Positions 1-64,000 of a stretch of DNA of 64,000 nt are shown here, piece after piece. Position 1 is the stretch's first letter. Each line of letters starts with the position of its first letter. This DNA is from Actinobacteria bacterium IMCC26103. Lineage in GTDB: Bacteria; Actinomycetota; Actinomycetes; Nanopelagicales; Nanopelagicaceae. Both the position numbers and the translations under genes were made by a program. Below the pieces are notes generated by a model. It was not told where the DNA came from, searched no databases, and saw only the letters and a program-made list of their open reading frames with translations. The stretch spans positions 62,001 to 126,000 of the forward strand of contig CP015604.1 of NCBI GenBank assembly GCA_002284875.1. Reading direction: 5' to 3'.

Positions 1-266
1 GCATCAATTGTGCCGTGGTCTTTTAAGATTGCAGAGATAGTTGTGTTGATCTGGTTTTGATCTGAGATATCGCAGGTGTGGACCTGGTTTGGGGCAAGTT
101 TTAGCTCTGTGGCTAAATCATTGAGTGCTGATTTATTGAAATCTAATGCAATGACCTTTGCACCGCGCGATGCAATTAGTTGAGCACTTGCTTTGCCGAT
201 ACCGGTAGCGGCACCTGAGATAACAACTACTTGGCCGTTGAATTCAACTAATTCGGTGCTGGTCAT
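1..266 (-). CDS. SDR family oxidoreductase, N-terminal part (runs off the window)
   Basis: This is the first 88 codons of a short-chain dehydrogenase/reductase; the 3' end lies outside the window. The Rossmann nucleotide-binding motif SGAATGIG sits at residues 17-24 and is followed by an acidic residue after the second strand (ALDF), which usually favours NAD(H). The ATG at 264-266 lies 9 nt after the stop of the zinc dehydrogenase, so both are probably one transcript. Beside a sugar-acid dehydratase, a role in oxidising a sugar or a 2-keto-3-deoxy sugar acid is a reasonable inference. The substrate cannot be read from this fragment. Confidence 0.88.
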   Translation of the reverse strand, partial: MTSTELVEFNGQVVVISGAATGIGKASAQLIASRGAKVIALDFNKSALNDLATELKLAPNQVHTCDISDQNQINTTISAILKDHGTID

Positions 267-275
267 TTTTATCCT

Positions 276-1292
276 TTACTTTATCCGCGGATCAATGTGG
301 ATCTTTGGTCCATCGCCAGCGCCTTGCGGACGTTTACCCATAAAGACATCGTGTACTTCATTTAGTGAAATTGTGGCAGCGATTAGCGGACGGGGATCGA
401 CTTCACCGCGGGCGAAGATTTCAATAGCGCCTTTTAAGCCAGGAGATGCCGAAAGTATGCCAACTGCGGTGACATCTTTAAGCGCAATATCGCGCGAATC
501 GATCAGGCTTGGCTCGCCTGAGATGCCGATGTAAACAACGCGGCCGCCAGGTTCAACTGCTTGCACAATTTCGTTTGGAATTGATTTGTGATTAGTAGCA
601 TCGATGATTCCATCAAAGCCTGTCTTCGGTTTTACTAAATCAGTACCAGCATTCTTTATTCCGATTTGATGGGCAAGTTTGATGGTGCGTTCGTTGCGAC
701 CGATTAAGTGAACGTTGGCACCTGCGGCTTGGGCCAGTTGTGCGCAAAGTAATCCGATGGTGCCGGTTCCGTAGATCAGGATTTCTTTACCGGGGCCAGC
801 AAGTGCTGCTTCTACTGCGCGAAGTGAATTGCCGGCAGGTTCAATGAGTGCACCGATGGCATCATCGATGGAATCAGGTAATTTATGTAGCGCGCGAACT
901 GGAACTAGAAGTTTTTCGGCACATGCACCGGGCCAACCGTTGCGAACACCGATTTCATAACGATCATCGCAGACATGTTGACGTCCTGATGTGCAGCGGT
1001 AACAAGTTCCACAACCCAACATGGTGTCGCCAGTTACGCGTTGTCCGATCCAACTTTGATCAGCGCCTTTTCCAACGGCTGATACAACGCCACACCATTC
1101 GTGGCCGATACGAACTGGGTACTTTGCTTGATTGCTGTGGAGATAGACCATCTCTCCTGTAAAGAATTCTTGATCAGTTCCACAAATACCAGCGCGAGTA
1201 ACATCAACTACGACTTGGTTATCTCCAGCAATTGGCTCTTCCACATCTTCCACAATGGAATTATTTGGAGAAGTTATAGTCAAGGCCTTCAT
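276..1292 (-). CDS. Zinc-dependent MDR family dehydrogenase (sugar/polyol type)
   Basis: A 338-residue medium-chain dehydrogenase. Catalytic zinc ligands are Cys37 (GICGTD) and His64-Glu65 (GHEW); the structural zinc cluster is Cys94, Cys97, Cys100 and Cys108; the Rossmann glycine motif YGTGTIG is near residue 175. The family includes threonine, sorbitol and glucose dehydrogenases. It is transcribed with the downstream SDR (9-nt gap) and divergently from a sugar-acid dehydratase, so oxidation of an aldose or polyol is the likely role. The ATG is preceded at 1299-1304 by TATAGT on the coding strand with no clear Shine-Dalgarno, so the mRNA may be nearly leaderless. Confidence 0.9.
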   Translation of the reverse strand: MKALTITSPNNSIVEDVEEPIAGDNQVVVDVTRAGICGTDQEFFTGEMVYLHSNQAKYPVRIGHEWCGVVSAVGKGADQSWIGQRVTGDTMLGCGTCYRCTSGRQHVCDDRYEIGVRNGWPGACAEKLLVPVRALHKLPDSIDDAIGALIEPAGNSLRAVEAALAGPGKEILIYGTGTIGLLCAQLAQAAGANVHLIGRNERTIKLAHQIGIKNAGTDLVKPKTGFDGIIDATNHKSIPNEIVQAVEPGGRVVYIGISGEPSLIDSRDIALKDVTAVGILSASPGLKGAIEIFARGEVDPRPLIAATISLNEVHDVFMGKRPQGAGDGPKIHIDPRIK

Positions 1293-1351
1293 GCCGTCAC
1301 TATACTCAACACAATATCTAGGTTGAAAGTATGCGATTTGAGGAGCTTTTG
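1293..1351. promoter_or_regulatory. Divergent promoter region between dehydrogenase and dehydratase
   Basis: This 59-bp gap separates two divergent sugar-metabolism genes. On the minus strand a TATAGT hexamer (1299-1304) lies 7 nt before the dehydrogenase ATG. On the plus strand AGGAG (within GAGGAGCTTTTG, 1340-1351) immediately precedes the ATG at 1352. No clear operator palindrome is visible. Confidence 0.4.
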
Positions 1352-3058
1352 ATGCGTAGCGCCCATTGGTATGGCGGTAAAGATCGTGATGGATTTATTC
1401 ACCGCGCATGGATGCGCCGCGGTTTACCGAAAGATGCCTTTGATGGTCGCCCACATATCGCAATCGCAAATACTGCATCAGATTTAACTCCGTGCAACTC
1501 TCATTTAAATGAAATTATGGAGCACGTTAAGAACGGCATCTGGGAAGCAGGTGGTGTTCCACTAAATATGCCAGCGGTTTCACTTGGTGAAACCTTGGTC
1601 CGTCCAACTGCGATGTTATGGCGCAATATGGCGGCGATGGCAACTGAGGAAATGATCCGCGCTAATCCAATCGATGGCGTTGTCCTGCTCGGTGGTTGCG
1701 ATAAAACTATTCCTTCATTGTTGATGGCAGCATCTTCAGTTGATATTCCAGCGCTAGTTGTTCCAGGTGGCCCGATGTTAACCGGCACATTCCAAGGAAC
1801 ACCACTGGGCTGTGGCACTGATGTCTTTAGATTGAGCGAAGAAGTTCGTGCTAAAAAACTTAGCGAAGCAAAGTTCTTAGATTCAGAATCCGCGATGATT
1901 CGTAGCCGCGGCCATTGCAACACAATGGGCACCGCATCGACTATGGGAATTATGGCTGAAGCACTCGGAATGGTTATTCCCGGCGTTGCAGGTACCCCAG
2001 CGCCAGATAGTCGCTTGCTGCAGTATTCGCAAGAATCTGGTCGTCGCATTGTTGAGATGGTGCACGAAGGTTTAAAGCCAAGTGACATCATGGTTAAAGG
2101 CTCATTCTTAAATGCCATCGTAGCTTTAGCGGGAATTGGTGGATCAACCAACGCAGTCGTGCATTTGCTTGCAATTGCCGGTCGTTTAGGTATTGATCTA
2201 ACTCTCGATGATTTCGATCGCACTGGCTCTCGTGTTCCACTGCTGGTTAATCTGCAACCTGCTGGCAAATATTTGATGGAAGATTTCCATCGCGCAGGTG
2301 GCTTGCGCGCTGTATTTAAAGAACTTGAAGATTTGCTCGATCCAAAGGCAATTACCGTAATGGGAACACCCTTAGTTAAAGGCTTATCTGAAGCACAAAT
2401 TTATGACACCGACGTTATTCGGACTCGAAAAGAACCTTTGCAACCAAGTGCGGGAATTGCTGTATTGCGTGGCAACTTAGCTCCACTTGGCGCAGTAATT
2501 AAGCCAGCTGCAGCGAGTGCAAATTTATTAAAGCACCGCGGCAAAGCGATGGTCTTTGACAGCATCGAAGATTTCAAGGCCCGCATTAATGATCCAGCAC
2601 TTGATGTCGATGAAAACTCAGTTTTGATCTTGCGTGGTTGCGGACCCAAGGGTTATCCCGGAATGCCCGAAGTTTCCAACATGCCGATGCCACAAAAGAT
2701 GCTTGATAAAGGCATTCGTGACATGGTGCGCATTTGTGACGGTCGCATGAGCGGTACTGCATATGGCACAGTCATATTGCACGTTGCGCCAGAAGCAGCC
2801 GCTGGCGGTCCACTTGGGCTTGTGCAAACTGGCGATTACATCGAATTAGATGTGGAAGCTCGCAAGTTGAATATCGATATAACGGATGCTGAACTTGCAG
2901 CACGTAAACCAAATACTGCAACAGTTGATGGCTTTGCTAAATCTGCGCGCGGCTGGCAGAAACTCTATATCGACCACGTCATGCAGGCAGATACTGGTTG
3001 CGACCTTGATTTCTTAGTTGGATCTAGCGGCGAATTTATCGCGCGCGAATCCCACTAA
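1352..3058 (+). CDS. IlvD/EDD family sugar-acid dehydratase
   Basis: About 568 residues of the IlvD/EDD family, which removes water from aldonic acids to give 2-keto-3-deoxy acids using an iron-sulfur cluster and Mg2+. Numbered from the upstream ATG at 1331, cluster cysteines are Cys55 (TPCNSH), Cys123 (GGCDKT) and Cys196 (GHCNTMGTAST); the active-site serine motif is MSGTAYG. The sequence resembles L-arabinonate/pentonate dehydratases (WYGG, FDGRP and CGPKGYPGM segments) more than dihydroxyacid dehydratase or 6-phosphogluconate dehydratase. The ATG at 1352 is chosen because GAGGAG lies at the right distance; 1331 has no such site. Precise sugar acid unknown. Confidence 0.92.
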   Translation: MRSAHWYGGKDRDGFIHRAWMRRGLPKDAFDGRPHIAIANTASDLTPCNSHLNEIMEHVKNGIWEAGGVPLNMPAVSLGETLVRPTAMLWRNMAAMATEEMIRANPIDGVVLLGGCDKTIPSLLMAASSVDIPALVVPGGPMLTGTFQGTPLGCGTDVFRLSEEVRAKKLSEAKFLDSESAMIRSRGHCNTMGTASTMGIMAEALGMVIPGVAGTPAPDSRLLQYSQESGRRIVEMVHEGLKPSDIMVKGSFLNAIVALAGIGGSTNAVVHLLAIAGRLGIDLTLDDFDRTGSRVPLLVNLQPAGKYLMEDFHRAGGLRAVFKELEDLLDPKAITVMGTPLVKGLSEAQIYDTDVIRTRKEPLQPSAGIAVLRGNLAPLGAVIKPAAASANLLKHRGKAMVFDSIEDFKARINDPALDVDENSVLILRGCGPKGYPGMPEVSNMPMPQKMLDKGIRDMVRICDGRMSGTAYGTVILHVAPEAAAGGPLGLVQTGDYIELDVEARKLNIDITDAELAARKPNTATVDGFAKSARGWQKLYIDHVMQADTGCDLDFLVGSSGEFIARESH

Positions 3059-3068
3059 TTTTCAATAT

Positions 3069-3860
3069 TTAATCTGCTGAGCGCTTATATTTTCTAACGC
3101 TTATTGGGATAAATATCGCCATGATTATGATCATGTAGAAGAACGAAGTCAGCAGCGGATTTTCGCTTGGGAAAGATCCGGCAGTTGCACCGAATTGATT
3201 CTTTAAACCAAAGAGTTCGCGACAAGCCGCCACCATGGTTGAAACTGGATTCCATTCGGCAAAATACTGCAGCGCACGTGGCATGCCAGTTGTAGGTGCG
3301 AAGGCGTTAGATAAGAAGGTAAGTGGAAAAGTCACGATAAAGCTGACGTTCTGGACAACGCGCGCATCTGTTGCAGAAAGTCCCACAAAGATTCCAACCC
3401 AGGAAAGTGCATAACCAAATAACAATAAGAATAGGAATCCGATCGCCACATTAAGTAACCCTGAAGTTGGGCGCCAACCAACGAGATAACCAGCTGCTCC
3501 CATAACGGCAAGAACAACAATGTTTAGTAGAGAATCCCCAAGTGTGCGCCCCATGACCAGCGCAGATTGCGATATTGGTAGCGATCTAAAGCGATCGATT
3601 AAACCCTTTTTCATATCTTCAGCAAGGCCCGATGCGGTTCCGGCCAAGGTGAAGGCAACTGTCTGCACGAAGATTCCCGGCATAAGTAGTTGAACATATC
3701 CGCCTGGCTGGCCAGTAGAAATTGATCCGCCAAATACATAACGGAACAAGAGAACAAACATCACCGGCTGAATAGTTGAGAAGATTAAAACTTCTGGAAC
3801 GCGCGTTAATAAACGCAGCTGGCGCTGCGTAATAATCATCGTATCTTTAAAGGCGCTCAC
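3069..3860 (-). CDS. ABC-2 type exporter permease (DrrB-like)
   Basis: A 263-residue membrane protein with about six hydrophobic segments and the ABC-2 permease pattern, including the cytoplasmic loop GLIDRFRSLPISQSALVMGR and the late segment FLSNAFAPT. It forms the membrane half of an efflux ABC transporter with the upstream ATPase, whose reading frame it overlaps by 4 nt. The family includes daunorubicin resistance permeases and many uncharacterised drug or lipid exporters. Substrate not predictable. Confidence 0.9.
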   Translation of the reverse strand: MSAFKDTMIITQRQLRLLTRVPEVLIFSTIQPVMFVLLFRYVFGGSISTGQPGGYVQLLMPGIFVQTVAFTLAGTASGLAEDMKKGLIDRFRSLPISQSALVMGRTLGDSLLNIVVLAVMGAAGYLVGWRPTSGLLNVAIGFLFLLLFGYALSWVGIFVGLSATDARVVQNVSFIVTFPLTFLSNAFAPTTGMPRALQYFAEWNPVSTMVAACRELFGLKNQFGATAGSFPSENPLLTSFFYMIIIMAIFIPISVRKYKRSAD

Positions 3861-4849
3861 TTTTTTGCCTTCTTTCTACGTCCTGTAGTTTCAACTTCTT
3901 CCGGCTTCTCTTCAGCAGCATGGCCGGTTAGCGATAAGAAAACATCATCAAGTGATGGGCGCTTTAGGCCAACATCTAGTGGATGAATACCAGCGGCATC
4001 AAGTGAGCGAAGCGTTTCAATCAGTGCAGTTGCGCCAGTTGAAACCGGGGCTGAGATCATGCGCAGACCTTCATCAAGGGTTGCCTTGTTGCCGCTAACA
4101 CTTGCCACAACTTCCATAGTCTTGGCTATGTTCTGCGCCTCAACAACGATCTCTAAACGTTCTCCGCCGACTTGCTTCTTCAAAACATCAGATGTACCGC
4201 GGGCAATAACTTTGCCGTGATCAATCACTGCGATCTCATCCGCTAATTGATCTGCTTCTTCCAGATACTGAGTAGTCAAAAGCAAGGTGACGCCACCTTT
4301 AACTAGCTCTTCAATTACGCTCCACATTTCTTGACGACCGCGTGGATCAAGGCCAGTAGTTGGCTCATCTAAAAACAAAACTTTTGGTTTGACAATTAAA
4401 GATGCCGCTAAATCAAGGCGGCGGCGCATTCCGCCAGAGTAAGTTTTAATTGGGCGCTTTGCGCTCTCGGTAAGTGAAAATCTTTCTAATAACTCTTCGG
4501 CGCGAGCAATAGATGCTTTCTTTCCTAAGTGATAGAGCTGGCCAAACATCACCAAGTTATCCCAGCCAGTTAAGATCTCATCGACTGCGGCATATTGACC
4601 TGATAAACCAATGACTTCACGGACCTTATCCGGATGCTTAATTACATCGATTCCACCAACCATGGCGCGACCAGAATCAGGTTTCAACAATGTCGCCAGA
4701 ATGCGCACACAAGTTGTCTTTCCAGCGCCATTTGGTCCAAGAACGCTTAATACAGTGCCTTCTTCAACATCTAGCGATAAGTGATCTAGGGCACGAACTG
4801 CGCCATTTCGATAGGTTTTAACTAGGTCTTCGGCGATAACTGATTTCAC
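3857..4849 (-). CDS. ABC exporter ATP-binding protein (DrrA-like)
   Basis: A 330-residue ABC ATPase with Walker A GPNGAGKTT (residues 38-46), the signature YSGGMRRRLDLA, Walker B VLFLDEPTTGLDPRG and a DrrA-type C-terminal region (DVGLKRPSLDDVFLSLTG) ending in a lysine/arginine-rich tail. It energises the permease encoded immediately downstream (ATGA overlap). The start is GTG at 4849. Two MFS exporters follow divergently, making this a small efflux cluster. Confidence 0.93.
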   Translation of the reverse strand: MKSVIAEDLVKTYRNGAVRALDHLSLDVEEGTVLSVLGPNGAGKTTCVRILATLLKPDSGRAMVGGIDVIKHPDKVREVIGLSGQYAAVDEILTGWDNLVMFGQLYHLGKKASIARAEELLERFSLTESAKRPIKTYSGGMRRRLDLAASLIVKPKVLFLDEPTTGLDPRGRQEMWSVIEELVKGGVTLLLTTQYLEEADQLADEIAVIDHGKVIARGTSDVLKKQVGGERLEIVVEAQNIAKTMEVVASVSGNKATLDEGLRMISAPVSTGATALIETLRSLDAAGIHPLDVGLKRPSLDDVFLSLTGHAAEEKPEEVETTGRRKKAKK

Positions 4850-4919
4850 AGAGTAAACTTACCGCTATTGCATTACTTATTGCATCCCAAAAATAACGTT
4901 TTCCGGAAGAGGTCCCGCG

Positions 4920-6521
4920 ATGTCCAACCACGGCCCAGTTAAAGAACATACCCACAGAGAGATCATGGTCATCCTTGGTGGTCTTATGACCGGCATGCTT
5001 TTGGCAGCCCTTGATCAGACCATTGTTTCAACGGCGCTAAAGAGCATCGTGGAAGATTTCAATGGACTTAATCATTACACCTGGGTTGTTACCGCTTACT
5101 TGCTGACCTCTACTGCATCAACTCCGTTATACGGAAAAATCTCTGATATCTACGGTCGCCGTATTGTCTTTCAATTCGCAATCGTTACATTTTTAATTGG
5201 TTCATTCTTAGCCGGTGCTTCACAAAATATGACCGAGCTAATTGGTTTCCGTGCAATTCAAGGACTTGGCGCAGGCGGCCTTATGGCACTTACCTTCGTA
5301 ATTATTGGTGACATTGTTCCGCCACGCGAACGCGGTCGCTATCAAGGTTACTTCGGCGCTGTTTGGGGACTCTCATCTGTTGCAGGTCCTTTACTTGGCG
5401 GATTCTTCTCAGACCACGCAACTATTCTTGGTGTAACCGGTTGGCGCTGGATCTTCTACATCAACTTACCTTTCGGTGTAGCAGCACTTGCCATTACATC
5501 TGCAGTGCTACATATCCCAAAGGTAAAGCGCGATCACAAGATCGATTACTTAGGTGCACTGCTCATGGTCGCCGCAGTATCAGCCACCTTGCTCGCAGTT
5601 TCTATCTACGGACCAGAACGTGGTTGGGGTAACTCAACAACTCTTACTTATCTTTTCAGCGGAATCGCGCTTTCTGTGATCTTCTTATACTGGGAATCAA
5701 AGGCGCAAGAACCAATCCTGCCTCTATCTCTCTTTAAGAACCACACTTTCTCGCTTACATCCGCACTTGGCTTCATCATTGGTGCGGGTATGTTCGGTGC
5801 AATTGTGATGTTGCCTCTTTACCTGCAAGTGGTAAAGGGTGATACCGCCACTGAAGCCGGCTTAAAGTTAATTCCATTTATGCTCGGAATCGTCTCAACT
5901 TCGATCTATAGCGGTAAAGCCATCACCAAGCATGGCCATTACAAGCGCTTCCCAATTATCGGAACAGCGGTTATGACCGTTGGTATCTTGTTGATGTCAA
6001 CGTTAAGCGCCACAACACCGTTCTGGCAATTATCAATCTACGCAATCATGGTCGGTGCCGGCCTTGGTCTTTCTATGCAAACCATTGTTATCGCGCTGCA
6101 AAATGCGGTTGACTTTAAAGATATGGGTGTTGCAACTAGCTCAAATACCTTCTTCCGCTCGCTTGGCAGCGTATTTGGAACTGCAGTCTTCGGCACCATT
6201 CTTACAAACCGCCTTGGCAATTACTTAGCCGAGAACTTTAAGAACCTGGCAACCACAAATCCGAGTGCTCTTGCAGGATTTGATACCGCAAAACTTGAGG
6301 GGATTAAAAACAATACCGCCATTTTGCAGACTTTTCCTCCAGTAATTAAGACAACTGCGTTGGATGCTTTCGTTAGCTCTTTCCACGTTGTCTTCTACAC
6401 CGCCGCACCAATTACTGCCGTGGGTTTCTTACTAGCTCTCTTGCTTCGCGAGACACCACTACGTACCAATAAAGATTATGCAGCCGCTCGCGAAGAATCA
6501 GCAGGCGAGTCCCTCGGTTAA
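4920..6521 (+). CDS. MFS multidrug exporter, DHA2 (14-TM) type
   Basis: A 533-residue drug:H+ antiporter of the EmrB/QacA type with about 14 membrane segments. Visible signatures are [10 protein letters not shown] in TM1, [11 protein letters not shown] in the TM2-3 loop (motif A) and the motif C-like [10 protein letters not shown] near TM5. A GAGG Shine-Dalgarno sits 7 nt before the ATG. It lies 5 nt upstream of a second MFS gene, so the two are probably cotranscribed. Substrate unknown. Confidence 0.93.
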
Positions 6522-6526
6522 TTTAA

Positions 6527-7744
6527 TTGGCCAAAACTGTAAAGCAAAAGTTCACCAACCCCTTTGCGGAATTTCCGCGAGAGGTCGGTGTTCTTGTCTT
6601 TGCCTCTTTCTTTGTCGCAGTTGGTTTTGGAATCATCGCTCCAACGCTGCCGCTCTTTGCGCGATCTTTTGGCGTAAATAACGCACAAGTTGGCGCAATT
6701 ATCTCCGCTTTCGCCTTTGCGCGTTTTGCCAGCGGTTTAATATCCGGCAAACTCGTGGATCTCTTCGGCGAAAGGTTGGTCTATACAACCGGCGTCGGAT
6801 TTGTGGCGATCTCATCTTTTGCAGCCGCATTCGCTCAAAGTTACGATCAACTACTTATCTTCCGCGCAGCTGGTGGACTTGGCTCATCTATGTTCTCAGT
6901 TGCTGCCGGTTCCATAATCTTGCGTGCTACCGATGACTCTAAACGAGCACGTGCCCAATCACTTTATAACAGCAGTTTCCTTGTCGGAATGATGGCCGGA
7001 CCAGTAATTGGTGGATTCCTAACTGCAATTTCACTTCGCGCACCGTTACTTGTTTATGCAGTTCTCTTAATTCTTTCAAGCGCTGCCGGTGGCTTTTTGC
7101 TTCGCAATTCAGTACTGGCTGCACGTCCGGCCGAGAAGAGCGCAAAAGAGAAAGACTCAATCCGTGAAGCGCTCTCAAATAGGCCTTACCTGATCGCCTT
7201 AACAATCTCGTTCTGCAGCGCATCAGTCTTGTTTGGAATGTCTCGCTCCATCCTGCCGCTATTTATGGTGGAAGATATGAAATCAACTGCCGGCTACCTT
7301 GGTCTTGGCTTCACAATTTCATCAGTAATTCAGGGCTTACTTTTAATCAAAGCTGGCGGCCTCTCTGATTCAAGAGGACGAAGGTTCTCTGCGCTAATGG
7401 GGACTTCGCTGCTCGGAATTTCAGTGCTTGTACTAGTCGGAACTATTCACCCTTGGATGTTTCTACTATCAATGGTGATCGGTGCCTTTGGATCAATCTT
7501 CCTTTCGTCTACTGCAGCAATTGTTGGAGATGTTATGAAGGGCAAAGGCGGACAAGTAATCGCGTTGTTCCAGATGTCTGGCGATGCCGGCGCCATGGTT
7601 GCGCCTATTGCACTTGGTTTTATCGCCGATCATTACGGCTTCCGTCCGGCATTTGCCGTCAGCGCAGGCTTGATGTTTCTCGCTTTCTTTGTAGCAACAA
7701 AATTGCCCGAGACGCGCACTTCGCATCTCGGGCAATCTAACTAA
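6527..7744 (+). CDS. MFS transporter, DHA1 (12-TM) type
   Basis: A 405-residue major facilitator with 12 predicted membrane segments. The TM2-3 loop carries SGKLVDLFGER and TM5 carries GMMAGPVIGG. The start is TTG at 6527, 5 nt after the preceding exporter; no in-frame ATG or GTG gives a complete TM1, and no strong Shine-Dalgarno is seen, so translational coupling is likely. The last codons contain a perfect inverted repeat that probably serves as the terminator of the convergent neighbour. Confidence 0.88.
   Translation: MAKTVKQKFTNPFAEFPREVGVLVFASFFVAVGFGIIAPTLPLFARSFGVNNAQVGAIISAFAFARFASGLISGKLVDLFGERLVYTTGVGFVAISSFAAAFAQSYDQLLIFRAAGGLGSSMFSVAAGSIILRATDDSKRARAQSLYNSSFLVGMMAGPVIGGFLTAISLRAPLLVYAVLLILSSAAGGFLLRNSVLAARPAEKSAKEKDSIREALSNRPYLIALTISFCSASVLFGMSRSILPLFMVEDMKSTAGYLGLGFTISSVIQGLLLIKAGGLSDSRGRRFSALMGTSLLGISVLVLVGTIHPWMFLLSMVIGAFGSIFLSSTAAIVGDVMKGKGGQVIALFQMSGDAGAMVAPIALGFIADHYGFRPAFAVSAGLMFLAFFVATKLPETRTSHLGQSN
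7702..7736 (-). terminator. Probable Rho-independent terminator inside the 3' end of the MFS gene
   Basis: ATTGCCCGAGA (7702-7712) and TCTCGGGCAAT (7726-7736) form a perfect 11-bp stem with a 13-nt loop. Read on the minus strand the stem is followed by a T-rich run (ATTTTGTTGCT), which fits termination of the Bax-inhibitor-like gene at 7764-8516. The stem encodes the last residues of the opposing MFS protein. Confidence 0.6.
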
Positions 7745-7763
7745 GCACTAACTTTTAGATTAA

Positions 7764-8516
7764 TTAGTCACTGTTGCGAAGGATTGAGAGCAATCTCAAA
7801 ACTTCTAGGTACAACCAAACGATTGTGACCATCAAACCAAATGCCATACGCCATGACTCTTCTTGTGGCGCGCCAGCAGCGATAGTGCGCTCAATCTGAT
7901 CAAAATCGAGTACTAGGAAGAATGTTGCAAGTGCAACGCCGGCTACTGCAATTAGCAAGCCGGTTGATCCTCCTGGGAATCCGGTAAACATAGTGATGAT
8001 TCCGAATACGAAGTAACCCATCAGTGCGCCAAGCATGATGCGAGTGAACTTAGGTGTTACACGAATTTTGCCACTGCGGTAAGCCACCAATATTCCACCG
8101 AAAGCACAAAGCGTTCCGATAACTGCTTGGCCAACGATGCCTGAGTAAGCCTCGTTGTAAATTCGACTGATTGTTCCGAGTGCAAGTCCTTGCGCTGCTG
8201 CATAAGCAACGATTAGAGGTACACGAACTTTCTTAGAAAAAGTGTTAACCATTGCAAGTACAAAACCACCGAGGAAGCCAACAAGTGCCAGACCTGGGCT
8301 ATTAGCACCCCATGCAAATGCACCGACTGCAACCAAAACTGCAAATAAAGTTGCAGTGCGCATTACGACATCGTCCATGGTCATGCGACCGGTGCGAAGT
8401 GATGATGCAGCTGGAGCTGCGTATGTTGCTTCGAGTGAATCGTTATCCAAACGTGTTGCATCCATCTGAGCAAAACCACGGTTGGAGCGAGTTAGTACAG
8501 GATTTGAACTGCGCAC
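7764..8516 (-). CDS. Bax inhibitor-1 / YccA family membrane protein
   Basis: A 250-residue integral membrane protein with about 45 polar N-terminal residues and then seven hydrophobic segments, matching the BI-1/YccA (TMBIM) family. The late segment ATFFLVLDFDQIERTIA contains the conserved aspartates, followed by WRMAFGLMVTIVWLYLEVLRLL. Family members act as Ca2+ leak channels or modulators of membrane proteases; the role in actinobacteria is not settled. The start is GTG at 8516 with AAGGG upstream. It is monocistronic and converges on the MFS gene. Confidence 0.92.
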   Translation of the reverse strand: MRSSNPVLTRSNRGFAQMDATRLDNDSLEATYAAPAASSLRTGRMTMDDVVMRTATLFAVLVAVGAFAWGANSPGLALVGFLGGFVLAMVNTFSKKVRVPLIVAYAAAQGLALGTISRIYNEAYSGIVGQAVIGTLCAFGGILVAYRSGKIRVTPKFTRIMLGALMGYFVFGIITMFTGFPGGSTGLLIAVAGVALATFFLVLDFDQIERTIAAGAPQEESWRMAFGLMVTIVWLYLEVLRLLSILRNSD

Positions 8517-8660
8517 TAATTTCCCTTTCTAGGAAATCCGCTCCTTTCGGAGGCGGGGTAGGTAAGCCCTATTTAAAACCATAAACCTGAGAATTTCATT
8601 CCCAAGGCTAACTCCCAGTTCAACCACCCACCATTTACGAATCTCCCGTACGCTCAATAG

Positions 8661-9071
8661 ATGCAGATCTCCTCATGGCTCAAGTCGGAAAAGCACCAAA
8701 AACTGGTAGAGCGCTGGTGGATCGCCATTGTCTTGGTCTGGGGCGTTATCAAAACTATCGCCGTCGATAAAACTTTCGAAAAGTACGGTGTCAACCCCAG
8801 CGTATATATGGCCATCGTCTTTGCCATCGCCGTTCCCTATGCAATCTCTACGGCAAAGCTCTTCTTCTCAATCGTTGAAAAACATTGGCGCAATACCTTT
8901 ATCTATGGAGCCATCGCCATAGTTCTTCACTTTGCACCAGATGCTTACATACTCTCAACAGCTAAGTCCGTTCCAAGATCACTATTTGATGGCTTTATTC
9001 TTGCCATTGTTGTCTTCTCACTCTTTGGAATTCGCGAGATCGTTATAAAGGTGCGCGAACACAAAAAATAG
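8661..9071 (+). CDS. Small hypothetical membrane protein
   Basis: A 136-residue basic protein with four hydrophobic segments (about residues 20-35, 48-68, 83-96 and 110-126) and a charged C-terminus (VREHKK). No family is recognised. There is no strong Shine-Dalgarno before the ATG. It is the last gene before the tRNA-derived repeats begin, so it probably marks the chromosomal edge of the accessory region. Confidence 0.7.
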   Translation: MQISSWLKSEKHQKLVERWWIAIVLVWGVIKTIAVDKTFEKYGVNPSVYMAIVFAIAVPYAISTAKLFFSIVEKHWRNTFIYGAIAIVLHFAPDAYILSTAKSVPRSLFDGFILAIVVFSLFGIREIVIKVREHKK

Positions 9072-9073
9072 TT

Positions 9074-9102
9074 GTGCCCCGAGTGGAGGTCGAACCCACA
9101 CT
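9074..9102 (-). repeat. tRNA 3'-end fragment (outermost attachment-site remnant)
   Basis: These 29 nt match the T-arm and 3' acceptor strand of the tRNA at 27582-27654 with one mismatch (GTGGAGGT for GTGGGGGT). Orientation is the same as the intact tRNA and no 5' half is present. This is what remains when an integrative element inserts into the 3' end of a tRNA gene, and it marks the left edge of the accessory region. Confidence 0.75.
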
Positions 9103-9121
9103 TTTGATCTAAACTTCAAAT

Positions 9122-9835
9122 ATGAGGCCCATCGTGCAAGTATCACTCGACCTAACTGATATCAAAGAAGCGCTAGAGATGGCACACACTGCCGTTAGAG
9201 CCGGCGTCGATTGGTTGGAAGCAGGTACGCCGTTAATTTTGGCCGAAGGTTTGCATGGTGTTAAGGCGTTACGTAAAGAATTCCCAAACCACCCGATAAT
9301 TGCAGATTTAAAGACAATGGATGGTGGTTATCTAGAGGCAGAGATGATGGCTAAGGCTGGTGCAACGCATGTTGTTGTTATGGCTAGATCACATCCAGAA
9401 ACTATTAAGTGCGTTGTGCAAGCTGGAAAAGATTATGGCGTAATGGTGATGGGCGATAATTTAGGTTGTCCCGATATGGTTGAAGGTGCACGTCAATTAG
9501 AAGAGCTCGGTTGTGACATGGTTATTCACCATATTGGCTATGACGAACGCCGCGGCCTTGCGGCAGCCGGAAAACCATGGATGAATCCACTTGATCAATT
9601 GCGCGAAGTCGTTGATGCAGTAAGCGTTCCCGTGCAAGCAGTTGGTGGTTTATCACTTGAGCAGGCGATAGCCTGTCCTTCATATGGCGCTCCGCTTGTC
9701 GTAATAGGTGCCCCCCTTGCAATTGATGCAGATTCATTTAGCCAAGGTGCTGGAAATGTCGAAGAAGTTTTACGTAAAATTTGTGAGGCAGTTCATGGCT
9801 TTGGTGATGTGAAAGTTAAGGGAGAAAATAAGTGA
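9122..9835 (+). CDS. Orotidine-decarboxylase-like (HUMPS) sugar-phosphate lyase
   Basis: A 237-residue TIM-barrel of the OMP decarboxylase suprafamily, with the metal/catalytic motif ADLKTMDGG (the DxKxxD motif) and a C-terminal phosphate-binding strand PVQAVGGLS...VVIGAPL. Relatives are 3-hexulose-6-phosphate synthase and 3-keto-L-gulonate-6-phosphate decarboxylase. With the sugar-phosphate isomerase two genes downstream, the decarboxylase reading (UlaD-like, with UlaE-like partner) is attractive but unproven. The ATG is 19 nt after the tRNA fragment. No Shine-Dalgarno is seen; TAAACT upstream could be a -10 box for a nearly leaderless message. Confidence 0.85.
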   Translation: MRPIVQVSLDLTDIKEALEMAHTAVRAGVDWLEAGTPLILAEGLHGVKALRKEFPNHPIIADLKTMDGGYLEAEMMAKAGATHVVVMARSHPETIKCVVQAGKDYGVMVMGDNLGCPDMVEGARQLEELGCDMVIHHIGYDERRGLAAAGKPWMNPLDQLREVVDAVSVPVQAVGGLSLEQAIACPSYGAPLVVIGAPLAIDADSFSQGAGNVEEVLRKICEAVHGFGDVKVKGENK

Positions 9836-10866
9836 AATCCGCAGCAGTAGTTAACTTCTCATCCGAACCCCATAGCGTTGAAGTTCGTGAAGTAGATCGC
9901 CCCAATTGTGGTGAAGATGATGTAATCGTTCAGGTCGAAGCGGCAAGTGTCTGTGGCTCCGACCTACATCAGTGGGAGGGAACTAACTCTTGGCCCGTCA
10001 ATTACCCAGTAGTTCTCGGCCATGAATTCGGTGGCCTTGTTGTGGAACTCGGTAAGAACGTTGTGGCCGCAGGCAAATGGTTGGAGGGCGATCGCATCGT
10101 CAGTGAGACCGCCGCAGTTGTAGATATGTCAGGTCCGATGTCGCGCCTAGGTTTGTATAACTTAGATCCAAGTCGCAAAGGCTTTGGCTATGGCGTAAAT
10201 GGTGCAATGACTAGATATGTAAAAGTGGCATCACGTTTGCTTCATAAGATTCCAGATAACGTCTCCTTTGATCATGCCTCAATGACCGAACCTTGCGCTG
10301 TTGCATACTCAGCAACAATTGCACCAGGACATGTACGCCCCGGAGATCGAATTGTTGTTTTAGGACCTGGGCCAATTGGAATTTTATCGGCAGCAATGGC
10401 AAAACTTGCAGGTGCACAAGTTGCAATAGTTGGCTTAGAGCGCGATAAAGCGCGACTAGAAGTAGCTAAGAAATATGGCTGTGATGTTGTTATAGGTGAT
10501 GTAAAAGATTGGGCAATGGAAGTCGATGGACTGGGCGCAGATGGCGTCGTAGATGCAGCCGGAGTTTCAGCCACGTTGAAAATTGCACTTGATGTTATTC
10601 GTCCAAATGGTTGGATCTCGAAAGTCGGCTGGGGTCCGCAGCCAGTTAATTTCTCACTTGATCAACTCGTTCAGAAAAACGTGCGCCTGGAAGGATCATT
10701 TAGCCATAACTGGCCAATGTGGGAGCGCGCACTTCGAATGCTTGGCACCGGACAATTAGATTTAACGCCAATTCTTGGTGGAACCTTTCCAGTTGAAGAA
10801 TGGGAAACCGCGTTTACGAAGATGGCCTCTGGTGAATTTATTAAATCTGTAATCAAGCCGGTTTAA
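9832..10866 (+). CDS. Zinc-binding MDR dehydrogenase
   Basis: A 344-residue medium-chain dehydrogenase with catalytic zinc ligands Cys41 (VCGSD) and His64-Glu65 (LGHEF) and nucleotide motif LGPGPIG near residue 180. Unlike the dehydrogenase at 276-1292 it lacks the four-cysteine structural zinc cluster. Start GTG overlaps the upstream stop by 4 nt, and a sugar isomerase follows after one base, so this is the middle gene of a three-gene operon. Likely role: oxidation of a sugar acid or polyol that feeds the lyase and isomerase. Confidence 0.88.
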   Translation: MKSAAVVNFSSEPHSVEVREVDRPNCGEDDVIVQVEAASVCGSDLHQWEGTNSWPVNYPVVLGHEFGGLVVELGKNVVAAGKWLEGDRIVSETAAVVDMSGPMSRLGLYNLDPSRKGFGYGVNGAMTRYVKVASRLLHKIPDNVSFDHASMTEPCAVAYSATIAPGHVRPGDRIVVLGPGPIGILSAAMAKLAGAQVAIVGLERDKARLEVAKKYGCDVVIGDVKDWAMEVDGLGADGVVDAAGVSATLKIALDVIRPNGWISKVGWGPQPVNFSLDQLVQKNVRLEGSFSHNWPMWERALRMLGTGQLDLTPILGGTFPVEEWETAFTKMASGEFIKSVIKPV

Positions 10867-10867
10867 A

Positions 10868-11755
10868 ATGAAGCCAAAGATTGCAGCCTTTCCTAAGGGT
10901 TGGATTAGAGATTTAGTTGCACCAGATAAGTTAAGTATTTACGAGTGGATTGATATGTCCCAAGCTATGGGCATCCAAGGCCTTGAGATGTACAACAATT
11001 TTGCCGACTTTAAAGATGAGGCGAACTGGCCAAAAATCCGTAAATATGTCGAATCAACTGGCATGGTAATTCCGATGATGTGCTGCTCCCCTGACTTTAC
11101 GATCCCCGATCCAGTTTTGCGCCAGAGAGAAGTCGATCACGAGATTCATAGCATTCGGATGTCAGCTGAGCTTGGCGCAAAGTATTGCCGCGTCTTATCC
11201 GGTCAGCGCCGCAAAGATATTACGCACGAGCAAGGCATGGGTTATGTAGTTGAGTCAATCGAGAAGTGTCTGGTTGAAGCTGAAAAGCTTGACATGATTT
11301 TGGTAATTGAGAATCACTACAAAGATGACTTCTGGACTGAACCAGAGTTTGCTCAGTTGGAAGATGTCTTTGTTGATCTAGTTTCCCGAATTGATTCACC
11401 GAGATTTGGAGTGCAATTCGACCCATCAAATGCAATCGCTGCAGGTGAGGAACCTCTTGATTTGCTGGAACGAGTCAAACATCGTGTTCTAACTGTCGGT
11501 GCAAGTGACAGGCACCTTGCGGGAGGCAGCATTGAAGAACTTCGTAAATTAGAAGGCGGTACCGCCGGTTATGTCTCATTCTTTAAGCATGGTGTCATTG
11601 GTCAAGGTTTAAACAATTACGACGCAATCTTTACAATCCTTAAGAGCGTCGGCTTTACCGGATGGGTCAGTATTGAAGATGGCGTTGATGGAATGCAAAA
11701 CATGATTGATAGCGCGGAATTCTTAAAAGAAAAAATCGCTAAGCACTGGGGATAG
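10868..11755 (+). CDS. Sugar phosphate isomerase/epimerase (AP-endonuclease-2 fold)
   Basis: A 295-residue TIM-barrel of the xylose-isomerase-like family. Probable metal ligands are the glutamates in VIENHY and SIEDG and the aspartate in QFDPSN. Members epimerise or isomerise keto-sugars and their phosphates, for example L-xylulose-5-phosphate 3-epimerase. It is last in the operon with the HUMPS lyase and zinc dehydrogenase; its stop is 3 nt from a tRNA fragment that bounds the block. Confidence 0.88.
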   Translation: MKPKIAAFPKGWIRDLVAPDKLSIYEWIDMSQAMGIQGLEMYNNFADFKDEANWPKIRKYVESTGMVIPMMCCSPDFTIPDPVLRQREVDHEIHSIRMSAELGAKYCRVLSGQRRKDITHEQGMGYVVESIEKCLVEAEKLDMILVIENHYKDDFWTEPEFAQLEDVFVDLVSRIDSPRFGVQFDPSNAIAAGEEPLDLLERVKHRVLTVGASDRHLAGGSIEELRKLEGGTAGYVSFFKHGVIGQGLNNYDAIFTILKSVGFTGWVSIEDGVDGMQNMIDSAEFLKEKIAKHWG

Positions 11756-11758
11756 TAA

Positions 11759-11794
11759 GTGCCCCGAGTGGGGGTCGAACCCACACTGGGAGGA
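11759..11794 (-). repeat. tRNA 3'-end fragment (internal attachment-site remnant)
   Basis: These 36 nt are identical to the 3' part of the tRNA copies at 14655 and 27582, reaching into the 3' strand of the anticodon stem (TCCTC on the tRNA strand). The match stops at GGAGGA and continues as GTGAGAGCT, the sequence that ends the 118-bp repeats at 13480 and 14393. It separates the sugar operon from the exported-protein block. Confidence 0.82.
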
Positions 11795-11801
11795 GTGAGA
11801 G

Positions 11802-13469
11802 CTACTTCTTCTTATATCCAGCAGGGCACTTAGGGCTAACCGCTGTTACTTTTTTGGTTACCTTGCCTTTTATGCAAGTGATCGTGGTTCTTTGAATTAC
11901 TCTCGGTGAAGTCGACGCATTGGGCGTAACTGCGATTTTTGGAGCTTCTTTACTTATTTGTTCCATAGGAAAGACATAATCAGGCAAATCATTCTTTAGC
12001 TCTGCGCCATTTGAGCTACTTGAGAGTTTAACTTGAATCGCGTTTGCAGAGTATGTAAATCCAGTGGCTCGGAAAGTTATAAATCCATCGCGAGATGCCA
12101 AGTTGATTGTTGAAATTTTCTTCTCACCATCTAATGAAGTGACGCTGATTGAAGCTTTGTATTGGAGAGCATCCTTCCCCCATAAACATTGCGCCAATCT
12201 CTGATCAATAGATAACTCGTAAAATCCAATATTTGTTGATCCATTTGCTTTTAGGTGAGGGGAGGCAACGCTATAACTCAATTCCTTTGTCGATGGATCC
12301 CAAATGGGTGCGCGAGGATTAGTACCCACCGCATTAGAAGCAAGCAACCCTGACGAGAATTTCTCTGAATTACATTTATCTAGAAGTTGAGCGCCGCTTG
12401 GCCAAACCGTTGCAGTTCGCACTAACCAGCTCTCTTCCTGCTCTAAATATTTGAAGGGGGCTAGTTTCTCGATTAAATTCCAAGCTTCTACAACTCCCGG
12501 TTCTGCCGGACTTAAATTGTCACTTCCCTGCGAATCTAGAAAATTTTGATATGTATATTCAAAAGGATATCTATCACCGACATAAAGTTTATGACGAATT
12601 TCCATAGCTGTTGAGTATGTTACGTAGCTACTAGGAGTCTTTTCAAATTTTGCCTGCACCAACGCCGAAGTTGTTGGGGCCCCTTCAATCACAAGAGTTT
12701 GAGAACCATCACTGTTAGAGATTGTAGAAATTCGCGTATTTATCAAATGTCCAATTAGCCAAGGTGAGTTTTCTAATATGCTTTTTGTCTTAAGAAAGTT
12801 AGCATTTATGCGAAACTTTGTGTTAGGTGGAAACTTATCAATGTTAATGAACTCGCAAGAAAAATTTGCACCAGCAAAATAGCCAGAACAAACTCTTCCA
12901 TAATTTGTCTCATTCCTGTTATATGTTCCAATTTGGATTTTAAATTCACGATTCCAGAGTATTTTGGTCGCTAGCGCGGTGGGATTTGTTCTATCGCTTA
13001 CCTCTCCAGCAAAAAAGACTGTAACTGCGTATAGATCGCTCTTTAGATGTTTTGCACCTCGCAATTGCCAGAGTCCGGTCTTACCTCCAGCTGGAAAATT
13101 CTGATCGGGCCTTGGTTTGGCAAATACCACTTGATTACTTTCATTGAAATCTGTTTTAGAATTGTCTGATTTCCAACTCAAATTCTTCAGTGGCATTGAC
13201 TCTATGAATTCACCTTTTGACCAAGCTCCACCTGCAATTGAATACTCGACGGAAACTATGCAGTCATTCTTGATATCACCGACACACGGCGGAAGAACTA
13301 AACGAGTATTAGGATCAGAAACCTGGGGAGGAACTGAAAGCTCTGGTACTACATTTTGAATCGTGCTGACTAGAACATCCATTGTTGTAGGTGGTGGTGA
13401 ACCATCGCCTGCAAATGCAGAAGTAGTTGGCAGCAAGATTAAAGAAATAATAATTACCTGCTTTATCAC
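11802..13469 (-). CDS. Large exported protein with a lysine-rich Cys tail
   Basis: A 555-residue protein of unknown function. It begins with a Sec signal peptide (KQVIIISLILLPTTSAFA) and is rich in Ser, Thr and Asn, like a beta-rich surface protein; no domain is recognised. The C-terminus is distinctive: two cysteines 20 residues apart (TCIKGKVTKKV and KCPAGYKKK) ending in three lysines. A similar tail recurs, to my recollection, in exported proteins of related actinobacteria and might be a surface-retention signal. The start is GTG, 10 nt from a 118-bp repeat. The stop overlaps a 14-nt remnant of the same repeat. Confidence 0.8.
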   Translation of the reverse strand: MIKQVIIISLILLPTTSAFAGDGSPPPTTMDVLVSTIQNVVPELSVPPQVSDPNTRLVLPPCVGDIKNDCIVSVEYSIAGGAWSKGEFIESMPLKNLSWKSDNSKTDFNESNQVVFAKPRPDQNFPAGGKTGLWQLRGAKHLKSDLYAVTVFFAGEVSDRTNPTALATKILWNREFKIQIGTYNRNETNYGRVCSGYFAGANFSCEFINIDKFPPNTKFRINANFLKTKSILENSPWLIGHLINTRISTISNSDGSQTLVIEGAPTTSALVQAKFEKTPSSYVTYSTAMEIRHKLYVGDRYPFEYTYQNFLDSQGSDNLSPAEPGVVEAWNLIEKLAPFKYLEQEESWLVRTATVWPSGAQLLDKCNSEKFSSGLLASNAVGTNPRAPIWDPSTKELSYSVASPHLKANGSTNIGFYELSIDQRLAQCLWGKDALQYKASISVTSLDGEKKISTINLASRDGFITFRATGFTYSANAIQVKLSSSSNGAELKNDLPDYVFPMEQISKEAPKIAVTPNASTSPRVIQRTTITCIKGKVTKKVTAVSPKCPAGYKKK

Positions 13470-13479
13470 AACGGTAGCC

Positions 13480-13597
13480 TACGCACTTTAGGAGATATTT
13501 CTAGAGCGGTAGTACAGATACCTTCCCGCTCAAAATTAACAACCGGGGGTCTGTTTTAGACCATTGGCAGGGGTAGAGGAGTGAGAGCTTTGCTCGA
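13480..13597. repeat. 118-bp direct repeat, copy 1
   Basis: This unit differs from copy 2 (14393-14510) at about 10 of 118 positions, in the same orientation. It fills nearly all the space between the two exported-protein genes. Its left edge lies 10 nt before the start of the 555-residue gene and its right edge 17 nt past the stop of the lipoprotein gene. The right end (GAGGAGTGAGAGCT) also occurs at 11790-11803. It contains GTCTGTTTTAGAC and GAGCTTTGCTC, two short hairpins. Confidence 0.85.
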
Positions 13598-13614
13598 GAT
13601 CTTTCTATTTGGCC

Positions 13615-14385
13615 TCAGGGAACCGTGCACTTAACGACTACATATTTCCCATCTGCAGTTGGGTACTCATTACAAATAGGTGTATTCATTTCTTCGATAC
13701 TGGCATCTATGTCATTCGAGATATTTTCTTTCATCGCAGATATTGCTTCGAACCAAGAATTAAAGCTCAACCAATTCGCTTCCAACTGATCATAAACGGC
13801 TTGAATCTTAGTCACGTCGGATACTTCCAACGTTTCACTATCTATATTTCTTTTAGCTGTATCGCAAATCTTTAGAGCGGACTTATCTGCCATTAGTCTA
13901 AACCGAGTGTAATCCTTACGCACCGACTTCATTTCCGTATCATAGATATCATAAATGTAGGGGTACAGATAAGCCAACGATGAATGATATAAACTAGCTA
14001 GATAGATTGTGCGCGTTGCAAAATTTCCATAAGTTGAATCTGACGAATTGTTAATCAGAAAATACTCATCTTCTTGATCTGGCCCATATTGATCAATTCC
14101 AAGGATGTTTACGTTGTAAACATTCATTTCTTTCATATCTGTATTGACTCCTGGAATTGGGTCAGGATCTTTTCTTATTTGATATTTTGGAGTGCACTTA
14201 TAATCGATGTAAGCCTCAGCTTTTAATTTTATGATTCTTTTAGCTTCTAGGTTCACTGGTTGCTCTGTAGGACTAGGTTCTGGTGTAACTTCCGCTGAAT
14301 TAATGCTTTGACTCGAGCCGCCGCAACCGCTTAACACCAGAAATAATAAAGTCAATGTAAGGCCACTTCGAAATATCCTCATCAA
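13615..14385 (-). CDS. Hypothetical lipoprotein
   Basis: A 256-residue protein with a lipoprotein signal (hydrophobic LTLTLLFLVLSGC, lipobox LSGC, then GGSSQS), so it is probably lipidated and held on the outer face of the membrane. The mature part is acidic, rich in Tyr and Asp, with four further cysteines (KCTPK, ICDTA, ICNEY and KCTVP at the C-terminus) that may form disulfides. No family is recognised. It is flanked on both sides by copies of the 118-bp repeat. Confidence 0.75.
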   Translation of the reverse strand: MMRIFRSGLTLTLLFLVLSGCGGSSQSINSAEVTPEPSPTEQPVNLEAKRIIKLKAEAYIDYKCTPKYQIRKDPDPIPGVNTDMKEMNVYNVNILGIDQYGPDQEDEYFLINNSSDSTYGNFATRTIYLASLYHSSLAYLYPYIYDIYDTEMKSVRKDYTRFRLMADKSALKICDTAKRNIDSETLEVSDVTKIQAVYDQLEANWLSFNSWFEAISAMKENISNDIDASIEEMNTPICNEYPTADGKYVVVKCTVP

Positions 14386-14392
14386 TTTAGTT

Positions 14393-14510
14393 TACGCACT
14401 TTAGGAGATATTTCTAGTGTGTTAGTACAGATACCTCTGCGCTCAAAACTAACGACCGGGGGTCTGCTTTAGCCCATTGGCAGGGGTAGAGGAGTGAGAG
14501 CTTTGCTCGA
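14393..14510. repeat. 118-bp direct repeat, copy 2
   Basis: The second copy of the repeat at 13480-13597. It begins 7 nt upstream of the lipoprotein start codon, so it probably contributes that gene's promoter or leader. The palindrome GTCTGTTTTAGAC of copy 1 is broken here (GTCTGCTTTAGCC), which argues against that hairpin being essential. GAGCTTTGCTC is kept. Confidence 0.85.
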
Positions 14511-14651
14511 TCATAGATGTGTAGGCACGGAAGGAACTGAGTACCTACACGTCGGCTTCAAATCCTCCGACGGTTATGTATTAATTGTGTATGCATTGTT
14601 AAATGGACGCTTGCATTCATGGTAAGTAAATGAAATCGTTTACGCACAAAC
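14511..14651. other. Non-coding spacer with two hairpins beside the tRNA copy
   Basis: No gene is visible. GTGTAGG and CCTACAC form a 7-bp stem around an 18-nt loop. Directly after it CGTCGG and CCGACG form a 6-bp stem whose loop contains TTCAAAT, reminiscent of a tRNA T-arm. This may be a further decayed tRNA relic or part of the attachment-site arm region. Confidence 0.35.
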
Positions 14652-14727
14652 TGGTGCCCCGAGTGGGGGTCGAACCCACACTGGGAGGATTTTAAGTCCT
14701 CTGTCTCTGCCATTGGACTACGGGGGC
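14652..14727 (-). tRNA. Second tRNA(UAA) copy, encoded CCA, junction of the island
   Basis: A cloverleaf can be drawn: acceptor GCCCCCG, D-stem GTC/GAC, anticodon stem GAGGA/TCCTC with loop CTTAAAA (anticodon UAA), a 5-nt variable region, T-stem GTGGG/CCCAC, discriminator A and encoded CCA. Its 3' 50 nt (14654-14703) equal those of the copy at 27582-27654, but the 5' third differs: the D-stem is changed in a compensated way, while acceptor pair 6-67 is C-C and 7-66 is G-U. This fits a recombinant attachment site with a 5' part from the element and a 3' part from the original host gene. Whether it is charged is uncertain. Confidence 0.75.
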
Positions 14728-14839
14728 GGACGGCAAATGATAAGGCTTTTACGCGTGAATGCGCTAAACGTACCCTTTTATGGATGCATTGCTGCGTAAC
14801 CATGTGCTTTAAGTGTGTCAATTGTAAATTGAAGTTGGG

Positions 14840-14855
14840 CGAATTTCGAAATTCG
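14840..14855. promoter_or_regulatory. 16-bp palindrome upstream of the integrase (candidate operator)
   Basis: CGAATTTCGAAATTCG is a perfect palindrome about 87 nt before the integrase start. Its first 14 nt recur exactly at 25440-25453, directly before the XRE-like regulator gene. A shared palindrome upstream of the integrase and the regulator suggests a common repressor site. Confidence 0.5.
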
Positions 14856-14901
14856 AAAGTCCCCTGTCTCTTTTTACTCTGTATTGAGAGCCTGTAACGA
14901 A

Positions 14902-14921
14902 ACCACCTAACCCCAGGTGGT
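14902..14921. promoter_or_regulatory. Hairpin in the integrase leader
   Basis: ACCACCT and AGGTGGT form a 7-bp stem with loop AACCCC, ending about 20 nt before the integrase ATG and just before its AAAGGA ribosome binding site. It could control integrase translation or be a protein-binding site near the attachment site. Confidence 0.4.
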
Positions 14922-14941
14922 ATTTAGCAAAGGACAACAAT

Positions 14942-16087
14942 ATGGACAAAGCACCAAAGAAGCGTAAGAACACTCGCCGTCGCAATGGAGAGGGAAGTAC
15001 TTACCGTTATAAGAACGGTTGGCGCACCAAACTAACTCGCGGGACTCAGACTGTCACCGCAATGGGACGTTCGGAACAGGAATCGCGCCGCTTAGCAAAA
15101 GAGAAGCTTGCCAAACTTCCATTACCAGATGAATCCTTGGTAACTGAAAGTACAAATTTGCTTTTCGGGGATTACATGATTAATTGGCTGACAAAGAAAC
15201 ATGTCAAGAACATTACTCATACAACTTACCGCCGCTACGAGTCATTGACCATGCGCCACATACTTCCAGCACTTGGTCATATAAAGATTCGTGAAGTTAC
15301 TAAGAACCATATAAATGCCTTTATTGAAAATATGGACGAGCAAGGCCAAAGCCCTCGTTCCTGTCAGCAAGCCCGTGCCCTTCTATCCGCTGCCTTTAAA
15401 CGTGCGCTCCAAGATGACCTCGTATCGGCTAACCCTGTCGCTCGCTCACGAGGCGTAAAGGTAGATTCGCCTCAAATTCATCCCCTATCCAGGGAAGAAG
15501 TCATGCAACTACTTCGCCTTACTGTGGATGTCTATTTACAAGCACGAGTACGCATAGCAGTGCTTTTTGGTTTACGACAAGGTGAGGCTCTAGGACTTCA
15601 GTGGAAAGACGTTGACTTGGAACGTGGACAACTTTTTATTTGGCAGCAGCTTCAAAAAGTTAATGGGGAATACGTATGGGTAAAGCTCAAGAGCAAGTTT
15701 TCGGTTCGCACACTTGACTTAGACCCAATGACAATCAACTCTCTACGTGCGCATAAGAGCGCGCAAAACGCTCAGCGACTAGCTTTAGGTGAACTATGGC
15801 AGGACAACGATTTGGTCTTCCCAGGAAGCAAAGGTCGACCTATGAATAGCCACACTGACTTCACTCACTGGCAAAAGGCGCTCGCTGCCGCTGGCTTACC
15901 CATAAAGCGTTTGCATGATGCACGCCATACTGCTGCAACGCTTTTGTACGATGCTGGAATGGATATCGAAACTATTCGTCGATTTATGGGGCATGCGTCA
16001 GTGCTGCTCACTTCAAGAACTTATGTACACCACTCATCACGTCAAATGAAAGGTATTGCTGAAGCAATAGAGGCAATCGGAATATAG
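14942..16087 (+). CDS. Tyrosine recombinase / phage-type integrase
   Basis: A 381-residue site-specific recombinase. A basic N-terminus (KKRKNTRRRNGEGS, an arm-binding region) is followed by a SAM-like core-binding domain at about residues 70-160 and the catalytic domain. Catalytic residues seen are Arg (LRQGEALGLQW), the HDARH box, His in GHAS and the nucleophile Tyr in SRTYVHH. It lies 215 nt from the tRNA copy that forms one end of the island, the usual place for the enzyme that inserts and excises it. Ribosome site AAAGGA precedes the ATG. Confidence 0.95.
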   Translation: MDKAPKKRKNTRRRNGEGSTYRYKNGWRTKLTRGTQTVTAMGRSEQESRRLAKEKLAKLPLPDESLVTESTNLLFGDYMINWLTKKHVKNITHTTYRRYESLTMRHILPALGHIKIREVTKNHINAFIENMDEQGQSPRSCQQARALLSAAFKRALQDDLVSANPVARSRGVKVDSPQIHPLSREEVMQLLRLTVDVYLQARVRIAVLFGLRQGEALGLQWKDVDLERGQLFIWQQLQKVNGEYVWVKLKSKFSVRTLDLDPMTINSLRAHKSAQNAQRLALGELWQDNDLVFPGSKGRPMNSHTDFTHWQKALAAAGLPIKRLHDARHTAATLLYDAGMDIETIRRFMGHASVLLTSRTYVHHSSRQMKGIAEAIEAIGI

Positions 16088-16115
16088 CAAGCTGGATTGA
16101 GGTGGGCAGGGTCTA

Positions 16116-19100
16116 CTACGACTCAATTAACGCGATATCTTCTGCGTCCAATTTATATAGTTCGTAAACAACCCTGTCTATTTCCTTCTCAAGCTCTAGA
16201 CACTCCTTTTTGTTGTCGCCTATTTTCATAGACAATCTCGTATCTACTAAGGCTATTAATCTGTTAACTACAACTTTTGGAGCCTTCTTGAAATCAGGGA
16301 TTGGAATGGTTTCGACCGCATATTTTCTCCACTGTGTTGTTCCCATGCCCGAGCTGTTGGATATAAAGTGAAAATAGAAATTTACTACTGATGAGTTCAT
16401 TACACCTAGCAATGCTTTCAAATCGGGGCCGACTATCATCCATGAAGAATTGAGGATGTACTCGCCCTTATTTGAATAGCTAAACTTGTTTCTATCAGAG
16501 AGTTCAATCCAAATAACTTTTTCGCCTTCCATTTCCTCATAGTAAGCACAATCCCTGAGGTTCATCCAGTTAGCACCTTGGTCTCCACGACTGCGGACCT
16601 TACCTCCCAATTCTTTATCTTTACGTTCCAAGTATCGCGCTATTGAAGGGTACTGCTGAGTCACAGAAAACTCATTCTTCGTAGCAACCATCCAAGTAAC
16701 GATTGGTTTGATTTCAAAACGCGCTACATCGCGCCCCCTAATAAGAGGTTTGAGGATTTCTTGATTCTTGGGGTCATCCTTGATTAACTCATCTTTAGCT
16801 TCCGCATCAATACAAAATGCTTCATTTATTCCTGTCTTAATTCCATAAAAAATCTTATAGCCAGCATCTTTAACAAGTGGCCCTGCGATTCGAATCTTGT
16901 TTTTTACTTGTTCCGTTGCGTCATCATTAAAAGCCCAGGTTTCAGAGGTCAGCTGCGCTTGCGGCACCAAAACAGCCTCCGCATCAATCCCCTTTAGAAC
17001 CTTGAAGGTATGGCCATCTTGTGCTGGGGCGTTTTTCAACTGAATTACCCATGTGTTTGTAATTGCAGCAAAAACATGCTCGTCGCCATAATCAACTAAA
17101 TAATTGATTTCCTTCTCTTCCGCGATTAAACGCCTTAAAGATTCGCCGTAAAGTGCTCGACCATATTTCGAAGAAGTTATGTAACTCAAAACGCCTTTAT
17201 CTCTTAAGTTCGTGAATGCCAATTCAAAAAAGTAGGTATAGAGGTCTGCTGTGCTTGTAAAAAGCCCATAATCAGAAATTGCATTCTTATACTTAATTCT
17301 CTCTTGCCGCACATACGGAGGGTTGCTAATCACGACATCAAAGCCTTGATTCATTCCAAACATCTCAAACTTATCAAAGAATTCAGCAGGCTTATCTGAA
17401 TTGAATGGATGGTAGCTTAGAAGCTGGCGCACTTTGTCTGAAACTACATCAGTATGTATTTTGATGAAATCTTCATACTGACTTTGAAGTTTTTTCTTTT
17501 CTTTAGGGTCAACTGAATAGAAGTATTTAGTTTTGATATCAGCTAACTCGTCTTTGGGTTCTGTAAAGAAACCCAAAGTATCAAATTCTTCCTGCTTAAG
17601 TTTTATCAAAGAATTACAGCAAATAAAGTGAAAATCTAGATTCGGGAGTGCATCAACGCTTCCCTTCTCTTCCTGGTCGACAACAAGTGACAACCACGCT
17701 CTAAGCTTAGAAATCTCAATTGCCATGGGTTCGATGTCAGTACCAAACAATGACTTCTCTAAATAGTGCAATTTGATTGCATAAGTGTCACTTTGGCTTG
17801 TAAGTCTTTGATGAAGCTTTACTAATATTTGCAACATTCCCATAGGGAATGCACCAGAACCGCAGGCTGGGTCATAAATTCTAAGCTCTAACAACTCTCC
17901 AAGAATTTGCTTCTCGAATCCCTTCAAGGCGTCTCGTTTGCTATTAGTTCCTGAAGTGGCCCATTGCGCATCGGGAGTATCTAGCAATGCATCAATCGCA
18001 CTCAGACCCTTTGAGTTACCCACAAATTTATCTCGAAGAACGCTTCTAATTGACTCAGAGCACATGTAATTAACAATGTTTCTTGGTGTGTAAAACGCAC
18101 CTATTGCTTGACGGGCTTGGTCACCAGTGCCATCAACTTGTGTTGCAAGAAGGCTCTCAAAAACTTTGCCTAGCATCTCAGGGTCAATAGCTACTTGTTC
18201 ATACTCTGGGCTTGATTCATCCGTAGTGAAGTTATACGAATCAAAATGCTCAAATAGTCGAACGAAGTAACCGTTTGGAAAATTCAGAACAGGAGTACCA
18301 AAATGGTCATTTTCGTGAGCATCAAAAAGTCCTCCGTTCAAATAAGGGGTCTTAAGGTCTGTTGAAATCAATTCCTGTGTCCCTTTAGATATGAACTTCT
18401 TAGAATTCTTAAGAAAATTAGTTAGCTCGATAGCTCTATCATTAACTGGAGTGTTTAGAGTTAAGAAAAAAAGTGGCTCAAGACGAACGTGGTAATAATC
18501 TGTTGACTCCAGACCTTTCGTCTCAAAATAGCCTTGTTCTCTATCCAATATGTCGCGTTTCTTTAGGAACCAACAGAACAGCAGGCGACCTATTAATCTA
18601 TTTACAAATTGCTTGGAATCGGATTCCGACATTTCAGGTACCGTGGAATCAAAGTGCTGCACCAACTCCGTGAAGGCGTTTGCAACGCCAACGTAAAACT
18701 TTTCGTTTACCGCCTGCAGCTGGAATGTTCTCCAGAGCGCAGAGTGCAGTATTTCTGGTGATTTTGCGGAACGTGATTCTGCCCAAGCTGAGAAAATCTC
18801 TACTTGCGTGGCTCGCAGTCTTTCATTTAACTCAACAATTCTTAAATTACCTCGGTCCGAGAGAACTATCAGTAATGAATCTGCGTTAGCAGTTAGGAAA
18901 AAATCAACACCAACTTTATATCCTTCAGTTCTAGTAAATTCACTATCTTCCCAGTTTGGTGAGAAGTGAACACCACCAGAAATGGCAAGCTTGGATTTCT
19001 TTTGAAGCCAATAGAATTTTGCTTGAATTGGAAAAGATTCAGAGTCAACTAACTCAAAACAGCTGCGGTTACTCTTGAAAAAGGGATGAGGCTGAAACCA

Positions 19101-19292
19101 ATGGTCGTAGCGCTCTGCATTTGGCAACTGCATTTTGGTAAGTTGAATATCTTCTACGCTTTGCTCAGGTTTGCAACCAAGTAAATCTAATACAGCCAAT
19201 GATGTGGCTAGGCCGCTTTCTAGGGTTCGACTCTGAAATTGGTCACGAATTGCTTGGTCTAGAGCCCTTAGCTCTGCTGTCTTAAGAGACAT
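16116..19292 (-). CDS. Eco57I-type N6-adenine DNA methyltransferase (DrmMI/PglX-like)
   Basis: A 1058-residue class I SAM-dependent DNA methyltransferase. A large N-terminal region (1-400) precedes YTPR at 401-404, a usual landmark before the catalytic domain. SAM motif I is DPACGSG (474-480) and catalytic motif IV is NPPYVRQE (657-664), the adenine-N6 signature. The last 250 residues are probably target recognition. Size and layout resemble type IIG, BREX PglX and DISARM DrmMI enzymes. It overlaps the helicase upstream by 11 nt, so the two are translated together. Likely role: protective methylation of host DNA or participation in restriction. Confidence 0.9.
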   Translation of the reverse strand: MSLKTAELRALDQAIRDQFQSRTLESGLATSLAVLDLLGCKPEQSVEDIQLTKMQLPNAERYDHWFQPHPFFKSNRSCFELVDSESFPIQAKFYWLQKKSKLAISGGVHFSPNWEDSEFTRTEGYKVGVDFFLTANADSLLIVLSDRGNLRIVELNERLRATQVEIFSAWAESRSAKSPEILHSALWRTFQLQAVNEKFYVGVANAFTELVQHFDSTVPEMSESDSKQFVNRLIGRLLFCWFLKKRDILDREQGYFETKGLESTDYYHVRLEPLFFLTLNTPVNDRAIELTNFLKNSKKFISKGTQELISTDLKTPYLNGGLFDAHENDHFGTPVLNFPNGYFVRLFEHFDSYNFTTDESSPEYEQVAIDPEMLGKVFESLLATQVDGTGDQARQAIGAFYTPRNIVNYMCSESIRSVLRDKFVGNSKGLSAIDALLDTPDAQWATSGTNSKRDALKGFEKQILGELLELRIYDPACGSGAFPMGMLQILVKLHQRLTSQSDTYAIKLHYLEKSLFGTDIEPMAIEISKLRAWLSLVVDQEEKGSVDALPNLDFHFICCNSLIKLKQEEFDTLGFFTEPKDELADIKTKYFYSVDPKEKKKLQSQYEDFIKIHTDVVSDKVRQLLSYHPFNSDKPAEFFDKFEMFGMNQGFDVVISNPPYVRQERIKYKNAISDYGLFTSTADLYTYFFELAFTNLRDKGVLSYITSSKYGRALYGESLRRLIAEEKEINYLVDYGDEHVFAAITNTWVIQLKNAPAQDGHTFKVLKGIDAEAVLVPQAQLTSETWAFNDDATEQVKNKIRIAGPLVKDAGYKIFYGIKTGINEAFCIDAEAKDELIKDDPKNQEILKPLIRGRDVARFEIKPIVTWMVATKNEFSVTQQYPSIARYLERKDKELGGKVRSRGDQGANWMNLRDCAYYEEMEGEKVIWIELSDRNKFSYSNKGEYILNSSWMIVGPDLKALLGVMNSSVVNFYFHFISNSSGMGTTQWRKYAVETIPIPDFKKAPKVVVNRLIALVDTRLSMKIGDNKKECLELEKEIDRVVYELYKLDAEDIALIES

Positions 19293-22200
19293 AGAAAAGA
19301 ACCGCCTCTACCGATTCAATTGTTCTTTCCTCTGGTTTAGCATCAACCAATTCTTTTTGGAGGGCAACGAACGACTCCAATGTGTTTGGAAGTAGCTGAC
19401 CAAAACCTTTAAGTTCACGATTAGCAGACATAAAAAGTTGCTCGGTCTTGCGGAGCTGCTGCTTTGTCGAAATATTCTTCAAGGCAAGCGATAGGCCTAA
19501 ACCAGGAAGTGCACTTGCTAAGTTATCTAGAATTTTAATTTTTGTGGGAGTTAAACGAACCACAGACTGGCCATCTTTTGCTTCTTCTTTAGATGCCGCT
19601 TCAACTAACTTCTTTACGAGATTCCGATTGAAATCAAAATTATCAAACTTGCTTTTAGAATTCGCCGCCGTGCACTTAATGTATCCAAGGGCTTCAATAA
19701 TATCGACGGCATCCACCATATAACCAGACTCGGGGTCAGCTTCTATGAAGAAATGGGACTTGAAATCTTTTCCAGTGCTTTCGACGAAGCCAGTTGTCTC
19801 CGTAAGTGACAAAATCCTACTTGAAGCTGCTTTGGAGTCAGAAGGCAGATGCCCCCATTTACCGAGTGGGATTTCTTTGACACGCTTAACTTGTTCGGGA
19901 GTTGCGGACGACAAGAATCTTCGAAGTTCGATTATGAATTCATCTTCACTCAGAAGTTCATCATCATCATCAAATTTATCTAAAACTTCAGACGAATTGG
20001 GGTCTCGGTACATTCCTAAGACTTCGTTGAGTGTTTCGTCTTCTTCAAATCCATCAAGGAATTCGATTGGATTTTCTGCCTCACCAAGAACTGATTGGTC
20101 TGTTCCAATAGTGAACTTAATTGCATCAATTTTTCTTTCAAGACGATTTACCAGCTTTAAATATGAATCTAGAACAGTTTCTGGGTGCAAGTTATAAATA
20201 AAAACACTTTCGTATTCCGAACCTAAACGATTTATGCGACCATTACGTTGAATCATACGAACAGGATTCCAGTGCAAGTCATAATTGATTAAGTTGCCAC
20301 AATCTTGAAGGTTTTGACCTTCGGAAAGTACGTCCGTAGCAAACAGAAAATCAATCTCTTCACTCTTCGTAACGCCTGAGTTTGTTGATTTGGGAGAGAA
20401 TCGCTTAACAGTATCTTCGAGAAGCGTTCTATTAGAACCTGATAGGAAGGCGGACTTACTAGCGAACTCTTTATCCTTAATTAGCTCTGGGAGGCGCTTT
20501 TCTAAGTAATTAATAGTGTCTGTAAAATAGCTAAACAGAAGAATCTTTTCTCCCGCTTTCTTATTTTTGCGAATATTGATTATCAATTCCACAAGCGAAT
20601 TGAGTTTGTCATCGTGCTTATCTAGAACTTCGCAGCATTCTTGAATGGTTGCAATTATCTTTTTATCACGTTGAATATCAGCCTTCATCTGAGAAATCTT
20701 GTACTTATCTTCGGAAGCTGGAATAAGTTCGATGTCGAGAGTATCGCGCACTTGTTCTTCAGACCAACTAGAGATGTCTTCTCCAAACTCCTTTTCAATC
20801 TGATTAATATCTCGAATATTCGCTATAAGACCCTCGCCAAGATACTTTTCAAACTTGTCTAATCGTTTTAAATATTGAGCCATCGAAAGACTTAATGCAG
20901 CTTGTGACGACTCTAGACGTTTCAAGAAAGTTACTCGCATGATGTTGTGAATACTCATCTGACTTCGAAGCCTAAATGACTCATCTGATGCAATATCGAA
21001 CTCTCTTAGTTCCTCGTTTGTTTTTCCATAGTATTGATTTAGATAAGTAGAAGATTTATACGGAGTAAACCCAAGTAACAGAATGAGGCGGAATACTTTT
21101 TCGAAAACTCCTGAGTCGCTATCTACATTTCCCTCTTCCATTAAGTCTAGTGGGTGCTTAGTGCGCTGTGTTTGATTTAGCAAAGTCTCGAGGTTTACAA
21201 ATCTTGGGTCTTTTCCTTCGAAAGTTTTAATGTTCCTCGCAATAACGCTGTCTACCTCTGTGGCTAGTGCATCCGTATATTCATAGGGATGACTTTTAAC
21301 TTCGCTCTTAGGAAATTTTGTAAGAGTTCCATCATCGCTTAATAGTCCGCCATATTCCGCTTCAATTCCTCGACGGGTAGTTCGAACTAAAAAGTGGCGT
21401 AATCCTTGTCTCATAATTCGACTGATTCGATTGAAGTCAATCTTCTCGCCTTTGTTTTCTGCCGTTTGCATATCCGCGGTGAGGCGTTTAACTGCCTCAA
21501 AGAAGTCGATTACTTCACGTTTTTTAGAAGTTGGATAAACCACTGGGAATGCGGCTAAACGACCCTTCGCAGCGAGTTGTATCTGGTTAACAAAGTCGGT
21601 TAATTTATTGTTGATTGGGGTTGCAGTAAGCATCAAAACATGACTTGATGGATTGTTGCTAAACCAATCAAGTAGCTGCTCATGTCGTGACCCATTTGGG
21701 TTTCTCAAGTTATGGGCTTCGTCAATCACGAAAAGGTCTACATCTGCATATTTATCAATATCTCTGACGCGTTCAATTTCTTGAAAATCTTGCATACTTA
21801 TAACTTCAAATCCTGAAACCAGATTGTGGACTTTTGCCAGGTCTCGCTTCCAAGGTTGAACAAGTGAGGCAGGAACTATCACATAAATTCTTCTCGCCTT
21901 ATATGTATCAATGTATTCCTTGATGACAGCGCCAGCAGTAATAGTTTTACCCAACCCAACAGAGTCGGCCAACATTGCTACGCCATACTTCTGGAGTTTT
22001 TGAATTAGAAGTCGTGCATTTCTTTGTTGGAATGCAAATAATGTTGAGCTTGTAGATTCTGCTATCGTGGTAGAGATATCAACTTCCTCGTGATACAGCT
22101 CCCAAAGGGTTTTCATGTACATCTCGTAAGGTGTGAAGCACTTTTTTCCTAGTGGGCTTTCCGCGATTATCTGGCTGAATTCACCATTCCAATCTTCAGA

Positions 22201-22803
22201 AAGTTCATCAGCCCATATCTCTTCAAACCAACTCAGGTGTCCGTGTTGGTCTTCTTTTGACTCTGGCTTGTACTTGACTATGCGACTTTCATCCTCAAGA
22301 GCATTCAGCTCAGTATTTGTTGTTAATCCTGCGCCCGTGAAATTGGAAGAACCGATAATCCCTACTGCGTCAGAATTTGAAGAATTTGAAAATATATATG
22401 TTTTCGCATGTAAGAAGGCTCCTCGATAAACTTTTACTTCTACTTTTCCACTCTCAATATGCTTATTCAATTCTTCTGCGGTGTTAACTAATGACATCTC
22501 AAACTGAGTATGGGTTAAATCCCATTTCAAGTCTGCTTCTGGAAAATCAGTAGTTAGTTCCTGCTTTAAGGCTTTCTGAAACCTTGCTCGCATCGGTTCT
22601 TGTCCGATTAGAATTCTGATTTTTTTATATTGGGCAATGTGAGGCATCAAGGCGCTCATACCTTTCAAGTCCCAATATCCTGTTGCGATAGAAATCTGGT
22701 CAAAATTGGGCGACAGTTCTTCAAGGACGCTGAGGAGAGTTCTCCGACGGTTGTCTATGACTTTGGGATACGCCACGCCTGCCCCCCTCGTAAACTGATT
22801 CAA
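19282..22803 (-). CDS. PLD-nuclease/SNF2 helicase fusion (defence effector)
   Basis: A 1173-residue protein. A phospholipase-D-like domain occupies about residues 20-165, with HxK at 132-134 (LHAKTYIF) and GSSNFTGAGL after it. A SNF2/DEAD-like ATPase follows, with Walker A DSVGLGKT (280-287), DEAH at 361-364, LMLTATP, and a helicase C-terminal half with FATDVLSEGQNLQD and RMIQRNGRINRLG. The single HxK suggests a dimeric PLD active site. Helicase plus PLD plus adjacent methyltransferase is typical of ATP-dependent phage defence. The TTG at 22803 is the outer limit; GTG at 22776, after GAGGGG, is an equally good start. Confidence 0.9.
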   Translation of the reverse strand: MNQFTRGAGVAYPKVIDNRRRTLLSVLEELSPNFDQISIATGYWDLKGMSALMPHIAQYKKIRILIGQEPMRARFQKALKQELTTDFPEADLKWDLTHTQFEMSLVNTAEELNKHIESGKVEVKVYRGAFLHAKTYIFSNSSNSDAVGIIGSSNFTGAGLTTNTELNALEDESRIVKYKPESKEDQHGHLSWFEEIWADELSEDWNGEFSQIIAESPLGKKCFTPYEMYMKTLWELYHEEVDISTTIAESTSSTLFAFQQRNARLLIQKLQKYGVAMLADSVGLGKTITAGAVIKEYIDTYKARRIYVIVPASLVQPWKRDLAKVHNLVSGFEVISMQDFQEIERVRDIDKYADVDLFVIDEAHNLRNPNGSRHEQLLDWFSNNPSSHVLMLTATPINNKLTDFVNQIQLAAKGRLAAFPVVYPTSKKREVIDFFEAVKRLTADMQTAENKGEKIDFNRISRIMRQGLRHFLVRTTRRGIEAEYGGLLSDDGTLTKFPKSEVKSHPYEYTDALATEVDSVIARNIKTFEGKDPRFVNLETLLNQTQRTKHPLDLMEEGNVDSDSGVFEKVFRLILLLGFTPYKSSTYLNQYYGKTNEELREFDIASDESFRLRSQMSIHNIMRVTFLKRLESSQAALSLSMAQYLKRLDKFEKYLGEGLIANIRDINQIEKEFGEDISSWSEEQVRDTLDIELIPASEDKYKISQMKADIQRDKKIIATIQECCEVLDKHDDKLNSLVELIINIRKNKKAGEKILLFSYFTDTINYLEKRLPELIKDKEFASKSAFLSGSNRTLLEDTVKRFSPKSTNSGVTKSEEIDFLFATDVLSEGQNLQDCGNLINYDLHWNPVRMIQRNGRINRLGSEYESVFIYNLHPETVLDSYLKLVNRLERKIDAIKFTIGTDQSVLGEAENPIEFLDGFEEDETLNEVLGMYRDPNSSEVLDKFDDDDELLSEDEFIIELRRFLSSATPEQVKRVKEIPLGKWGHLPSDSKAASSRILSLTETTGFVESTGKDFKSHFFIEADPESGYMVDAVDIIEALGYIKCTAANSKSKFDNFDFNRNLVKKLVEAASKEEAKDGQSVVRLTPTKIKILDNLASALPGLGLSLALKNISTKQQLRKTEQLFMSANRELKGFGQLLPNTLESFVALQKELVDAKPEERTIESVEAVLFYVS

Positions 22804-23012
22804 ACCTTACGAAACTTCACTGACAAAACGACCGCCAGTTATCCACAGTCATGTCCAAACTTAACCTAATGCGAACTGGGATTTAGTGATTTCCTGCTCG
22901 CGTTCATCCTTAAAACAGCAATGCGAGCGCTTTTTAGCAAACCGAGCCGATTTCATAAGGATAAATAAAGGTGCAGCCCTTTGTTGTCCATGGATGCCTC
23001 CATTCGGTCGAT
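22804..23012. promoter_or_regulatory. Upstream region of the helicase-methyltransferase operon
   Basis: No long gene fits in these 209 nt. On the plus strand TTATCCACA (22839-22847) matches the DnaA-box consensus exactly, 36 nt from the helicase start; a single box may be chance. A 32-codon minus-strand frame (start ATGAAATC near 22960) lacks a ribosome site and is not called. The promoter of the operon should lie here. Confidence 0.35.
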
Positions 23013-23183
23013 TTACTTCGCTCCACCCTCCCAAGTTGGAGTTGAAAGCATCCTGATTAATTGAGCAAATTTTAATTGGTCATCAATATTCGGGGCATGT
23101 TTAGGTAAATATGTGCCACTCCTAGCTTTCAATGTATAACTCTTAAACTGTGAATTAATTACCTTCACCTTTATCCAATCCAA
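23013..23183 (-). CDS. Possible 56-residue small protein or gene remnant
   Basis: A minus-strand open frame from TTG at 23183 to TAA at 23013. Its composition looks protein-like, with LKARSGTYLPKHAP and LKFAQLIRMLSTPTWEG segments. A stop codon lies five codons before the TTG, and no Shine-Dalgarno precedes it, so it may be the tail of a decayed gene. It lies upstream of the helicase and on the same strand. No family recognised. Confidence 0.3.
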   Translation of the reverse strand: MDWIKVKVINSQFKSYTLKARSGTYLPKHAPNIDDQLKFAQLIRMLSTPTWEGGAK

Positions 23184-23376
23184 ATCAGCTACTGCATTTT
23201 ATTATTACTGTGATTCTGGCCGCGTGACCAGGTTTCCACAGACTTTTTGTATATTGATTCTCTAACAGGACTTTTCTAGTCAAATTCGCCTGCTATTCAT
23301 GGCAGAAATTAAAGCTAGCAAGGTCACTTTCCGTTTTTATGGCTTGTACAAACATCTTGTTAGTAACTAAGTAAGA
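23184..23376. other. AT-rich spacer without a supported gene
   Basis: These 193 nt between the 63-residue HTH gene and the small frame contain no convincing coding region. GTTTCCACA near 23231 is only a weak DnaA-box-like sequence. A 20-codon minus-strand frame (MFVQAIKTESDL) was not called. Confidence 0.3.
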
Positions 23377-23568
23377 CTATTGAACAACTACTATCTGTTG
23401 ACCTCTACGGCTTAAATATTCTTTAACGTGCTGCGCTGTGAATCTGCGATTTCTTCCAACTTTGATTGAATCAATTTCATTTCGACTAATCAGGCTATAA
23501 ATCGTCCCTCTTGAGACATGAAGGTAGTCAGCAACTTGATTTGGGGTATACAGGGAAGGCATATCCAT
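23377..23568 (-). CDS. Excisionase-like helix-turn-helix protein, 63 residues
   Basis: A compact HTH_17/excisionase-family DNA-binding protein. Residues 5-50 contain LYTPNQVADYLHVSRGTIYS, the usual winged HTH start, then KVGRNRRFTAQHVKEYL. In integrative elements such proteins act as recombination directionality factors or small repressors. ATTGAGGAGTAATAATGG on the coding strand gives a clear ribosome site. It could pair with the integrase even though it lies about 8 kb away. Confidence 0.82.
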   Translation of the reverse strand: MDMPSLYTPNQVADYLHVSRGTIYSLISRNEIDSIKVGRNRRFTAQHVKEYLSRRGQQIVVVQ

Positions 23569-23639
23569 TATTACTCCTCAATAGATTTTGGAGTTCAATG
23601 GTGGCATTTAATGAACATCTTGTATCGGTAAACTCAATA

Positions 23640-24308
23640 TTAAGTACCCCAAATGCGAGAGCCAAACATTGTGTACTGATGATTCCATTCTCGCCATGTG
23701 ACCATGTCTGAAGTATCGCTATGAGTCCAGCACATACAGGGTCGAGAATGGATTCTGTAGCCACAACCAAGACAAACAGTTATTAATTCGCCAGGCTGAG
23801 GCGCAAGACCCACCCAAGGCTTAATCGATTTGTAGTAACGTTTTTCTGTTCTGGCTCCAAGTTTTGGGGACTCGTGAGTGTAAATACCGATTCGATACAA
23901 ACGCTCAGAAATCGCTACGGGTGTTCGATGGTGAATGTCTGCAATTTCATCCAGGGTCATTCCAGCATCAAATTCTGCCTTTAATTGTTGTTCTTCGTTA
24001 GGGGTCCATTTAGACCAAGCATTTGGGCGTTGCTGCTTTATCTCCAATTGATAATCGAGGCTTTTCTGTGCCATTACAACTGGGGTCTCCTCATCTAGCT
24101 GAGGGATGCTTAAGCCGCTTATTTCAGAGCAAGGCCACTCTGCAATTATTTCGTTTTCATAAGTTATAAATCGAGCTGTATCTAAGTCATATTCCATAAG
24201 CTCTGCAATTATCCAGTGTTTGGTGCTTAAGTATTTGTCACCATCCTGAAGGTCTTTCCCTAGGATTGGCTGTTTAAAAGTGATGCTTACTTTGCATTGT
24301 CTTAACAA
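23640..24308 (-). CDS. Hypothetical protein with Myb-like HTH and C-terminal Cys/His cluster
   Basis: A 222-residue protein of unknown function. The middle carries a helix-turn-helix-like segment, SKWTPNEEQQLKAEFDAG followed by MTLDEIADIHHRTPVAISER. The C-terminal part has a cysteine/histidine cluster (VCLGCGY, HSRPCMCWTH) that could bind zinc. TTG at 24308 is chosen because ACAGGAG lies 6 nt before it; the longer frame to 24386 runs into hairpin-rich DNA. It belongs to the minus-strand island genes upstream of the defence operon, so regulation or a DNA-binding accessory role is possible. Confidence 0.65.
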   Translation of the reverse strand: MLRQCKVSITFKQPILGKDLQDGDKYLSTKHWIIAELMEYDLDTARFITYENEIIAEWPCSEISGLSIPQLDEETPVVMAQKSLDYQLEIKQQRPNAWSKWTPNEEQQLKAEFDAGMTLDEIADIHHRTPVAISERLYRIGIYTHESPKLGARTEKRYYKSIKPWVGLAPQPGELITVCLGCGYRIHSRPCMCWTHSDTSDMVTWREWNHQYTMFGSRIWGT

Positions 24309-24336
24309 TTTATTCTCCTGTTCGTTTCTTTTTATT

Positions 24337-24445
24337 CTCGCCGTTAGGCGAGCCATCGCCCCGCAGGGGCGTTTTGTTAATTGCAAACAAATTCATCCTT
24401 GTGTTTAGAGCGCCTGCGGCGCATTCCCCGCCTAGCGGCGGGAAT
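24337..24445. other. Array of four short GC-rich hairpins
   Basis: Four tight stem-loops lie within 110 nt: CTCGCC-GTTA-GGCGAG (24337-24352), CGCCCC-GCA-GGGGCG (24357-24371), GCGCC-TGC-GGCGC (24410-24422) and CCCGCC-TAGC-GGCGGG (24427-24442). The second is followed by TTTTGTT on the plus strand, like a terminator, though no plus-strand gene ends here. The array forms the leader of the gene at 23640-24308. Possible roles are attenuation, protein-binding sites or a small structured RNA. Confidence 0.6.
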
Positions 24446-24879
24446 GAAAAACAAAAGAAGAAACTGAAAGTTTTGTGATAGAGCTATTCCCCCTGCAAAA
24501 AAATAGGACGCTATCTACTTTTTCACTTGGGAAACTTCTCGGATGATTATTTGGAAAGTTCTGACAAGTAATTAGCTGGTCAACAGGACTAGGGATAAGT
24601 AGATGACTCCGCTCTTATTAAAAAGAACCTATGTGTCTGATGCTCCGAGTCTGCCTTTACGCATGGGTCATCTACGCGGTAATCCCTATTGAGAGTCTCT
24701 TCACTCTCTCCTACTCCAGCTGGGCGAAGGCCGTGTCAGTACTTTTTTTACTACGGCTCTGCTTCCCCGTAGAACTACTCGTTGCCAATCAGTAACACAA
24801 TTACCTGACTGCGCTATTTAGTTGTTTGTATTCAGATTAGGTCAAGAAGCCTCTTTTGTAAGCCTAAACCTTGCAGAAT
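24446..24879. other. Non-coding region with a long imperfect inverted repeat
   Basis: No gene is supported across these 434 nt. TAGGGAT (24590-24596) plus GTAGATGAC (24599-24607) can pair with GTCATCTAC (24667-24675) plus ATCCCTA (24682-24688). This gives 16 bp in two helices with an asymmetric internal loop and a 59-nt apical region. A second stem, CTACGG/CCGTAG, lies around 24751-24772. This could be a structured RNA, an origin or transfer site of the island, or regulatory DNA. Confidence 0.45.
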
Positions 24880-25146
24880 TTATGGGGCGTACACATCTCG
24901 TAGTTCGCTCCCCAAGTGCCTAATAAAATGCCTACCTTCGATGCTTATTGCAAAAATCCAGTGGTAGCTAGCCTCGTCGGAGACCTTATGTACTGAGATT
25001 AATTCTTCTCTAAGTAACTCCTCTATCGCTTTGTTTATGTCATAGACATCTTCAGTCACTTTGCGGTGTATTTTTTCTCGTGTTATTTCATGTTCTTCTA
25101 GTGCGACAAAGATGAGGACTTTGAGCGCTACACCAGAAATATTCAT
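24880..25146 (-). CDS. Small putative winged-helix protein
   Basis: An 88-residue acidic protein. ITREKIHRKVTEDVYDINKA followed by IEELLREELISVHKV has the rhythm of a winged helix, so a regulatory role is a guess. It starts with an ATGA overlap (4 nt) with the upstream HTH gene, which argues it is real and translationally coupled. No family recognised. Confidence 0.6.
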   Translation of the reverse strand: MNISGVALKVLIFVALEEHEITREKIHRKVTEDVYDINKAIEELLREELISVHKVSDEASYHWIFAISIEGRHFIRHLGSELRDVYAP

Positions 25147-25343
25147 TGCTTACCCCCTTTGAATAAGATTTCTGTATCGCTCTTTGGCAGGCTTGCTAAG
25201 GTTTGAATGCTCTCTTCTGGAATCCGAACTGCACGACCTAGGCGTTTCGAGTAAAGCTCGCCAGTCATTGTCATGCGGTAAACCTTGCTCTCGCTGAGGC
25301 TGAGGCGCTTCGCCGCCTCTTTAACTGTTATGAGGGAAGACAT
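25143..25343 (-). CDS. Excisionase-family DNA-binding protein, 66 residues
   Basis: A small MerR/excisionase-type HTH protein: ITVKEAAKRLSLSESKVYRM near the start, then GELYSKRLGRAVRIPEESI. The ATG at 25343 is preserved behind AAAGGAGACTTC, a very good ribosome site; the longer upstream frame is rejected. It is divergent from the XRE-like regulator and cotranscribed with the 88-residue protein. It is a candidate recombination directionality factor, alongside the 63-residue protein at 23377. Confidence 0.82.
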   Translation of the reverse strand: MSSLITVKEAAKRLSLSESKVYRMTMTGELYSKRLGRAVRIPEESIQTLASLPKSDTEILFKGGKQ

Positions 25344-25439
25344 GAAGTCTCCTTTCGAATAATCTGGTGTGTGCCAGAGACGTCTGGTGACGCCCAGGAA
25401 TAGATTGACGCACCACATAAAAAAGTCTCAGGGGTCTTT

Positions 25440-25453
25440 CGAATTTCGAAATT
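25440..25453. promoter_or_regulatory. Candidate operator before the XRE-like regulator
   Basis: CGAATTTCGAAATT, with perfect palindromic core AATTTCGAAATT, ends 9 nt before the regulator's start codon and abuts its GAGG ribosome site. The same 14 nt are at 14840-14853 upstream of the integrase. A protein bound here could block the regulator's own synthesis and the divergent excisionase-like operon. Confidence 0.5.
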
Positions 25454-25462
25454 GAGGTTCTT

Positions 25463-26509
25463 GTGAAGCAGGGTAAAAAGTTAGTTGAGCGTCCAATTCG
25501 CGACGTAACCATCAATTCCCTTGTTCGTGCGAACATCCACGCTCTACTCCGAGACCGAGCATTAAGAGACAAGGCATTCATAAAGCACGGAAGAAATTGC
25601 TTAATGGTCCTTCGAAGTACCTACAAAGGTCATCAGAACTTTGACGAATATATTGATATTGATGAATGGCTATCAGGTCGAAACCCTGACAGATGGAGTC
25701 GCAAAAACTTTGGAGAGTGGTCTGGGGTTGGTCCAGAACGCATGAACAGACTCCTAGATGATAGGAGCGAGCGCAAACCACAGAACCCTGACCTAGTGGA
25801 TTTAATGAAGATTGCTAAGGCGTTCAATATCCCTTATGGATTCTTGTTTTACCCAACGCGTCAGCAGCTCGAGGAAAATGCCCTTCTTCGAATACAGGAC
25901 TTCTTCCCACCTTTAGAAATAAGTGCAGTGCAATGGATGGCATGGGCAGGTGGCTTATCGGTTTTGCCAGGAATGGATGCTGTAGCTGCGAACTTTAATT
26001 CCCTAACGTTGACAACTTCACCTATGCCAGGATTTACAAATGAAGACATACAACCCATCGCAGATACTCAAGCACCTTTAGATTTGCATGAGACAAGAAG
26101 AATTACGGACTCCCTAAGTTCTGATACTTCTGCTGCTTTTGAGGCCATGGCGGGTAACCCATTTTCACAATCTGCTGGAGAGCAAATTCCATTCGATAAT
26201 TCCCATTTGCAGGAATTTGCAATTCAAAAGGCAAAGTTTGTGGCTTTACTGTTGCATGATGTCCGTGAGGCTTTTTATCTAACAGCAGATGAAGCTCGAC
26301 TAACAATAGCCTCAACTGATATCCAAAATTCACTCAATAAGATTCAGCAAGACCTGGCAGTACTCGCACTAAATGTTGATACAGACCTCAAATCAGCAAC
26401 TGGACCACTAACTAAGGCGCATCTAATTGGAGTCCTGGAGCTCATGTGTATGAAACTGGAAAACATCGACCTCGAATGGACTCAGGACCGAACTGCAGTC
26501 ATAAAATAG
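25463..26509 (+). CDS. XRE-like transcriptional regulator of the island
   Basis: A 348-residue protein. Residues about 78-133 look like a cro/C1-type helix-turn-helix: RKNFGEWSGVGPERMNRLLD, then DLVDLMKIAKAFNIPYGFLF. The long C-terminal part has no recognised domain. Start is GTG with GAGG 5 nt before it, immediately downstream of the shared palindrome. Divergent from the two small DNA-binding genes, it is the best candidate for the island's master repressor, by analogy with phage and ICE control regions. Confidence 0.7.
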   Translation: MKQGKKLVERPIRDVTINSLVRANIHALLRDRALRDKAFIKHGRNCLMVLRSTYKGHQNFDEYIDIDEWLSGRNPDRWSRKNFGEWSGVGPERMNRLLDDRSERKPQNPDLVDLMKIAKAFNIPYGFLFYPTRQQLEENALLRIQDFFPPLEISAVQWMAWAGGLSVLPGMDAVAANFNSLTLTTSPMPGFTNEDIQPIADTQAPLDLHETRRITDSLSSDTSAAFEAMAGNPFSQSAGEQIPFDNSHLQEFAIQKAKFVALLLHDVREAFYLTADEARLTIASTDIQNSLNKIQQDLAVLALNVDTDLKSATGPLTKAHLIGVLELMCMKLENIDLEWTQDRTAVIK

Positions 26510-26680
26510 GCCCTCAGTCCCTTAAAAGACACACATGCGAGCGCAATTCCCAGCTCCATTTGAATGATTTGATGTCAGGCCTCCAGATTAAGGTGTTGTC
26601 GTTAATAAAGAATGCCTGAGATGTAGCGGTGACACTTCATTAAGGCAATAATTTGGGTATCTCTTGGGGGGCGACGGCTA
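26510..26680. other. Short spacer, nothing supported
   Basis: No gene, tRNA or strong inverted repeat is seen. GGGGGG at 26665-26672 is the ribosome site of the next gene. Confidence 0.4.
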
Positions 26681-26884
26681 ATGGTTAGTGATGCTTGGGT
26701 AAAGTTCAATAAGACTCATCATGACTCAACAGAAACTATTGAGGTTGATGGCGTCAAGAAGCTCCATTGGAAGTGTTCATGCGGCGCGGAAAATATCTTC
26801 CCCGCAAATTCTGGCTGGGTAGTAGGTTCCAAAGTTAATTGGCGAAATCATTTTGAATCGCTTAAGCGGGAGGGGAAAATCTAA
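26681..26884 (+). CDS. Hypothetical 67-residue protein with a CxC motif
   Basis: A short basic protein with KLHWKCSCGAENIF in the middle, which could be half of a zinc ribbon, and NWRNHFESLKREGKI at the end. A run of six Gs precedes the ATG. Its stop codon overlaps the start of the nuclease-like gene by one base (TAATG), so the two are coupled. No family recognised. Confidence 0.6.
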   Translation: MVSDAWVKFNKTHHDSTETIEVDGVKKLHWKCSCGAENIFPANSGWVVGSKVNWRNHFESLKREGKI

Positions 26885-27363
26885 TGACTGTTGACAAGTC
26901 TCTTGTCGGAGCAGCAGGCGAGCATTTAGTGCTATCGCGACTTCTATCTCGAGGTTTGTTGGCGTCCCAGGCACCCAGAGGAACTAGAAAAGCAGATATT
27001 TTAGTAAATCCATTAGATGGAGGCCGCCCCGTCTTAATTCAAGTTAAGACGACCTCTGGCTCAAAAAGTAGAGTCGGATGGCACATGAATGTTAAACATG
27101 AATCCATTACCGACAAAGATTTGTTCTACTGCTTTGTAAATCTTGGTGAGATATATCCATCGGTCTACGTCGTTCCTGCAGCAATTGTTGCAAAGGTGAT
27201 TAAAACTGGGCATGCAAAATGGCTTAAGACTCCTGGTGCAAAAGGGCAAGAGCACAACGACAGCGATATGCGAAGAATAAGTAACACTCCTCGACTTGAG
27301 AATCGATATGCGCCTTCTGGCTGGATGGATAAGTACTTGGAAAATTGGGAGTCATTGATTTAA
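26884..27363 (+). CDS. PD-(D/E)XK-like nuclease domain protein
   Basis: A 159-residue protein. The N-terminal 60 residues show the PD-(D/E)XK order: helix with Glu (GAAGEHLVLSRLL), Asp on a strand (KADILV), then QVKT on the next strand (LIQVKTTSG). This fold occurs in restriction enzymes, Holliday-junction resolvases and DUF4365-like proteins. Coupled to the 67-residue Cys protein, it is the last gene before the tRNA boundary. A DNA-cleaving defence or recombination role is inferred. Confidence 0.65.
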   Translation: MTVDKSLVGAAGEHLVLSRLLSRGLLASQAPRGTRKADILVNPLDGGRPVLIQVKTTSGSKSRVGWHMNVKHESITDKDLFYCFVNLGEIYPSVYVVPAAIVAKVIKTGHAKWLKTPGAKGQEHNDSDMRRISNTPRLENRYAPSGWMDKYLENWESLI

Positions 27364-27580
27364 GTTCGGCTACTGCCTAAGAATTGAATTAGTTTCTGGG
27401 CATGAGACCTGGTGCGATAGTTGATTGGAAGAGACTTAACCTTGGGGGTGTGTCATTTGGTGTGCTAAACACCGTCACAAACCAAGCTAAACGAGGATAA
27501 AACTTTCCCTTGATGTTGTCAGTGGTTTACTTCATAATATGTTTTGCAGGCTCAAAACTACATATTGATGCACTTATCAA
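27364..27580. other. Spacer next to the attachment site
   Basis: No gene is supported. GGTGT-GCTAA-ACACC forms a small hairpin near 27460. This segment is the element-side flank of the tRNA junction and may hold integrase arm sites. Confidence 0.35.
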
Positions 27581-27581
27581 G

Positions 27582-27654
27582 TGCCCCGAGTGGGGGTCGA
27601 ACCCACACTGGGAGGATTTTAAGTCCTCTGCCTCTGCCATTGGGCTATCGGGGC
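27582..27654 (-). tRNA. tRNA with anticodon UAA (tRNA-Leu by codon), short variable arm
   Basis: A perfect 7-bp acceptor (GCCCCGA/TCGGGGC), D-stem GCC/GGC, anticodon stem GAGGA/TCCTC with loop CTTAAAA (anticodon at tRNA positions 34-36 is UAA), T-stem GTGGG/CCCAC with TTCGACC, discriminator A, no encoded CCA. The variable region is only CCAGT. Leucine tRNAs normally have a long variable arm, so the cloverleaf is unusual for Leu, although A73 and the anticodon fit Leu. It lies beyond ppx and the UDG gene and is the target of repeated integration. Confidence 0.85.
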
Positions 27655-27665
27655 CATGCGAAGTG

Positions 27666-28376
27666 TCAGAGTCTACTTGCTTTTTTAATTACAGAATCCA
27701 ACATCTTTTCCGTTAATTTACCTGTAAATGTGTTCTGTTGGCTCGGATGATAACTTCCGACAATCTTGCGTTTGATCCCATCTGGGCCGATAAATGTAGC
27801 TGTGGCTCCATGGCCAAACTTTGGTTTCGGCTTTGGGATTTCGCAATCTAATTCAGCAAGAGTTGAAAGCAGCGTTGTCCAAGCAAGATTGCCGAGGGCA
27901 AGGAATGAACGTGCAGTTGGCATCAAAAGAGCAATTTCATCCTTATAGAAAGGTGCGCAAGTATTTTTCTCTTCGGTGCTGGGTTTGTTATCAGGAGGCG
28001 CGCAACGTACGGCACAGAGAATGCGGGTATTAATTAATTGTTGGCCATCATCTTTACTTTTGCTGGTAGCGATCTTGGCAAGGCCATTTTTATGAAGTGA
28101 TTTATAGAGCCAGTCGCCTGATGAATCACCCGTGAATACTCTTCCGGTGCGATTGGCACCATGTGCACCAGGAGCAAGGCCAAGAATAACTAACTGCGCA
28201 TTTGCAGGTCCAAAACCTGGAACAGGCTTGCCCCAGTACTTTTCGTTTTCATAAGCCTTGCGTTTAACAACTGCTACTTCTTCACGCCACTCAACAAGCC
28301 TTGGGCATTTCTTGCATTTGATGATTGCTGAATCCAAGAGGTCTAACGATTTATACAAGCGACCAAGCCATTCCAT
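27666..28376 (-). CDS. Uracil-DNA glycosylase, family 5 (UdgB-like)
   Basis: A 236-residue DNA repair enzyme that removes uracil and related deaminated bases. Motif A is LGLAPGAHGANRTGRVFTGD, lacking the polar catalytic residue of family 1 as in UdgB, and the second motif is GSYHPSQQNTFTG. Cysteines CKKCPRL near the start, then CAVRCAPP and the Cys of NTCAPF, fit the family's 4Fe-4S cluster. ATG at 28376 is used because the longer frame would overlap ppx heavily; it still overlaps ppx by 26 nt. Last gene of the eno-ppx operon before the tRNA. Confidence 0.9.
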   Translation of the reverse strand: MEWLGRLYKSLDLLDSAIIKCKKCPRLVEWREEVAVVKRKAYENEKYWGKPVPGFGPANAQLVILGLAPGAHGANRTGRVFTGDSSGDWLYKSLHKNGLAKIATSKSKDDGQQLINTRILCAVRCAPPDNKPSTEEKNTCAPFYKDEIALLMPTARSFLALGNLAWTTLLSTLAELDCEIPKPKPKFGHGATATFIGPDGIKRKIVGSYHPSQQNTFTGKLTEKMLDSVIKKASRL

Positions 28377-29259
28377 CGAGAATATCTGATTCAGATGCAA
28401 CGAATTCGGTGGCACCTGTTGCGCGCATGATGCGCGAGAGAACGAGTGAACCTGCAGAAATAACATCAACCCGGCCTGGATGCATGTAACCAAGTGATTC
28501 GCGTTGGGTGCGATCCATTTTGATAAATGCTTGCGATACTTGATGAACTTTTTCAGCTGGTATATGTGAGAGATGAATGGCATATCTGTCGTATTCGGGA
28601 AGATCTAACGCTGCGGCCGCAACCGTTGTTGCAGTGCCTGCTACTGCGATCAGAGTCTTAGCTTGAGTAATCGGGACTAACTTGGCAGCTTGTGCAATTG
28701 CTTCATCTATATCTTCAGTTGCTGCAGCTACTTGTCCCGGATCTGGAAGATCGCCCGTGAAATGGCGCTCTGACATGCGAACACAACCGATATTTACGCT
28801 CTTGGCTGCTGCAACGGAATCGGTGCCAAACACGAATTCCGTGGAACCGCCACCGATATCAACGACTAAAAAAGGGCCATCTGATGCAGGTAGATCTTTA
28901 GTTGCTCCCATAAAAGAGAGGCGCGCTTCTTCATCACCTGAGATAACTTCGGGGCGAATTCCTAAACGCTCGAAGACGCCTTCGATAAATAGATCGCGAT
29001 TGGTGGCATCACGGGTGGCGCTGGTGGCGCAGAAGCGAATCTTCTCAACGCCGCGTTTAGCAATTTCTGCGGCATAGATATCAACTGCAGCTAACGTGCG
29101 CGCGATCGCATCTGGGTGAAATTGCCCAGTTTTATCAACGCCTTGTCCTAAGCGGACTACTTCCATCAAGCGAATTACTTCGCGAAAGTTCGTGCCATCA
29201 ATATCGGCAATTAGTAGACGAATTGAATTGGTACCGCAATCAATGGCTGCTACTCGCAT
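28351..29259 (-). CDS. ppx: Ppx/GppA phosphatase family protein
   Basis: About 302 residues with the actin-like ATPase fold: phosphate 1 motif AAIDCGTNSIRLLIADID and phosphate 2 motif VDIGGGSTEFVFG. This length matches short actinobacterial Ppx proteins, which act as exopolyphosphatases or pppGpp hydrolases. The ATG at 29259 starts directly at the conserved domain; the longer start at 29277 adds only six residues. It overlaps DUF501 upstream by 10 nt. Confidence 0.9.
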   Translation of the reverse strand: MRVAAIDCGTNSIRLLIADIDGTNFREVIRLMEVVRLGQGVDKTGQFHPDAIARTLAAVDIYAAEIAKRGVEKIRFCATSATRDATNRDLFIEGVFERLGIRPEVISGDEEARLSFMGATKDLPASDGPFLVVDIGGGSTEFVFGTDSVAAAKSVNIGCVRMSERHFTGDLPDPGQVAAATEDIDEAIAQAAKLVPITQAKTLIAVAGTATTVAAAALDLPEYDRYAIHLSHIPAEKVHQVSQAFIKMDRTQRESLGYMHPGRVDVISAGSLVLSRIMRATGATEFVASESDILDGMAWSLV

Positions 29260-29741
29260 GGCTCGCTCTTCCACCATTTCGGTAATTTTGCTAAAGCTTC
29301 ATCGCCGAGCGGATTAACGCCGGGTCCTGCTGAGAGTGAATGTGCAACTAGCGAATGTAAACATTTAACGCGGTTGGGCATACCACCGGCGGAAATGCCT
29401 TCTACTTCTGGCACATCCATCTTTAGCGCAGCGCGCGCGGCTAGGTAATCATCATGTGCTGCTGCATATTGGCCAGCTAATTCGTGATCGGTTGTAAGTC
29501 GCTCATTCATATCGGCCATTAAGCCCGTTGATTCAAGTGTTGAAATTGCCGCCGTTAAACGTGGGCAGGTTGCGTAATAGAAAGTTGGAAAGGGCTCGCC
29601 ATGGCTTAAACGTGGTGGGGTTTCAACGACTGCGGGATTGCCACAAGGACAGCGATAAGAAATTGCGTGTACTTCACGCGGAGTACGACCCAATTGAACT
29701 TCGATGCAATCTAAATCTTTTTGTGTTGCTTTATCGCTCAT
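29250..29741 (-). CDS. DUF501 domain protein
   Basis: A 163-residue protein of a family found almost entirely in actinobacteria, always near eno, ftsB and ppx. Typical segments are LGRTPREVHAISYRCPCGNP, FPTFYYATCP and GGMPNRVKCLHSLVAH. The cysteines CPC, CP and CLH may bind a metal. Function unknown. It lies 3 nt from ftsB upstream and overlaps ppx downstream. Confidence 0.93.
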   Translation of the reverse strand: MSDKATQKDLDCIEVQLGRTPREVHAISYRCPCGNPAVVETPPRLSHGEPFPTFYYATCPRLTAAISTLESTGLMADMNERLTTDHELAGQYAAAHDDYLAARAALKMDVPEVEGISAGGMPNRVKCLHSLVAHSLSAGPGVNPLGDEALAKLPKWWKSEPCE

Positions 29742-29744
29742 AGA

Positions 29745-30170
29745 TTAAAGGCCAGATTCAGTTACGGATGCGATCAGCTTGGTATACCAAGGAGCACCTT
29801 CCGGAAGTTGCTTGGCTACTTGAGTTGTTTGTGGTTCGGCTTGGGTAATTTCAGAACCGGTAACTATGTATTGGCGCTCCCCTGGCATAACAAAGTGCAG
29901 ACGCTCGCGCGCTTGTGATTTAACATAATTTGGATCTTGCCAAGTGCTTAGCTCAGCGCGTGCTTTTTCTAGCGCAGTGCGATCGGTTGCAACTTGAGAT
30001 TTAAGTGCGCTGATCTGAGCGCGTTGGGTGAAGTAATTCTTAATCGGTGGCGCAAGGGTCAAGGTAAAGATAAAGATAATTGCGATTAGCGCTAAAGGGC
30101 GAGCGTTTCCACGCGTACGACGGCTCGACGAACGACGGTTAGATGAGTAACTGCGACGTCGTCGGCGCAT
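29745..30170 (-). CDS. ftsB: FtsB/DivIC family septum formation protein
   Basis: A 141-residue bitopic cell-division protein. A very basic cytoplasmic N-terminus (RRRRRSYSSNRRSSSRRTRG) precedes one membrane segment (LALIAIIFIFTLTLAPP), then a coiled coil (about 50-85) and the FtsB-type end YVKSQARERLHFVMPGE. It probably works with FtsL and FtsQ at the septum. Start ATG is 14 nt from enolase; same operon. Confidence 0.9.
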   Translation of the reverse strand: MRRRRRSYSSNRRSSSRRTRGNARPLALIAIIFIFTLTLAPPIKNYFTQRAQISALKSQVATDRTALEKARAELSTWQDPNYVKSQARERLHFVMPGERQYIVTGSEITQAEPQTTQVAKQLPEGAPWYTKLIASVTESGL

Positions 30171-30184
30171 GGCTTAGCTCTTAA

Positions 30185-31474
<1,290 letters not shown>

Positions 31475-31528
31475 CTAAGAATTTAACTGCATTTGAGCAC
31501 GCTCAGCGCTGAACGGTATAGGCCAATA

Positions 31529-32170
31529 CTACCGCGACTCGGCTGCCTTAATTTGCTCGGCAATTTGGCGCCCATATAGGCGCAGCGCATTTTCTGGGTC
31601 AATCTCGTTATCGCGCGCCCATGCAATGATCGAAGCTAAGGCTTCACCGACGCTTTCTTCGGTGGCCGGCTTATTACTTTGATAGTTAGTTAATTCAACG
31701 TTCACTTTATATTTTTCTGCGCGATAGAGAAGTTTCTCAACTAAGGGCAGCGCCGGTTGCGCCAGAGCGACGCCATCTAGCGCTGATGTGCGACCCTTCT
31801 CTTTCGCCTTTATCTCTTCCCAGTTTTCAATGATTTCCTCAGTTCCCGATACTTGCAAGCCCTTAAAGACATGCGGATGTCGCCGGATTAACTTATCTGC
31901 AATCGCTTGCGCTACATCTTCAATTGAGAACGGATCTGTTGGATGATCTTGGGCGATACGTGAATGGAAGTAGACCTGGAGCAAGACATCGCCTAATTCT
32001 TCGCGCATGCCTTCGCGGTCTTTAGCATCTACCGAATCGATAAATTCGTAGGACTCTTCCAGCAAGTATTTGACGAGTGATTCGTGGGTTTGTTCTGCAT
32101 CCCATGGACAACCACCGGGTGAGCGCAGGCGGTCCATTACCTCAACGAGGCGTTGAAGTTGCGATGCCAT
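31529..32170 (-). CDS. mazG: MazG nucleoside triphosphate pyrophosphohydrolase
   Basis: A 213-residue all-alpha NTP pyrophosphatase that clears aberrant nucleotides. The MazG signature is clear: GGCPWDAEQTHESLVKYLLE, EESYEFIDSVD and EELGDVLLQVYFHS, which supply the Mg2+-binding acidic residues. Length matches single-domain actinobacterial MazG. It lies 7 nt after the lipoprotein gene and upstream of eno. Confidence 0.94.
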   Translation of the reverse strand: MASQLQRLVEVMDRLRSPGGCPWDAEQTHESLVKYLLEESYEFIDSVDAKDREGMREELGDVLLQVYFHSRIAQDHPTDPFSIEDVAQAIADKLIRRHPHVFKGLQVSGTEEIIENWEEIKAKEKGRTSALDGVALAQPALPLVEKLLYRAEKYKVNVELTNYQSNKPATEESVGEALASIIAWARDNEIDPENALRLYGRQIAEQIKAAESR

Positions 32171-32177
32171 CTTGTAA

Positions 32178-32783
32178 TTACTTAGCAGATGGCTTTACAG
32201 CATCGCCAGTTACATTAGCGGCGACAACATCGCCAGCGACGTCATCCCAGACTCCGTAACGTGGGTTAATCTTCACGCCAAGTTGTTTTGCTTTGGCAGA
32301 AAGTAATTGGCCGAGTTTGGTGGCAATTTCTTCCTCTGCAACACCAGATGCGCCCAGCGCTGATGTGATCGCTTCAGAAATTACGATCGCGCGCACATAG
32401 GTATCGAAATCTTGTTGTGCGATTGCCGCATTTACCAAGTTCTTAGGTAGTTCAGTTTTGCCACCGACTGATTCAGTAATTGCCGCCTTCTTCGCTTCGA
32501 GCTGGCTAGCAGTCACATCAATCTTTAGCTCTTTAGCGATCTCATCAAAGGTATGCATCAATATCTTAAAACGTAGTTGTCCGCGATTTAGCGCATCGCC
32601 TGATTCAAGCTTCATCTGCGTCACATCAACTTTGGTGCGCTCGGCCATTACTGCATCGATGCTGCCTTGTAGTTCGGTCTGAGTAATCTTGAAGCCACCG
32701 ACTGATGCGGCTTCATTGGTCTGCGAGCAACCTGTTAAGAAAAGGCCTGATGCAATAGTCAGGACAGCCAGAATCTTCTTCAC
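32178..32783 (-). CDS. Lipoprotein with SurA/PrsA-like N-terminal chaperone domain
   Basis: A 201-residue lipoprotein with signal KKILAVLTIASGLFLTGC and lipobox LTGC. The mature part (VGGFKITQTELQGSIDAVMA, later LEAKKAAITESVGGK) resembles the helical SurA_N domain of peptidyl-prolyl isomerase chaperones, but no isomerase domain follows. Its start overlaps the mfd stop (ATGA), a pairing common in actinobacteria. Probable role in folding of exported proteins, inferred. Confidence 0.82.
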   Translation of the reverse strand: MKKILAVLTIASGLFLTGCSQTNEAASVGGFKITQTELQGSIDAVMAERTKVDVTQMKLESGDALNRGQLRFKILMHTFDEIAKELKIDVTASQLEAKKAAITESVGGKTELPKNLVNAAIAQQDFDTYVRAIVISEAITSALGASGVAEEEIATKLGQLLSAKAKQLGVKINPRYGVWDDVAGDVVAANVTGDAVKPSAK

Positions 32784-35700
32784 GTTGTGCTCGCTTTCGT
32801 CAATTGGTCAACGACCTCGGTAACCCAGGTCAGGAGAGAAGTATCCACTATTTCAGCCGCAGGTTTTGACGGGCTCCATGAAGGGTTTTTCGGCAAAGTA
32901 ACCAAGGCTGTGCCGGTTGGGCCCTTATAGATAGATCCTGGATATAGACGGGTCAATCGCAATTGGCGCGATTCTGGCAACGATAAAGGTGCAAGGCGTA
33001 AGAATTTTCCGGTTGCAACAACCTCACGAATCCCGTGAGATTTTGCAAGTGCGCGCAATTGCGCAACAGCTAATAGCGCACTTGCTTCCTCAGGTAGCTC
33101 TCCGAATCTATCCAGTAACTCTTCTCGGATTGATTGCACATCAGCAGGCTTGGCAACGTCAGCTAAACGACGATATAGATCAAGGCGCAATCGTTCTCCT
33201 GGTACATAAGTTTCGGAAAGGTGGGCATTAACTGGAAGTTCGACTTTGCATTCGTGGACTTCTTCTTGCTTATCGATAATGCCGGTCTTGTAATCATTGA
33301 CTGCTTCACCGACCATACGCATATATAAATCAAAACCCACGTCTGCAATGTGGCCAGATTGTTCACCGCCAAGCAAGTTACCGGCGCCGCGAATTTCTAA
33401 ATCCTTCAACGCAACTCGCATACCGGCACCTAAATCAGTATTTGTAGCAATTGTCTTTAAACGATCTAAGGCAATTTCCGTTAAAGGTTGATCTGGTGGA
33501 TAGAGGAAATAGGCATATGCGCGATCGCGCCCACGGCCAACGCGTCCGCGCAATTGGTGCAGTTGGGAAAGTCCAAAGTTATCGGCACGTTCCACAATCA
33601 AGGTATTGGCATTTGCAATATCAAGGCCGCTCTCCACAATTGTTGTGCAAACCAGAACATCAAAATCGCGGTTCCAAAATCCTAAGATCACATCTTCTAA
33701 CGTGCCTTCGCTCATCTGTCCGTGAGCGATACGAATACGCGCTTCCGGTACCAACTCCTGAATCTTTGCTGCGGCGCGATCTATTGATTCCACGCGATTG
33801 TGAATATAAAAGACTTGTCCATCTCTTAATAGTTCGCGATGAATTGCCGCGCGAATCTGCGCATCTTCGGCAGGTCCGACATAGGTAAGAATCGGATGGC
33901 GTTCTTCCGGTGGCGTTGTAATCGTGGACATTTCGCGAATTCCAGTCACTGCCATTTCTAGCGTGCGCGGGATCGGCGTTGCCGACATCGCCAAGACATC
34001 GACCGTCGTGCGCATCTTTTTTAGCGATTCTTTCTGTTCAACACCAAAGCGCTGTTCCTCATCGACAACGACCAAGCCCAGATCTTTAAAGACCACATCT
34101 TGTGAAAGCAAACGGTGAGTCCCGATAACAACATCAACGCCGCCGTCAGTTAGCTCTTTCAAAATATCTTTCGACTCTTTCGCGGTATTAAAACGCGACA
34201 AACCGGCGACCTTTATGGGAAATCCCGCATATCTTTCGGCAAAAGTCTTCTCATGCTGTTGAACCAGCAGCGTTGTGGGAACAAGAACTGCAACTTGCTT
34301 GCCATCTTGAACTGCTTTAAAGGCAGCTCGAATGGCGATCTCGGTCTTGCCGTAGCCCACATCGCCGCAGATTATGCGATCCATCGGATATGGCTTTTCC
34401 ATATCGCGCTTTACTTCTTCAATAGTAGATAGCTGATCGGGCGTTTCGATATAAGAGAAAGCATCTTCTAACTCTCGTTGCCAAGGTGTATCGGCAGAGA
34501 ATGCAAAGCCTGGAGAACTAGTACGTGCGGCATAGAGTCGAATTAGCTCGCCCGCAATTTGCTTAACCGCCTTACGGGCGCGACCTTTCGCTTTCTGCCA
34601 TTCGCCGCTGCCAATACGGTGCACAGTTGGTGATTCACCACCAATATATTTACTTACTTGTTCCAAGGTATCGGTTGGCACAAAGATGCGATCGCCGGGT
34701 TGGCCACGTTTAGCTGGCGCATATTCAATAACTAGATATTCGCGGGTAATGCCACCGATAGTGCGCTGCACCATTTCTACATAACGACCAATGCCGTGTT
34801 GTTCATGAACCACAAAATCACCGGCACGTAATTCCAGCGGATCAACGGCTTGTTTACGCTTTGATGGCATGCGCGCAGCATCTTTAGCCGACGCTTTGCT
34901 GCCAGTTAGATCCCGTTCGGTTATAAATAAAATGCGTGCCGATAGTGATGTGAAGCCATGTGCGATTGCCGATTGCGTTATATGAATTGATCCCTTAGTT
35001 GGAATCGCTCGTAATTCCGGAACAATCACGACAGGTAAATCAGCATTTCGGAAAATACCGGCATAACGCTCGGCCATACCGTGACCTGCTGCGGAGAAGA
35101 TGATGGAAAAGCCTGCATCTACTGCACTTTGCAGTGTGCTGATCGCGCGATCCATATCAGCACGCAGCGGATCTATCGCTTGAAAATCTAAGAAATCAGC
35201 GGTCTTATCTAAATCAGAGCCAAAAGGGTTAAATGCGCGGGAAGTTAATTGGCAGCGCGTAATTTCTTCATTTAAACCATCCCAAGATAGATATGTCGCA
35301 TCAGTTACTGGCAGAGGTGCAACTGCGCCCAGGGCAGCATGTGACCATGCAGCTTCAAAGAACTCTTCATTGGTTGCCAGCAAATCTATGGTGCGCATGC
35401 GGATGCGCTCGTCATCGATAAAGATAACTTCGGTGCCTTTGGGCATACGCTGCAAAATTGTTTGCGTTTGCTCAACCAAGATCGGGATGAGTGATTCCAT
35501 GCCTTCGGTCGAAATACCTTGCGCGATGCGATCTAAAATTTCTAACGCGGCTGGATATTTTGCTTTGGCACTTTCGGCGCGCTGGCGAATATCTTCAGTA
35601 AGCAGAAGTTCGCGACACGGCAGAATCGAAAGCGATCCAATAACTGGCGTGGTTGTGCGCTGCGTGGCCACATCGAAGTAGCTCATCTCTTCGATCTCAT

Positions 35701-36265
35701 CGCCAAAGAAATCAATACGAACTGGGTATTCGGAAAGCGGCAAAAATAAATCTACGATTCCACCGCGAACGGCAAACTCACCGCGCTTTTCAACTAAGTC
35801 AGTTCGCGTATATGCCAGCTTAGTTAAATTGGTAATTAGCGTTGTTAAATCTACTTCGCTACCGATCTCTAAACTTTGTAATGGCTGGCTGGCTAAATCT
35901 GCAATGAAGCGATGGATTACTGCGCGTATCGGTGCAACGACGATTGTGTTTTCACTAGCTTCTTTGGCTAGGTCAGCAAGAGTTGCTAATCGCCTTGCCA
36001 CTGTGTCACTTCGTGGGCTTAATCGCTCGTGTGGCAAGGTCTCCCAAGCCGGAAATTCCAGAACATGGTTATGTAATTCGCGCAGTTCGCTTGCTAAATC
36101 TTCCGCGCTGCGGCTGGAGCTAGTCACAATCAGTAAAGAAGATTTTTCTGCGACCTTGGCAAGTAAAAATGGATAGGTGGCGCTAGGTGCGATTATCTTC
36201 TTGGAATCGTGCAGGCAGGATGCAACAGCACCATCGCTGGCGATCATCTGCACCAATGCACGCAT
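32780..36265 (-). CDS. mfd: Transcription-repair coupling factor
   Basis: About 1161 residues. The enzyme releases stalled RNA polymerase and recruits nucleotide excision repair. The UvrB-like region is N-terminal, the RNAP-interaction domain contains GDFVVHEQHGIGRYVEM, and the RecG-like translocase has Walker A GDVGYGKTE, the DEEQ box (VVVDEEQRFGVEQKE), SATPIPRTLEM and RGRVGRG. A TRCF C-terminal domain follows. The ATG at 36265 is preferred to the TTG at 36286, because AGCAGG stands before it. Intact. Confidence 0.96.
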   Translation of the reverse strand: MRALVQMIASDGAVASCLHDSKKIIAPSATYPFLLAKVAEKSSLLIVTSSSRSAEDLASELRELHNHVLEFPAWETLPHERLSPRSDTVARRLATLADLAKEASENTIVVAPIRAVIHRFIADLASQPLQSLEIGSEVDLTTLITNLTKLAYTRTDLVEKRGEFAVRGGIVDLFLPLSEYPVRIDFFGDEIEEMSYFDVATQRTTTPVIGSLSILPCRELLLTEDIRQRAESAKAKYPAALEILDRIAQGISTEGMESLIPILVEQTQTILQRMPKGTEVIFIDDERIRMRTIDLLATNEEFFEAAWSHAALGAVAPLPVTDATYLSWDGLNEEITRCQLTSRAFNPFGSDLDKTADFLDFQAIDPLRADMDRAISTLQSAVDAGFSIIFSAAGHGMAERYAGIFRNADLPVVIVPELRAIPTKGSIHITQSAIAHGFTSLSARILFITERDLTGSKASAKDAARMPSKRKQAVDPLELRAGDFVVHEQHGIGRYVEMVQRTIGGITREYLVIEYAPAKRGQPGDRIFVPTDTLEQVSKYIGGESPTVHRIGSGEWQKAKGRARKAVKQIAGELIRLYAARTSSPGFAFSADTPWQRELEDAFSYIETPDQLSTIEEVKRDMEKPYPMDRIICGDVGYGKTEIAIRAAFKAVQDGKQVAVLVPTTLLVQQHEKTFAERYAGFPIKVAGLSRFNTAKESKDILKELTDGGVDVVIGTHRLLSQDVVFKDLGLVVVDEEQRFGVEQKESLKKMRTTVDVLAMSATPIPRTLEMAVTGIREMSTITTPPEERHPILTYVGPAEDAQIRAAIHRELLRDGQVFYIHNRVESIDRAAAKIQELVPEARIRIAHGQMSEGTLEDVILGFWNRDFDVLVCTTIVESGLDIANANTLIVERADNFGLSQLHQLRGRVGRGRDRAYAYFLYPPDQPLTEIALDRLKTIATNTDLGAGMRVALKDLEIRGAGNLLGGEQSGHIADVGFDLYMRMVGEAVNDYKTGIIDKQEEVHECKVELPVNAHLSETYVPGERLRLDLYRRLADVAKPADVQSIREELLDRFGELPEEASALLAVAQLRALAKSHGIREVVATGKFLRLAPLSLPESRQLRLTRLYPGSIYKGPTGTALVTLPKNPSWSPSKPAAEIVDTSLLTWVTEVVDQLTKASTT

Positions 36266-36400
36266 TAAGCCATACCTGCTTTCCAAAATATGAGAAAACG
36301 CAAACTGGCCCCGTTCCCAAAAGGGAGGGGGCTTGATGGGTTAAGTCTAACGCGCATATTTGCGGATCAAAGTCGTGCGTATTCCTGAGAGGATATGCCT

Positions 36401-39109
36401 GTGACACAGAGCCCCAACAATGCCAAGAACATCGCAAACGACGATGCGCTCTTACGTAGCGACGTTCGCAAACTTGGCGATCTCTTAGGGCAGTCGTTAG
36501 TTCGCCAAGAAGGACAAGGGCTTTTAGATCTTGTTGAATCTGTTCGCAAAGGTGGCGGAAACGAGTTATTGGAAAAACTCTCAGTTGAAGATTCTGTACA
36601 ACTGGTGCGCGCATTTAGCACTTACTTTCATTTAGCAAATGTGGCAGAACAAGTTCACCGTGCACGAGTTCTTGCGCAGCAAAGAGCAGCAGGCGGATCT
36701 TGGTTAAGCCGGGCGATCGACAAGATCGAAGAGGCTTATAAAGCCCAAACTCCTGGACACGAATTCACTCACGCACAATTACAACAATGGATTAGCGAGC
36801 TAATGGTGCGCCCGGTCTTTACCGCCCACCCAACCGAAGCCGCCCGTCGTTCCATATTAAATAAATTAGGTGAGATCGCAAAGTTATTGGATCAAGATCT
36901 AAATCCGCGCCAACATGAACGCCTTGCTGAAACCGTTGATCTCTTATGGCAGACCGATGAATTGCGTTTAGATCGCCCAGAGCCTCTAGATGAAGCGATG
37001 AACGCGCTTTACTATCTAGATGATTTAGCGCGCAACACAGTCCCAGAAGTTTTAAATGATTTTGCCCGCGAGCTAAAGCGCCTTGATATTGATCTACCTG
37101 TTGGTGCACGTCCACTTACCTTCGGTACATGGATCGGTGGCGACCGTGATGGCAATCCAAATATCACCGCCCAAGTAACTGAGGATGCGGTAATTCTTCA
37201 AGTTGGCCATGCGATTCGCACAACTATTGCTGCCATGGATCAACTGCGCCAGATGTTGTCGGTTTCAACTCGTATTGCGGGCGCAACACCAGAACTTACT
37301 GCTTCGGTAGAACGCGACCTAAAAAATATTCCAGAATTTGAAGATCGCTTCTTGCGCCTTAATCAGCAAGAGCCATATCGCTTAAAGGCCACTGCAATCG
37401 TGCATCGCTTAGCTTTCACACGTAACCGCCATGCAGCTGGAACTGCTCATGTGCCCGGTCGCGATTATGCAAACTCTGCCGAGTTAATTGCAGATTTAAC
37501 GCTGATGCGCGATTCTCTCTTTGCCCATCGCGGTGAATTGATCGCAACTGGCTTACTAGAGCGCACCATTCGCAGTATCGCGGCCTTCGGTCTGACACAC
37601 GCAACCTTGGATATTCGCGAGCATTCTGATGCGCACCACAACTTGCTTAAGCAAGTAATGCCCGCGGGATATCTCGAGCTTTCACATAGCGATAAATTCC
37701 CACTCTTGATTAAAGAACTTGGTTCATCAGCGCCGATTAAGACAAGCGGTTTAGATGCTGTGGGACAGAAGACTTTCGATACCTTTAGAGCCATTGATGA
37801 TTTGATTGAACGATTTGGTCCAGAAGTTATCGAGACGTACATCGTCTCAATGACCAAAGGCGCAGACGATTTAATTGCCTCTGCAGTAATTGGAAAAGCC
37901 GCTGGCTTGGTAGATCTAGATAAGAAAGTCGCCAAGATCGGCTTTGCTCCGTTGCTGGAAACGGTTGCTGAACTTCGCGCAGCTGGTGAAATTCTTGAGA
38001 AGTTACTCTCTGATCCAACTTATCGCTCATTGGTAAAACTACGTGGCGATGTGCAAGAAGTAATGCTCGGTTATTCAGATTCGAATAAAGATGCCGGCAT
38101 CGCAACTAGCCAATGGGAGATCCACCGCGCACAACGCACCTTGCGCGATGTCGCGATGAAATATGGCGTGACGCTTCGATTGTTCCATGGTCGTGGTGGT
38201 TCAGTCGGTCGCGGTGGCGGACCAACTTATGATGCACTAGTTGCACTGCCTTGGGGATCAGTTGATGGCCAGATCAAGATGACTGAACAAGGTGAAGTAA
38301 TTAGCGATAAATACGCACTGCCTGCACTTGCTCGCGAAAACGTTGAGTTAACCCTTGCTGCATCGTTAGAAGCAACGATTCTTAATCGCGGACCGCGCCA
38401 AAGCGCCGAAGATCTAGCAAAGTGGAATGACTGTATGAATCTAATTAGCGATTCATCATTTGCTCGTTATCGCACCTTAATCGATCATCCTGATCTGCCG
38501 GCATATTTCTACGCCTCAACTCCGGTTGAACAACTTGGAAATCTCTTCCTTGGCTCGCGCCCATCGCGTCGACCTGATGCAGCTGGCGGCCTAGATTCGC
38601 TACGCGCTATTCCTTGGGTATTTGGTTGGACCCAATCTCGCCAAATTGTTCCTGGTTGGTATGGCGTTGGTTCTGGCTTAAAGGCGGCTCGCGAAGCAGG
38701 AAAAACAGATGTCTTAAAGAAGATGCTCACTGATTGGCACTTCTTCCATACCTTTATCAGCAATGTGGAAATGACTTTAGCTAAGACTGATTTAGTAACT
38801 GCAAAACGTTACGTTGAAACACTGGTGCCAAAGGAACTACATCACTTCCTTGACACAATTACCGAAGAATTTGAACTGACTGTGAAAGAGATCTTGGCTT
38901 TGACTGGCAAGTCTGCTTTATTGGGCGATCAACCAATTTTGGCTCGCACTTTGCAAGTACGTGATGCTTACTTATCGCCGCTGCACCTGTTGCAGGTTAA
39001 CTTGCTCCATCGCGTTCGTACCGCTGGAGATGCATCTGATGCCACGCTAATCCGCGCACTGCTGCTGACCATTAACGGCGTTGCCGCAGGCTTACGTAAT
39101 ACTGGCTGA
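36401..39109 (+). CDS. ppc: Phosphoenolpyruvate carboxylase
   Basis: About 902 residues; makes oxaloacetate from PEP and bicarbonate, refilling the TCA cycle. Catalytic motifs are FTAHPTEAARRS (essential His), GGDRDGNP, LGYSDSNKDAGIATSQWE, FHGRGGSVGRGGGP and the C-terminal LRNTG, which ends in Gly as in all members. GAGAGG lies 8 nt before the GTG at 36401 and only 2 nt before the ATG at 36395, so GTG is preferred. Divergent from mfd and convergent with pth. Confidence 0.97.
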   Translation: MTQSPNNAKNIANDDALLRSDVRKLGDLLGQSLVRQEGQGLLDLVESVRKGGGNELLEKLSVEDSVQLVRAFSTYFHLANVAEQVHRARVLAQQRAAGGSWLSRAIDKIEEAYKAQTPGHEFTHAQLQQWISELMVRPVFTAHPTEAARRSILNKLGEIAKLLDQDLNPRQHERLAETVDLLWQTDELRLDRPEPLDEAMNALYYLDDLARNTVPEVLNDFARELKRLDIDLPVGARPLTFGTWIGGDRDGNPNITAQVTEDAVILQVGHAIRTTIAAMDQLRQMLSVSTRIAGATPELTASVERDLKNIPEFEDRFLRLNQQEPYRLKATAIVHRLAFTRNRHAAGTAHVPGRDYANSAELIADLTLMRDSLFAHRGELIATGLLERTIRSIAAFGLTHATLDIREHSDAHHNLLKQVMPAGYLELSHSDKFPLLIKELGSSAPIKTSGLDAVGQKTFDTFRAIDDLIERFGPEVIETYIVSMTKGADDLIASAVIGKAAGLVDLDKKVAKIGFAPLLETVAELRAAGEILEKLLSDPTYRSLVKLRGDVQEVMLGYSDSNKDAGIATSQWEIHRAQRTLRDVAMKYGVTLRLFHGRGGSVGRGGGPTYDALVALPWGSVDGQIKMTEQGEVISDKYALPALARENVELTLAASLEATILNRGPRQSAEDLAKWNDCMNLISDSSFARYRTLIDHPDLPAYFYASTPVEQLGNLFLGSRPSRRPDAAGGLDSLRAIPWVFGWTQSRQIVPGWYGVGSGLKAAREAGKTDVLKKMLTDWHFFHTFISNVEMTLAKTDLVTAKRYVETLVPKELHHFLDTITEEFELTVKEILALTGKSALLGDQPILARTLQVRDAYLSPLHLLQVNLLHRVRTAGDASDATLIRALLLTINGVAAGLRNTG

Positions 39110-39120
39110 GCTAGGCTAAA

Positions 39121-39705
39121 TTAACTATTAAATTTAGATTGCGTGAAATCCAGCCCTTTTTCGATCAGCGATTCCACAACATCTGCGCCGCGATCTAAGA
39201 ATTCTGCTAAATCTTTCTTCTCTTCTTTACTAAATTGCTTAAGTACAAAGTCTGCGGGATCTTGTTGGCCCATTGGGCGACCAATCCCTAAGCGCACACG
39301 GAAATATTCTGGTGAATCAAAAGCAGAGGTAAGTGATTTCAGGCCGTTGTGGCCGTTGTCGCCACCGGCGATCTTGGCGCGAATTGCTGCAAATGGAATA
39401 TCTAACTCATCGTGCAGAACAATTATTTGGCTAGGTTCAACTGAATAGAAGTTAGCCAGCGCCTTTATTGGTCCGCCAGATTCGTTCATGTAGCTCTTAG
39501 ATTTAGCAAGGATCACTGAAAAAGCAGCGACACCGACACCTAACTTGTAGGCGGCGATGTCGGTGCGTGACTTATGGGGACTGAGTTTTACGTTGTGGCG
39601 TTTAGCGAGCTCATCTATAACCATCTGACCAACGTTGTGGCGAGTGGCGGCATATTGTTCGCCCGGGTTACCGAGACCAACAATTATCCAAGGAGATGAA
39701 CTCAC
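39121..39705 (-). CDS. pth: Peptidyl-tRNA hydrolase
   Basis: A 194-residue enzyme recycling peptidyl-tRNA. Catalytic residues are visible as Asn in GLGNPGEQYAATRHNVG, His of the same segment, and Asp in HDELDIP; KSYMNESGG and GGDNGHNGLKS are also typical. Start GTG at 39705, 20 nt after rplY. The rplY-pth pairing is standard in bacteria. Confidence 0.96.
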   Translation of the reverse strand: MSSSPWIIVGLGNPGEQYAATRHNVGQMVIDELAKRHNVKLSPHKSRTDIAAYKLGVGVAAFSVILAKSKSYMNESGGPIKALANFYSVEPSQIIVLHDELDIPFAAIRAKIAGGDNGHNGLKSLTSAFDSPEYFRVRLGIGRPMGQQDPADFVLKQFSKEEKKDLAEFLDRGADVVESLIEKGLDFTQSKFNS

Positions 39706-39725
39706 AGGAGAAAGAGTAAGGCTAG

Positions 39726-40343
39726 TTAGTCCTTCTTCTCGGCATCAGGTGCTGGTGCCGCTGCTGCATCTGCAGCAGGTGCTACAACTGCAACTTCTTC
39801 AACCACAGTTGAACGCTCAGATAGGTGGACCACGATTGTCTTTGGATCAGAGATCAAGACAACGCCAGCAGGTAGCGCAACGTTTTCGGCGTATAGAGAT
39901 TGGCCGGCCGCAAGACCTGTGAGGTCGAGAGTGAAGAATGAAGGAATTGCGGTTGCTTCAACTTCAACTTCAATTGAGTTGTGCACATGCTCAAGAATTC
40001 CATCACGATCATGTTCACCTTCTGTGTGAACAGGAACGGCAACGGTTACCTTTTCACCGCGACGAACTGCAACTAGATCGATGTGCTCAAGGATCTGCTT
40101 TAGCGGATGGCGAACAATCGCCTTTGGAAGTGTTAGCTGATCTGTTCCATCAATGTTTACTTGTAGAAGAACGTTTGATTGCTTAAGAGCAACGCCGAGT
40201 TCGCGCGCCGGCAGCGTGATGTGCTGTGGCTTTTCGCCGTGTCCGTAGATAACTGCAGGAACAAGACCTGCTACTCGTGCACGACGTGAGGCACCCTTGC
40301 CGAACTCAGTACGTGTTGTGCCGGTGATCTTGATTTCTGCCAT
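39726..40343 (-). CDS. rplY: 50S ribosomal protein L25/general stress protein Ctc
   Basis: A 205-residue two-domain L25. The N-terminal 5S rRNA-binding part contains RTEFGKGASRRAR and LVPAVIYGHGEKP; the TL5/Ctc C-terminal domain follows (PVHTEGEHDRDGILEH, then VSLS-like end). The tail from about residue 180 is Ala/Pro-rich and low complexity, ending EKKD. AGGAGCAATTAAA precedes the ATG. Upstream of pth in one operon. Confidence 0.96.
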   Translation of the reverse strand: MAEIKITGTTRTEFGKGASRRARVAGLVPAVIYGHGEKPQHITLPARELGVALKQSNVLLQVNIDGTDQLTLPKAIVRHPLKQILEHIDLVAVRRGEKVTVAVPVHTEGEHDRDGILEHVHNSIEVEVEATAIPSFFTLDLTGLAAGQSLYAENVALPAGVVLISDPKTIVVHLSERSTVVEEVAVVAPAADAAAAPAPDAEKKD

Positions 40344-40486
40344 TTTAATTGCTCCTGTTTATCTTCATTTGTTTGCATCTGGACACTTCGGTTACTGCAC
40401 AAAGTCCCAGCAGGAGTTAAATCCTTACCGTCGATTACGGAGTTTTTCACCCTCGCCGGAAACTATGAGGGCGATATTAGCCTGAG

Positions 40487-41467
40487 TTAGCTGTGGCCGT
40501 CAAAAAGGCTAGTTACTGAGCCATCTTCAAAGACTTCGCGGATCGCACGCGCCAAAAGCGGTGCGATTGAGAGCACGGTTAGTCCATCAAAGCGCTTATC
40601 TTCATCGATCGGCAGCGAATCTGTAACTACAACTTCGGTGACCTTAGATTCCTTTAAGCGCTCAACGGCAGGTCCAGAAAAGACAGCGTGGGTTGCGGCA
40701 ACTATTACCTCTTTAGCGCCAGCTGCAAATAACGCATCAACGGCCTTTGTAATTGTGCCTGCAGTGTCGATCATGTCATCGATAACAACACAAGTTTGTC
40801 CTTCGACTTCACCAACAACTTTTCCAGTTACAGATTCATTTGGAATACGTGGATCGCGGGTCTTATGGATAAAGGCAATTGGGCATCCGCCAAGTAGCTC
40901 TGACCAACGCTCGGCTACGCGCACGCGACCAGAGTCTGGTGAAACAATTGTTAAACGAGTGCGATCGACTTTGCTGCCGACATAGTTGGCAAGCATTGGG
41001 AGTGCAAATAAATGATCAACCGGACCATCAAAGAATCCTTGAATTTGTGAAGTATGTAGATCAACGACCATTAAACGATCTGCGCCAGCGGTCTTATAGA
41101 GATCAGCCATTAAACGAGCAGTGATTGGTTCGCGGCCGCGATGTTTCTTATCTTGACGGGCGTAACCATAAAACGGTGCAACAACTGTGATGCGCTTTGC
41201 TGATGCGCGCTTTAGCGCATCGATCATGATCAGTTGTTCCATGATCTGCTTATTTACCGGGGCAGTGTGGCTTTGAATAACAAAAGCATCGCAGCCGCGC
41301 ACAGATTCTTCGAAGCGAACAAATATTTCGCCATTTGCAAAGTCATATGCAGATGTTGGCGTTAGTGGAATTCCTAGTTCAGCAGCGACGGCTTCAGATA
41401 ATTCAGGAAATCCGCGTCCTGAGAAGAGTCGAAGTCTTTTTTCTGAGGATAAACGAATTTCGCTCAA
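40487..41467 (-). CDS. prs: Ribose-phosphate pyrophosphokinase
   Basis: A 326-residue PRPP synthase. Typical segments are FVRFEESVRGCDAFVIQS, PFYGYARQDKKHRGREPI, the divalent-cation site VVDLHTSQIQGFFDGP and the PRPP loop VVIDDMIDTAGTI. Product feeds nucleotide, His and Trp synthesis. The start is TTG, 5 nt after glmU; translational coupling likely. glmU-prs is the common actinobacterial order. Confidence 0.97.
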   Translation of the reverse strand: MSEIRLSSEKRLRLFSGRGFPELSEAVAAELGIPLTPTSAYDFANGEIFVRFEESVRGCDAFVIQSHTAPVNKQIMEQLIMIDALKRASAKRITVVAPFYGYARQDKKHRGREPITARLMADLYKTAGADRLMVVDLHTSQIQGFFDGPVDHLFALPMLANYVGSKVDRTRLTIVSPDSGRVRVAERWSELLGGCPIAFIHKTRDPRIPNESVTGKVVGEVEGQTCVVIDDMIDTAGTITKAVDALFAAGAKEVIVAATHAVFSGPAVERLKESKVTEVVVTDSLPIDEDKRFDGLTVLSIAPLLARAIREVFEDGSVTSLFDGHS

Positions 41468-41472
41468 GGAAA

Positions 41473-42921
41473 TTAGCCCTTCTTCTCGTCGCTATGTCGC
41501 GCCGCAGCCTCGGCTGCCTCTGCAGATTTAGCAGATTGTGTACCGGATCGCTTGCGCATGACCCAACCTATTACATTTCTTTGCCTACCTCTAGCGACAC
41601 CCATGGCACCGGCTGGAACATCCTCTGTAATAACAGATCCGGCGGCGGTGTAAGCCCCATCACCAATTGTAAGTGGCGCAACCAACATTGAATCGCTACC
41701 AATTCGGACGTGATCTCCGACAGTTGTGTGGTGCTTTTCTACGCCGTCATAGTTAACAAAGATTGTTGCAGCGCCGATATTGGTGCCTTCACCGATAGTT
41801 GCATCGCCTACGTAGGAAAGATGCGGAACTTTAGATCCATCTCCAACTTTGGCATTCTTCATTTCTACAAATGCGCCAGCTTTGGAATCTGTTCCGAGCA
41901 CGGTGTCTTTACGCAGATATGAATAAGGACCAACGTTGGCACCTTTACCGATAGTTGCCTCAAAGCAATTTGATTCAATAATCGTGGCCCCACTTAGTAC
42001 TGTGCAAGATTCCAGAACCGCGCGCGGCCCAATTACGGCGCCCGTTGCGATCGTGGTCTGACCGAGAATCGCAGTGCCTGGATAAATAGTGACATCGTTT
42101 TCGATCTTTGCGGTGGCATCGATCCAAGTGGTAGTTGGGTCAACGATGGTCACACCAGCGCGCATAAAACCTTCGTTTATTTGATCTCGCATCAGCGCTG
42201 CGCTTTCCGCTAATTGCACCCGATCATTTACGCCCAGAATTTCTACAAAATCTTCAATCAGAGCAGCGGCAATTGTTCCGCCTTCATTGCGCAGGATTTC
42301 AATAACATCAGTTAGATACAGCTCGCCTTGCGAATTATTGTCATTTAACTTGCCGATAGCAGCGCTTAATTTATGAGCGTCAAAGGCATAAACCCCAGAA
42401 TTCACTTCGTAGATCGCTTTTTCGAAATCATCGGCATCGCGTTCTTCAACGATGCGAAGTAGCGAGCCATCATCTGCGCGCACGATACGTCCATACCCAG
42501 TTGGATCTGGGTGCTCTGCAGTAAGAACCGATGCAGTAAAGCCACCTGCATGGTGCAGATCAAGGAGTTGCTGCAATGAGCCACTTGTCAGAAGCGGAGT
42601 GTCGCTAGCTAAAATTAAAATTGTTCCGGCAAGTTTTAAATCTGCGAGCGCGAGCTGAGTTGCATGTCCAGTGCCGCCGCGACGTTCCTGAAAGATCGTA
42701 GTAACAGTTGGTGCAATCTCGGCAAGATGGGATTCAACTGCTTCGCGCCCTGCTCCAACAACAACGCGTACCTGCTTTGGCTTAAGCGATTGAACTGCGT
42801 GCAGCACATGCCCAACGAGCGAGCGCCCAGCGACTTCGTGCAGAACTTTGGGTGTGGAAGATTTCATACGAGTGCCTTCACCGGCGGCGAGAACAACAAC
42901 CGTCTCGAGGTTTGCACTCAT
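41473..42921 (-). CDS. glmU: Bifunctional UDP-GlcNAc pyrophosphorylase / GlcN-1-P acetyltransferase
   Basis: About 482 residues; makes UDP-GlcNAc for peptidoglycan. The uridyltransferase domain begins LAAGEGTRMKSSTPKVLH. The acetyltransferase left-handed beta-helix holds GPYSYLRKDTVLG, HLSYVGDATIGEG and the conserved GAATIFVNYDG. The ATG at 42921 begins right before the nucleotidyltransferase motif; the longer frame would run across the tRNA-Gln gene and is rejected. A charged Ala-rich tail (SAEAAEAAARHSDEKKG) ends the protein. Confidence 0.96.
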   Translation of the reverse strand: MSANLETVVVLAAGEGTRMKSSTPKVLHEVAGRSLVGHVLHAVQSLKPKQVRVVVGAGREAVESHLAEIAPTVTTIFQERRGGTGHATQLALADLKLAGTILILASDTPLLTSGSLQQLLDLHHAGGFTASVLTAEHPDPTGYGRIVRADDGSLLRIVEERDADDFEKAIYEVNSGVYAFDAHKLSAAIGKLNDNNSQGELYLTDVIEILRNEGGTIAAALIEDFVEILGVNDRVQLAESAALMRDQINEGFMRAGVTIVDPTTTWIDATAKIENDVTIYPGTAILGQTTIATGAVIGPRAVLESCTVLSGATIIESNCFEATIGKGANVGPYSYLRKDTVLGTDSKAGAFVEMKNAKVGDGSKVPHLSYVGDATIGEGTNIGAATIFVNYDGVEKHHTTVGDHVRIGSDSMLVAPLTIGDGAYTAAGSVITEDVPAGAMGVARGRQRNVIGWVMRKRSGTQSAKSAEAAEAAARHSDEKKG

Positions 42922-42954
42922 ATGGGTAAGTCTAACTGGTGGGTTTGGCTTCGG

Positions 42955-43026
42955 CTCCGCCACCAGGTATCGATCCTGGACCCTGGGCTTCAAAGGCCCA
43001 TGTGCTAGCCACTACACAATGGCGGA
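42955..43026 (-). tRNA. tRNA-Gln (anticodon UUG)
   Basis: A complete 72-nt cloverleaf: acceptor TCCGCCA/TGGCGGA, anticodon stem TGGGC/GCCCA with loop CTTTGAA giving UUG, T-arm CCAGG-ATCGATA-CCTGG, and discriminator G, an identity element of glutamine tRNAs. CCA is not encoded (CCG follows). It lies directly upstream of glmU on the same strand, as in related actinobacteria. Confidence 0.93.
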
Positions 43027-43119
43027 ACGCATATTCTCCCTCATAAATGCGAGTGCTCGCGACCATTAACGCTTTCAGCAACACTTCGTGGGGCGATCGC
43101 GCCGCTAGCCTGTACCTCT

Positions 43120-43614
43120 ATGAGCGCACATCGTGATGAAGTAGACCGCCTAATTGCGGCCTGGAAGCGCGAACGCCCCGATCTTGATCTAAGCCCATTT
43201 GCGGTCTTAAGTCGTATCTCGCGAATTTCGCGCAATTTAGATATCGCTCGACGTGATGCATTCGCTGATTTAGAAACTTGGGCCTTTGATGTATTAGCTG
43301 CGCTGCGTCGCGCCGGAGATCCTTACCAACTCTCCCCCGGTGAACTCATGCAGCAAACTCTGGTTACTAGCGGCACCATGACAAATCGTTTAGATCACTT
43401 AGAAGAGTTGAAATTGATAACTCGCCAACCAGATCCAAACGATGGTCGCGGTTCTCTTGTCACGTTAACTGCATCTGGAATGCGCGCAGTTGATAAAGCG
43501 CTAGAGGGTTTACTGGAACATGAACGGAATTTGTTGAAAGGGCTAAGCCGTGACGAACGAACTGCACTGGCTGATTTATTAAGCGCCCTTGCCGCACATT
43601 TGGAAGAGAGTTAA
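43120..43614 (+). CDS. MarR family transcriptional regulator
   Basis: A 164-residue winged-helix regulator. The HTH is LSPGELMQQTLVTSGTMTNR followed by LDHLEELKLI, and the wing is RQPDPNDGRGSLVTLTASG, the classical MarR DxR wing. A long N-terminal helix precedes it for dimerisation. It overlaps ispE convergently by 4 nt. Target and ligand unknown. Confidence 0.92.
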   Translation: MSAHRDEVDRLIAAWKRERPDLDLSPFAVLSRISRISRNLDIARRDAFADLETWAFDVLAALRRAGDPYQLSPGELMQQTLVTSGTMTNRLDHLEELKLITRQPDPNDGRGSLVTLTASGMRAVDKALEGLLEHERNLLKGLSRDERTALADLLSALAAHLEES

Positions 43615-44531
43615 ATAACTTTAGCGCCATGTACTGGGCCAAAAGCCCGTGCGACGCTGCCGACAACTCCGCTTGATGTCAGCGCAACAGCCAGATCTAA
43701 ACCTTGTTCTTCATCGGCAACTAAAAATGCAACGGTTGGACCAGAGCCAGAAACTATTGCGCCAAGTGCGCCATATTCTTCGCCAACATCTAAAACTAAT
43801 GTCAGCGCTGGGCGCAATGAACAGGCAGCAGATTGCAGATCATTTTGTAGCGCAAGGCCAACTGCTTTGGGATCGGCTGCCAATAATGATTGCATCAGCG
43901 CATCGCTAGTTTGTGGAGCTGCAATATCTAAACCAGCACGTAACCGATCGCACTCTTGATAAACGGCAGGTGTAGAAAGACCAACGCTAGATAACGCCAA
44001 AACCCAGTGATAAGTACCGCGCGAGAGCGCTGCCGTTAATTGATCGCCGCGTCCTTGGCCAATTGCAGTGCCTCCGGTAATCATAAAAGGCACATCGCTG
44101 CCGAGCTTTGATCCAAATTCCAACATCTCTTCGCGCGACATCTCTAATGCAAATAACTCATTTAATCCAACAATTACCGCTGCCGCATCTGCGCTACCGC
44201 CCGCCATTCCACCGGCAACCGGGATCGATTTATTAACTTCTATATGGATATCAAGTGAAAAGTCATAGTCATCAGCTATTAACTGCGCAGCCTTTACCGC
44301 CAAATTAGTGGCATCTGCCGGCACGCCATGTGTGTGGTCACCGGTGATCGCAATCGTTATTCCAGAGCCAGGTACCGATTTACTAATCGTGACATCATCA
44401 TAAATCGAGATCGCTTGAAAGACAGTTACTAAATTATGAAATCCGTCTGCCTCGCGCGGGCCAACTGCCAATTGCAGATTTACTTTGGCGGGAACGCGTA
44501 CCGTAACGGTTGCGTTAGATGAATTTTGCAC
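43611..44531 (-). CDS. ispE: 4-diphosphocytidyl-2-C-methyl-D-erythritol kinase
   Basis: A 306-residue GHMP kinase of the MEP isoprenoid pathway. The ATP-binding glycine-rich loop is PVAGGMAGGSADAAAVI; the N-terminal substrate motif is VPAKVNLQLAVGPREADGFH, and GSGPTVAFLV is motif 3. It lies one base from rsmA in the rsmI-metG-tatD-rsmA-ispE run, the standard actinobacterial arrangement. Confidence 0.95.
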   Translation of the reverse strand: MQNSSNATVTVRVPAKVNLQLAVGPREADGFHNLVTVFQAISIYDDVTISKSVPGSGITIAITGDHTHGVPADATNLAVKAAQLIADDYDFSLDIHIEVNKSIPVAGGMAGGSADAAAVIVGLNELFALEMSREEMLEFGSKLGSDVPFMITGGTAIGQGRGDQLTAALSRGTYHWVLALSSVGLSTPAVYQECDRLRAGLDIAAPQTSDALMQSLLAADPKAVGLALQNDLQSAACSLRPALTLVLDVGEEYGALGAIVSGSGPTVAFLVADEEQGLDLAVALTSSGVVGSVARAFGPVHGAKVI

Positions 44532-44532
44532 T

Positions 44533-45372
44533 CTAAGACTCTAAACCCTGATGTGCGATTTTGCAGAAACCGTGGATATCTAGCGATTCACCGCGCAGCG
44601 TTGGATCAATTCCCGCGGCAATGAGGTGTGCTTCCGCAGCACCTGATCCGCCATATCTTGATGACAAGGCAGCGCGTAACATTTTGCGACGTTGTGCAAA
44701 AGCTAAATCGATAATGGTAAATACTTCTCTGCGCAGCGTTTCATCTCCAGGCGTTGCCCGGCGCGTAAATGCCACCAGCTTTGAATCAACATTGGGAGCT
44801 GGCCAGAAAATAGACCGTGAAACAGATCCAGCGCCAGTAACTTCGGCCCACCAAGCAGCTTTCACTGATGGAATTCCATACTCTTTGGTATTTGGTTTAG
44901 CAGCTAAACGATCGGCAACTTCTGCCTGCACCATAACCACACCGCTGCGCAGGGTTGGCAAAATCTCCAAGAGATGTAGAAAAACCGGAACCGAAACGTT
45001 GTAGGGCAAGTTAGCGACTAAAACTGTTGGATCTGCTGGCAAATTCTTTAATTGCAGAGCATCTTGATTTAAAACGGTTAACAAGTGCGCGCGATCGCTG
45101 TGAGCAGCTGCAGTGATAGGAAGTTGATTTGCTAAACGATTATCAATTTCAACTGCAACCACGCTAGCTGCTTCCTCCATCAGCGCCAACGTCAATGAAC
45201 CAAGTCCGGGGCCGATCTCTAGCGCGATATCAGTTGCAGTAATTCCTGCGGTGCGCACGATCTTGCGACAAACGTTGGCATCAATTACAAAGTTCTGGCC
45301 TAGAGCTTTAGCTGGCTTTAAATCTAATTGCACAGCTAAGGAGCGAATTTCTGCCGCACCTAGCAAGGTCAT
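44533..45372 (-). CDS. rsmA: 16S rRNA dimethyladenosine transferase
   Basis: A 279-residue KsgA-type enzyme that dimethylates A1518 and A1519 of 16S rRNA. Motifs: LGQNFVIDANV, SAM motif I LEIGPGLGSLTL, and the catalytic NLPYN box (VANLPYNVSVPVF). A C-terminal helical domain has FAQRRKMLRAAL. It overlaps tatD by 4 nt. Confidence 0.96.
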   Translation of the reverse strand: MTLLGAAEIRSLAVQLDLKPAKALGQNFVIDANVCRKIVRTAGITATDIALEIGPGLGSLTLALMEEAASVVAVEIDNRLANQLPITAAAHSDRAHLLTVLNQDALQLKNLPADPTVLVANLPYNVSVPVFLHLLEILPTLRSGVVMVQAEVADRLAAKPNTKEYGIPSVKAAWWAEVTGAGSVSRSIFWPAPNVDSKLVAFTRRATPGDETLRREVFTIIDLAFAQRRKMLRAALSSRYGGSGAAEAHLIAAGIDPTLRGESLDIHGFCKIAHQGLES

Positions 45373-46241
45373 AAGGTGGTACCTGCAGCAAATGAACCAA
45401 ATATCCGCTCTGCGTTATCAGAGAGTGCCTGGGCGAGAGTTCCCACGCTCTCGTTACGTTCTTCGGCCATCGCTCGCACAATATTTGCAATCTGCGCCGG
45501 GGTATTTAACGCACCGCGGTTAGGCATCGGTGCCAAAAATGGTGAATCTGTTTCAACAAGTAATTGATCATAAGGAACTAGCTTTACCGCTTCGCGCAGA
45601 TCAGGTGCGTTCTTAAAAGTTAAGGTTCCAGCAAAGGAAAGTATGTAACCGCGATCTATGCAGATCTTGGCCATGGCGACATCGCCAGAAAAGCAGTGAA
45701 AGACAGTTTTCTCAGGAGCGCCAACTTCTAGCAATATCGATAGAACATCATCATGCGAATCGCGATCATGGATAACTAGCGCTTTCTTGGTTCTCTTCGC
45801 TAATTCGATATGCCATTTAAAGGAATCTTGTTGGCGCTTACGCAACTCTGGCGGGGTGCGGAAATAATCCAGCCCAGTTTCACCAATTGCACGTACACGC
45901 GGATGCATCGCTAGCGTTTCAATTATCTTTAGATCAGCATCCATATCAGGGACAACAGGTGCTTCATTGGGGTGCAAGGCAACGGCTGCTAATACGCGAT
46001 CATCGAAATGTTCGGCAGCGGCCACACACCATTTTGATTGTTCTGCCGAATAACCAACTTGCACAACTCGATCAACGCCGGCGGCTTTGGCATCATCTAA
46101 TACTTGTTTAACCGCATCTGAATCAGGTGCGGCATCTGTAACAATTTCCAAATGTGCGTGGGCATCAACGGTTGGAACAGGTAAAGGTTTGGGCGCTGGC
46201 GCCAGCGGGCGATCAATATCGCGATTGTGGCGATCTGCCAT
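45369..46241 (-). CDS. tatD: TatD family metal-dependent hydrolase/DNase
   Basis: A 290-residue amidohydrolase-fold protein. Metal ligands are seen in VDAHAHLE, AIGETGLDYF, LVIHDRDSHDD, VFHCFSGD and LLVETDSPFL. Family members are 3'-5' exonucleases linked to DNA repair and turnover. The first 20 residues (DRPLAPAPKPLPVPTV) are a Pro-rich extension typical of actinobacterial copies. 6 nt from metG. Confidence 0.93.
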   Translation of the reverse strand: MADRHNRDIDRPLAPAPKPLPVPTVDAHAHLEIVTDAAPDSDAVKQVLDDAKAAGVDRVVQVGYSAEQSKWCVAAAEHFDDRVLAAVALHPNEAPVVPDMDADLKIIETLAMHPRVRAIGETGLDYFRTPPELRKRQQDSFKWHIELAKRTKKALVIHDRDSHDDVLSILLEVGAPEKTVFHCFSGDVAMAKICIDRGYILSFAGTLTFKNAPDLREAVKLVPYDQLLVETDSPFLAPMPNRGALNTPAQIANIVRAMAEERNESVGTLAQALSDNAERIFGSFAAGTTL

Positions 46242-46247
46242 AGAAAA

Positions 46248-47810
46248 TTACTCTTTGATCTCAAGTCGTGGAAATAGAACTGGAGTCTTGGTCACGATCG
46301 TTCCTTCTGGTAACTGACCCCACGTGGCAACATTGGAAATTATTTGCGCAGAAAGTGCGCCAATTGATTTATTTGCGCCCAAACTTTCCCACAAGATTTC
46401 AGTTGTGGCCGGCATTACCGGGTGCAACAAGACAGCCAGTGCGCGCAAAGATTCCGCGGTGTTATACAAGACTTCATTGAGTTCAGCCTGATTGGCCGCA
46501 TCTTTAGCCAGAATCCAAGGCTCTTTCTCGGTGACATAGCCATTTACCTTCTTACAGAAATCCATTACTGAGGTGATGCCACCTTGGAAATCAAGGGCGA
46601 CCATTGCCGCATCTGCCTTAGCAACAGTGGCGGTTAGCGCATCAATTAGCCCGGCATCTGTTGCAACAGCCGGTACTTTACCTTCGCAATATTTTTCAAT
46701 CATTGCCGCAAGGCGTGAAGCTAGGTTGCCGAAATCGTTAGCAAGTTCAGAGGTATAACGAGCAGACATATCTTCCCAGGAGAAAGAACCATCGCTGCCG
46801 AAGGGAATTGCGCGCAAGAAGTAATAACGGAAGGCATCGACGCCAAAGTGATCAGTTATATCCGATGGTGCAATACCCGTTAGCTTGCTCTTACTCATTT
46901 TCTCACCAGCAACTAATAACCAGCCATGTGCAAATACTTTCTTTGGAACTGCTAGCCCCGCCGCCATCAACATCGCTGGCCAAATCACGGCGTGAAAGCG
47001 CAAGATATCTTTTCCAACTAAATGCACATCTGCGGGCCATGTCTGCGCAAATTTCTTACCGCCTTCAGAATCCGGCGCATCTGTTAATCCAACTGCAGTT
47101 GCGTAGTTAAGCAAGGCATCAAACCAAACGTAGACGACTTGATCGGTATCCCACGGAACGGGAATTCCCCAATCAAATGTCGAACGCGAGATAGATAAAT
47201 CTGAAACTCCACCTTCTAGGAAGGAAACGACTTCATTACGAGCGCTTTCGGGTTGGCAAGCATCAGGATTTTTGCGGTAGTGCTCGAGCAAAGGTTCAAC
47301 AAAGGCGGAGAGTCTAAAGAACCAGTTATTTTCATTTACTAACTCAACTGGTTTGCTATGTATCGGGCAGAGTTTTTGGCCATCGGCATCGATTAAATCG
47401 CCAGGTAATTTAAATTCTTCACAACCAACACAGTATGGACCTTCATATTTGCCGGCGTAAATATGTCCAGCATCTTTTAACGATTGTAAAAACTTTTGAA
47501 CACGCTCTGTGTGTCGCGGCTCTGTCGTGCGAATAAAGTCATCGTTTGCGATATTTAGCGCTTGCCAATTAGGTTTCCACGCATCTTTTACTAACTTATC
47601 TACCCAGGCTTGCGGTGCCACATTATTTTGTTCAGCGGTGCGCATGACCTTCTGTCCATGCTCATCTGTACCGGTTAAGAACCAGACTGATTCACCGCGT
47701 TGGCGATGCCAGCGAGTTAGAACATCGCCGGCAACAGTTGTATATGCATGGCCGATATGAGGCGCATCATTTACATAGTAAATCGGCGTTGTTAGATAGA
47801 AAGACTTCAC
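46248..47810 (-). CDS. metG: Methionyl-tRNA synthetase
   Basis: A 520-residue class I synthetase. HIGH box is APHIGHAYTT and the KMSKS box is GEKMSKSKLTG. A zinc-binding knuckle remains as YCVGCEEFKLPGD with LCPIHSKP. The length indicates no C-terminal tRNA-binding extension. Start overlaps the rsmI stop by 4 nt. Confidence 0.97.
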   Translation of the reverse strand: MKSFYLTTPIYYVNDAPHIGHAYTTVAGDVLTRWHRQRGESVWFLTGTDEHGQKVMRTAEQNNVAPQAWVDKLVKDAWKPNWQALNIANDDFIRTTEPRHTERVQKFLQSLKDAGHIYAGKYEGPYCVGCEEFKLPGDLIDADGQKLCPIHSKPVELVNENNWFFRLSAFVEPLLEHYRKNPDACQPESARNEVVSFLEGGVSDLSISRSTFDWGIPVPWDTDQVVYVWFDALLNYATAVGLTDAPDSEGGKKFAQTWPADVHLVGKDILRFHAVIWPAMLMAAGLAVPKKVFAHGWLLVAGEKMSKSKLTGIAPSDITDHFGVDAFRYYFLRAIPFGSDGSFSWEDMSARYTSELANDFGNLASRLAAMIEKYCEGKVPAVATDAGLIDALTATVAKADAAMVALDFQGGITSVMDFCKKVNGYVTEKEPWILAKDAANQAELNEVLYNTAESLRALAVLLHPVMPATTEILWESLGANKSIGALSAQIISNVATWGQLPEGTIVTKTPVLFPRLEIKE

Positions 47811-48649
47811 GAGCGCATCTTATTCGCATCAACTACCGCTGCATAAACGATCCGCTTTGGCAGGTCGAATTCATCTGCAACGGTGGAAATTGCGCTTTTG
47901 CGATCCATTCCGGCAGCCTCAAATTCACGGACGCGGGCGACCATATCTGTGGCAGATTTTTCTGCCGTTCCGACTTCGGCGCCGGCGATAACTAGTGTTA
48001 TCTCACCTAAAACTTCTTTGCTCTCGGCCCATTGCAAAAGCTCAGTAAGTGAACCGCGAATCGTTTCTTCATAAGTTTTTGTCATTTCGCGGCAGATCGC
48101 ACCACGGCGATCGCCTCCGAAAATGGTTTTAGCATCTTGCAACGATTCAACTAGGCGATGAGGTGCTTCAAAGAAGACCATGGTGCGCTCTTCAAAGCGC
48201 AGCGCTTCAAAAGTTGCCTGTCTGGCACCAAGTGCGCGGGGGGTAAAACCTTCAAAGGTGAAGCGATCTGTTGCTAATCCAGAAAGCGCTATCGCCATTA
48301 CCGGTGCACTCGGCCCAGGAATTACCTTTACCTCTAATTTTTCAGCCATCGCATCGCGCGCTAAACGAAATCCCGGATCGCTAATTGTTGGCATTCCAGC
48401 ATCGGATACAACTAAAACGTTTTTACCGGCGCGCAGATATTGCAAGATCTCTTCGCTTCGTTCAGTTTCATTTCCGTCGAAGAATGAAATTACCTTGCCG
48501 GTAAATGTCACACCGATATCTGAACAAAGGCGATGAAAGCGACGTGAATCTTCGGCGGCAATTATTTCTGCGCTAGTGATCGCATCTTTTAGGCGCGGGC
48601 TAGCATCAAGGGGATTTCCCAGAGGAGTCGCCGCCATCGTTAAAGCCAT
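47807..48649 (-). CDS. rsmI: 16S rRNA 2'-O-ribose C1402 methyltransferase
   Basis: A 280-residue tetrapyrrole-methylase-fold protein. Signatures are ATPLGNPLDAS, AEDSRRFHRL, VSDAGMPTISDPGFRLA, PGPSAPVMAIALSGL and the FFEAPHRL motif. It modifies C1402 in the decoding centre. First gene of the minus-strand run; divergent from the mannosyltransferase. Confidence 0.95.
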   Translation of the reverse strand: MALTMAATPLGNPLDASPRLKDAITSAEIIAAEDSRRFHRLCSDIGVTFTGKVISFFDGNETERSEEILQYLRAGKNVLVVSDAGMPTISDPGFRLARDAMAEKLEVKVIPGPSAPVMAIALSGLATDRFTFEGFTPRALGARQATFEALRFEERTMVFFEAPHRLVESLQDAKTIFGGDRRGAICREMTKTYEETIRGSLTELLQWAESKEVLGEITLVIAGAEVGTAEKSATDMVARVREFEAAGMDRKSAISTVADEFDLPKRIVYAAVVDANKMRS

Positions 48650-48677
48650 AGGTACATCCTCTCAGTACGCTAAGCAT

Positions 48678-49952
48678 GTGAAAACCCGCATCTATGTTGG
48701 CGCGATCGCCCTAGCTGCATTGGCCTTGCGTTTGCTGCACTTGGGAACACCAAAAGGATTTGTCTTTGATGAGGTTTATTACGTCGATGGCGCCCGCGAT
48801 TATTTAGCACATGGCGTTGAAGTAACTGGCAAGGGCCCGGAATTTGTAGTCCATCCCCCGATTGGTAAATGGCTGATCGCACTCGGGATAAAACTCTTTG
48901 GAGATAACGAGTTCGGTTGGCGCTTTATGGGGGCTTTACTCGGCTCGCTAATGATTGTCATTATCGCCCTGATCGCTCACCGGTTATTCCGCAACTCTTT
49001 CTTAACTATTGCCGCAAGTGCGCTAATGGCGATGGATGGTTTGGCGCTCGTTCACTCGCGCACTGCCTTATTAGATATCTACTTAGCTTTCTTTATTTTG
49101 TTGGCTACTTATCTCTTCTTGATGCGTTGGCATTGGTGGGCCGGTCTGATACTCGGACTTGCGATCGCGACTAAATGGAGTGGGATTTACTATCTCGCGC
49201 TCTTTGCACTGGTTGCGCTCTATCGTGCTTTTGCCCATCACACTGGACGCGACTTAGTAAAACCAACTATAAAGACATTCCTTCAATATGCCTTTCTACC
49301 ATTTTCAGTTTACTTAACTTCTTGGACTGGTTGGTTTTTATCAAACCGCGGTTGGGATCGGGATTACTCAAATAATGTAATTACATCATTTATCCACTAT
49401 CACTCGCAGATGTTGGGATTTCACACCGGACTAGTTCAAAAACATGCTTACCAAGCAAATCCCTGGAGTTGGTTGGTTATGGGACGGCCAACTTCCTTCT
49501 TCTATGAAACACCGAAAAGTTGTGGCGCTAGCCATTGTTCGCAAGAAGTTTTAGCGCTGGGAACACCGTTTCTGTGGTGGATTGGCACAATCGCCTTCGC
49601 GGTAGTTATAGGTTTTTGGATTAAATCAATTGCTCAGAAACGTTATGAACCGCCCCTTAACATCATCGTCGCTGGAATCGCAGCTGGATACCTGCCTTGG
49701 TTCTTCTTTCAAAAACGTACAGTATTTTCTTTCTACGCAATCGTTTTCGAACCATTTCTAATTCTTGCAATTATCTATTGCACATATGTTGCGCTACTTC
49801 ACTTCGAAAATAGCCGAAATACCTACGCTTTTATCGCTTTTATCGGCCTTGCCATATTTATCAACTTTATATATTTCTTACCGTTATTTACCGGCGATGT
49901 AATTACCTACGACTCGTGGCAGGCCCGTATGTGGCTGCCCTCGTGGGTTTAA
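48678..49952 (+). CDS. pmt: Dolichyl-phosphate-mannose--protein mannosyltransferase (PMT)
   Basis: About 424 residues, GT39 family, with roughly ten membrane segments. It O-mannosylates secreted proteins from polyprenyl-phosphate mannose. Catalytic acidic motif in the first loop is FVFDEVYYVDGARDYL; VVHPPIGKWLIALGI and AIATKWSGIYYL are also characteristic. The GTG at 48678 begins just before TM1; the longer frame would overlap rsmI and adds no membrane segment. rsmI/pmt divergence is conserved in actinobacteria. Confidence 0.92.
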   Translation: MKTRIYVGAIALAALALRLLHLGTPKGFVFDEVYYVDGARDYLAHGVEVTGKGPEFVVHPPIGKWLIALGIKLFGDNEFGWRFMGALLGSLMIVIIALIAHRLFRNSFLTIAASALMAMDGLALVHSRTALLDIYLAFFILLATYLFLMRWHWWAGLILGLAIATKWSGIYYLALFALVALYRAFAHHTGRDLVKPTIKTFLQYAFLPFSVYLTSWTGWFLSNRGWDRDYSNNVITSFIHYHSQMLGFHTGLVQKHAYQANPWSWLVMGRPTSFFYETPKSCGASHCSQEVLALGTPFLWWIGTIAFAVVIGFWIKSIAQKRYEPPLNIIVAGIAAGYLPWFFFQKRTVFSFYAIVFEPFLILAIIYCTYVALLHFENSRNTYAFIAFIGLAIFINFIYFLPLFTGDVITYDSWQARMWLPSWV

Positions 49953-49964
49953 GCGGTAAACAAA

Positions 49965-50741
49965 TTATTCGTTTGCGGCGCGGTTCTCTTTTAAACGAGC
50001 AACTGCTTCATCGGCTAATTGCTGGTCAAAGATCTCATCTCTAGATGGTGCAGCTGCGGCAAGTGCTTCACGTTCGAGTTGTTCCTGCTCTTCACTCCAC
50101 TGTCCGGGAGTTGTTAGATCAATTACCCGCTTTGGCACAATCGCCTTTGGCGCATTTACATAAGTTGGAACTGGTACTGAATTAGGTTGCCATTCGCCAC
50201 GAGCGGCGGCGCTGCCTTTCGGCAAAATTGTTACGCCAGTTAGCTCACGTTCGGAAAGTGGTATCCAATGTTCAGTGCTCTGTTTTGGTGCCACAACTTC
50301 TGAAAGGTTTGTTGATGAAACGCCTGCGGTGCTGCGATGAATTTGAGTAACGCGACGTTTTTGCATACGTTCAGTGTTGCTTTGATGGCGTACCAAAGCT
50401 AAATAGAGAACGAAGGCAACTACCGGAATTCCTACAAATGAAAGAGCAAGAGTTTGCATAATTGCACCCACTATCGTCATCGCAAATGAAATTAGTATTA
50501 TTGAGAAAATAATTCGTCTACGCAAAAGTTGTTGAGCAACTTTTGCTTCGCGATCTAAATCTGTGTGAATTACTCCGGTACCAGAGCTTCCACCTGGTGA
50601 ATTACTGGCAACGATTCGAAGTGCGCTTTTATATCTCTCAACGCTCTTGCCAGAGAATTCATTTCTATCGTGGACCCAGCGCGGCAGGAAGTAAGCCACC
50701 CACATGCCGATGATCGAGAGATAGATAATTCCTGAAGCCAT
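49965..50741 (-). CDS. GlpR/SepX-like membrane protein
   Basis: A 258-residue protein with an N-terminal membrane segment (GIIYLSIIGMWVAYFLPRWV), a second hydrophobic hairpin at about 77-112, and a long charged C-terminal tail. The start, followed by HDRNEFSGKSVERYKSALR, is typical of actinobacterial GlpR/SepX proteins, which bind the gephyrin-like protein Glp in cell division and polar growth. The genes for RimJ and the MoeA-like partner lie directly upstream in the expected order, which supports the call. Confidence 0.8.
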   Translation of the reverse strand: MASGIIYLSIIGMWVAYFLPRWVHDRNEFSGKSVERYKSALRIVASNSPGGSSGTGVIHTDLDREAKVAQQLLRRRIIFSIILISFAMTIVGAIMQTLALSFVGIPVVAFVLYLALVRHQSNTERMQKRRVTQIHRSTAGVSSTNLSEVVAPKQSTEHWIPLSERELTGVTILPKGSAAARGEWQPNSVPVPTYVNAPKAIVPKRVIDLTTPGQWSEEQEQLEREALAAAAPSRDEIFDQQLADEAVARLKENRAANE

Positions 50742-50791
50742 GATGAACCAAGGTTAGAGGAGCACCCTGCTTACCCTGTGGATTTAGAGGG

Positions 50792-51376
50792 CTAATTGAC
50801 CTGAGAATTTTCTTTAACGAAACAGACATGGTCTCGCCAACTTCCATCAATATGTAAATAGCGCGGGCGTACACCCTCAAATAGATAGCCCGCTTTTTCA
50901 GCTACACGAATCGATGCCAGATTTTCCGGGCGGATATTTATTTCAATTCGGTGCAGTTTGAGAGAGTTAAAGCCAAATTCGGTAACTGCCTGGACTGCTT
51001 GAGTTGTATATCCACGGTTGGCATAGGCGCGATCAATCCAATAACCGATATGCGCACCACGCATCGCGCCATACATAACGCCTCCCATAGTTATCTGGCC
51101 AATCAGATTTTTACCTTGGCTATTTATATGCCAGATAGCCAGCGCATAAGAACGCCCTTTTCGACCTTCGCGGCGGTGCCAACTAACCATCTCGAAGAAT
51201 GTGGGAAGTTTTGGTGAACCATTTTCACCTGGAACTTGTGGAAGGGTTGCCTCCCATTCACCAAGCCAATCGCGATTTTCGTTGCGAACGTTTAACCAAC
51301 GTTTGCGATCACGCCAACGCAGCGGTTGCAGAACGAGTTCGCCAGTCCTTAACTTAACTGGCCAATTCTCTGACAT
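50792..51376 (-). CDS. RimJ/RimL-type GNAT N-acetyltransferase
   Basis: A 194-residue acetyltransferase. RTGELVLQPLRWRDRKRW starts the domain; acetyl-CoA motif A is HIGYWIDRAYANRGYTTQAV and the end has NIRPENLASIRVAEKAGYLF. RimJ-like enzymes acetylate protein N-termini. Placed between the MoeA-like gene and glpR, as in most actinobacteria. Confidence 0.93.
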   Translation of the reverse strand: MSENWPVKLRTGELVLQPLRWRDRKRWLNVRNENRDWLGEWEATLPQVPGENGSPKLPTFFEMVSWHRREGRKGRSYALAIWHINSQGKNLIGQITMGGVMYGAMRGAHIGYWIDRAYANRGYTTQAVQAVTEFGFNSLKLHRIEINIRPENLASIRVAEKAGYLFEGVRPRYLHIDGSWRDHVCFVKENSQVN

Positions 51377-51392
51377 TTACCGAATCCAACCC

Positions 51393-52319
51393 TTAAATAT
51401 ATCGGCGTTCAAGTACTACAACCGCAACATCTGAACCCACCGTGATCTTTACATCCCCTTCAGGCACTGCGATAAGAGCATTTGCATCAGAAAGTGTTGT
51501 CTGTTCATCTTGAATACTTGAACCTTCGGAGAAGAGCGGCATAACAGATTTACCATCTTCGGAAAGTACCGCACGAATATAAGAGCGATTATTACTAGTT
51601 GAGGTAATCGCTTTCTCAAGTTTGGCTTTAATAGATGGACGATGGATGGTTGCCGCGCCCAACATGGTGCGAATCATTGGGCGGATAAATAGTTCAAAGG
51701 ATATGTAGGCGGCAACGGGATCTCCTGGCAATGTGACTACAGGCGTCTTATCCGGTCCGATTACGCCAAAGTTATGGCGGCCGCTCGATTCGATAGCAAT
51801 ATCAACTGTCGTTATCTCACCCATTGCGGACAAAGTTCTAGTGATTAAATCAAATGAATCATCTTTACGCTCTCCGCTAATAATTATTAAATCAGCGCGA
51901 ACTAATTGATCTTCAATCACTGCTTGCAATTGGGCTTCATCATCAGGGATCGTGTGTACTCGATAGGCAACCGCCCCTACCTCGCGTACGGCAGTTGTCA
52001 GGAGCCAAGAATTGGTTTCATACTCTTCGCCATCTTGTAGCGCTTTACCTGGCTCAACTAAATCAGGCCCGGCGGAGAGCACGACTACGCGCGGATGTGG
52101 TCGGGTCGGCAGATGATCGCGGCCAATCGAGGCGGCTAGTCCAATTTGAGTAGAGCGAATTCGTGAACCTGATTTTAAAACCAGGCGTTCGCCAGCATAG
52201 ATATCTTCGGAAAGAGTTGCACCATGCGCATCAAGTAGCGGCATTTCAAATGCATCTAATGGGCGACAGATCGCAATAAGAGAGGAGAGGAACTCATCCA
52301 CGCGCATTCGGTCTGCCAT
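51393..52319 (-). CDS. MoeA/gephyrin-like protein lacking the central domain (Glp-like)
   Basis: About 308 residues, whereas MoeA has about 400. The N-terminus (LLDAHGATLSEDIYA) runs directly into the MoCF-binding domain (HPRVVVLSAGPDLVEPG, TLPGDPVAAYISFELF), so the region with the MoeA motif PPFxxSxMDGYA is missing. STGDE is degenerate (SAGPD), and SGGVSVGxxD is also changed (ISGERKDDSFD). It is probably not a molybdenum-insertion enzyme. Neighbours RimJ and GlpR point to a Glp-like cell division scaffold. The ATG at 52319 is a conservative choice. Confidence 0.82.
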   Translation of the reverse strand: MADRMRVDEFLSSLIAICRPLDAFEMPLLDAHGATLSEDIYAGERLVLKSGSRIRSTQIGLAASIGRDHLPTRPHPRVVVLSAGPDLVEPGKALQDGEEYETNSWLLTTAVREVGAVAYRVHTIPDDEAQLQAVIEDQLVRADLIIISGERKDDSFDLITRTLSAMGEITTVDIAIESSGRHNFGVIGPDKTPVVTLPGDPVAAYISFELFIRPMIRTMLGAATIHRPSIKAKLEKAITSTSNNRSYIRAVLSEDGKSVMPLFSEGSSIQDEQTTLSDANALIAVPEGDVKITVGSDVAVVVLERRYI

Positions 52320-52364
52320 AATCAGCAACAATACTTCTTGAGTAACCAAATATTGGGGATTTAC

Positions 52365-52922
52365 GTGAGCGCATCGAGTGAGAAATCTGATCTCCGCAAT
52401 CGCTATCGCTTTGAACGGCGAGAAAGATATCTAGATCACTCTTTTGCATACCTTGCGACTTCACTGGAATTTCAAAAAGCTACACATATAGCCAGTTACA
52501 TCTCATATGGGGATGAACCCAGCACATCAGAGTTAAATACCGCGCTGCTAAAAAATGGAAAAACTTTATATCTGCCGCGAATTATTGGGAAAGTTCTCGA
52601 ATGGGTTCAGTGGGAAGGCGATCAAGGTCAGCTAATACCCAGCAAGTTATCAAAGAATATTTTGGAGCCAAGCGGTCCTGCAATTTCCGATAAATTGGTA
52701 ATTGAGTTGATAGTTGTCCCTGCGCTGCGAATTGATCGCGCTGGTTATCGATTAGGACAAGGTGGTGGTTTTTACGATCGCACGCTCTCGCAATTGAAGG
52801 CTTGGAGCGTTGGATTGATTCATCCTGATGAAATTTCTAGTGAAGATCTGCCGCGCGAAGACTTTGATATTCCCCTTAACGCGGCAGCTACACCAGATTT
52901 ATTGCTTCGCTTTAAAAACTAA
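52365..52922 (+). CDS. 5-formyltetrahydrofolate cyclo-ligase
   Basis: A 185-residue enzyme converting 5-formyl-THF to 5,10-methenyl-THF with ATP. The hallmark is the C-terminal substrate loop GYRLGQGGGFYDRTL. An N-terminal SEKSDLRNRYRFERRER gives the ATP-binding basic cluster. GTG at 52365 is used because GGGGATTTAC precedes it; the longer frame overlaps the divergent MoeA-like gene. Convergent with the acyl-CoA dehydrogenase (4-nt overlap). Confidence 0.92.
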   Translation: MSASSEKSDLRNRYRFERRERYLDHSFAYLATSLEFQKATHIASYISYGDEPSTSELNTALLKNGKTLYLPRIIGKVLEWVQWEGDQGQLIPSKLSKNILEPSGPAISDKLVIELIVVPALRIDRAGYRLGQGGGFYDRTLSQLKAWSVGLIHPDEISSEDLPREDFDIPLNAAATPDLLLRFKN

Positions 52923-54070
52923 TTAGCAGGCAGGTTTCGCGCCATCACGATTCTTTGAATCTGATTTGTGCCCTCATATATTTGCGTGAGTTTGGCATCG
53001 CGCATCATTCGTTCGACTGGGTAGTCAGAGACATATCCATAACCACCTAATACCTGCACCGCATCTTGCGTTACTTTCATAGCCACATCGCTAGCAAAGG
53101 TTTTACTTGCAGCAGAGAAGAATTTCAGGTCTTTATCGCCTCGTTCGCTGCGCGCAGCTGCGGCATAAGTTAATTGGCGGGCGGCTTCAATATTCATCGC
53201 CATATCCGCTAACATAAATTGCACACCCTGGAAATCAAAGATCTCTTTCCCAAATTGTTTACGCTCATGTGAATATTTGGCAGCAACATCTAAGGCGCCT
53301 TGGGCAATTCCTAGTGCTTGTGCGGCGATAGTGATGCGGGTGTGATCCAAGGTATCCATAGCGATTGCAAATCCAGCACCGACTTCACCGATACGGCGGT
53401 CATCGCCGACGGTTACATTATCGAAATAAACTTCGCGAGTTGGTGAACCACGAAAGCCCATCTTTTTTTCCGGCGCACCAAATGAAACTCCTGCATCAGA
53501 TTTTTCAACTATGAAAGCAGTGATTCCCTTGGAGCCCTTACTTGGATCAGTCTGCGCAATAACGGTGTAGAACTCTGATACTCCGGCATTAGAAATCCAT
53601 TTTTTACTTCCGTTGATTACCCAGTTATCGCCTTTGCGCTCAGCTTTAGTTTTAAGAGCAGATGCATCTGATCCTGCTTCAGATTCAGAGAGGCAATATG
53701 AAAAACCTTTTCCCTTTGCTAGCTGCGATAACCAACGTTCTTTCTGTTCTTTATTGCCACCTAAAATAAGGGGAAGCGAACCAAGTTTATTTACTGCAGG
53801 AATTAAAGATGATGATGCACATACCCGCGCTACTTCTTCGATGATTATCACAACGGCAAGAGCATCTGCGCCTTCGCCACCAAATTCTGTCGGAACGTGT
53901 GCAGCGCTTAAGCCAGACTTTAAAAGCGCATCAGCTGCTTCTTGCGGAAAGCGATGGTCTTCATCAACGGCTGCAGCATGTGGTGCGATCTCATTTTCCG
54001 CAAGAGATCGAACGCTGGCGCGTAACTCGTTATATTCAGATGGCAGCGCATACAGATCATTAGTTGTCAT
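52919..54070 (-). CDS. Acyl-CoA dehydrogenase
   Basis: A 383-residue FAD enzyme of fatty acid or branched-chain amino acid breakdown. Motifs: YCLSESEAGSDASALKT, WISNAGVSEFYTVIAQTDP, the helix KQFGKEIFDFQGVQFMLADM and the ending VLGGYGYVSDYPVERMMRD then YEGTNQIQR, where the Glu is the usual catalytic base. Overlaps the CopD-CtaG gene by 4 nt. Substrate chain length cannot be read. Confidence 0.95.
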   Translation of the reverse strand: MTTNDLYALPSEYNELRASVRSLAENEIAPHAAAVDEDHRFPQEAADALLKSGLSAAHVPTEFGGEGADALAVVIIIEEVARVCASSSLIPAVNKLGSLPLILGGNKEQKERWLSQLAKGKGFSYCLSESEAGSDASALKTKAERKGDNWVINGSKKWISNAGVSEFYTVIAQTDPSKGSKGITAFIVEKSDAGVSFGAPEKKMGFRGSPTREVYFDNVTVGDDRRIGEVGAGFAIAMDTLDHTRITIAAQALGIAQGALDVAAKYSHERKQFGKEIFDFQGVQFMLADMAMNIEAARQLTYAAAARSERGDKDLKFFSAASKTFASDVAMKVTQDAVQVLGGYGYVSDYPVERMMRDAKLTQIYEGTNQIQRIVMARNLPAN

Positions 54071-55959
54071 TTATTTCTCTCATCGTCCTTTGCCGCTAAC
54101 GAAGTTAAGTAGGCATTGTATTGAGCGAGTTCATCGGGTTCACCCATCGCAGCCATACGAGTTTCATTTCGATCTATACGTTTGGTCTCCCGCTTATCAT
54201 CGCGCATCCATTGAATAAAGGTTGCCACAAGCGCCAGTAAAATTGGAATCTCGCCCATGGCCCAGGCGAAAGATCCCCCGGCGTGCTGATCGGCGAGTAA
54301 GTCAAGGTTCCAAGGCGTTTGCAGGGATGCGAAATATCCCTGATCGATAACTGTCGAAGTAGAAATAAGTGCGATTGCAAAGAAGGCGTGGATACTCATC
54401 GCGGCAAAGAGAATAACGATGCGCACGATATGAGGCACTTTTCGCGGGTTGGGATCGATTCCGATAATTACATGGAAGAAGAGAATCCCAGCGAGAAGAA
54501 AGTGAACATTCATTACTAAATGTCCCAGGTGTGATTGCATCATATTTCCAAAGAGCTTGGTCATATACAGAACAAATAGTGAGCCATCAAAGAGCGCCAA
54601 TATAACTACCGGATTGGTAATCAATCCCGCAGGCTTGGAATGTAGAAGTGCAATTAGCGTTCCCCGAACCCCACGTTCTTCTTGGTTGCGACCTTGCGGC
54701 AAAGTACGCAGCGCCAAAGTGATCGGTGCGCCTAAGACAATTCCGATTGGTGCGATCATGCCAAGTGCCATGTGCGCGATCATGTGATACTCAAACGAGA
54801 ATTTTGCATACACGCCTAAGCCACCACTAGTTGCGTAATCAATAACGCTGATGCCTAACGCGAATGCAACAGTGCGACCAACTGGCCATTTATCGCCGCG
54901 GCGCGACAAAATAACTACACCTTTTATATACAGTGCAACTGCGGTAATCAACACCCCAATCATCAGCGCATCTGGATCATAAAGTGAAAGTACTCGCCAA
55001 ATATTTGGGGAAGCCGGTGTTGTTATACCTGCGATCGCCAGTCCTGGATCCAAAATCGCACTTTCTCCTCGTGATGGAGGTTGTAAGTTAGAAAGGCGCG
55101 ATCCAATTAAAACTGTTACGAGCATTATGGAAACTTCAATAAAGAGCAGGCGACTTAGGTTCTTCAAGCTTATCTGCCATTTACCTGATAAATGTTTGCG
55201 ATTTAGATAGCCTAAATAAATCAATCCGGCAGTTAGCAACACTTTTAGAATCACCAATCGCGCATAGTTAGAGCTCCATGCGCTTTGAAAATTAAGTCTG
55301 GCCCAAGCATTTGCGCTGCCGCTCACAACAACTGCGATTACCGCCCAGAGCGACAAGGAACTAAAGCGCGGCAGCGCGATTGCGCGATCTGTGGCCGAGA
55401 GCACTGTTATGGAAATCAACCCGCCAACCCAGAAGGTAAGTGCAACTACATGCACTATTAGCGAACCGATGGCTAAAGAGTGTGAACCACTTGATGCAGA
55501 GTGACTTGCAAAAATTGGGGCAATCACCGCAACGATCGATAAAAGAAGAAGCGCATTTGCGGCAGCAACCGTACGGATACGTGAGACTGCAGTGCAGATA
55601 AGCAAAGCTAAAACAAGTTGTACAAACATGTACTTGCCCAGGTCGATTTGGGAGACGAATGAGCGAAGCGATGTTGGATCTAGCGCACCAGATAGCGAGG
55701 TTCCTAAAATATTAGCGAGCGTGGTCAAGATATTTAACCCTTGCCCGAATGCCCAAACAAGTGCAGTTAAGGCGGCAGAATTTCGCAAAGCTTGAGCAGA
55801 TCTCGATAATTTGCCTGCGTCATCGAGAAGTAGGAAGCCCATGGCCAACAGAAAACCAACCGTTGCAAAACTTGAGGTAAGTGAAATGAACTTACCAACT
55901 GTGGTCAACGAAGAAATCAGCGGACCAGCAGAATTTAGATCTGCTGCCAGGAAAGTCAT
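54067..55959 (-). CDS. CopD-CtaG fusion membrane protein (copper handling / oxidase assembly)
   Basis: A 630-residue integral membrane protein. The N-terminal half (about 1-310, eight hydrophobic segments) is CopD-like with SHSLAIGSLIVHVVALTFWV and LPRFSSLSLWAV. The C-terminal half (about 330-600) is CtaG/caa3-like with HMIAHMALGMIAPIGIVLGA and SHLGHLVMNVHFLLAGILFF, whose histidines may bind copper. Such fusions are typical of actinobacteria and serve cytochrome c oxidase copper delivery. It is coupled to CopC upstream (4-nt overlap). Confidence 0.9.
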   Translation of the reverse strand: MTFLAADLNSAGPLISSLTTVGKFISLTSSFATVGFLLAMGFLLLDDAGKLSRSAQALRNSAALTALVWAFGQGLNILTTLANILGTSLSGALDPTSLRSFVSQIDLGKYMFVQLVLALLICTAVSRIRTVAAANALLLLSIVAVIAPIFASHSASSGSHSLAIGSLIVHVVALTFWVGGLISITVLSATDRAIALPRFSSLSLWAVIAVVVSGSANAWARLNFQSAWSSNYARLVILKVLLTAGLIYLGYLNRKHLSGKWQISLKNLSRLLFIEVSIMLVTVLIGSRLSNLQPPSRGESAILDPGLAIAGITTPASPNIWRVLSLYDPDALMIGVLITAVALYIKGVVILSRRGDKWPVGRTVAFALGISVIDYATSGGLGVYAKFSFEYHMIAHMALGMIAPIGIVLGAPITLALRTLPQGRNQEERGVRGTLIALLHSKPAGLITNPVVILALFDGSLFVLYMTKLFGNMMQSHLGHLVMNVHFLLAGILFFHVIIGIDPNPRKVPHIVRIVILFAAMSIHAFFAIALISTSTVIDQGYFASLQTPWNLDLLADQHAGGSFAWAMGEIPILLALVATFIQWMRDDKRETKRIDRNETRMAAMGEPDELAQYNAYLTSLAAKDDERNK

Positions 55960-56471
55960 CTCTCGCTAAATATCTTTCTGGCATATAACGCAAGCGCAAT
56001 CAATACAATAAATGAAGCGACAAGTAAACCAATTACAAAGAGATTGGTGCCAAAGTCACTTCCTTGAACTTTAGTTGGCGTTGTTGGTGTAACTTCTTGC
56101 GGCGTAGAAATTGTTGTTGTTGAGAAATTAAAGTTAAAAGAACCAACAAGCGGGATATCCATCTCGGAGATAATGTTGTAAGAAACCGTGTAAGCACCAG
56201 ATTCAGTAATCGGCTTCATCCCAACGATGATGTCATTGCCTGCAACGGTCAAGGTTCCATCATCGACGCGACGTCCAGCCGGATCTGTAACAGTTATTTC
56301 ATTTCCCATATCCATCGGTGTAATTTCTACTGAAATCGTGACCGCACTTGGTGCAACTTTTAGAGTCGAACCTGCGATAGGAGAAGTCGCAACAAGTGAA
56401 TTGGCTAGCGCTGGACCGGTAGACATCACAGATATGACGATTGCGCCGATAAGTGCCGCAAAACGCTTCAC
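55956..56471 (-). CDS. CopC-domain exported protein with degenerate copper site
   Basis: A 171-residue protein: signal peptide (AALIGAIVISVMSTGPALA), CopC beta-sandwich (about 24-118), Thr/Pro linker, then a C-terminal membrane anchor (FVIGLLVASFIVLIALALYA). In active CopC the mature chain begins with a histidine ligand; here it begins ALA-NSLVATSPIAG. The usual SADGH segment with Asp and His ligands reads SEMDI. Copper(II) binding by the classical site is therefore unlikely. It is coupled to the CopD-CtaG gene. Confidence 0.88.
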   Translation of the reverse strand: MKRFAALIGAIVISVMSTGPALANSLVATSPIAGSTLKVAPSAVTISVEITPMDMGNEITVTDPAGRRVDDGTLTVAGNDIIVGMKPITESGAYTVSYNIISEMDIPLVGSFNFNFSTTTISTPQEVTPTTPTKVQGSDFGTNLFVIGLLVASFIVLIALALYARKIFSER

Positions 56472-56583
56472 TTGTTTACCTGCCTTCGCTGCGAGAGTGG
56501 TCTCAATTCGCCTCTATAGTCTCACTTCCTTAGACTGAACCACTAGCCCCCGCGGATGTGATTTAGGAAAGGAGTGAGCGCGA

Positions 56584-56799
56584 ATGCCAACATATCAATA
56601 CCAATGTTCTGCCTGCGAGCACGCCTTTGAAGCCTTTCAAAGCTTTTCCGATGAACCGCTAACCGAGTGCCCAGAATGCAAGGGCGAAGTTCGTAAAGTT
56701 TATTCAGCCGTAGGAGTTGTCTTTAAAGGTTCAGGGTTTTATAAAACTGATTCAGTTGCAAAACCAGCTAAGTCAGCCACGCCTACTAAAAGTGAATAA
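56584..56799 (+). CDS. FmdB family zinc-ribbon protein
   Basis: A 71-residue protein with a zinc ribbon: YQYQCSACEHAFE and TECPECKGEVRKVYSAVG supply four cysteines, then VVFKGSGFYKTD, the FmdB signature. Function unclear; often called a putative regulatory protein. AGGAAAGGAG lies before the ATG. Confidence 0.94.
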   Translation: MPTYQYQCSACEHAFEAFQSFSDEPLTECPECKGEVRKVYSAVGVVFKGSGFYKTDSVAKPAKSATPTKSE

Positions 56800-56806
56800 T
56801 TAAAGA

Positions 56807-56926
56807 TTAGCCTTCGTGATGCGGCGGTTTATCGCCTTTAATTTCAGATTCGCGGCGGTCGGCTTCGCTCTGATCTTCTCGTGAATCGCGTTCATCCTCA
56901 GTTGTTGCGGGAAAAAGTTCGCTCAT
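56807..56926 (-). CDS. Small hydrophilic protein, 39 residues
   Basis: An ATG at 56924-56926 with GTGAGG 6 nt before it opens a 39-codon frame ending at 56807. The product is very charged (TTEDERDSREDQSEADRRE, then KPPHHEG) and has no hydrophobic segment. It occupies the gap between two plus-strand genes without overlapping them. The ribosome site and gap-filling position support it. No family recognised. Confidence 0.6.
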   Translation of the reverse strand: MSELFPATTEDERDSREDQSEADRRESEIKGDKPPHHEG

Positions 56927-56974
56927 GACCAACCTCACCCCCTCAATCTGCATCGCTAAATTGCCTTACTAGGG

Positions 56975-59104
56975 ATGATCCTACATAGTTATTCTGTGTT
57001 TGAGCGCATAGGGATGCTGGTAGTACGCCGCAGTAAAGTGGTTTTAATTGGATTTACTATCGCAATTTTAGGTGCTGGCGGAATTGGCTCACTTGCCTTT
57101 AGCAAACTCGATTCCGGTGGATATTCAGATTTATCGAGTGATTCCGCAAAAGCTGCAACTTATCTCACGGAAAAATTCGGCGTCGTTGAACCGGTCGCGG
57201 TCCTAGTAATTGATTCCGGCAACAAGCCAGTCGATGATCCAGAAATTTCCCAAGCTGCGATCGCACTTGAAAAGAAGATTGCTCAAGTACCTGGGATCTC
57301 GCGAACTCTATCTTTCTGGTCGACAGGTGGAGCGCAAGGTATGAAGGCAATCGACGGTAAGGCAGCCTTCTTATTCGCATACGCAAATTTGAAGGGAACA
57401 GATTTTGATAAATTAGGAAATATCGGGGCACAGATTCAAGAAGAATTTGATGGTGTTAACGGTTCCCTAACTGTGTATGCATCCGGTTCTGGCGTTATCA
57501 CGCATGCCATCAACCATAAGATTGAAAAAGATTTACTGCTTGCTGAATCAATTGCAATCCCGTTGACTTTCATATTGCTCGCCTTTGTCTTTGGCGCACT
57601 CGTTGCCTCAGCTATGCCACTGGTCGTTGGCGTAAGCGCAATTTTGGGCGCTTTCTTTATTATCTACTTGATTACGCTCTTTACCAACGTCAGCATCTTT
57701 GCGCTTAACCTAATTACCGGTTTGGGTCTTGGGCTTGGAATTGATTACGCGCTCTTGATGGTCAACCGATTCCGCGAAGAATTGCATGCTGGCAAGAGCG
57801 TTGAAGAATCAATTCTCACAACTGTAAATTCCGCTGGGAAAACTGTCTTTTATTCTGGGCTAACTGTTCTCGTCACCTTAAGTGCGCTTATATTCTTCCC
57901 TCTAGATTTCCTCAAATCATTTGGATATGCCGGTGTTAGCGTTGTCTCTCTTGCAGTACTTGGCGCCCTGATTCCGCTACCTGCGATTATGGCCTTGCTT
58001 GGCCACAGAATTGATAAAGGCGTAGTCCGAAAATCTGGAATTACACCAAAAGAAGATGGTCGCTGGGCGCACACTGCACGCAATGTTATGCGCCGTCCGA
58101 TTCCAGTTGTTATCGGTTCACTTCTAATATTAGGAATATTTGCCGCACCAATTTCAAATATTGCCTTTGCCCAAGTTGATTCGAGAGTTCTGCCCAAGAG
58201 TGATCGGGCAGCTATTGGCGCTGCCAAAATACTTGAGAGATTTAATGGATTCGAAGGCAGCCCTGTTGAAGTTGTAATCCCTAATGGCGTTGGCCGTAAA
58301 AACCAAGTAGATAAATACCTTGCAGAAGTAGCAAAGGTTGATGGCATCGCCCGAGTATCCCCGATTGAAACCTACGGCAGTGATTTACGAATTCAAGTAA
58401 TTCCATCTAAGGCATCGCGTTCTTTGGCCGCCGAACAGATAATCCACGACATTCGCGATATCCCAAGCCCTACGGGTACATTGATTGGCGGTGCTGCTGC
58501 CGACTTTACCGATTCACAAGATGGAATTGCTAAGACGCTTCCGTGGGCGCTGGGCTGGATAGCGCTCTGGGTAATGATTCTTATCTTTATATTTACCGGA
58601 TCAATTATCTTGCCAATTAAAGCTGTCCTGCTTAACGCGCTCTCGCTACTTGCAACACTTGGGGCAATTACTTGGATATTTATCGATGGACACCTGAAAT
58701 GGCTAGTTGGTGATTTCACCGTTACTGGAACGCTAGATACCGGAAGCGTAATTCTTGTGGCTGTAGTGGTCTTTGGACTTTCTATGGACTATGAAATCTT
58801 CTTACTGTCGCGCATTCGTGAAGAACATATGGCAGGTAAGAGCAATATTGAATCTGTAGCAGTTGGTCTCCAACGTTCCGCCCGCATCATTACCGCGGCA
58901 GCGCTTCTATTAGCGGTCGTCTTCGCCTCATTCATGATTAGCGGTGTCACATCAATCAAGATGTTGGGCTTTGGTGTTGCGTTAGCAGTGATCCTCGATG
59001 CAACTTTGGTTCGTGCGCTGTTAGTACCAGCTTTGATGCGTTTATTTGGAGAGCGCAACTGGTGGGCACCTAAAGTGCTCCGTCGTTTCACAATCACACA
59101 TTAA
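56975..59104 (+). CDS. MMPL family (RND superfamily) transporter
   Basis: A 709-residue membrane protein with two repeats of six TM helices and two extracytoplasmic porter domains. The proton-relay Asp-Tyr pairs of the family are present in both halves: GLGIDYALLMVNRFREEL in TM4 and GLSMDYEIFLLSRIREE in TM10. Such proteins export lipids or siderophores across the actinobacterial envelope. ATG at 56975 is the longest start; GTG 21 nt downstream is also possible. No regulator is adjacent. Confidence 0.93.
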   Translation: MILHSYSVFERIGMLVVRRSKVVLIGFTIAILGAGGIGSLAFSKLDSGGYSDLSSDSAKAATYLTEKFGVVEPVAVLVIDSGNKPVDDPEISQAAIALEKKIAQVPGISRTLSFWSTGGAQGMKAIDGKAAFLFAYANLKGTDFDKLGNIGAQIQEEFDGVNGSLTVYASGSGVITHAINHKIEKDLLLAESIAIPLTFILLAFVFGALVASAMPLVVGVSAILGAFFIIYLITLFTNVSIFALNLITGLGLGLGIDYALLMVNRFREELHAGKSVEESILTTVNSAGKTVFYSGLTVLVTLSALIFFPLDFLKSFGYAGVSVVSLAVLGALIPLPAIMALLGHRIDKGVVRKSGITPKEDGRWAHTARNVMRRPIPVVIGSLLILGIFAAPISNIAFAQVDSRVLPKSDRAAIGAAKILERFNGFEGSPVEVVIPNGVGRKNQVDKYLAEVAKVDGIARVSPIETYGSDLRIQVIPSKASRSLAAEQIIHDIRDIPSPTGTLIGGAAADFTDSQDGIAKTLPWALGWIALWVMILIFIFTGSIILPIKAVLLNALSLLATLGAITWIFIDGHLKWLVGDFTVTGTLDTGSVILVAVVVFGLSMDYEIFLLSRIREEHMAGKSNIESVAVGLQRSARIITAAALLLAVVFASFMISGVTSIKMLGFGVALAVILDATLVRALLVPALMRLFGERNWWAPKVLRRFTITH

Positions 59105-59114
59105 TTTTTTAAAG

Positions 59115-59187
59115 TGTCCCCGGCGGGAGTTGAACCTGCGACCTACCGCTTAGGAGGCGGTTGCTCTATCCACTGAGCTACGGGGAC
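59115..59187 (-). tRNA. tRNA-Arg (anticodon CCU)
   Basis: A 73-nt cloverleaf with acceptor GTCCCCG/CGGGGAC, D-arm GCTC..GAGC, anticodon stem ACCGC/GCGGT and loop CTCCTAA (CCU), T-arm GCAGG-TTCAACT-CCCGC and discriminator A. CCA is not encoded. It stands alone between the MmpL and GMC genes. Confidence 0.93.
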
Positions 59188-59300
59188 CTACACGAATTAA
59201 CTTGGCAAAGGTTATCGCTATGGCTAACCTAGGCGTAACACGCTCAAGATCCATAGTTATCGGCGCATAAGCAGTTAGCGGCACTAAGGAGAAAACCGAG

Positions 59301-60995
59301 ATGGCCAAGGAACTGCACTTCGATGTAGTCGTTATTGGATCTGGCTTTGGTGGTTCCGTTACAGCGCTGCGATTGCGTGAAAAGGGTTATTCCGTTGCTG
59401 TTTTAGAAGCCGGTAAAAGATTTGCCGATAAAGATTTCCCAAAAACTTCCTGGCGGGTAAATAAGTTTCTCTTTGCGCCACAATTTGGTTGTTACGGAAT
59501 TCAGCGAATTCATTTTCTGCCTGATGTTCTGGTGCTTTGTGGCGCAGGTGTAGGTGGTGGATCGCTGGTCTACGCAAATACTTTGTACCAACCGGGCGAT
59601 AAATATTTTCAAGATCCACAATGGGCGCAGATCACCGATTGGAAACGTGAACTCGAGCCTTGGTATGACCAAGCACGTCGCATGTTAGGCGTTGAAGAAA
59701 ATCCATATTTCTCACCAAGTGATGCTGCAATGAAGATCGCAGCAGAGAAAATGGGGGTTGCCGACACTTTTAAAATGGCGCCGCTCGGAATTTACTTTGG
59801 AAAAGGTGAAGGTAAACCTGCAAGTGATCCGTATTTTGGCGGAAAAGGTCCAGATCGAGTGGGTTGCACAAATTGCGGCGAATGCATGACTGGTTGTCGT
59901 CACAACGCCAAGAACACTTTGCCGAAGAATTATTTAGGTTTGGCAGAAGGTGCCGGGGCGAAGGTTTACCCGCTGACCACTGTTACTGAATTTTTGCAAC
60001 GCACTGATGGAAAGTGGGAAGTTAAAACTGTTAAAACCGATGGCTGGGATGGATCTAAGGGAGCTACCTTTATTGCAACAGAGCTCGTAGTAGCAGCCGG
60101 CACCTTTAACACCCAGAAATTACTCCATAAGATGAAACGTAAAAATTTACCGAATTTATCTGATCGATTGGGCGAGCTTTCGCGAACCAATAGTGAGGCG
60201 CTCACTGGTGCGCTAATGGATAGCCGCGAAATTGATTTTAGTCGGGGCGCGGCAATTACTTCTTCCTTCTTCCCAGATGCACATACCCACGTAGAACCAG
60301 TGAGATATGGCAAAGGCAGTAACTTTATGGGGTTGCTTCAAACCATTATGACCGATGGCTTTACGGGAAAAGAACGGCGTAAACATTGGTTGAAACAAGT
60401 AATTGCGAAACCATCACTACTGGCGCGATTAATTAATGTGCGCCACTGGAGTGAAAAGACCGTTATTGCGCTAGTAATGCAAGATGTTGACTCTTCGGTC
60501 GCAGTTAAAGGTAAACGAGGAATTTTTGGTTTCAAGTTAACTTCAAGAAATAATAGCGATACCCCTAATGCCACTTACATCCCAGCTGCCAATGAAGCGG
60601 TGCGGCATGTAGCTAATGAATACGGTGGTATTGCCGGCGGACATGTCGGTGACTTAATTAGCGCGCCATTTACCGCTCATTTCGTCGGTGGGTGTGTAAT
60701 CGGTGGCGATGAGAAAACAGGTGTAATTGATGCCTATCATCGCGCCTTTAATTATCCAACGTTGCATATCGTCGATGGTTCAACCATCACAGCTAACTTA
60801 GGCGTTAACCCATCGCTAACAATTACCGCTCAAGCCGAACGCGCTATGTCTTTCTGGCCAAATAAGGGAGATGTAGATCAACGTCCCGCACAAAGTGAGC
60901 CTTACAAGTATCTTCAACCCGTGAAACCAAATAGCCCAGTCGTTCCAATCGGTGCGCATGGTGAACTGAAATACTCAACCACGGAGGCGCTATGA
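59301..60995 (+). CDS. GMC family FAD oxidoreductase (ChoD-like)
   Basis: A 564-residue flavoprotein. The FAD motif is VVIGSGFGGSVTALRLREKG near the start, GVGGGSLVYAN follows, and the C-terminal SGADVN-like segment is DGSTITANLGVNPSLT. A cysteine cluster VGCTNCGECMTGCRHNAKN at about residues 189-207 is typical of the cholesterol-oxidase-like ChoD subfamily. Substrate unknown; sterol or alcohol oxidation is possible. AAGGAG precedes the ATG. Coupled to the SDR gene (4-nt overlap). Confidence 0.92.
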   Translation: MAKELHFDVVVIGSGFGGSVTALRLREKGYSVAVLEAGKRFADKDFPKTSWRVNKFLFAPQFGCYGIQRIHFLPDVLVLCGAGVGGGSLVYANTLYQPGDKYFQDPQWAQITDWKRELEPWYDQARRMLGVEENPYFSPSDAAMKIAAEKMGVADTFKMAPLGIYFGKGEGKPASDPYFGGKGPDRVGCTNCGECMTGCRHNAKNTLPKNYLGLAEGAGAKVYPLTTVTEFLQRTDGKWEVKTVKTDGWDGSKGATFIATELVVAAGTFNTQKLLHKMKRKNLPNLSDRLGELSRTNSEALTGALMDSREIDFSRGAAITSSFFPDAHTHVEPVRYGKGSNFMGLLQTIMTDGFTGKERRKHWLKQVIAKPSLLARLINVRHWSEKTVIALVMQDVDSSVAVKGKRGIFGFKLTSRNNSDTPNATYIPAANEAVRHVANEYGGIAGGHVGDLISAPFTAHFVGGCVIGGDEKTGVIDAYHRAFNYPTLHIVDGSTITANLGVNPSLTITAQAERAMSFWPNKGDVDQRPAQSEPYKYLQPVKPNSPVVPIGAHGELKYSTTEAL

Positions 60996-61756
60996 AAAAA
61001 TGGGCTCTAGTAACTGGTGCAACTGCGGGCATCGGTGAAAGTTTTACTAGGTTACTTGCTGCTGAAGGTTTTAATTTAGTTTTAGTCGCTCGTGATGAAG
61101 TTAGATTGCACGAACGCGCGCAAGGGTTAAAAGATAAATATGGTGCTGAATCAGTAGTGATAGTCGCAGATTTAGCAACTGAATCAGGCTGTGCCAAAGT
61201 TGAAGAATATCTAGCCAATAATGAGATTGAAGTCTTAATTAATAATGCTGGCTTTGGTATTAATAAAGCTTTTACTATGAGTGACTTGGCGAAAGAAGAA
61301 GAAATATTAAAAGTTCTGGTGCGTACACCTATGCGTTTAATGCATGTAGCTCTTCCTAAGATGAAAGAGCGAAACTCTGGTGTTGTAATAAATGTTTCAT
61401 CGGTAGCAAGTTTTATAGCAGGTGGGGCATACAGCGCATCTAAATCTTATTTAACTGTCTTATCTGAATCCCTTCACACCGAACTATCTGCAACAAATAT
61501 AAAAGTATCAGCGCTCTGCCCCGGATTTACGCGAACTGAATTTCACCAAAGAGGGCGAATGAAGATGGCTGGGCTTCCAGAATTTATGTGGCTCAATTCC
61601 GATACTTTGGTAGCAAAAGCTTGGAAAGATGCGCTGGCGGGTAAAGCTGTTTCAATACCTGGCTGGCAATATAAATTATTAGTTGGCATTATTTCGATCG
61701 TGCCTCGCTCCGTCGTGCGCCGCCTTGGAATGAACTTACGCGTCAAGCAGAGATAA
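60992..61756 (+). CDS. SDR family oxidoreductase
   Basis: A 254-residue short-chain dehydrogenase of the DltE/YdfG-like group. The Rossmann motif is TGATAGIGESF; NNAGFG follows the usual spacing; the catalytic Ser is in NVSSVASFIAGG and Tyr-x3-Lys is YSASKSYL. It overlaps the GMC gene (ATGA) and is preceded by GGAGG, so they probably act on one metabolite. C-terminal half looks membrane-associated. Confidence 0.93.
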   Translation: MKKWALVTGATAGIGESFTRLLAAEGFNLVLVARDEVRLHERAQGLKDKYGAESVVIVADLATESGCAKVEEYLANNEIEVLINNAGFGINKAFTMSDLAKEEEILKVLVRTPMRLMHVALPKMKERNSGVVINVSSVASFIAGGAYSASKSYLTVLSESLHTELSATNIKVSALCPGFTRTEFHQRGRMKMAGLPEFMWLNSDTLVAKAWKDALAGKAVSIPGWQYKLLVGIISIVPRSVVRRLGMNLRVKQR

Positions 61757-61837
61757 TTCACACGCTTTTCACCGCTTGCATCCAACGTATGGACCTTACG
61801 GATCGCTAATATTGCTCCATAATCTATGGAGGTTTTC

Positions 61838-62461
61838 ATGTTTCGCAAAGTTCTCGTCGTGGTCGGTACTGCAGCTCTAGTTGCTGCCTCAATTACCGCC
61901 GTTCCCGCCAGCGCAGCGACCAAGGTCAGCAATGGCGTTGCCTGCGCAAAGTCAGGTGCGACGACCAAGGTCAGCGGCTCATCTTATAAATGTGCCAAGA
62001 ATCCATTGGTTAAGAATGCAAAGTTGACTTGGTTGTCAATTGACTGTCTCAATACTGCTGCTGTTTACACCAAAGCGCTTGCAAACTTGCCAAAGATTAA
62101 AGCAGCAACTGATGCAACTATTGCCAAGCTAGATGCCGATATCGCTAAACAAACGATTGAAGTTGAAAAAGCTAATAAGTTGATCCCGGAATATCAGGCA
62201 AAGATTGCAACGATCAATACTGCGCTAACAACTCTGAAGGCAGATACTGCTAACTTGGTTAAGAACAAGGCAACGATTGACAAGTATTCTGCCGCTGTCC
62301 GTAGCTATGAAGCTGCGATAAAGGCATACTCCACAGTTGGAAAGCAGGGCGAACGAAGCGAGAAAGCTAAAGCGCAAGCTCTAGCTCAATATGAGAACTC
62401 AAAGACTGATATTGACTCAACTCTCGGTATGGCTCAATTAATCTGTGCAAAGGGTTTTTAA
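61838..62461 (+). CDS. Exported coiled-coil protein
   Basis: A 207-residue secreted protein. Signal peptide FRKVLVVVGTAALVAASI ends near PASAA. A short domain with two cysteines (VACAKSGATTKVSGSSYKC) follows, then a helical coiled coil of about 120 residues rich in Ala, Lys and Thr, and a final Cys (LICAKGF). GGAGG lies 4 nt before the ATG at 61838, which is preferred to the upstream ATG. Function unknown; probably envelope-located. Confidence 0.8.
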   Translation: MFRKVLVVVGTAALVAASITAVPASAATKVSNGVACAKSGATTKVSGSSYKCAKNPLVKNAKLTWLSIDCLNTAAVYTKALANLPKIKAATDATIAKLDADIAKQTIEVEKANKLIPEYQAKIATINTALTTLKADTANLVKNKATIDKYSAAVRSYEAAIKAYSTVGKQGERSEKAKAQALAQYENSKTDIDSTLGMAQLICAKGF

Positions 62462-62467
62462 AAATAA

Positions 62468-62896
62468 CTAACCTATAGTTACGACTAAAGCAGTTGCCTT
62501 AATTGGTAACTGCTTTAGTGCTTTGGTAGCCGGACCAATCAAGTTTTTTCCCGCCAAGGTAAAGGTTGCTCCATGGCCATTTACACATGCCCATTCGTTA
62601 CCTGATTGTTCAACGATTGCGCCTTGGTGAGTACAAGATAAATTAATTGCCGTGTAGCCATTAGCCGCAGCAGTTGTCCGGACCAGCGCAATAGATTGAC
62701 CGTTAACTCCATCTACGCGGACTACGCCGCCCACTTTTTTAAGTGCGCTATTTGATTTCAACGTCACTTCTACCTTGCCATTTTTTAAGATTTTCACGCC
62801 TGTGGCTGCGATTGCTGGGGTAGCTGCTGAAGAAAGGCCTGCGCTCAGTAGCGCGACTCCACAAAGTAATGAGCGGCGAGAAATATCTTTTTCCAT
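62468..62896 (-). CDS. Tat-exported Rieske-like protein with altered ligand spacing
   Basis: A 142-residue protein with a twin-arginine signal (SRRSLLCGVALLSAG) and a Rieske-type C-terminal domain. Cluster segment 1 is CTHQG; segment 2 is CVNGHGATF, followed by LIGPATKALKQLP as in periplasmic Rieske proteins. The ligand pattern is C-x-H-x13-C-x3-H instead of the usual C-x-H-x15-17-C-x2-H. A 2Fe-2S centre is plausible but not certain. The gene is convergent with the coiled-coil gene. Confidence 0.82.
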   Translation of the reverse strand: MEKDISRRSLLCGVALLSAGLSSAATPAIAATGVKILKNGKVEVTLKSNSALKKVGGVVRVDGVNGQSIALVRTTAAANGYTAINLSCTHQGAIVEQSGNEWACVNGHGATFTLAGKNLIGPATKALKQLPIKATALVVTIG

Positions 62897-62941
62897 CTTA
62901 GGTTTCCCCTATTCATGAGCGCTATTTAAGTACTTTAACTT

Positions 62942-64000
62942 ATGTCAGTGCGAAATTACCATATCGCCAAGTGGTCCGCATCTGGGCTGTTGATAATTCA
63001 TATCCTTCTCAGAATTCTCGCCCCTGACCCCACTATTGCAAAAGATTTAATTCTCTACAACCTGATAGTTCTAGCTGCGATCATCGGTCTATTTAAGGCA
63101 CCGCTCCATAATGATCCCTTGGCGGTTGCATTCTTAACTCTTGCAATAGCTTCATGGGGGATCGGCTCAATTACTTCATCTTTAAGCCAATTCTTTGATT
63201 TTAGTGGGCATGAGCAATTGGTCTCCAACATCGCTTACTCACTCTTCTATCCCTTTCTTTTCATAGCAATTCCTCGAGCCATGAGTAGAGGTAAGCGATT
63301 ACAAGCCATTGAGCTATTGGATTCAGCAATTTTTGGACTGGGTTTGAGTTCAATTATCGCAGCGCTATTACTCACAAAGTTAGTTGGAGATTCCAGTCTG
63401 GGATATTTCTTCTCAGTTCTATATGCCGTGTGCGATATAGCGCTGATTGTGATTGTTCTTGCAAGCTCGGCAATCATCAGACCATCGATGCGAATAACCC
63501 TAATCATCGCTGGAGTACTTTCCTTTACCGTAACTGACTTTTATTACTTGTGGTCTCAAATTCAAGGTAGTTACAACTTTGGGCAATTCAGTGACGAGGG
63601 TTGGCTTCTAGGTTTAGTTTTACTCTCGCTATCTTGTTGGTATCGACCTAGCGATTTGGCGAGTGATACCAAGATCCATCCTGCGTTAATTGCAATTTCA
63701 ATATTCATAAGTCCAACCCTCTTATCAGCGATCGCACTTCGCCCTGATTACTTTCCGACATATGTGGTGATTCCAACGATCTCTACCTTGTTATTGGCTT
63801 TTGTACGCATGACCTTAGTCATACGCCAAGCCAATAATTTAGGCGAGGAGAAAGTTTTGGCTCGCACTGATGAATTAACTGGGCTTCCAAATCGTCGCAG
63901 ATTAATTGCAGAGTTATCAGCCTTTGATGGAATTGAAGGCGCCTTGTTGCTCTTAGATCTAGATGGGTTTAAACCCGTTAATGATAAATACGGACATGAA
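62942..64000 (+). CDS. Membrane GGDEF protein (diguanylate cyclase), N-terminal part
   Basis: The window ends inside this gene; 353 codons are visible from ATG at 62942. The first 285 residues hold about nine hydrophobic segments (for example LFYPFLFIAIPRAMSR). Then the GGDEF domain begins: ARTDELTGLPNRRRL, then LLLLDLDGFKPVNDKYGHE, where the Asp is a metal ligand. The active-site GGDEF loop lies beyond the window, so activity cannot be judged. It suggests c-di-GMP signalling. Confidence 0.9.
   Translation, partial: MSVRNYHIAKWSASGLLIIHILLRILAPDPTIAKDLILYNLIVLAAIIGLFKAPLHNDPLAVAFLTLAIASWGIGSITSSLSQFFDFSGHEQLVSNIAYSLFYPFLFIAIPRAMSRGKRLQAIELLDSAIFGLGLSSIIAALLLTKLVGDSSLGYFFSVLYAVCDIALIVIVLASSAIIRPSMRITLIIAGVLSFTVTDFYYLWSQIQGSYNFGQFSDEGWLLGLVLLSLSCWYRPSDLASDTKIHPALIAISIFISPTLLSAIALRPDYFPTYVVIPTISTLLLAFVRMTLVIRQANNLGEEKVLARTDELTGLPNRRRLIAELSAFDGIEGALLLLDLDGFKPVNDKYGHE

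Follow-up and report, generated by a model that had tools for sequence, protein, structure and literature searches.

A class I-bodied tRNA-Leu(UAA) as the probable UUA reader of an actinobacterial genome and the apparent attachment site of stacked islands

Leucine tRNAs are taught as class II molecules, and genes that lack the long arm are on that ground suspected of being misannotated. In the passages available, two reviews place leucine tRNAs in class II (PMC7609411, PMC9976931). A tRNA gene with a UAA anticodon and a short variable region, located in a 64,000-nucleotide stretch of the genome of Actinobacteria bacterium IMCC26103 (hereafter the window), raises the question of what such a gene is. 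The original prediction had left two answers side by side, one being a conserved atypical leucine tRNA and the other a tRNA with a different identity. The evidence supports the former: the gene is very probably the UUA-reading leucine tRNA of the cell, with an inherited class I body and with a 3′ part that serves as the attachment site of tyrosine-integrase islands. The gene and its candidate promoter element are the following.

27582–27654, minus strand: tRNA-Leu(UAA) with a class I body; also att1, the apparent attachment site on the host-promoter side of the island array (ARAGORN, Rfam, synteny)
27670–27675, minus strand: TAGACT, a candidate −10 box of the tRNA, overlapping the end of an upstream ORF presumed to be uracil-DNA-glycosylase-like

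In the window, ARAGORN called a tRNA-Leu(taa) at 27581–27654 on the minus strand, and the Rfam match to RF00005 at 27582–27654 scored 58.9 bits against a gathering score of 29. On the minus strand, the acceptor stem is GCCCCGA/TCGGGGC, the D stem GCC/GGC, the anticodon stem GAGGA/TCCTC with the loop CTTAAAA and the anticodon UAA, and the T stem GTGGG/CCCAC, followed by the discriminator A73. Standard pairing was found at 20 of 20 stem positions, which bears out the near-perfect cloverleaf described originally; the UAA anticodon, class I body, 5-nt variable region and A73 were likewise confirmed by ARAGORN, Rfam and sequence reading. The variable region, CCAGT, has 5 nt, within the 4–5 nt that together with a canonical cloverleaf define class I and below the variable arm of at least 10 nt that defines class II. 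A hidden long arm was rejected, as none could be drawn from the sequence and none appeared in the computed fold; a folding model with a long arm, named beforehand as evidence against the reading, was thus unobtainable. The minimum-energy fold of −31.7 kcal/mol was matched by 0 of 200 dinucleotide shuffles (z-score −3.30) and recovered the acceptor, anticodon and T arms, with the D region paired otherwise than in the cloverleaf.

In a set of 100 different UAA tRNAs with the short arm, pairing was intact in 1994 of 2000 stem cells (99.7%) and two-sided changes occurred at 17 of the 20 stem pairs, indicating that the cloverleaf is under selection. Compensatory changes maintain the stems of the short form. 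In addition, the gene is predicted to be expressed. Read by eye, the corresponding position holds TAGACT or TAGATT in 12 of 14 relatives and TAAACT or TAAATA in the other two; a consensus promoter scan did not pick the candidate −10 box at 27670–27675. A point absent from the original prediction is that A73 is followed by CTT, and CCA is therefore not encoded by the gene; an encoded CCA is also missing from many other tRNAs of the same genome (ARAGORN on loci).

The distribution of the short form was surveyed in 148 genomes of the class (taken as Actinomycetes from the named hits) using a pattern that runs from the D loop to the T loop. A UAA match was present in 89 of the 148 genomes, 79 of them short (18 families) and 10 long (8 families), and a CAA match in 117, 80 short and 37 long; matches were missing in 59 and 31 genomes, respectively, and the pattern survey is therefore no census. 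In these counts, one degenerate second match in G152 was left out of the UAA types, G044 with two CAA matches was counted once, and G032 was counted as short. The UAA leucine tRNA of G032 (C44:28571–28615) has an 8-nt variable region and stands between both classes. Among the 71 genomes typed for both anticodons, both tRNAs were short in 41, only the UAA one in 21, only the CAA one in 8 and neither in 1. A short UAG tRNA was found in at least seven of the 59 genomes examined for CUN anticodons (G025, G035, G037, G058, G065, G073 and G099), and convincing short CAG or GAG forms were absent among the matches listed from these 59 genomes.

Outside the class, a phylum-wide draw of 149 genomes gave at least 11 short UUR matches, the other real ones among the matches listed being long. 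Moreover, a separate scan of genome contigs with a pattern that fits only the form with a 6-nt variable region returned 86 stretches, of which 80 were listed. The carriers among these 80 included Knoellia, Janibacter, Terrabacter, Microbacterium, Micrococcus lylae, Gordonia asplenii and Mycobacterium sp., together with a few records labelled Chloroflexi, Anaerolineae, Microthrixaceae or Nitriliruptoraceae. The Mycobacterium locus L129 and the Gordonia locus L184 gave no match to any of the six window genes used in the search. Three loci with Chloroflexi or Anaerolineae labels (L130, L182 and L190) also hold a short UAA tRNA with none of the six genes nearby. In E. coli genomes the tRNA had no BLAST match. 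In the favoured reading, the class I body has been inherited, is common in Actinomycetes and does not reflect gene decay; the form is frequent across a class to which soil and medical genera belong, and phages of distant hosts carry it as well.

Among 50,697 phage records, 90 match the tRNA at 27582–27654. All 10 tRNA-bearing phage records that were opened, from four host groups and chosen because they matched, contain a short leucine tRNA. The anticodon is UAA in cyanophage P-RSM6, Pseudomonas phage ZC03, Acinetobacter phage 313, Rhodococcus phage Trina, Streptomyces phage Genie2 and a faecal phage, CAA in Erwinia phage phiEa21-4, Salmonella phage SE5 and Corynebacterium phage StAB, and UAG in Lactobacillus phage ATCC 8014-B2; Acinetobacter phage 313 also has a short UAG tRNA, and ZC03 and Trina also carry a long leucine tRNA, which in ZC03 is Leu(UAG). 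These phage tRNAs (P-RSM6, ZC03, Acinetobacter phage 313, phiEa21-4 and others) have the same body and signature as the chromosomal gene but, unlike it, sit beside other tRNA genes on phage genomes. Depositors annotated tRNA-Leu in P-RSM6, ZC03, Acinetobacter phage 313 and phiEa21-4, and as some such genes are thus already public under that name, the genes themselves are not new. In the open-licence literature, no text was found that treats leucine tRNAs with a UUR-reading anticodon and a short arm as a general feature of actinobacteria or phages. Furthermore, a scan of viral contigs with a pattern for the short form gave at least 120 stretches, and ARAGORN recognized 105 distinct short and 67 long UAA genes in 203 viral loci, a ratio that is meaningless because both viral patterns were chosen by us.

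The short body is linked to the pair 12–23. C12-G23, C13.A22 and A15-U48 occur in all 113 full-length short cellular sequences, many of which came from a pattern that fixes base 23, and five of the six entries parsed as long have G12-C23, the sixth (L106) being a misparse. Where the pattern left base 23 free, as in the 148-genome survey, G was read by eye in all 79 short UAA matches and C in all 10 long ones. Similarly, among 61 distinct CAA stretches, G23 is present in 34 of 34 short and C23 in 27 of 27 long ones. Non-UAA leucine tRNAs from viral loci have G12-C23 in all 26 long cases, and their nine short cases divide into five C-G, three G-C and one A-T. The 12–23 switch is strong in cells and not absolute in phages. 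Loss of the arm would have been accompanied by this switch from G-C to C-G, and C12-G23 probably permits a class I-like packing of the core.

It is a serious possibility, although one that we would not quite back, that short-armed leucine tRNAs are many independent truncations of long ones and not one anticodon-changing mobile lineage. UAA and CAA arm types combine differently inside families f4, f9, f17, f24 and f26, which speaks for separate events, as does the G12-C23 kept in 6 of 114 short viral sequences, three of them among the nine that were not pattern-fixed. Separate truncations are harder to reconcile with C12-G23 and C13.A22 being common to 113 of 113 cellular short sequences, UAA and CAA, and with C12-G23 in 106 of 114 viral short ones, UAA, CAA and UAG taken together. 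We tentatively propose that the class I-bodied leucine tRNAs (UAA, CAA and UAG; C12-G23, C13.A22, A15-U48) may be one mobile lineage, present in phages across phyla and changing its anticodon, that repeatedly replaced the long UUR leucine tRNAs of Actinomycetes, the 12–23 switch being the structural price of arm loss. If this proposal is true, the class II rule for bacterial leucine tRNAs fails for a large part of a major class; the further question is raised of whether tRNA body types are exchanged via phages.

The surroundings of the gene were then compared with those of related loci. The original prediction had placed the gene beyond ppx, at a position where actinobacteria often carry a leucine tRNA, and this position is indeed conserved. 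All 14 relatives fetched have ppx, DUF501, ftsB-like and eno upstream of the tRNA; of 80 loci found by pattern, 43 have a ppx match no more than 4 kb from the short UAA tRNA, 30 of these with both on one strand. The uracil-DNA-glycosylase-like ORF (27666–28583), between ppx and the tRNA, was matched in 10 of the 14 relatives, and a YccA-like match was found in 53 of the 80 loci. The names ppx, DUF501, ftsB-like, uracil-DNA-glycosylase-like and YccA-like are those that we take these ORFs to deserve, while the enolase name came from the analysis. Two features had escaped the original prediction altogether, namely a second UAA copy and a role of the gene as a mobile-element attachment site. The relevant features of the window are listed from the host genes upstream of the tRNA to the gene that marks the empty site.

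28351–31465, minus strand: upstream host genes ppx, DUF501, ftsB-like and eno
14728–27581: island 1 (att2 to att1), with integrase, type IIG restriction-methyltransferase, PLD-SNF2 helicase and other ORFs
19282–22803, minus strand: PLD-SNF2 helicase
16116–19292, minus strand: type IIG restriction-methyltransferase
14942–16087, plus strand: tyrosine integrase (PF00589), adjoining att2
14655–14727, minus strand: att2, second tRNA-Leu(UAA) copy, chimeric (ARAGORN, alignment)
11795–14654: island 2 (att3 to att2), with two ORFs of at least 100 aa and, next to att2, a noncoding block also present in L101 and L106
11757–11794, minus strand: att3, 38-bp tRNA 3′ fragment identical to att1, including TT after GGGGCAC
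9103–11756: island 3 (att4 to att3), with an OMPdecase/HUMPS-family protein, a zinc alcohol dehydrogenase and a xylose-isomerase-like TIM barrel
9074–9102, minus strand: att4, 29-bp tRNA 3′ fragment with one mismatch
7764–8516, minus strand: YccA-like gene, marking the empty site

The 3′ part of the tRNA is present four times on one strand, at 27581–27654, 14654–14727, 11757–11794 and 9074–9102. In six of the 14 relatives (L098, L104, L105, L108, L109 and L110), the YccA-like gene lies directly behind the tRNA, and from this arrangement we infer that the window consists of inserted DNA between about 8.6 and 27.58 kb. This insertion of about 19 kb would comprise three stacked segments and about 0.5 kb beyond the last fragment. 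The marks of a tRNA island are present, with a tyrosine integrase near an end, 3′ repeats at the far ends (att2, att3 and att4) and an empty site in relatives; an integrase was not seen in islands 2 and 3. In addition, an island in the relative G152 (L106) carries a homologous integrase and ends in a tRNA fragment on its distal side, and G007 contains four tRNA pieces within 7.2 kb of one contig. The locus at 27582–27654 appears to be an attachment site behind which islands accumulated, with excision and integration by the integrase being predicted. Each island insertion would regenerate the tRNA on the promoter side and leave a copy of its 3′ part at the far end, so that islands would come to be stacked between the tRNA and the YccA-like gene.

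Islander-type tRNA islands with a tyrosine integrase, as described in the accessible part of one report (PMC4383910), share the integrase near an end, the regenerated tRNA and the displaced 3′ fragment; the present array differs in that the far copy att2 is full-length and chimeric and in that three segments are stacked. A similar use of the tRNA may extend further. Mycobacterium abscessus prophage prophiGD02-2 has a stretch that matches nucleotides 29–73 of the tRNA (84%), and Rhodococcus phage REQ2 has one, beside its integrase, that matches nucleotides 30–73 (89%); a homologous tRNA is therefore probably an attachment site more widely. The exact att core was not found in viral contigs.

As to cargo, the locus marks a hotspot on a small chromosome at which islands with defence and metabolic genes appear to have collected. 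The adjacent type IIG restriction-methyltransferase and PLD-SNF2 helicase are likely a phage-defence pair carried by island 1; the best PADLOC matches in 16116–22803 (minus strand) were REase_MTase_IIG and HKD+Snf2. Two tRNA 3′ fragments flank the three metabolic genes of island 3 (9122–11755, plus strand), which make up a small cargo segment. The noncoding block at about 14330–14650, downstream of att2 and likewise of the L101 and L106 tRNAs, holds a reverse-oriented copy of the tRNA D-arm region (window 14470–14493, plus strand), and in L101 and L106 this copy is similar to the tRNA allele of the respective genome. A search of 14200–14740 with Rfam at E up to 1 returned the tRNA and nothing else.

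The copy att2 required separate consideration. Its first 42 nt are identical to L046 and L047, and its 3′ part is this genome's own; the joining of another allele's 5′ part to the native 3′ part has left a C.C mismatch at acceptor pair 6–67. These features suggest that the attachment site of the arriving element comprised a complete tRNA, and att2 itself is probably an attachment-site copy. That att2 is instead a functional extra tRNA delivered by the island, and more than an attachment-site product, seems unlikely: although it is full-length, carries CCA and took its 5′ part from another allele, its acceptor stem combines the C.C at 6–67 with a G.U at 7–66, its fold is weaker (z-score −1.81 vs. 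−3.30 for att1), and a TAGACT-like motif was not seen upstream.

The gene at 27582–27654 was assessed as a reader of UUA. The genome is a single contig of 1,456,516 bases with 38 tRNA matches in Rfam. ARAGORN, run on loci covering the Rfam matches, found a UAA anticodon only at 27582–27654 and in the defective copy at 14655–14727. A loose UAA pattern, which allowed a short or long arm and required C32, gave 13 hits in the genome, and the tRNA-like ones were these two copies; a class II UAA tRNA elsewhere in the genome was rejected on these 13 hits. The genome-wide listing of UAA tRNAs that had been proposed as a check thus leaves 27582–27654 as the only intact one found, and the short form as the only reader found for a common codon, UUA accounting for 150 of 642 leucine codons in ten window genes.

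The meaning of this codon was evaluated in 205 alignments of six window proteins with 80 loci found by pattern. Residues opposite UUA were leucine in 580 of 781 cases, 553 of these 580 leucines being written CUC or CUG in the related loci, and leucine was the top residue at 19 of 25 UUA sites. In the same alignments, leucine made up only 8–19% of residues opposite Val(GTT), Ile and Phe codons. In a comparison of Mfd with M. tuberculosis Mfd, UUA sites corresponded to leucine in 13 of 27 cases, with 3 for the next residue, whereas other leucine codons matched leucine more often (42 of 55).

The tRNA itself carries A14, A15-U48, G18G19, A20a and A73, a set that occurs together in no non-leucine tRNA found in the genome. 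E. coli LeuRS requires A73, A15-U48, G18G19 and A20a, with the long arm being dispensable, according to the part of the review available (PMC9976931). One gene in the genome scores above the TIGR00396 cut-off for LeuRS, and we take those with weaker scores to be related class I synthetases. The single LeuRS would thus charge both body types, recognizing the present tRNA through A73 and the D-loop/T-loop core (A14, A15-U48, G18G19, A20a); the recognized elements are presumably those common to short and long leucine tRNAs, so that a long arm would not be required. In the same genome Leu(CAA) is short and Leu(UAG) and Leu(GAG) are long; the tRNA-Leu(CAA) at G000 1103208–1103280 (L062) has a short variable region and A15-U48. 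These tRNAs offer a natural test of which tRNA parts LeuRS needs and of how the cell separates leucine and serine tRNAs.

Another identity, such as a class I tRNA with a mutated anticodon that inserts a non-leucine residue at UUA, is very improbable. Its appeal lies in the class I body without a long arm and in a human precedent, a gene with a Leu(CAA) anticodon and no long arm that, in the excerpt available, turned out to be Met-like (PMC8450103). The core comparison cuts both ways. Over 66 core columns, the nearest gene in the genome is Leu(CAA) at 68%, followed by Cys, Lys, Tyr and Thr tRNAs at 62–65%, while the long Leu(UAG) (55%) and Leu(GAG) (52%) rank 17th and 21st of 37, an order that counts against common descent with the long leucine tRNAs. 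Trees from these 66 columns are too weak to tell one short lineage from several or to point to its source, FastTree splitting leucine from other tRNAs with a support of only 0.378 and IQ-TREE placing Cys, Tyr and Gln(CUG) inside the leucine group. Nevertheless, A15-U48 together with A20a, G21, A22 and A73 is confined to leucine tRNAs among those found in the genome, and the 580 of 781 aligned leucines strongly disfavour any other residue. The branch of the original prediction that allowed for another identity therefore gained no support, the identity set being restricted to leucine tRNAs here and the residues aligned with UUA being mostly leucine, and the conserved atypical leucine tRNA stands on its being the only intact UAA tRNA found, on UUA aligning with leucine, on the identity elements and on the wide occurrence of the form.

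Equally improbable is a reading in which the gene, as an attachment-site copy, is decayed or silent and a working UUA tRNA lies elsewhere. In its favour, the locus is an integration site, CCA is not encoded and the sister copy at 14655 has a defective acceptor stem; against it, neither Rfam nor the loose pattern found another intact UAA tRNA in the genome, all 20 stem pairs are standard with compensatory changes across short UAA sequences, and orthologues occupy the same place in relatives without islands. A pseudogene reading was rejected on the loose-pattern search and the stem conservation.

The leucine tRNA at 27582–27654 can be set beside several known ones. Class II bacterial tRNA-Leu(UAA), of which we take Streptomyces bldA to be an example, has the same anticodon, decoding role and A14/A15-U48/G18G19/A20a/A73 set, but a long arm and G12-C23 in place of the 5-nt variable region and C12-G23 found here. 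Mitochondrial tRNA-Leu(UUR) likewise accepts leucine without a long variable arm, with its identity set by A73 and A14 in the portion of the review available (PMC9976931); it is organellar with a partly unfolded anticodon branch, whereas the bacterial short tRNA has all its stem pairs. A tRNA-Leu(TAG) of a mycobacterial cluster also combines an actinobacterial leucine anticodon with a short variable loop, and differs, as far as the available text goes, in its anticodon and in belonging to an accessory tRNA cluster beside a normal isoacceptor (PMC6582537), while the present gene is the only UUA reader found. The accessible part of an M. tuberculosis MenT3 study lists tRNA-Leu-2, -3 and -5 as those with long variable loops (PMC11541572), a wording compatible with short loops in others but not an explicit statement of them. 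Lastly, G73 is present in 11 of the 113 short sequences (10 clear and one of ambiguous parse), mostly from Phycicoccus and relatives; this base, present in L119, L125, L128, L138, L142, L143, L147, L152, L165 and L167, is unexpected for leucine identity.
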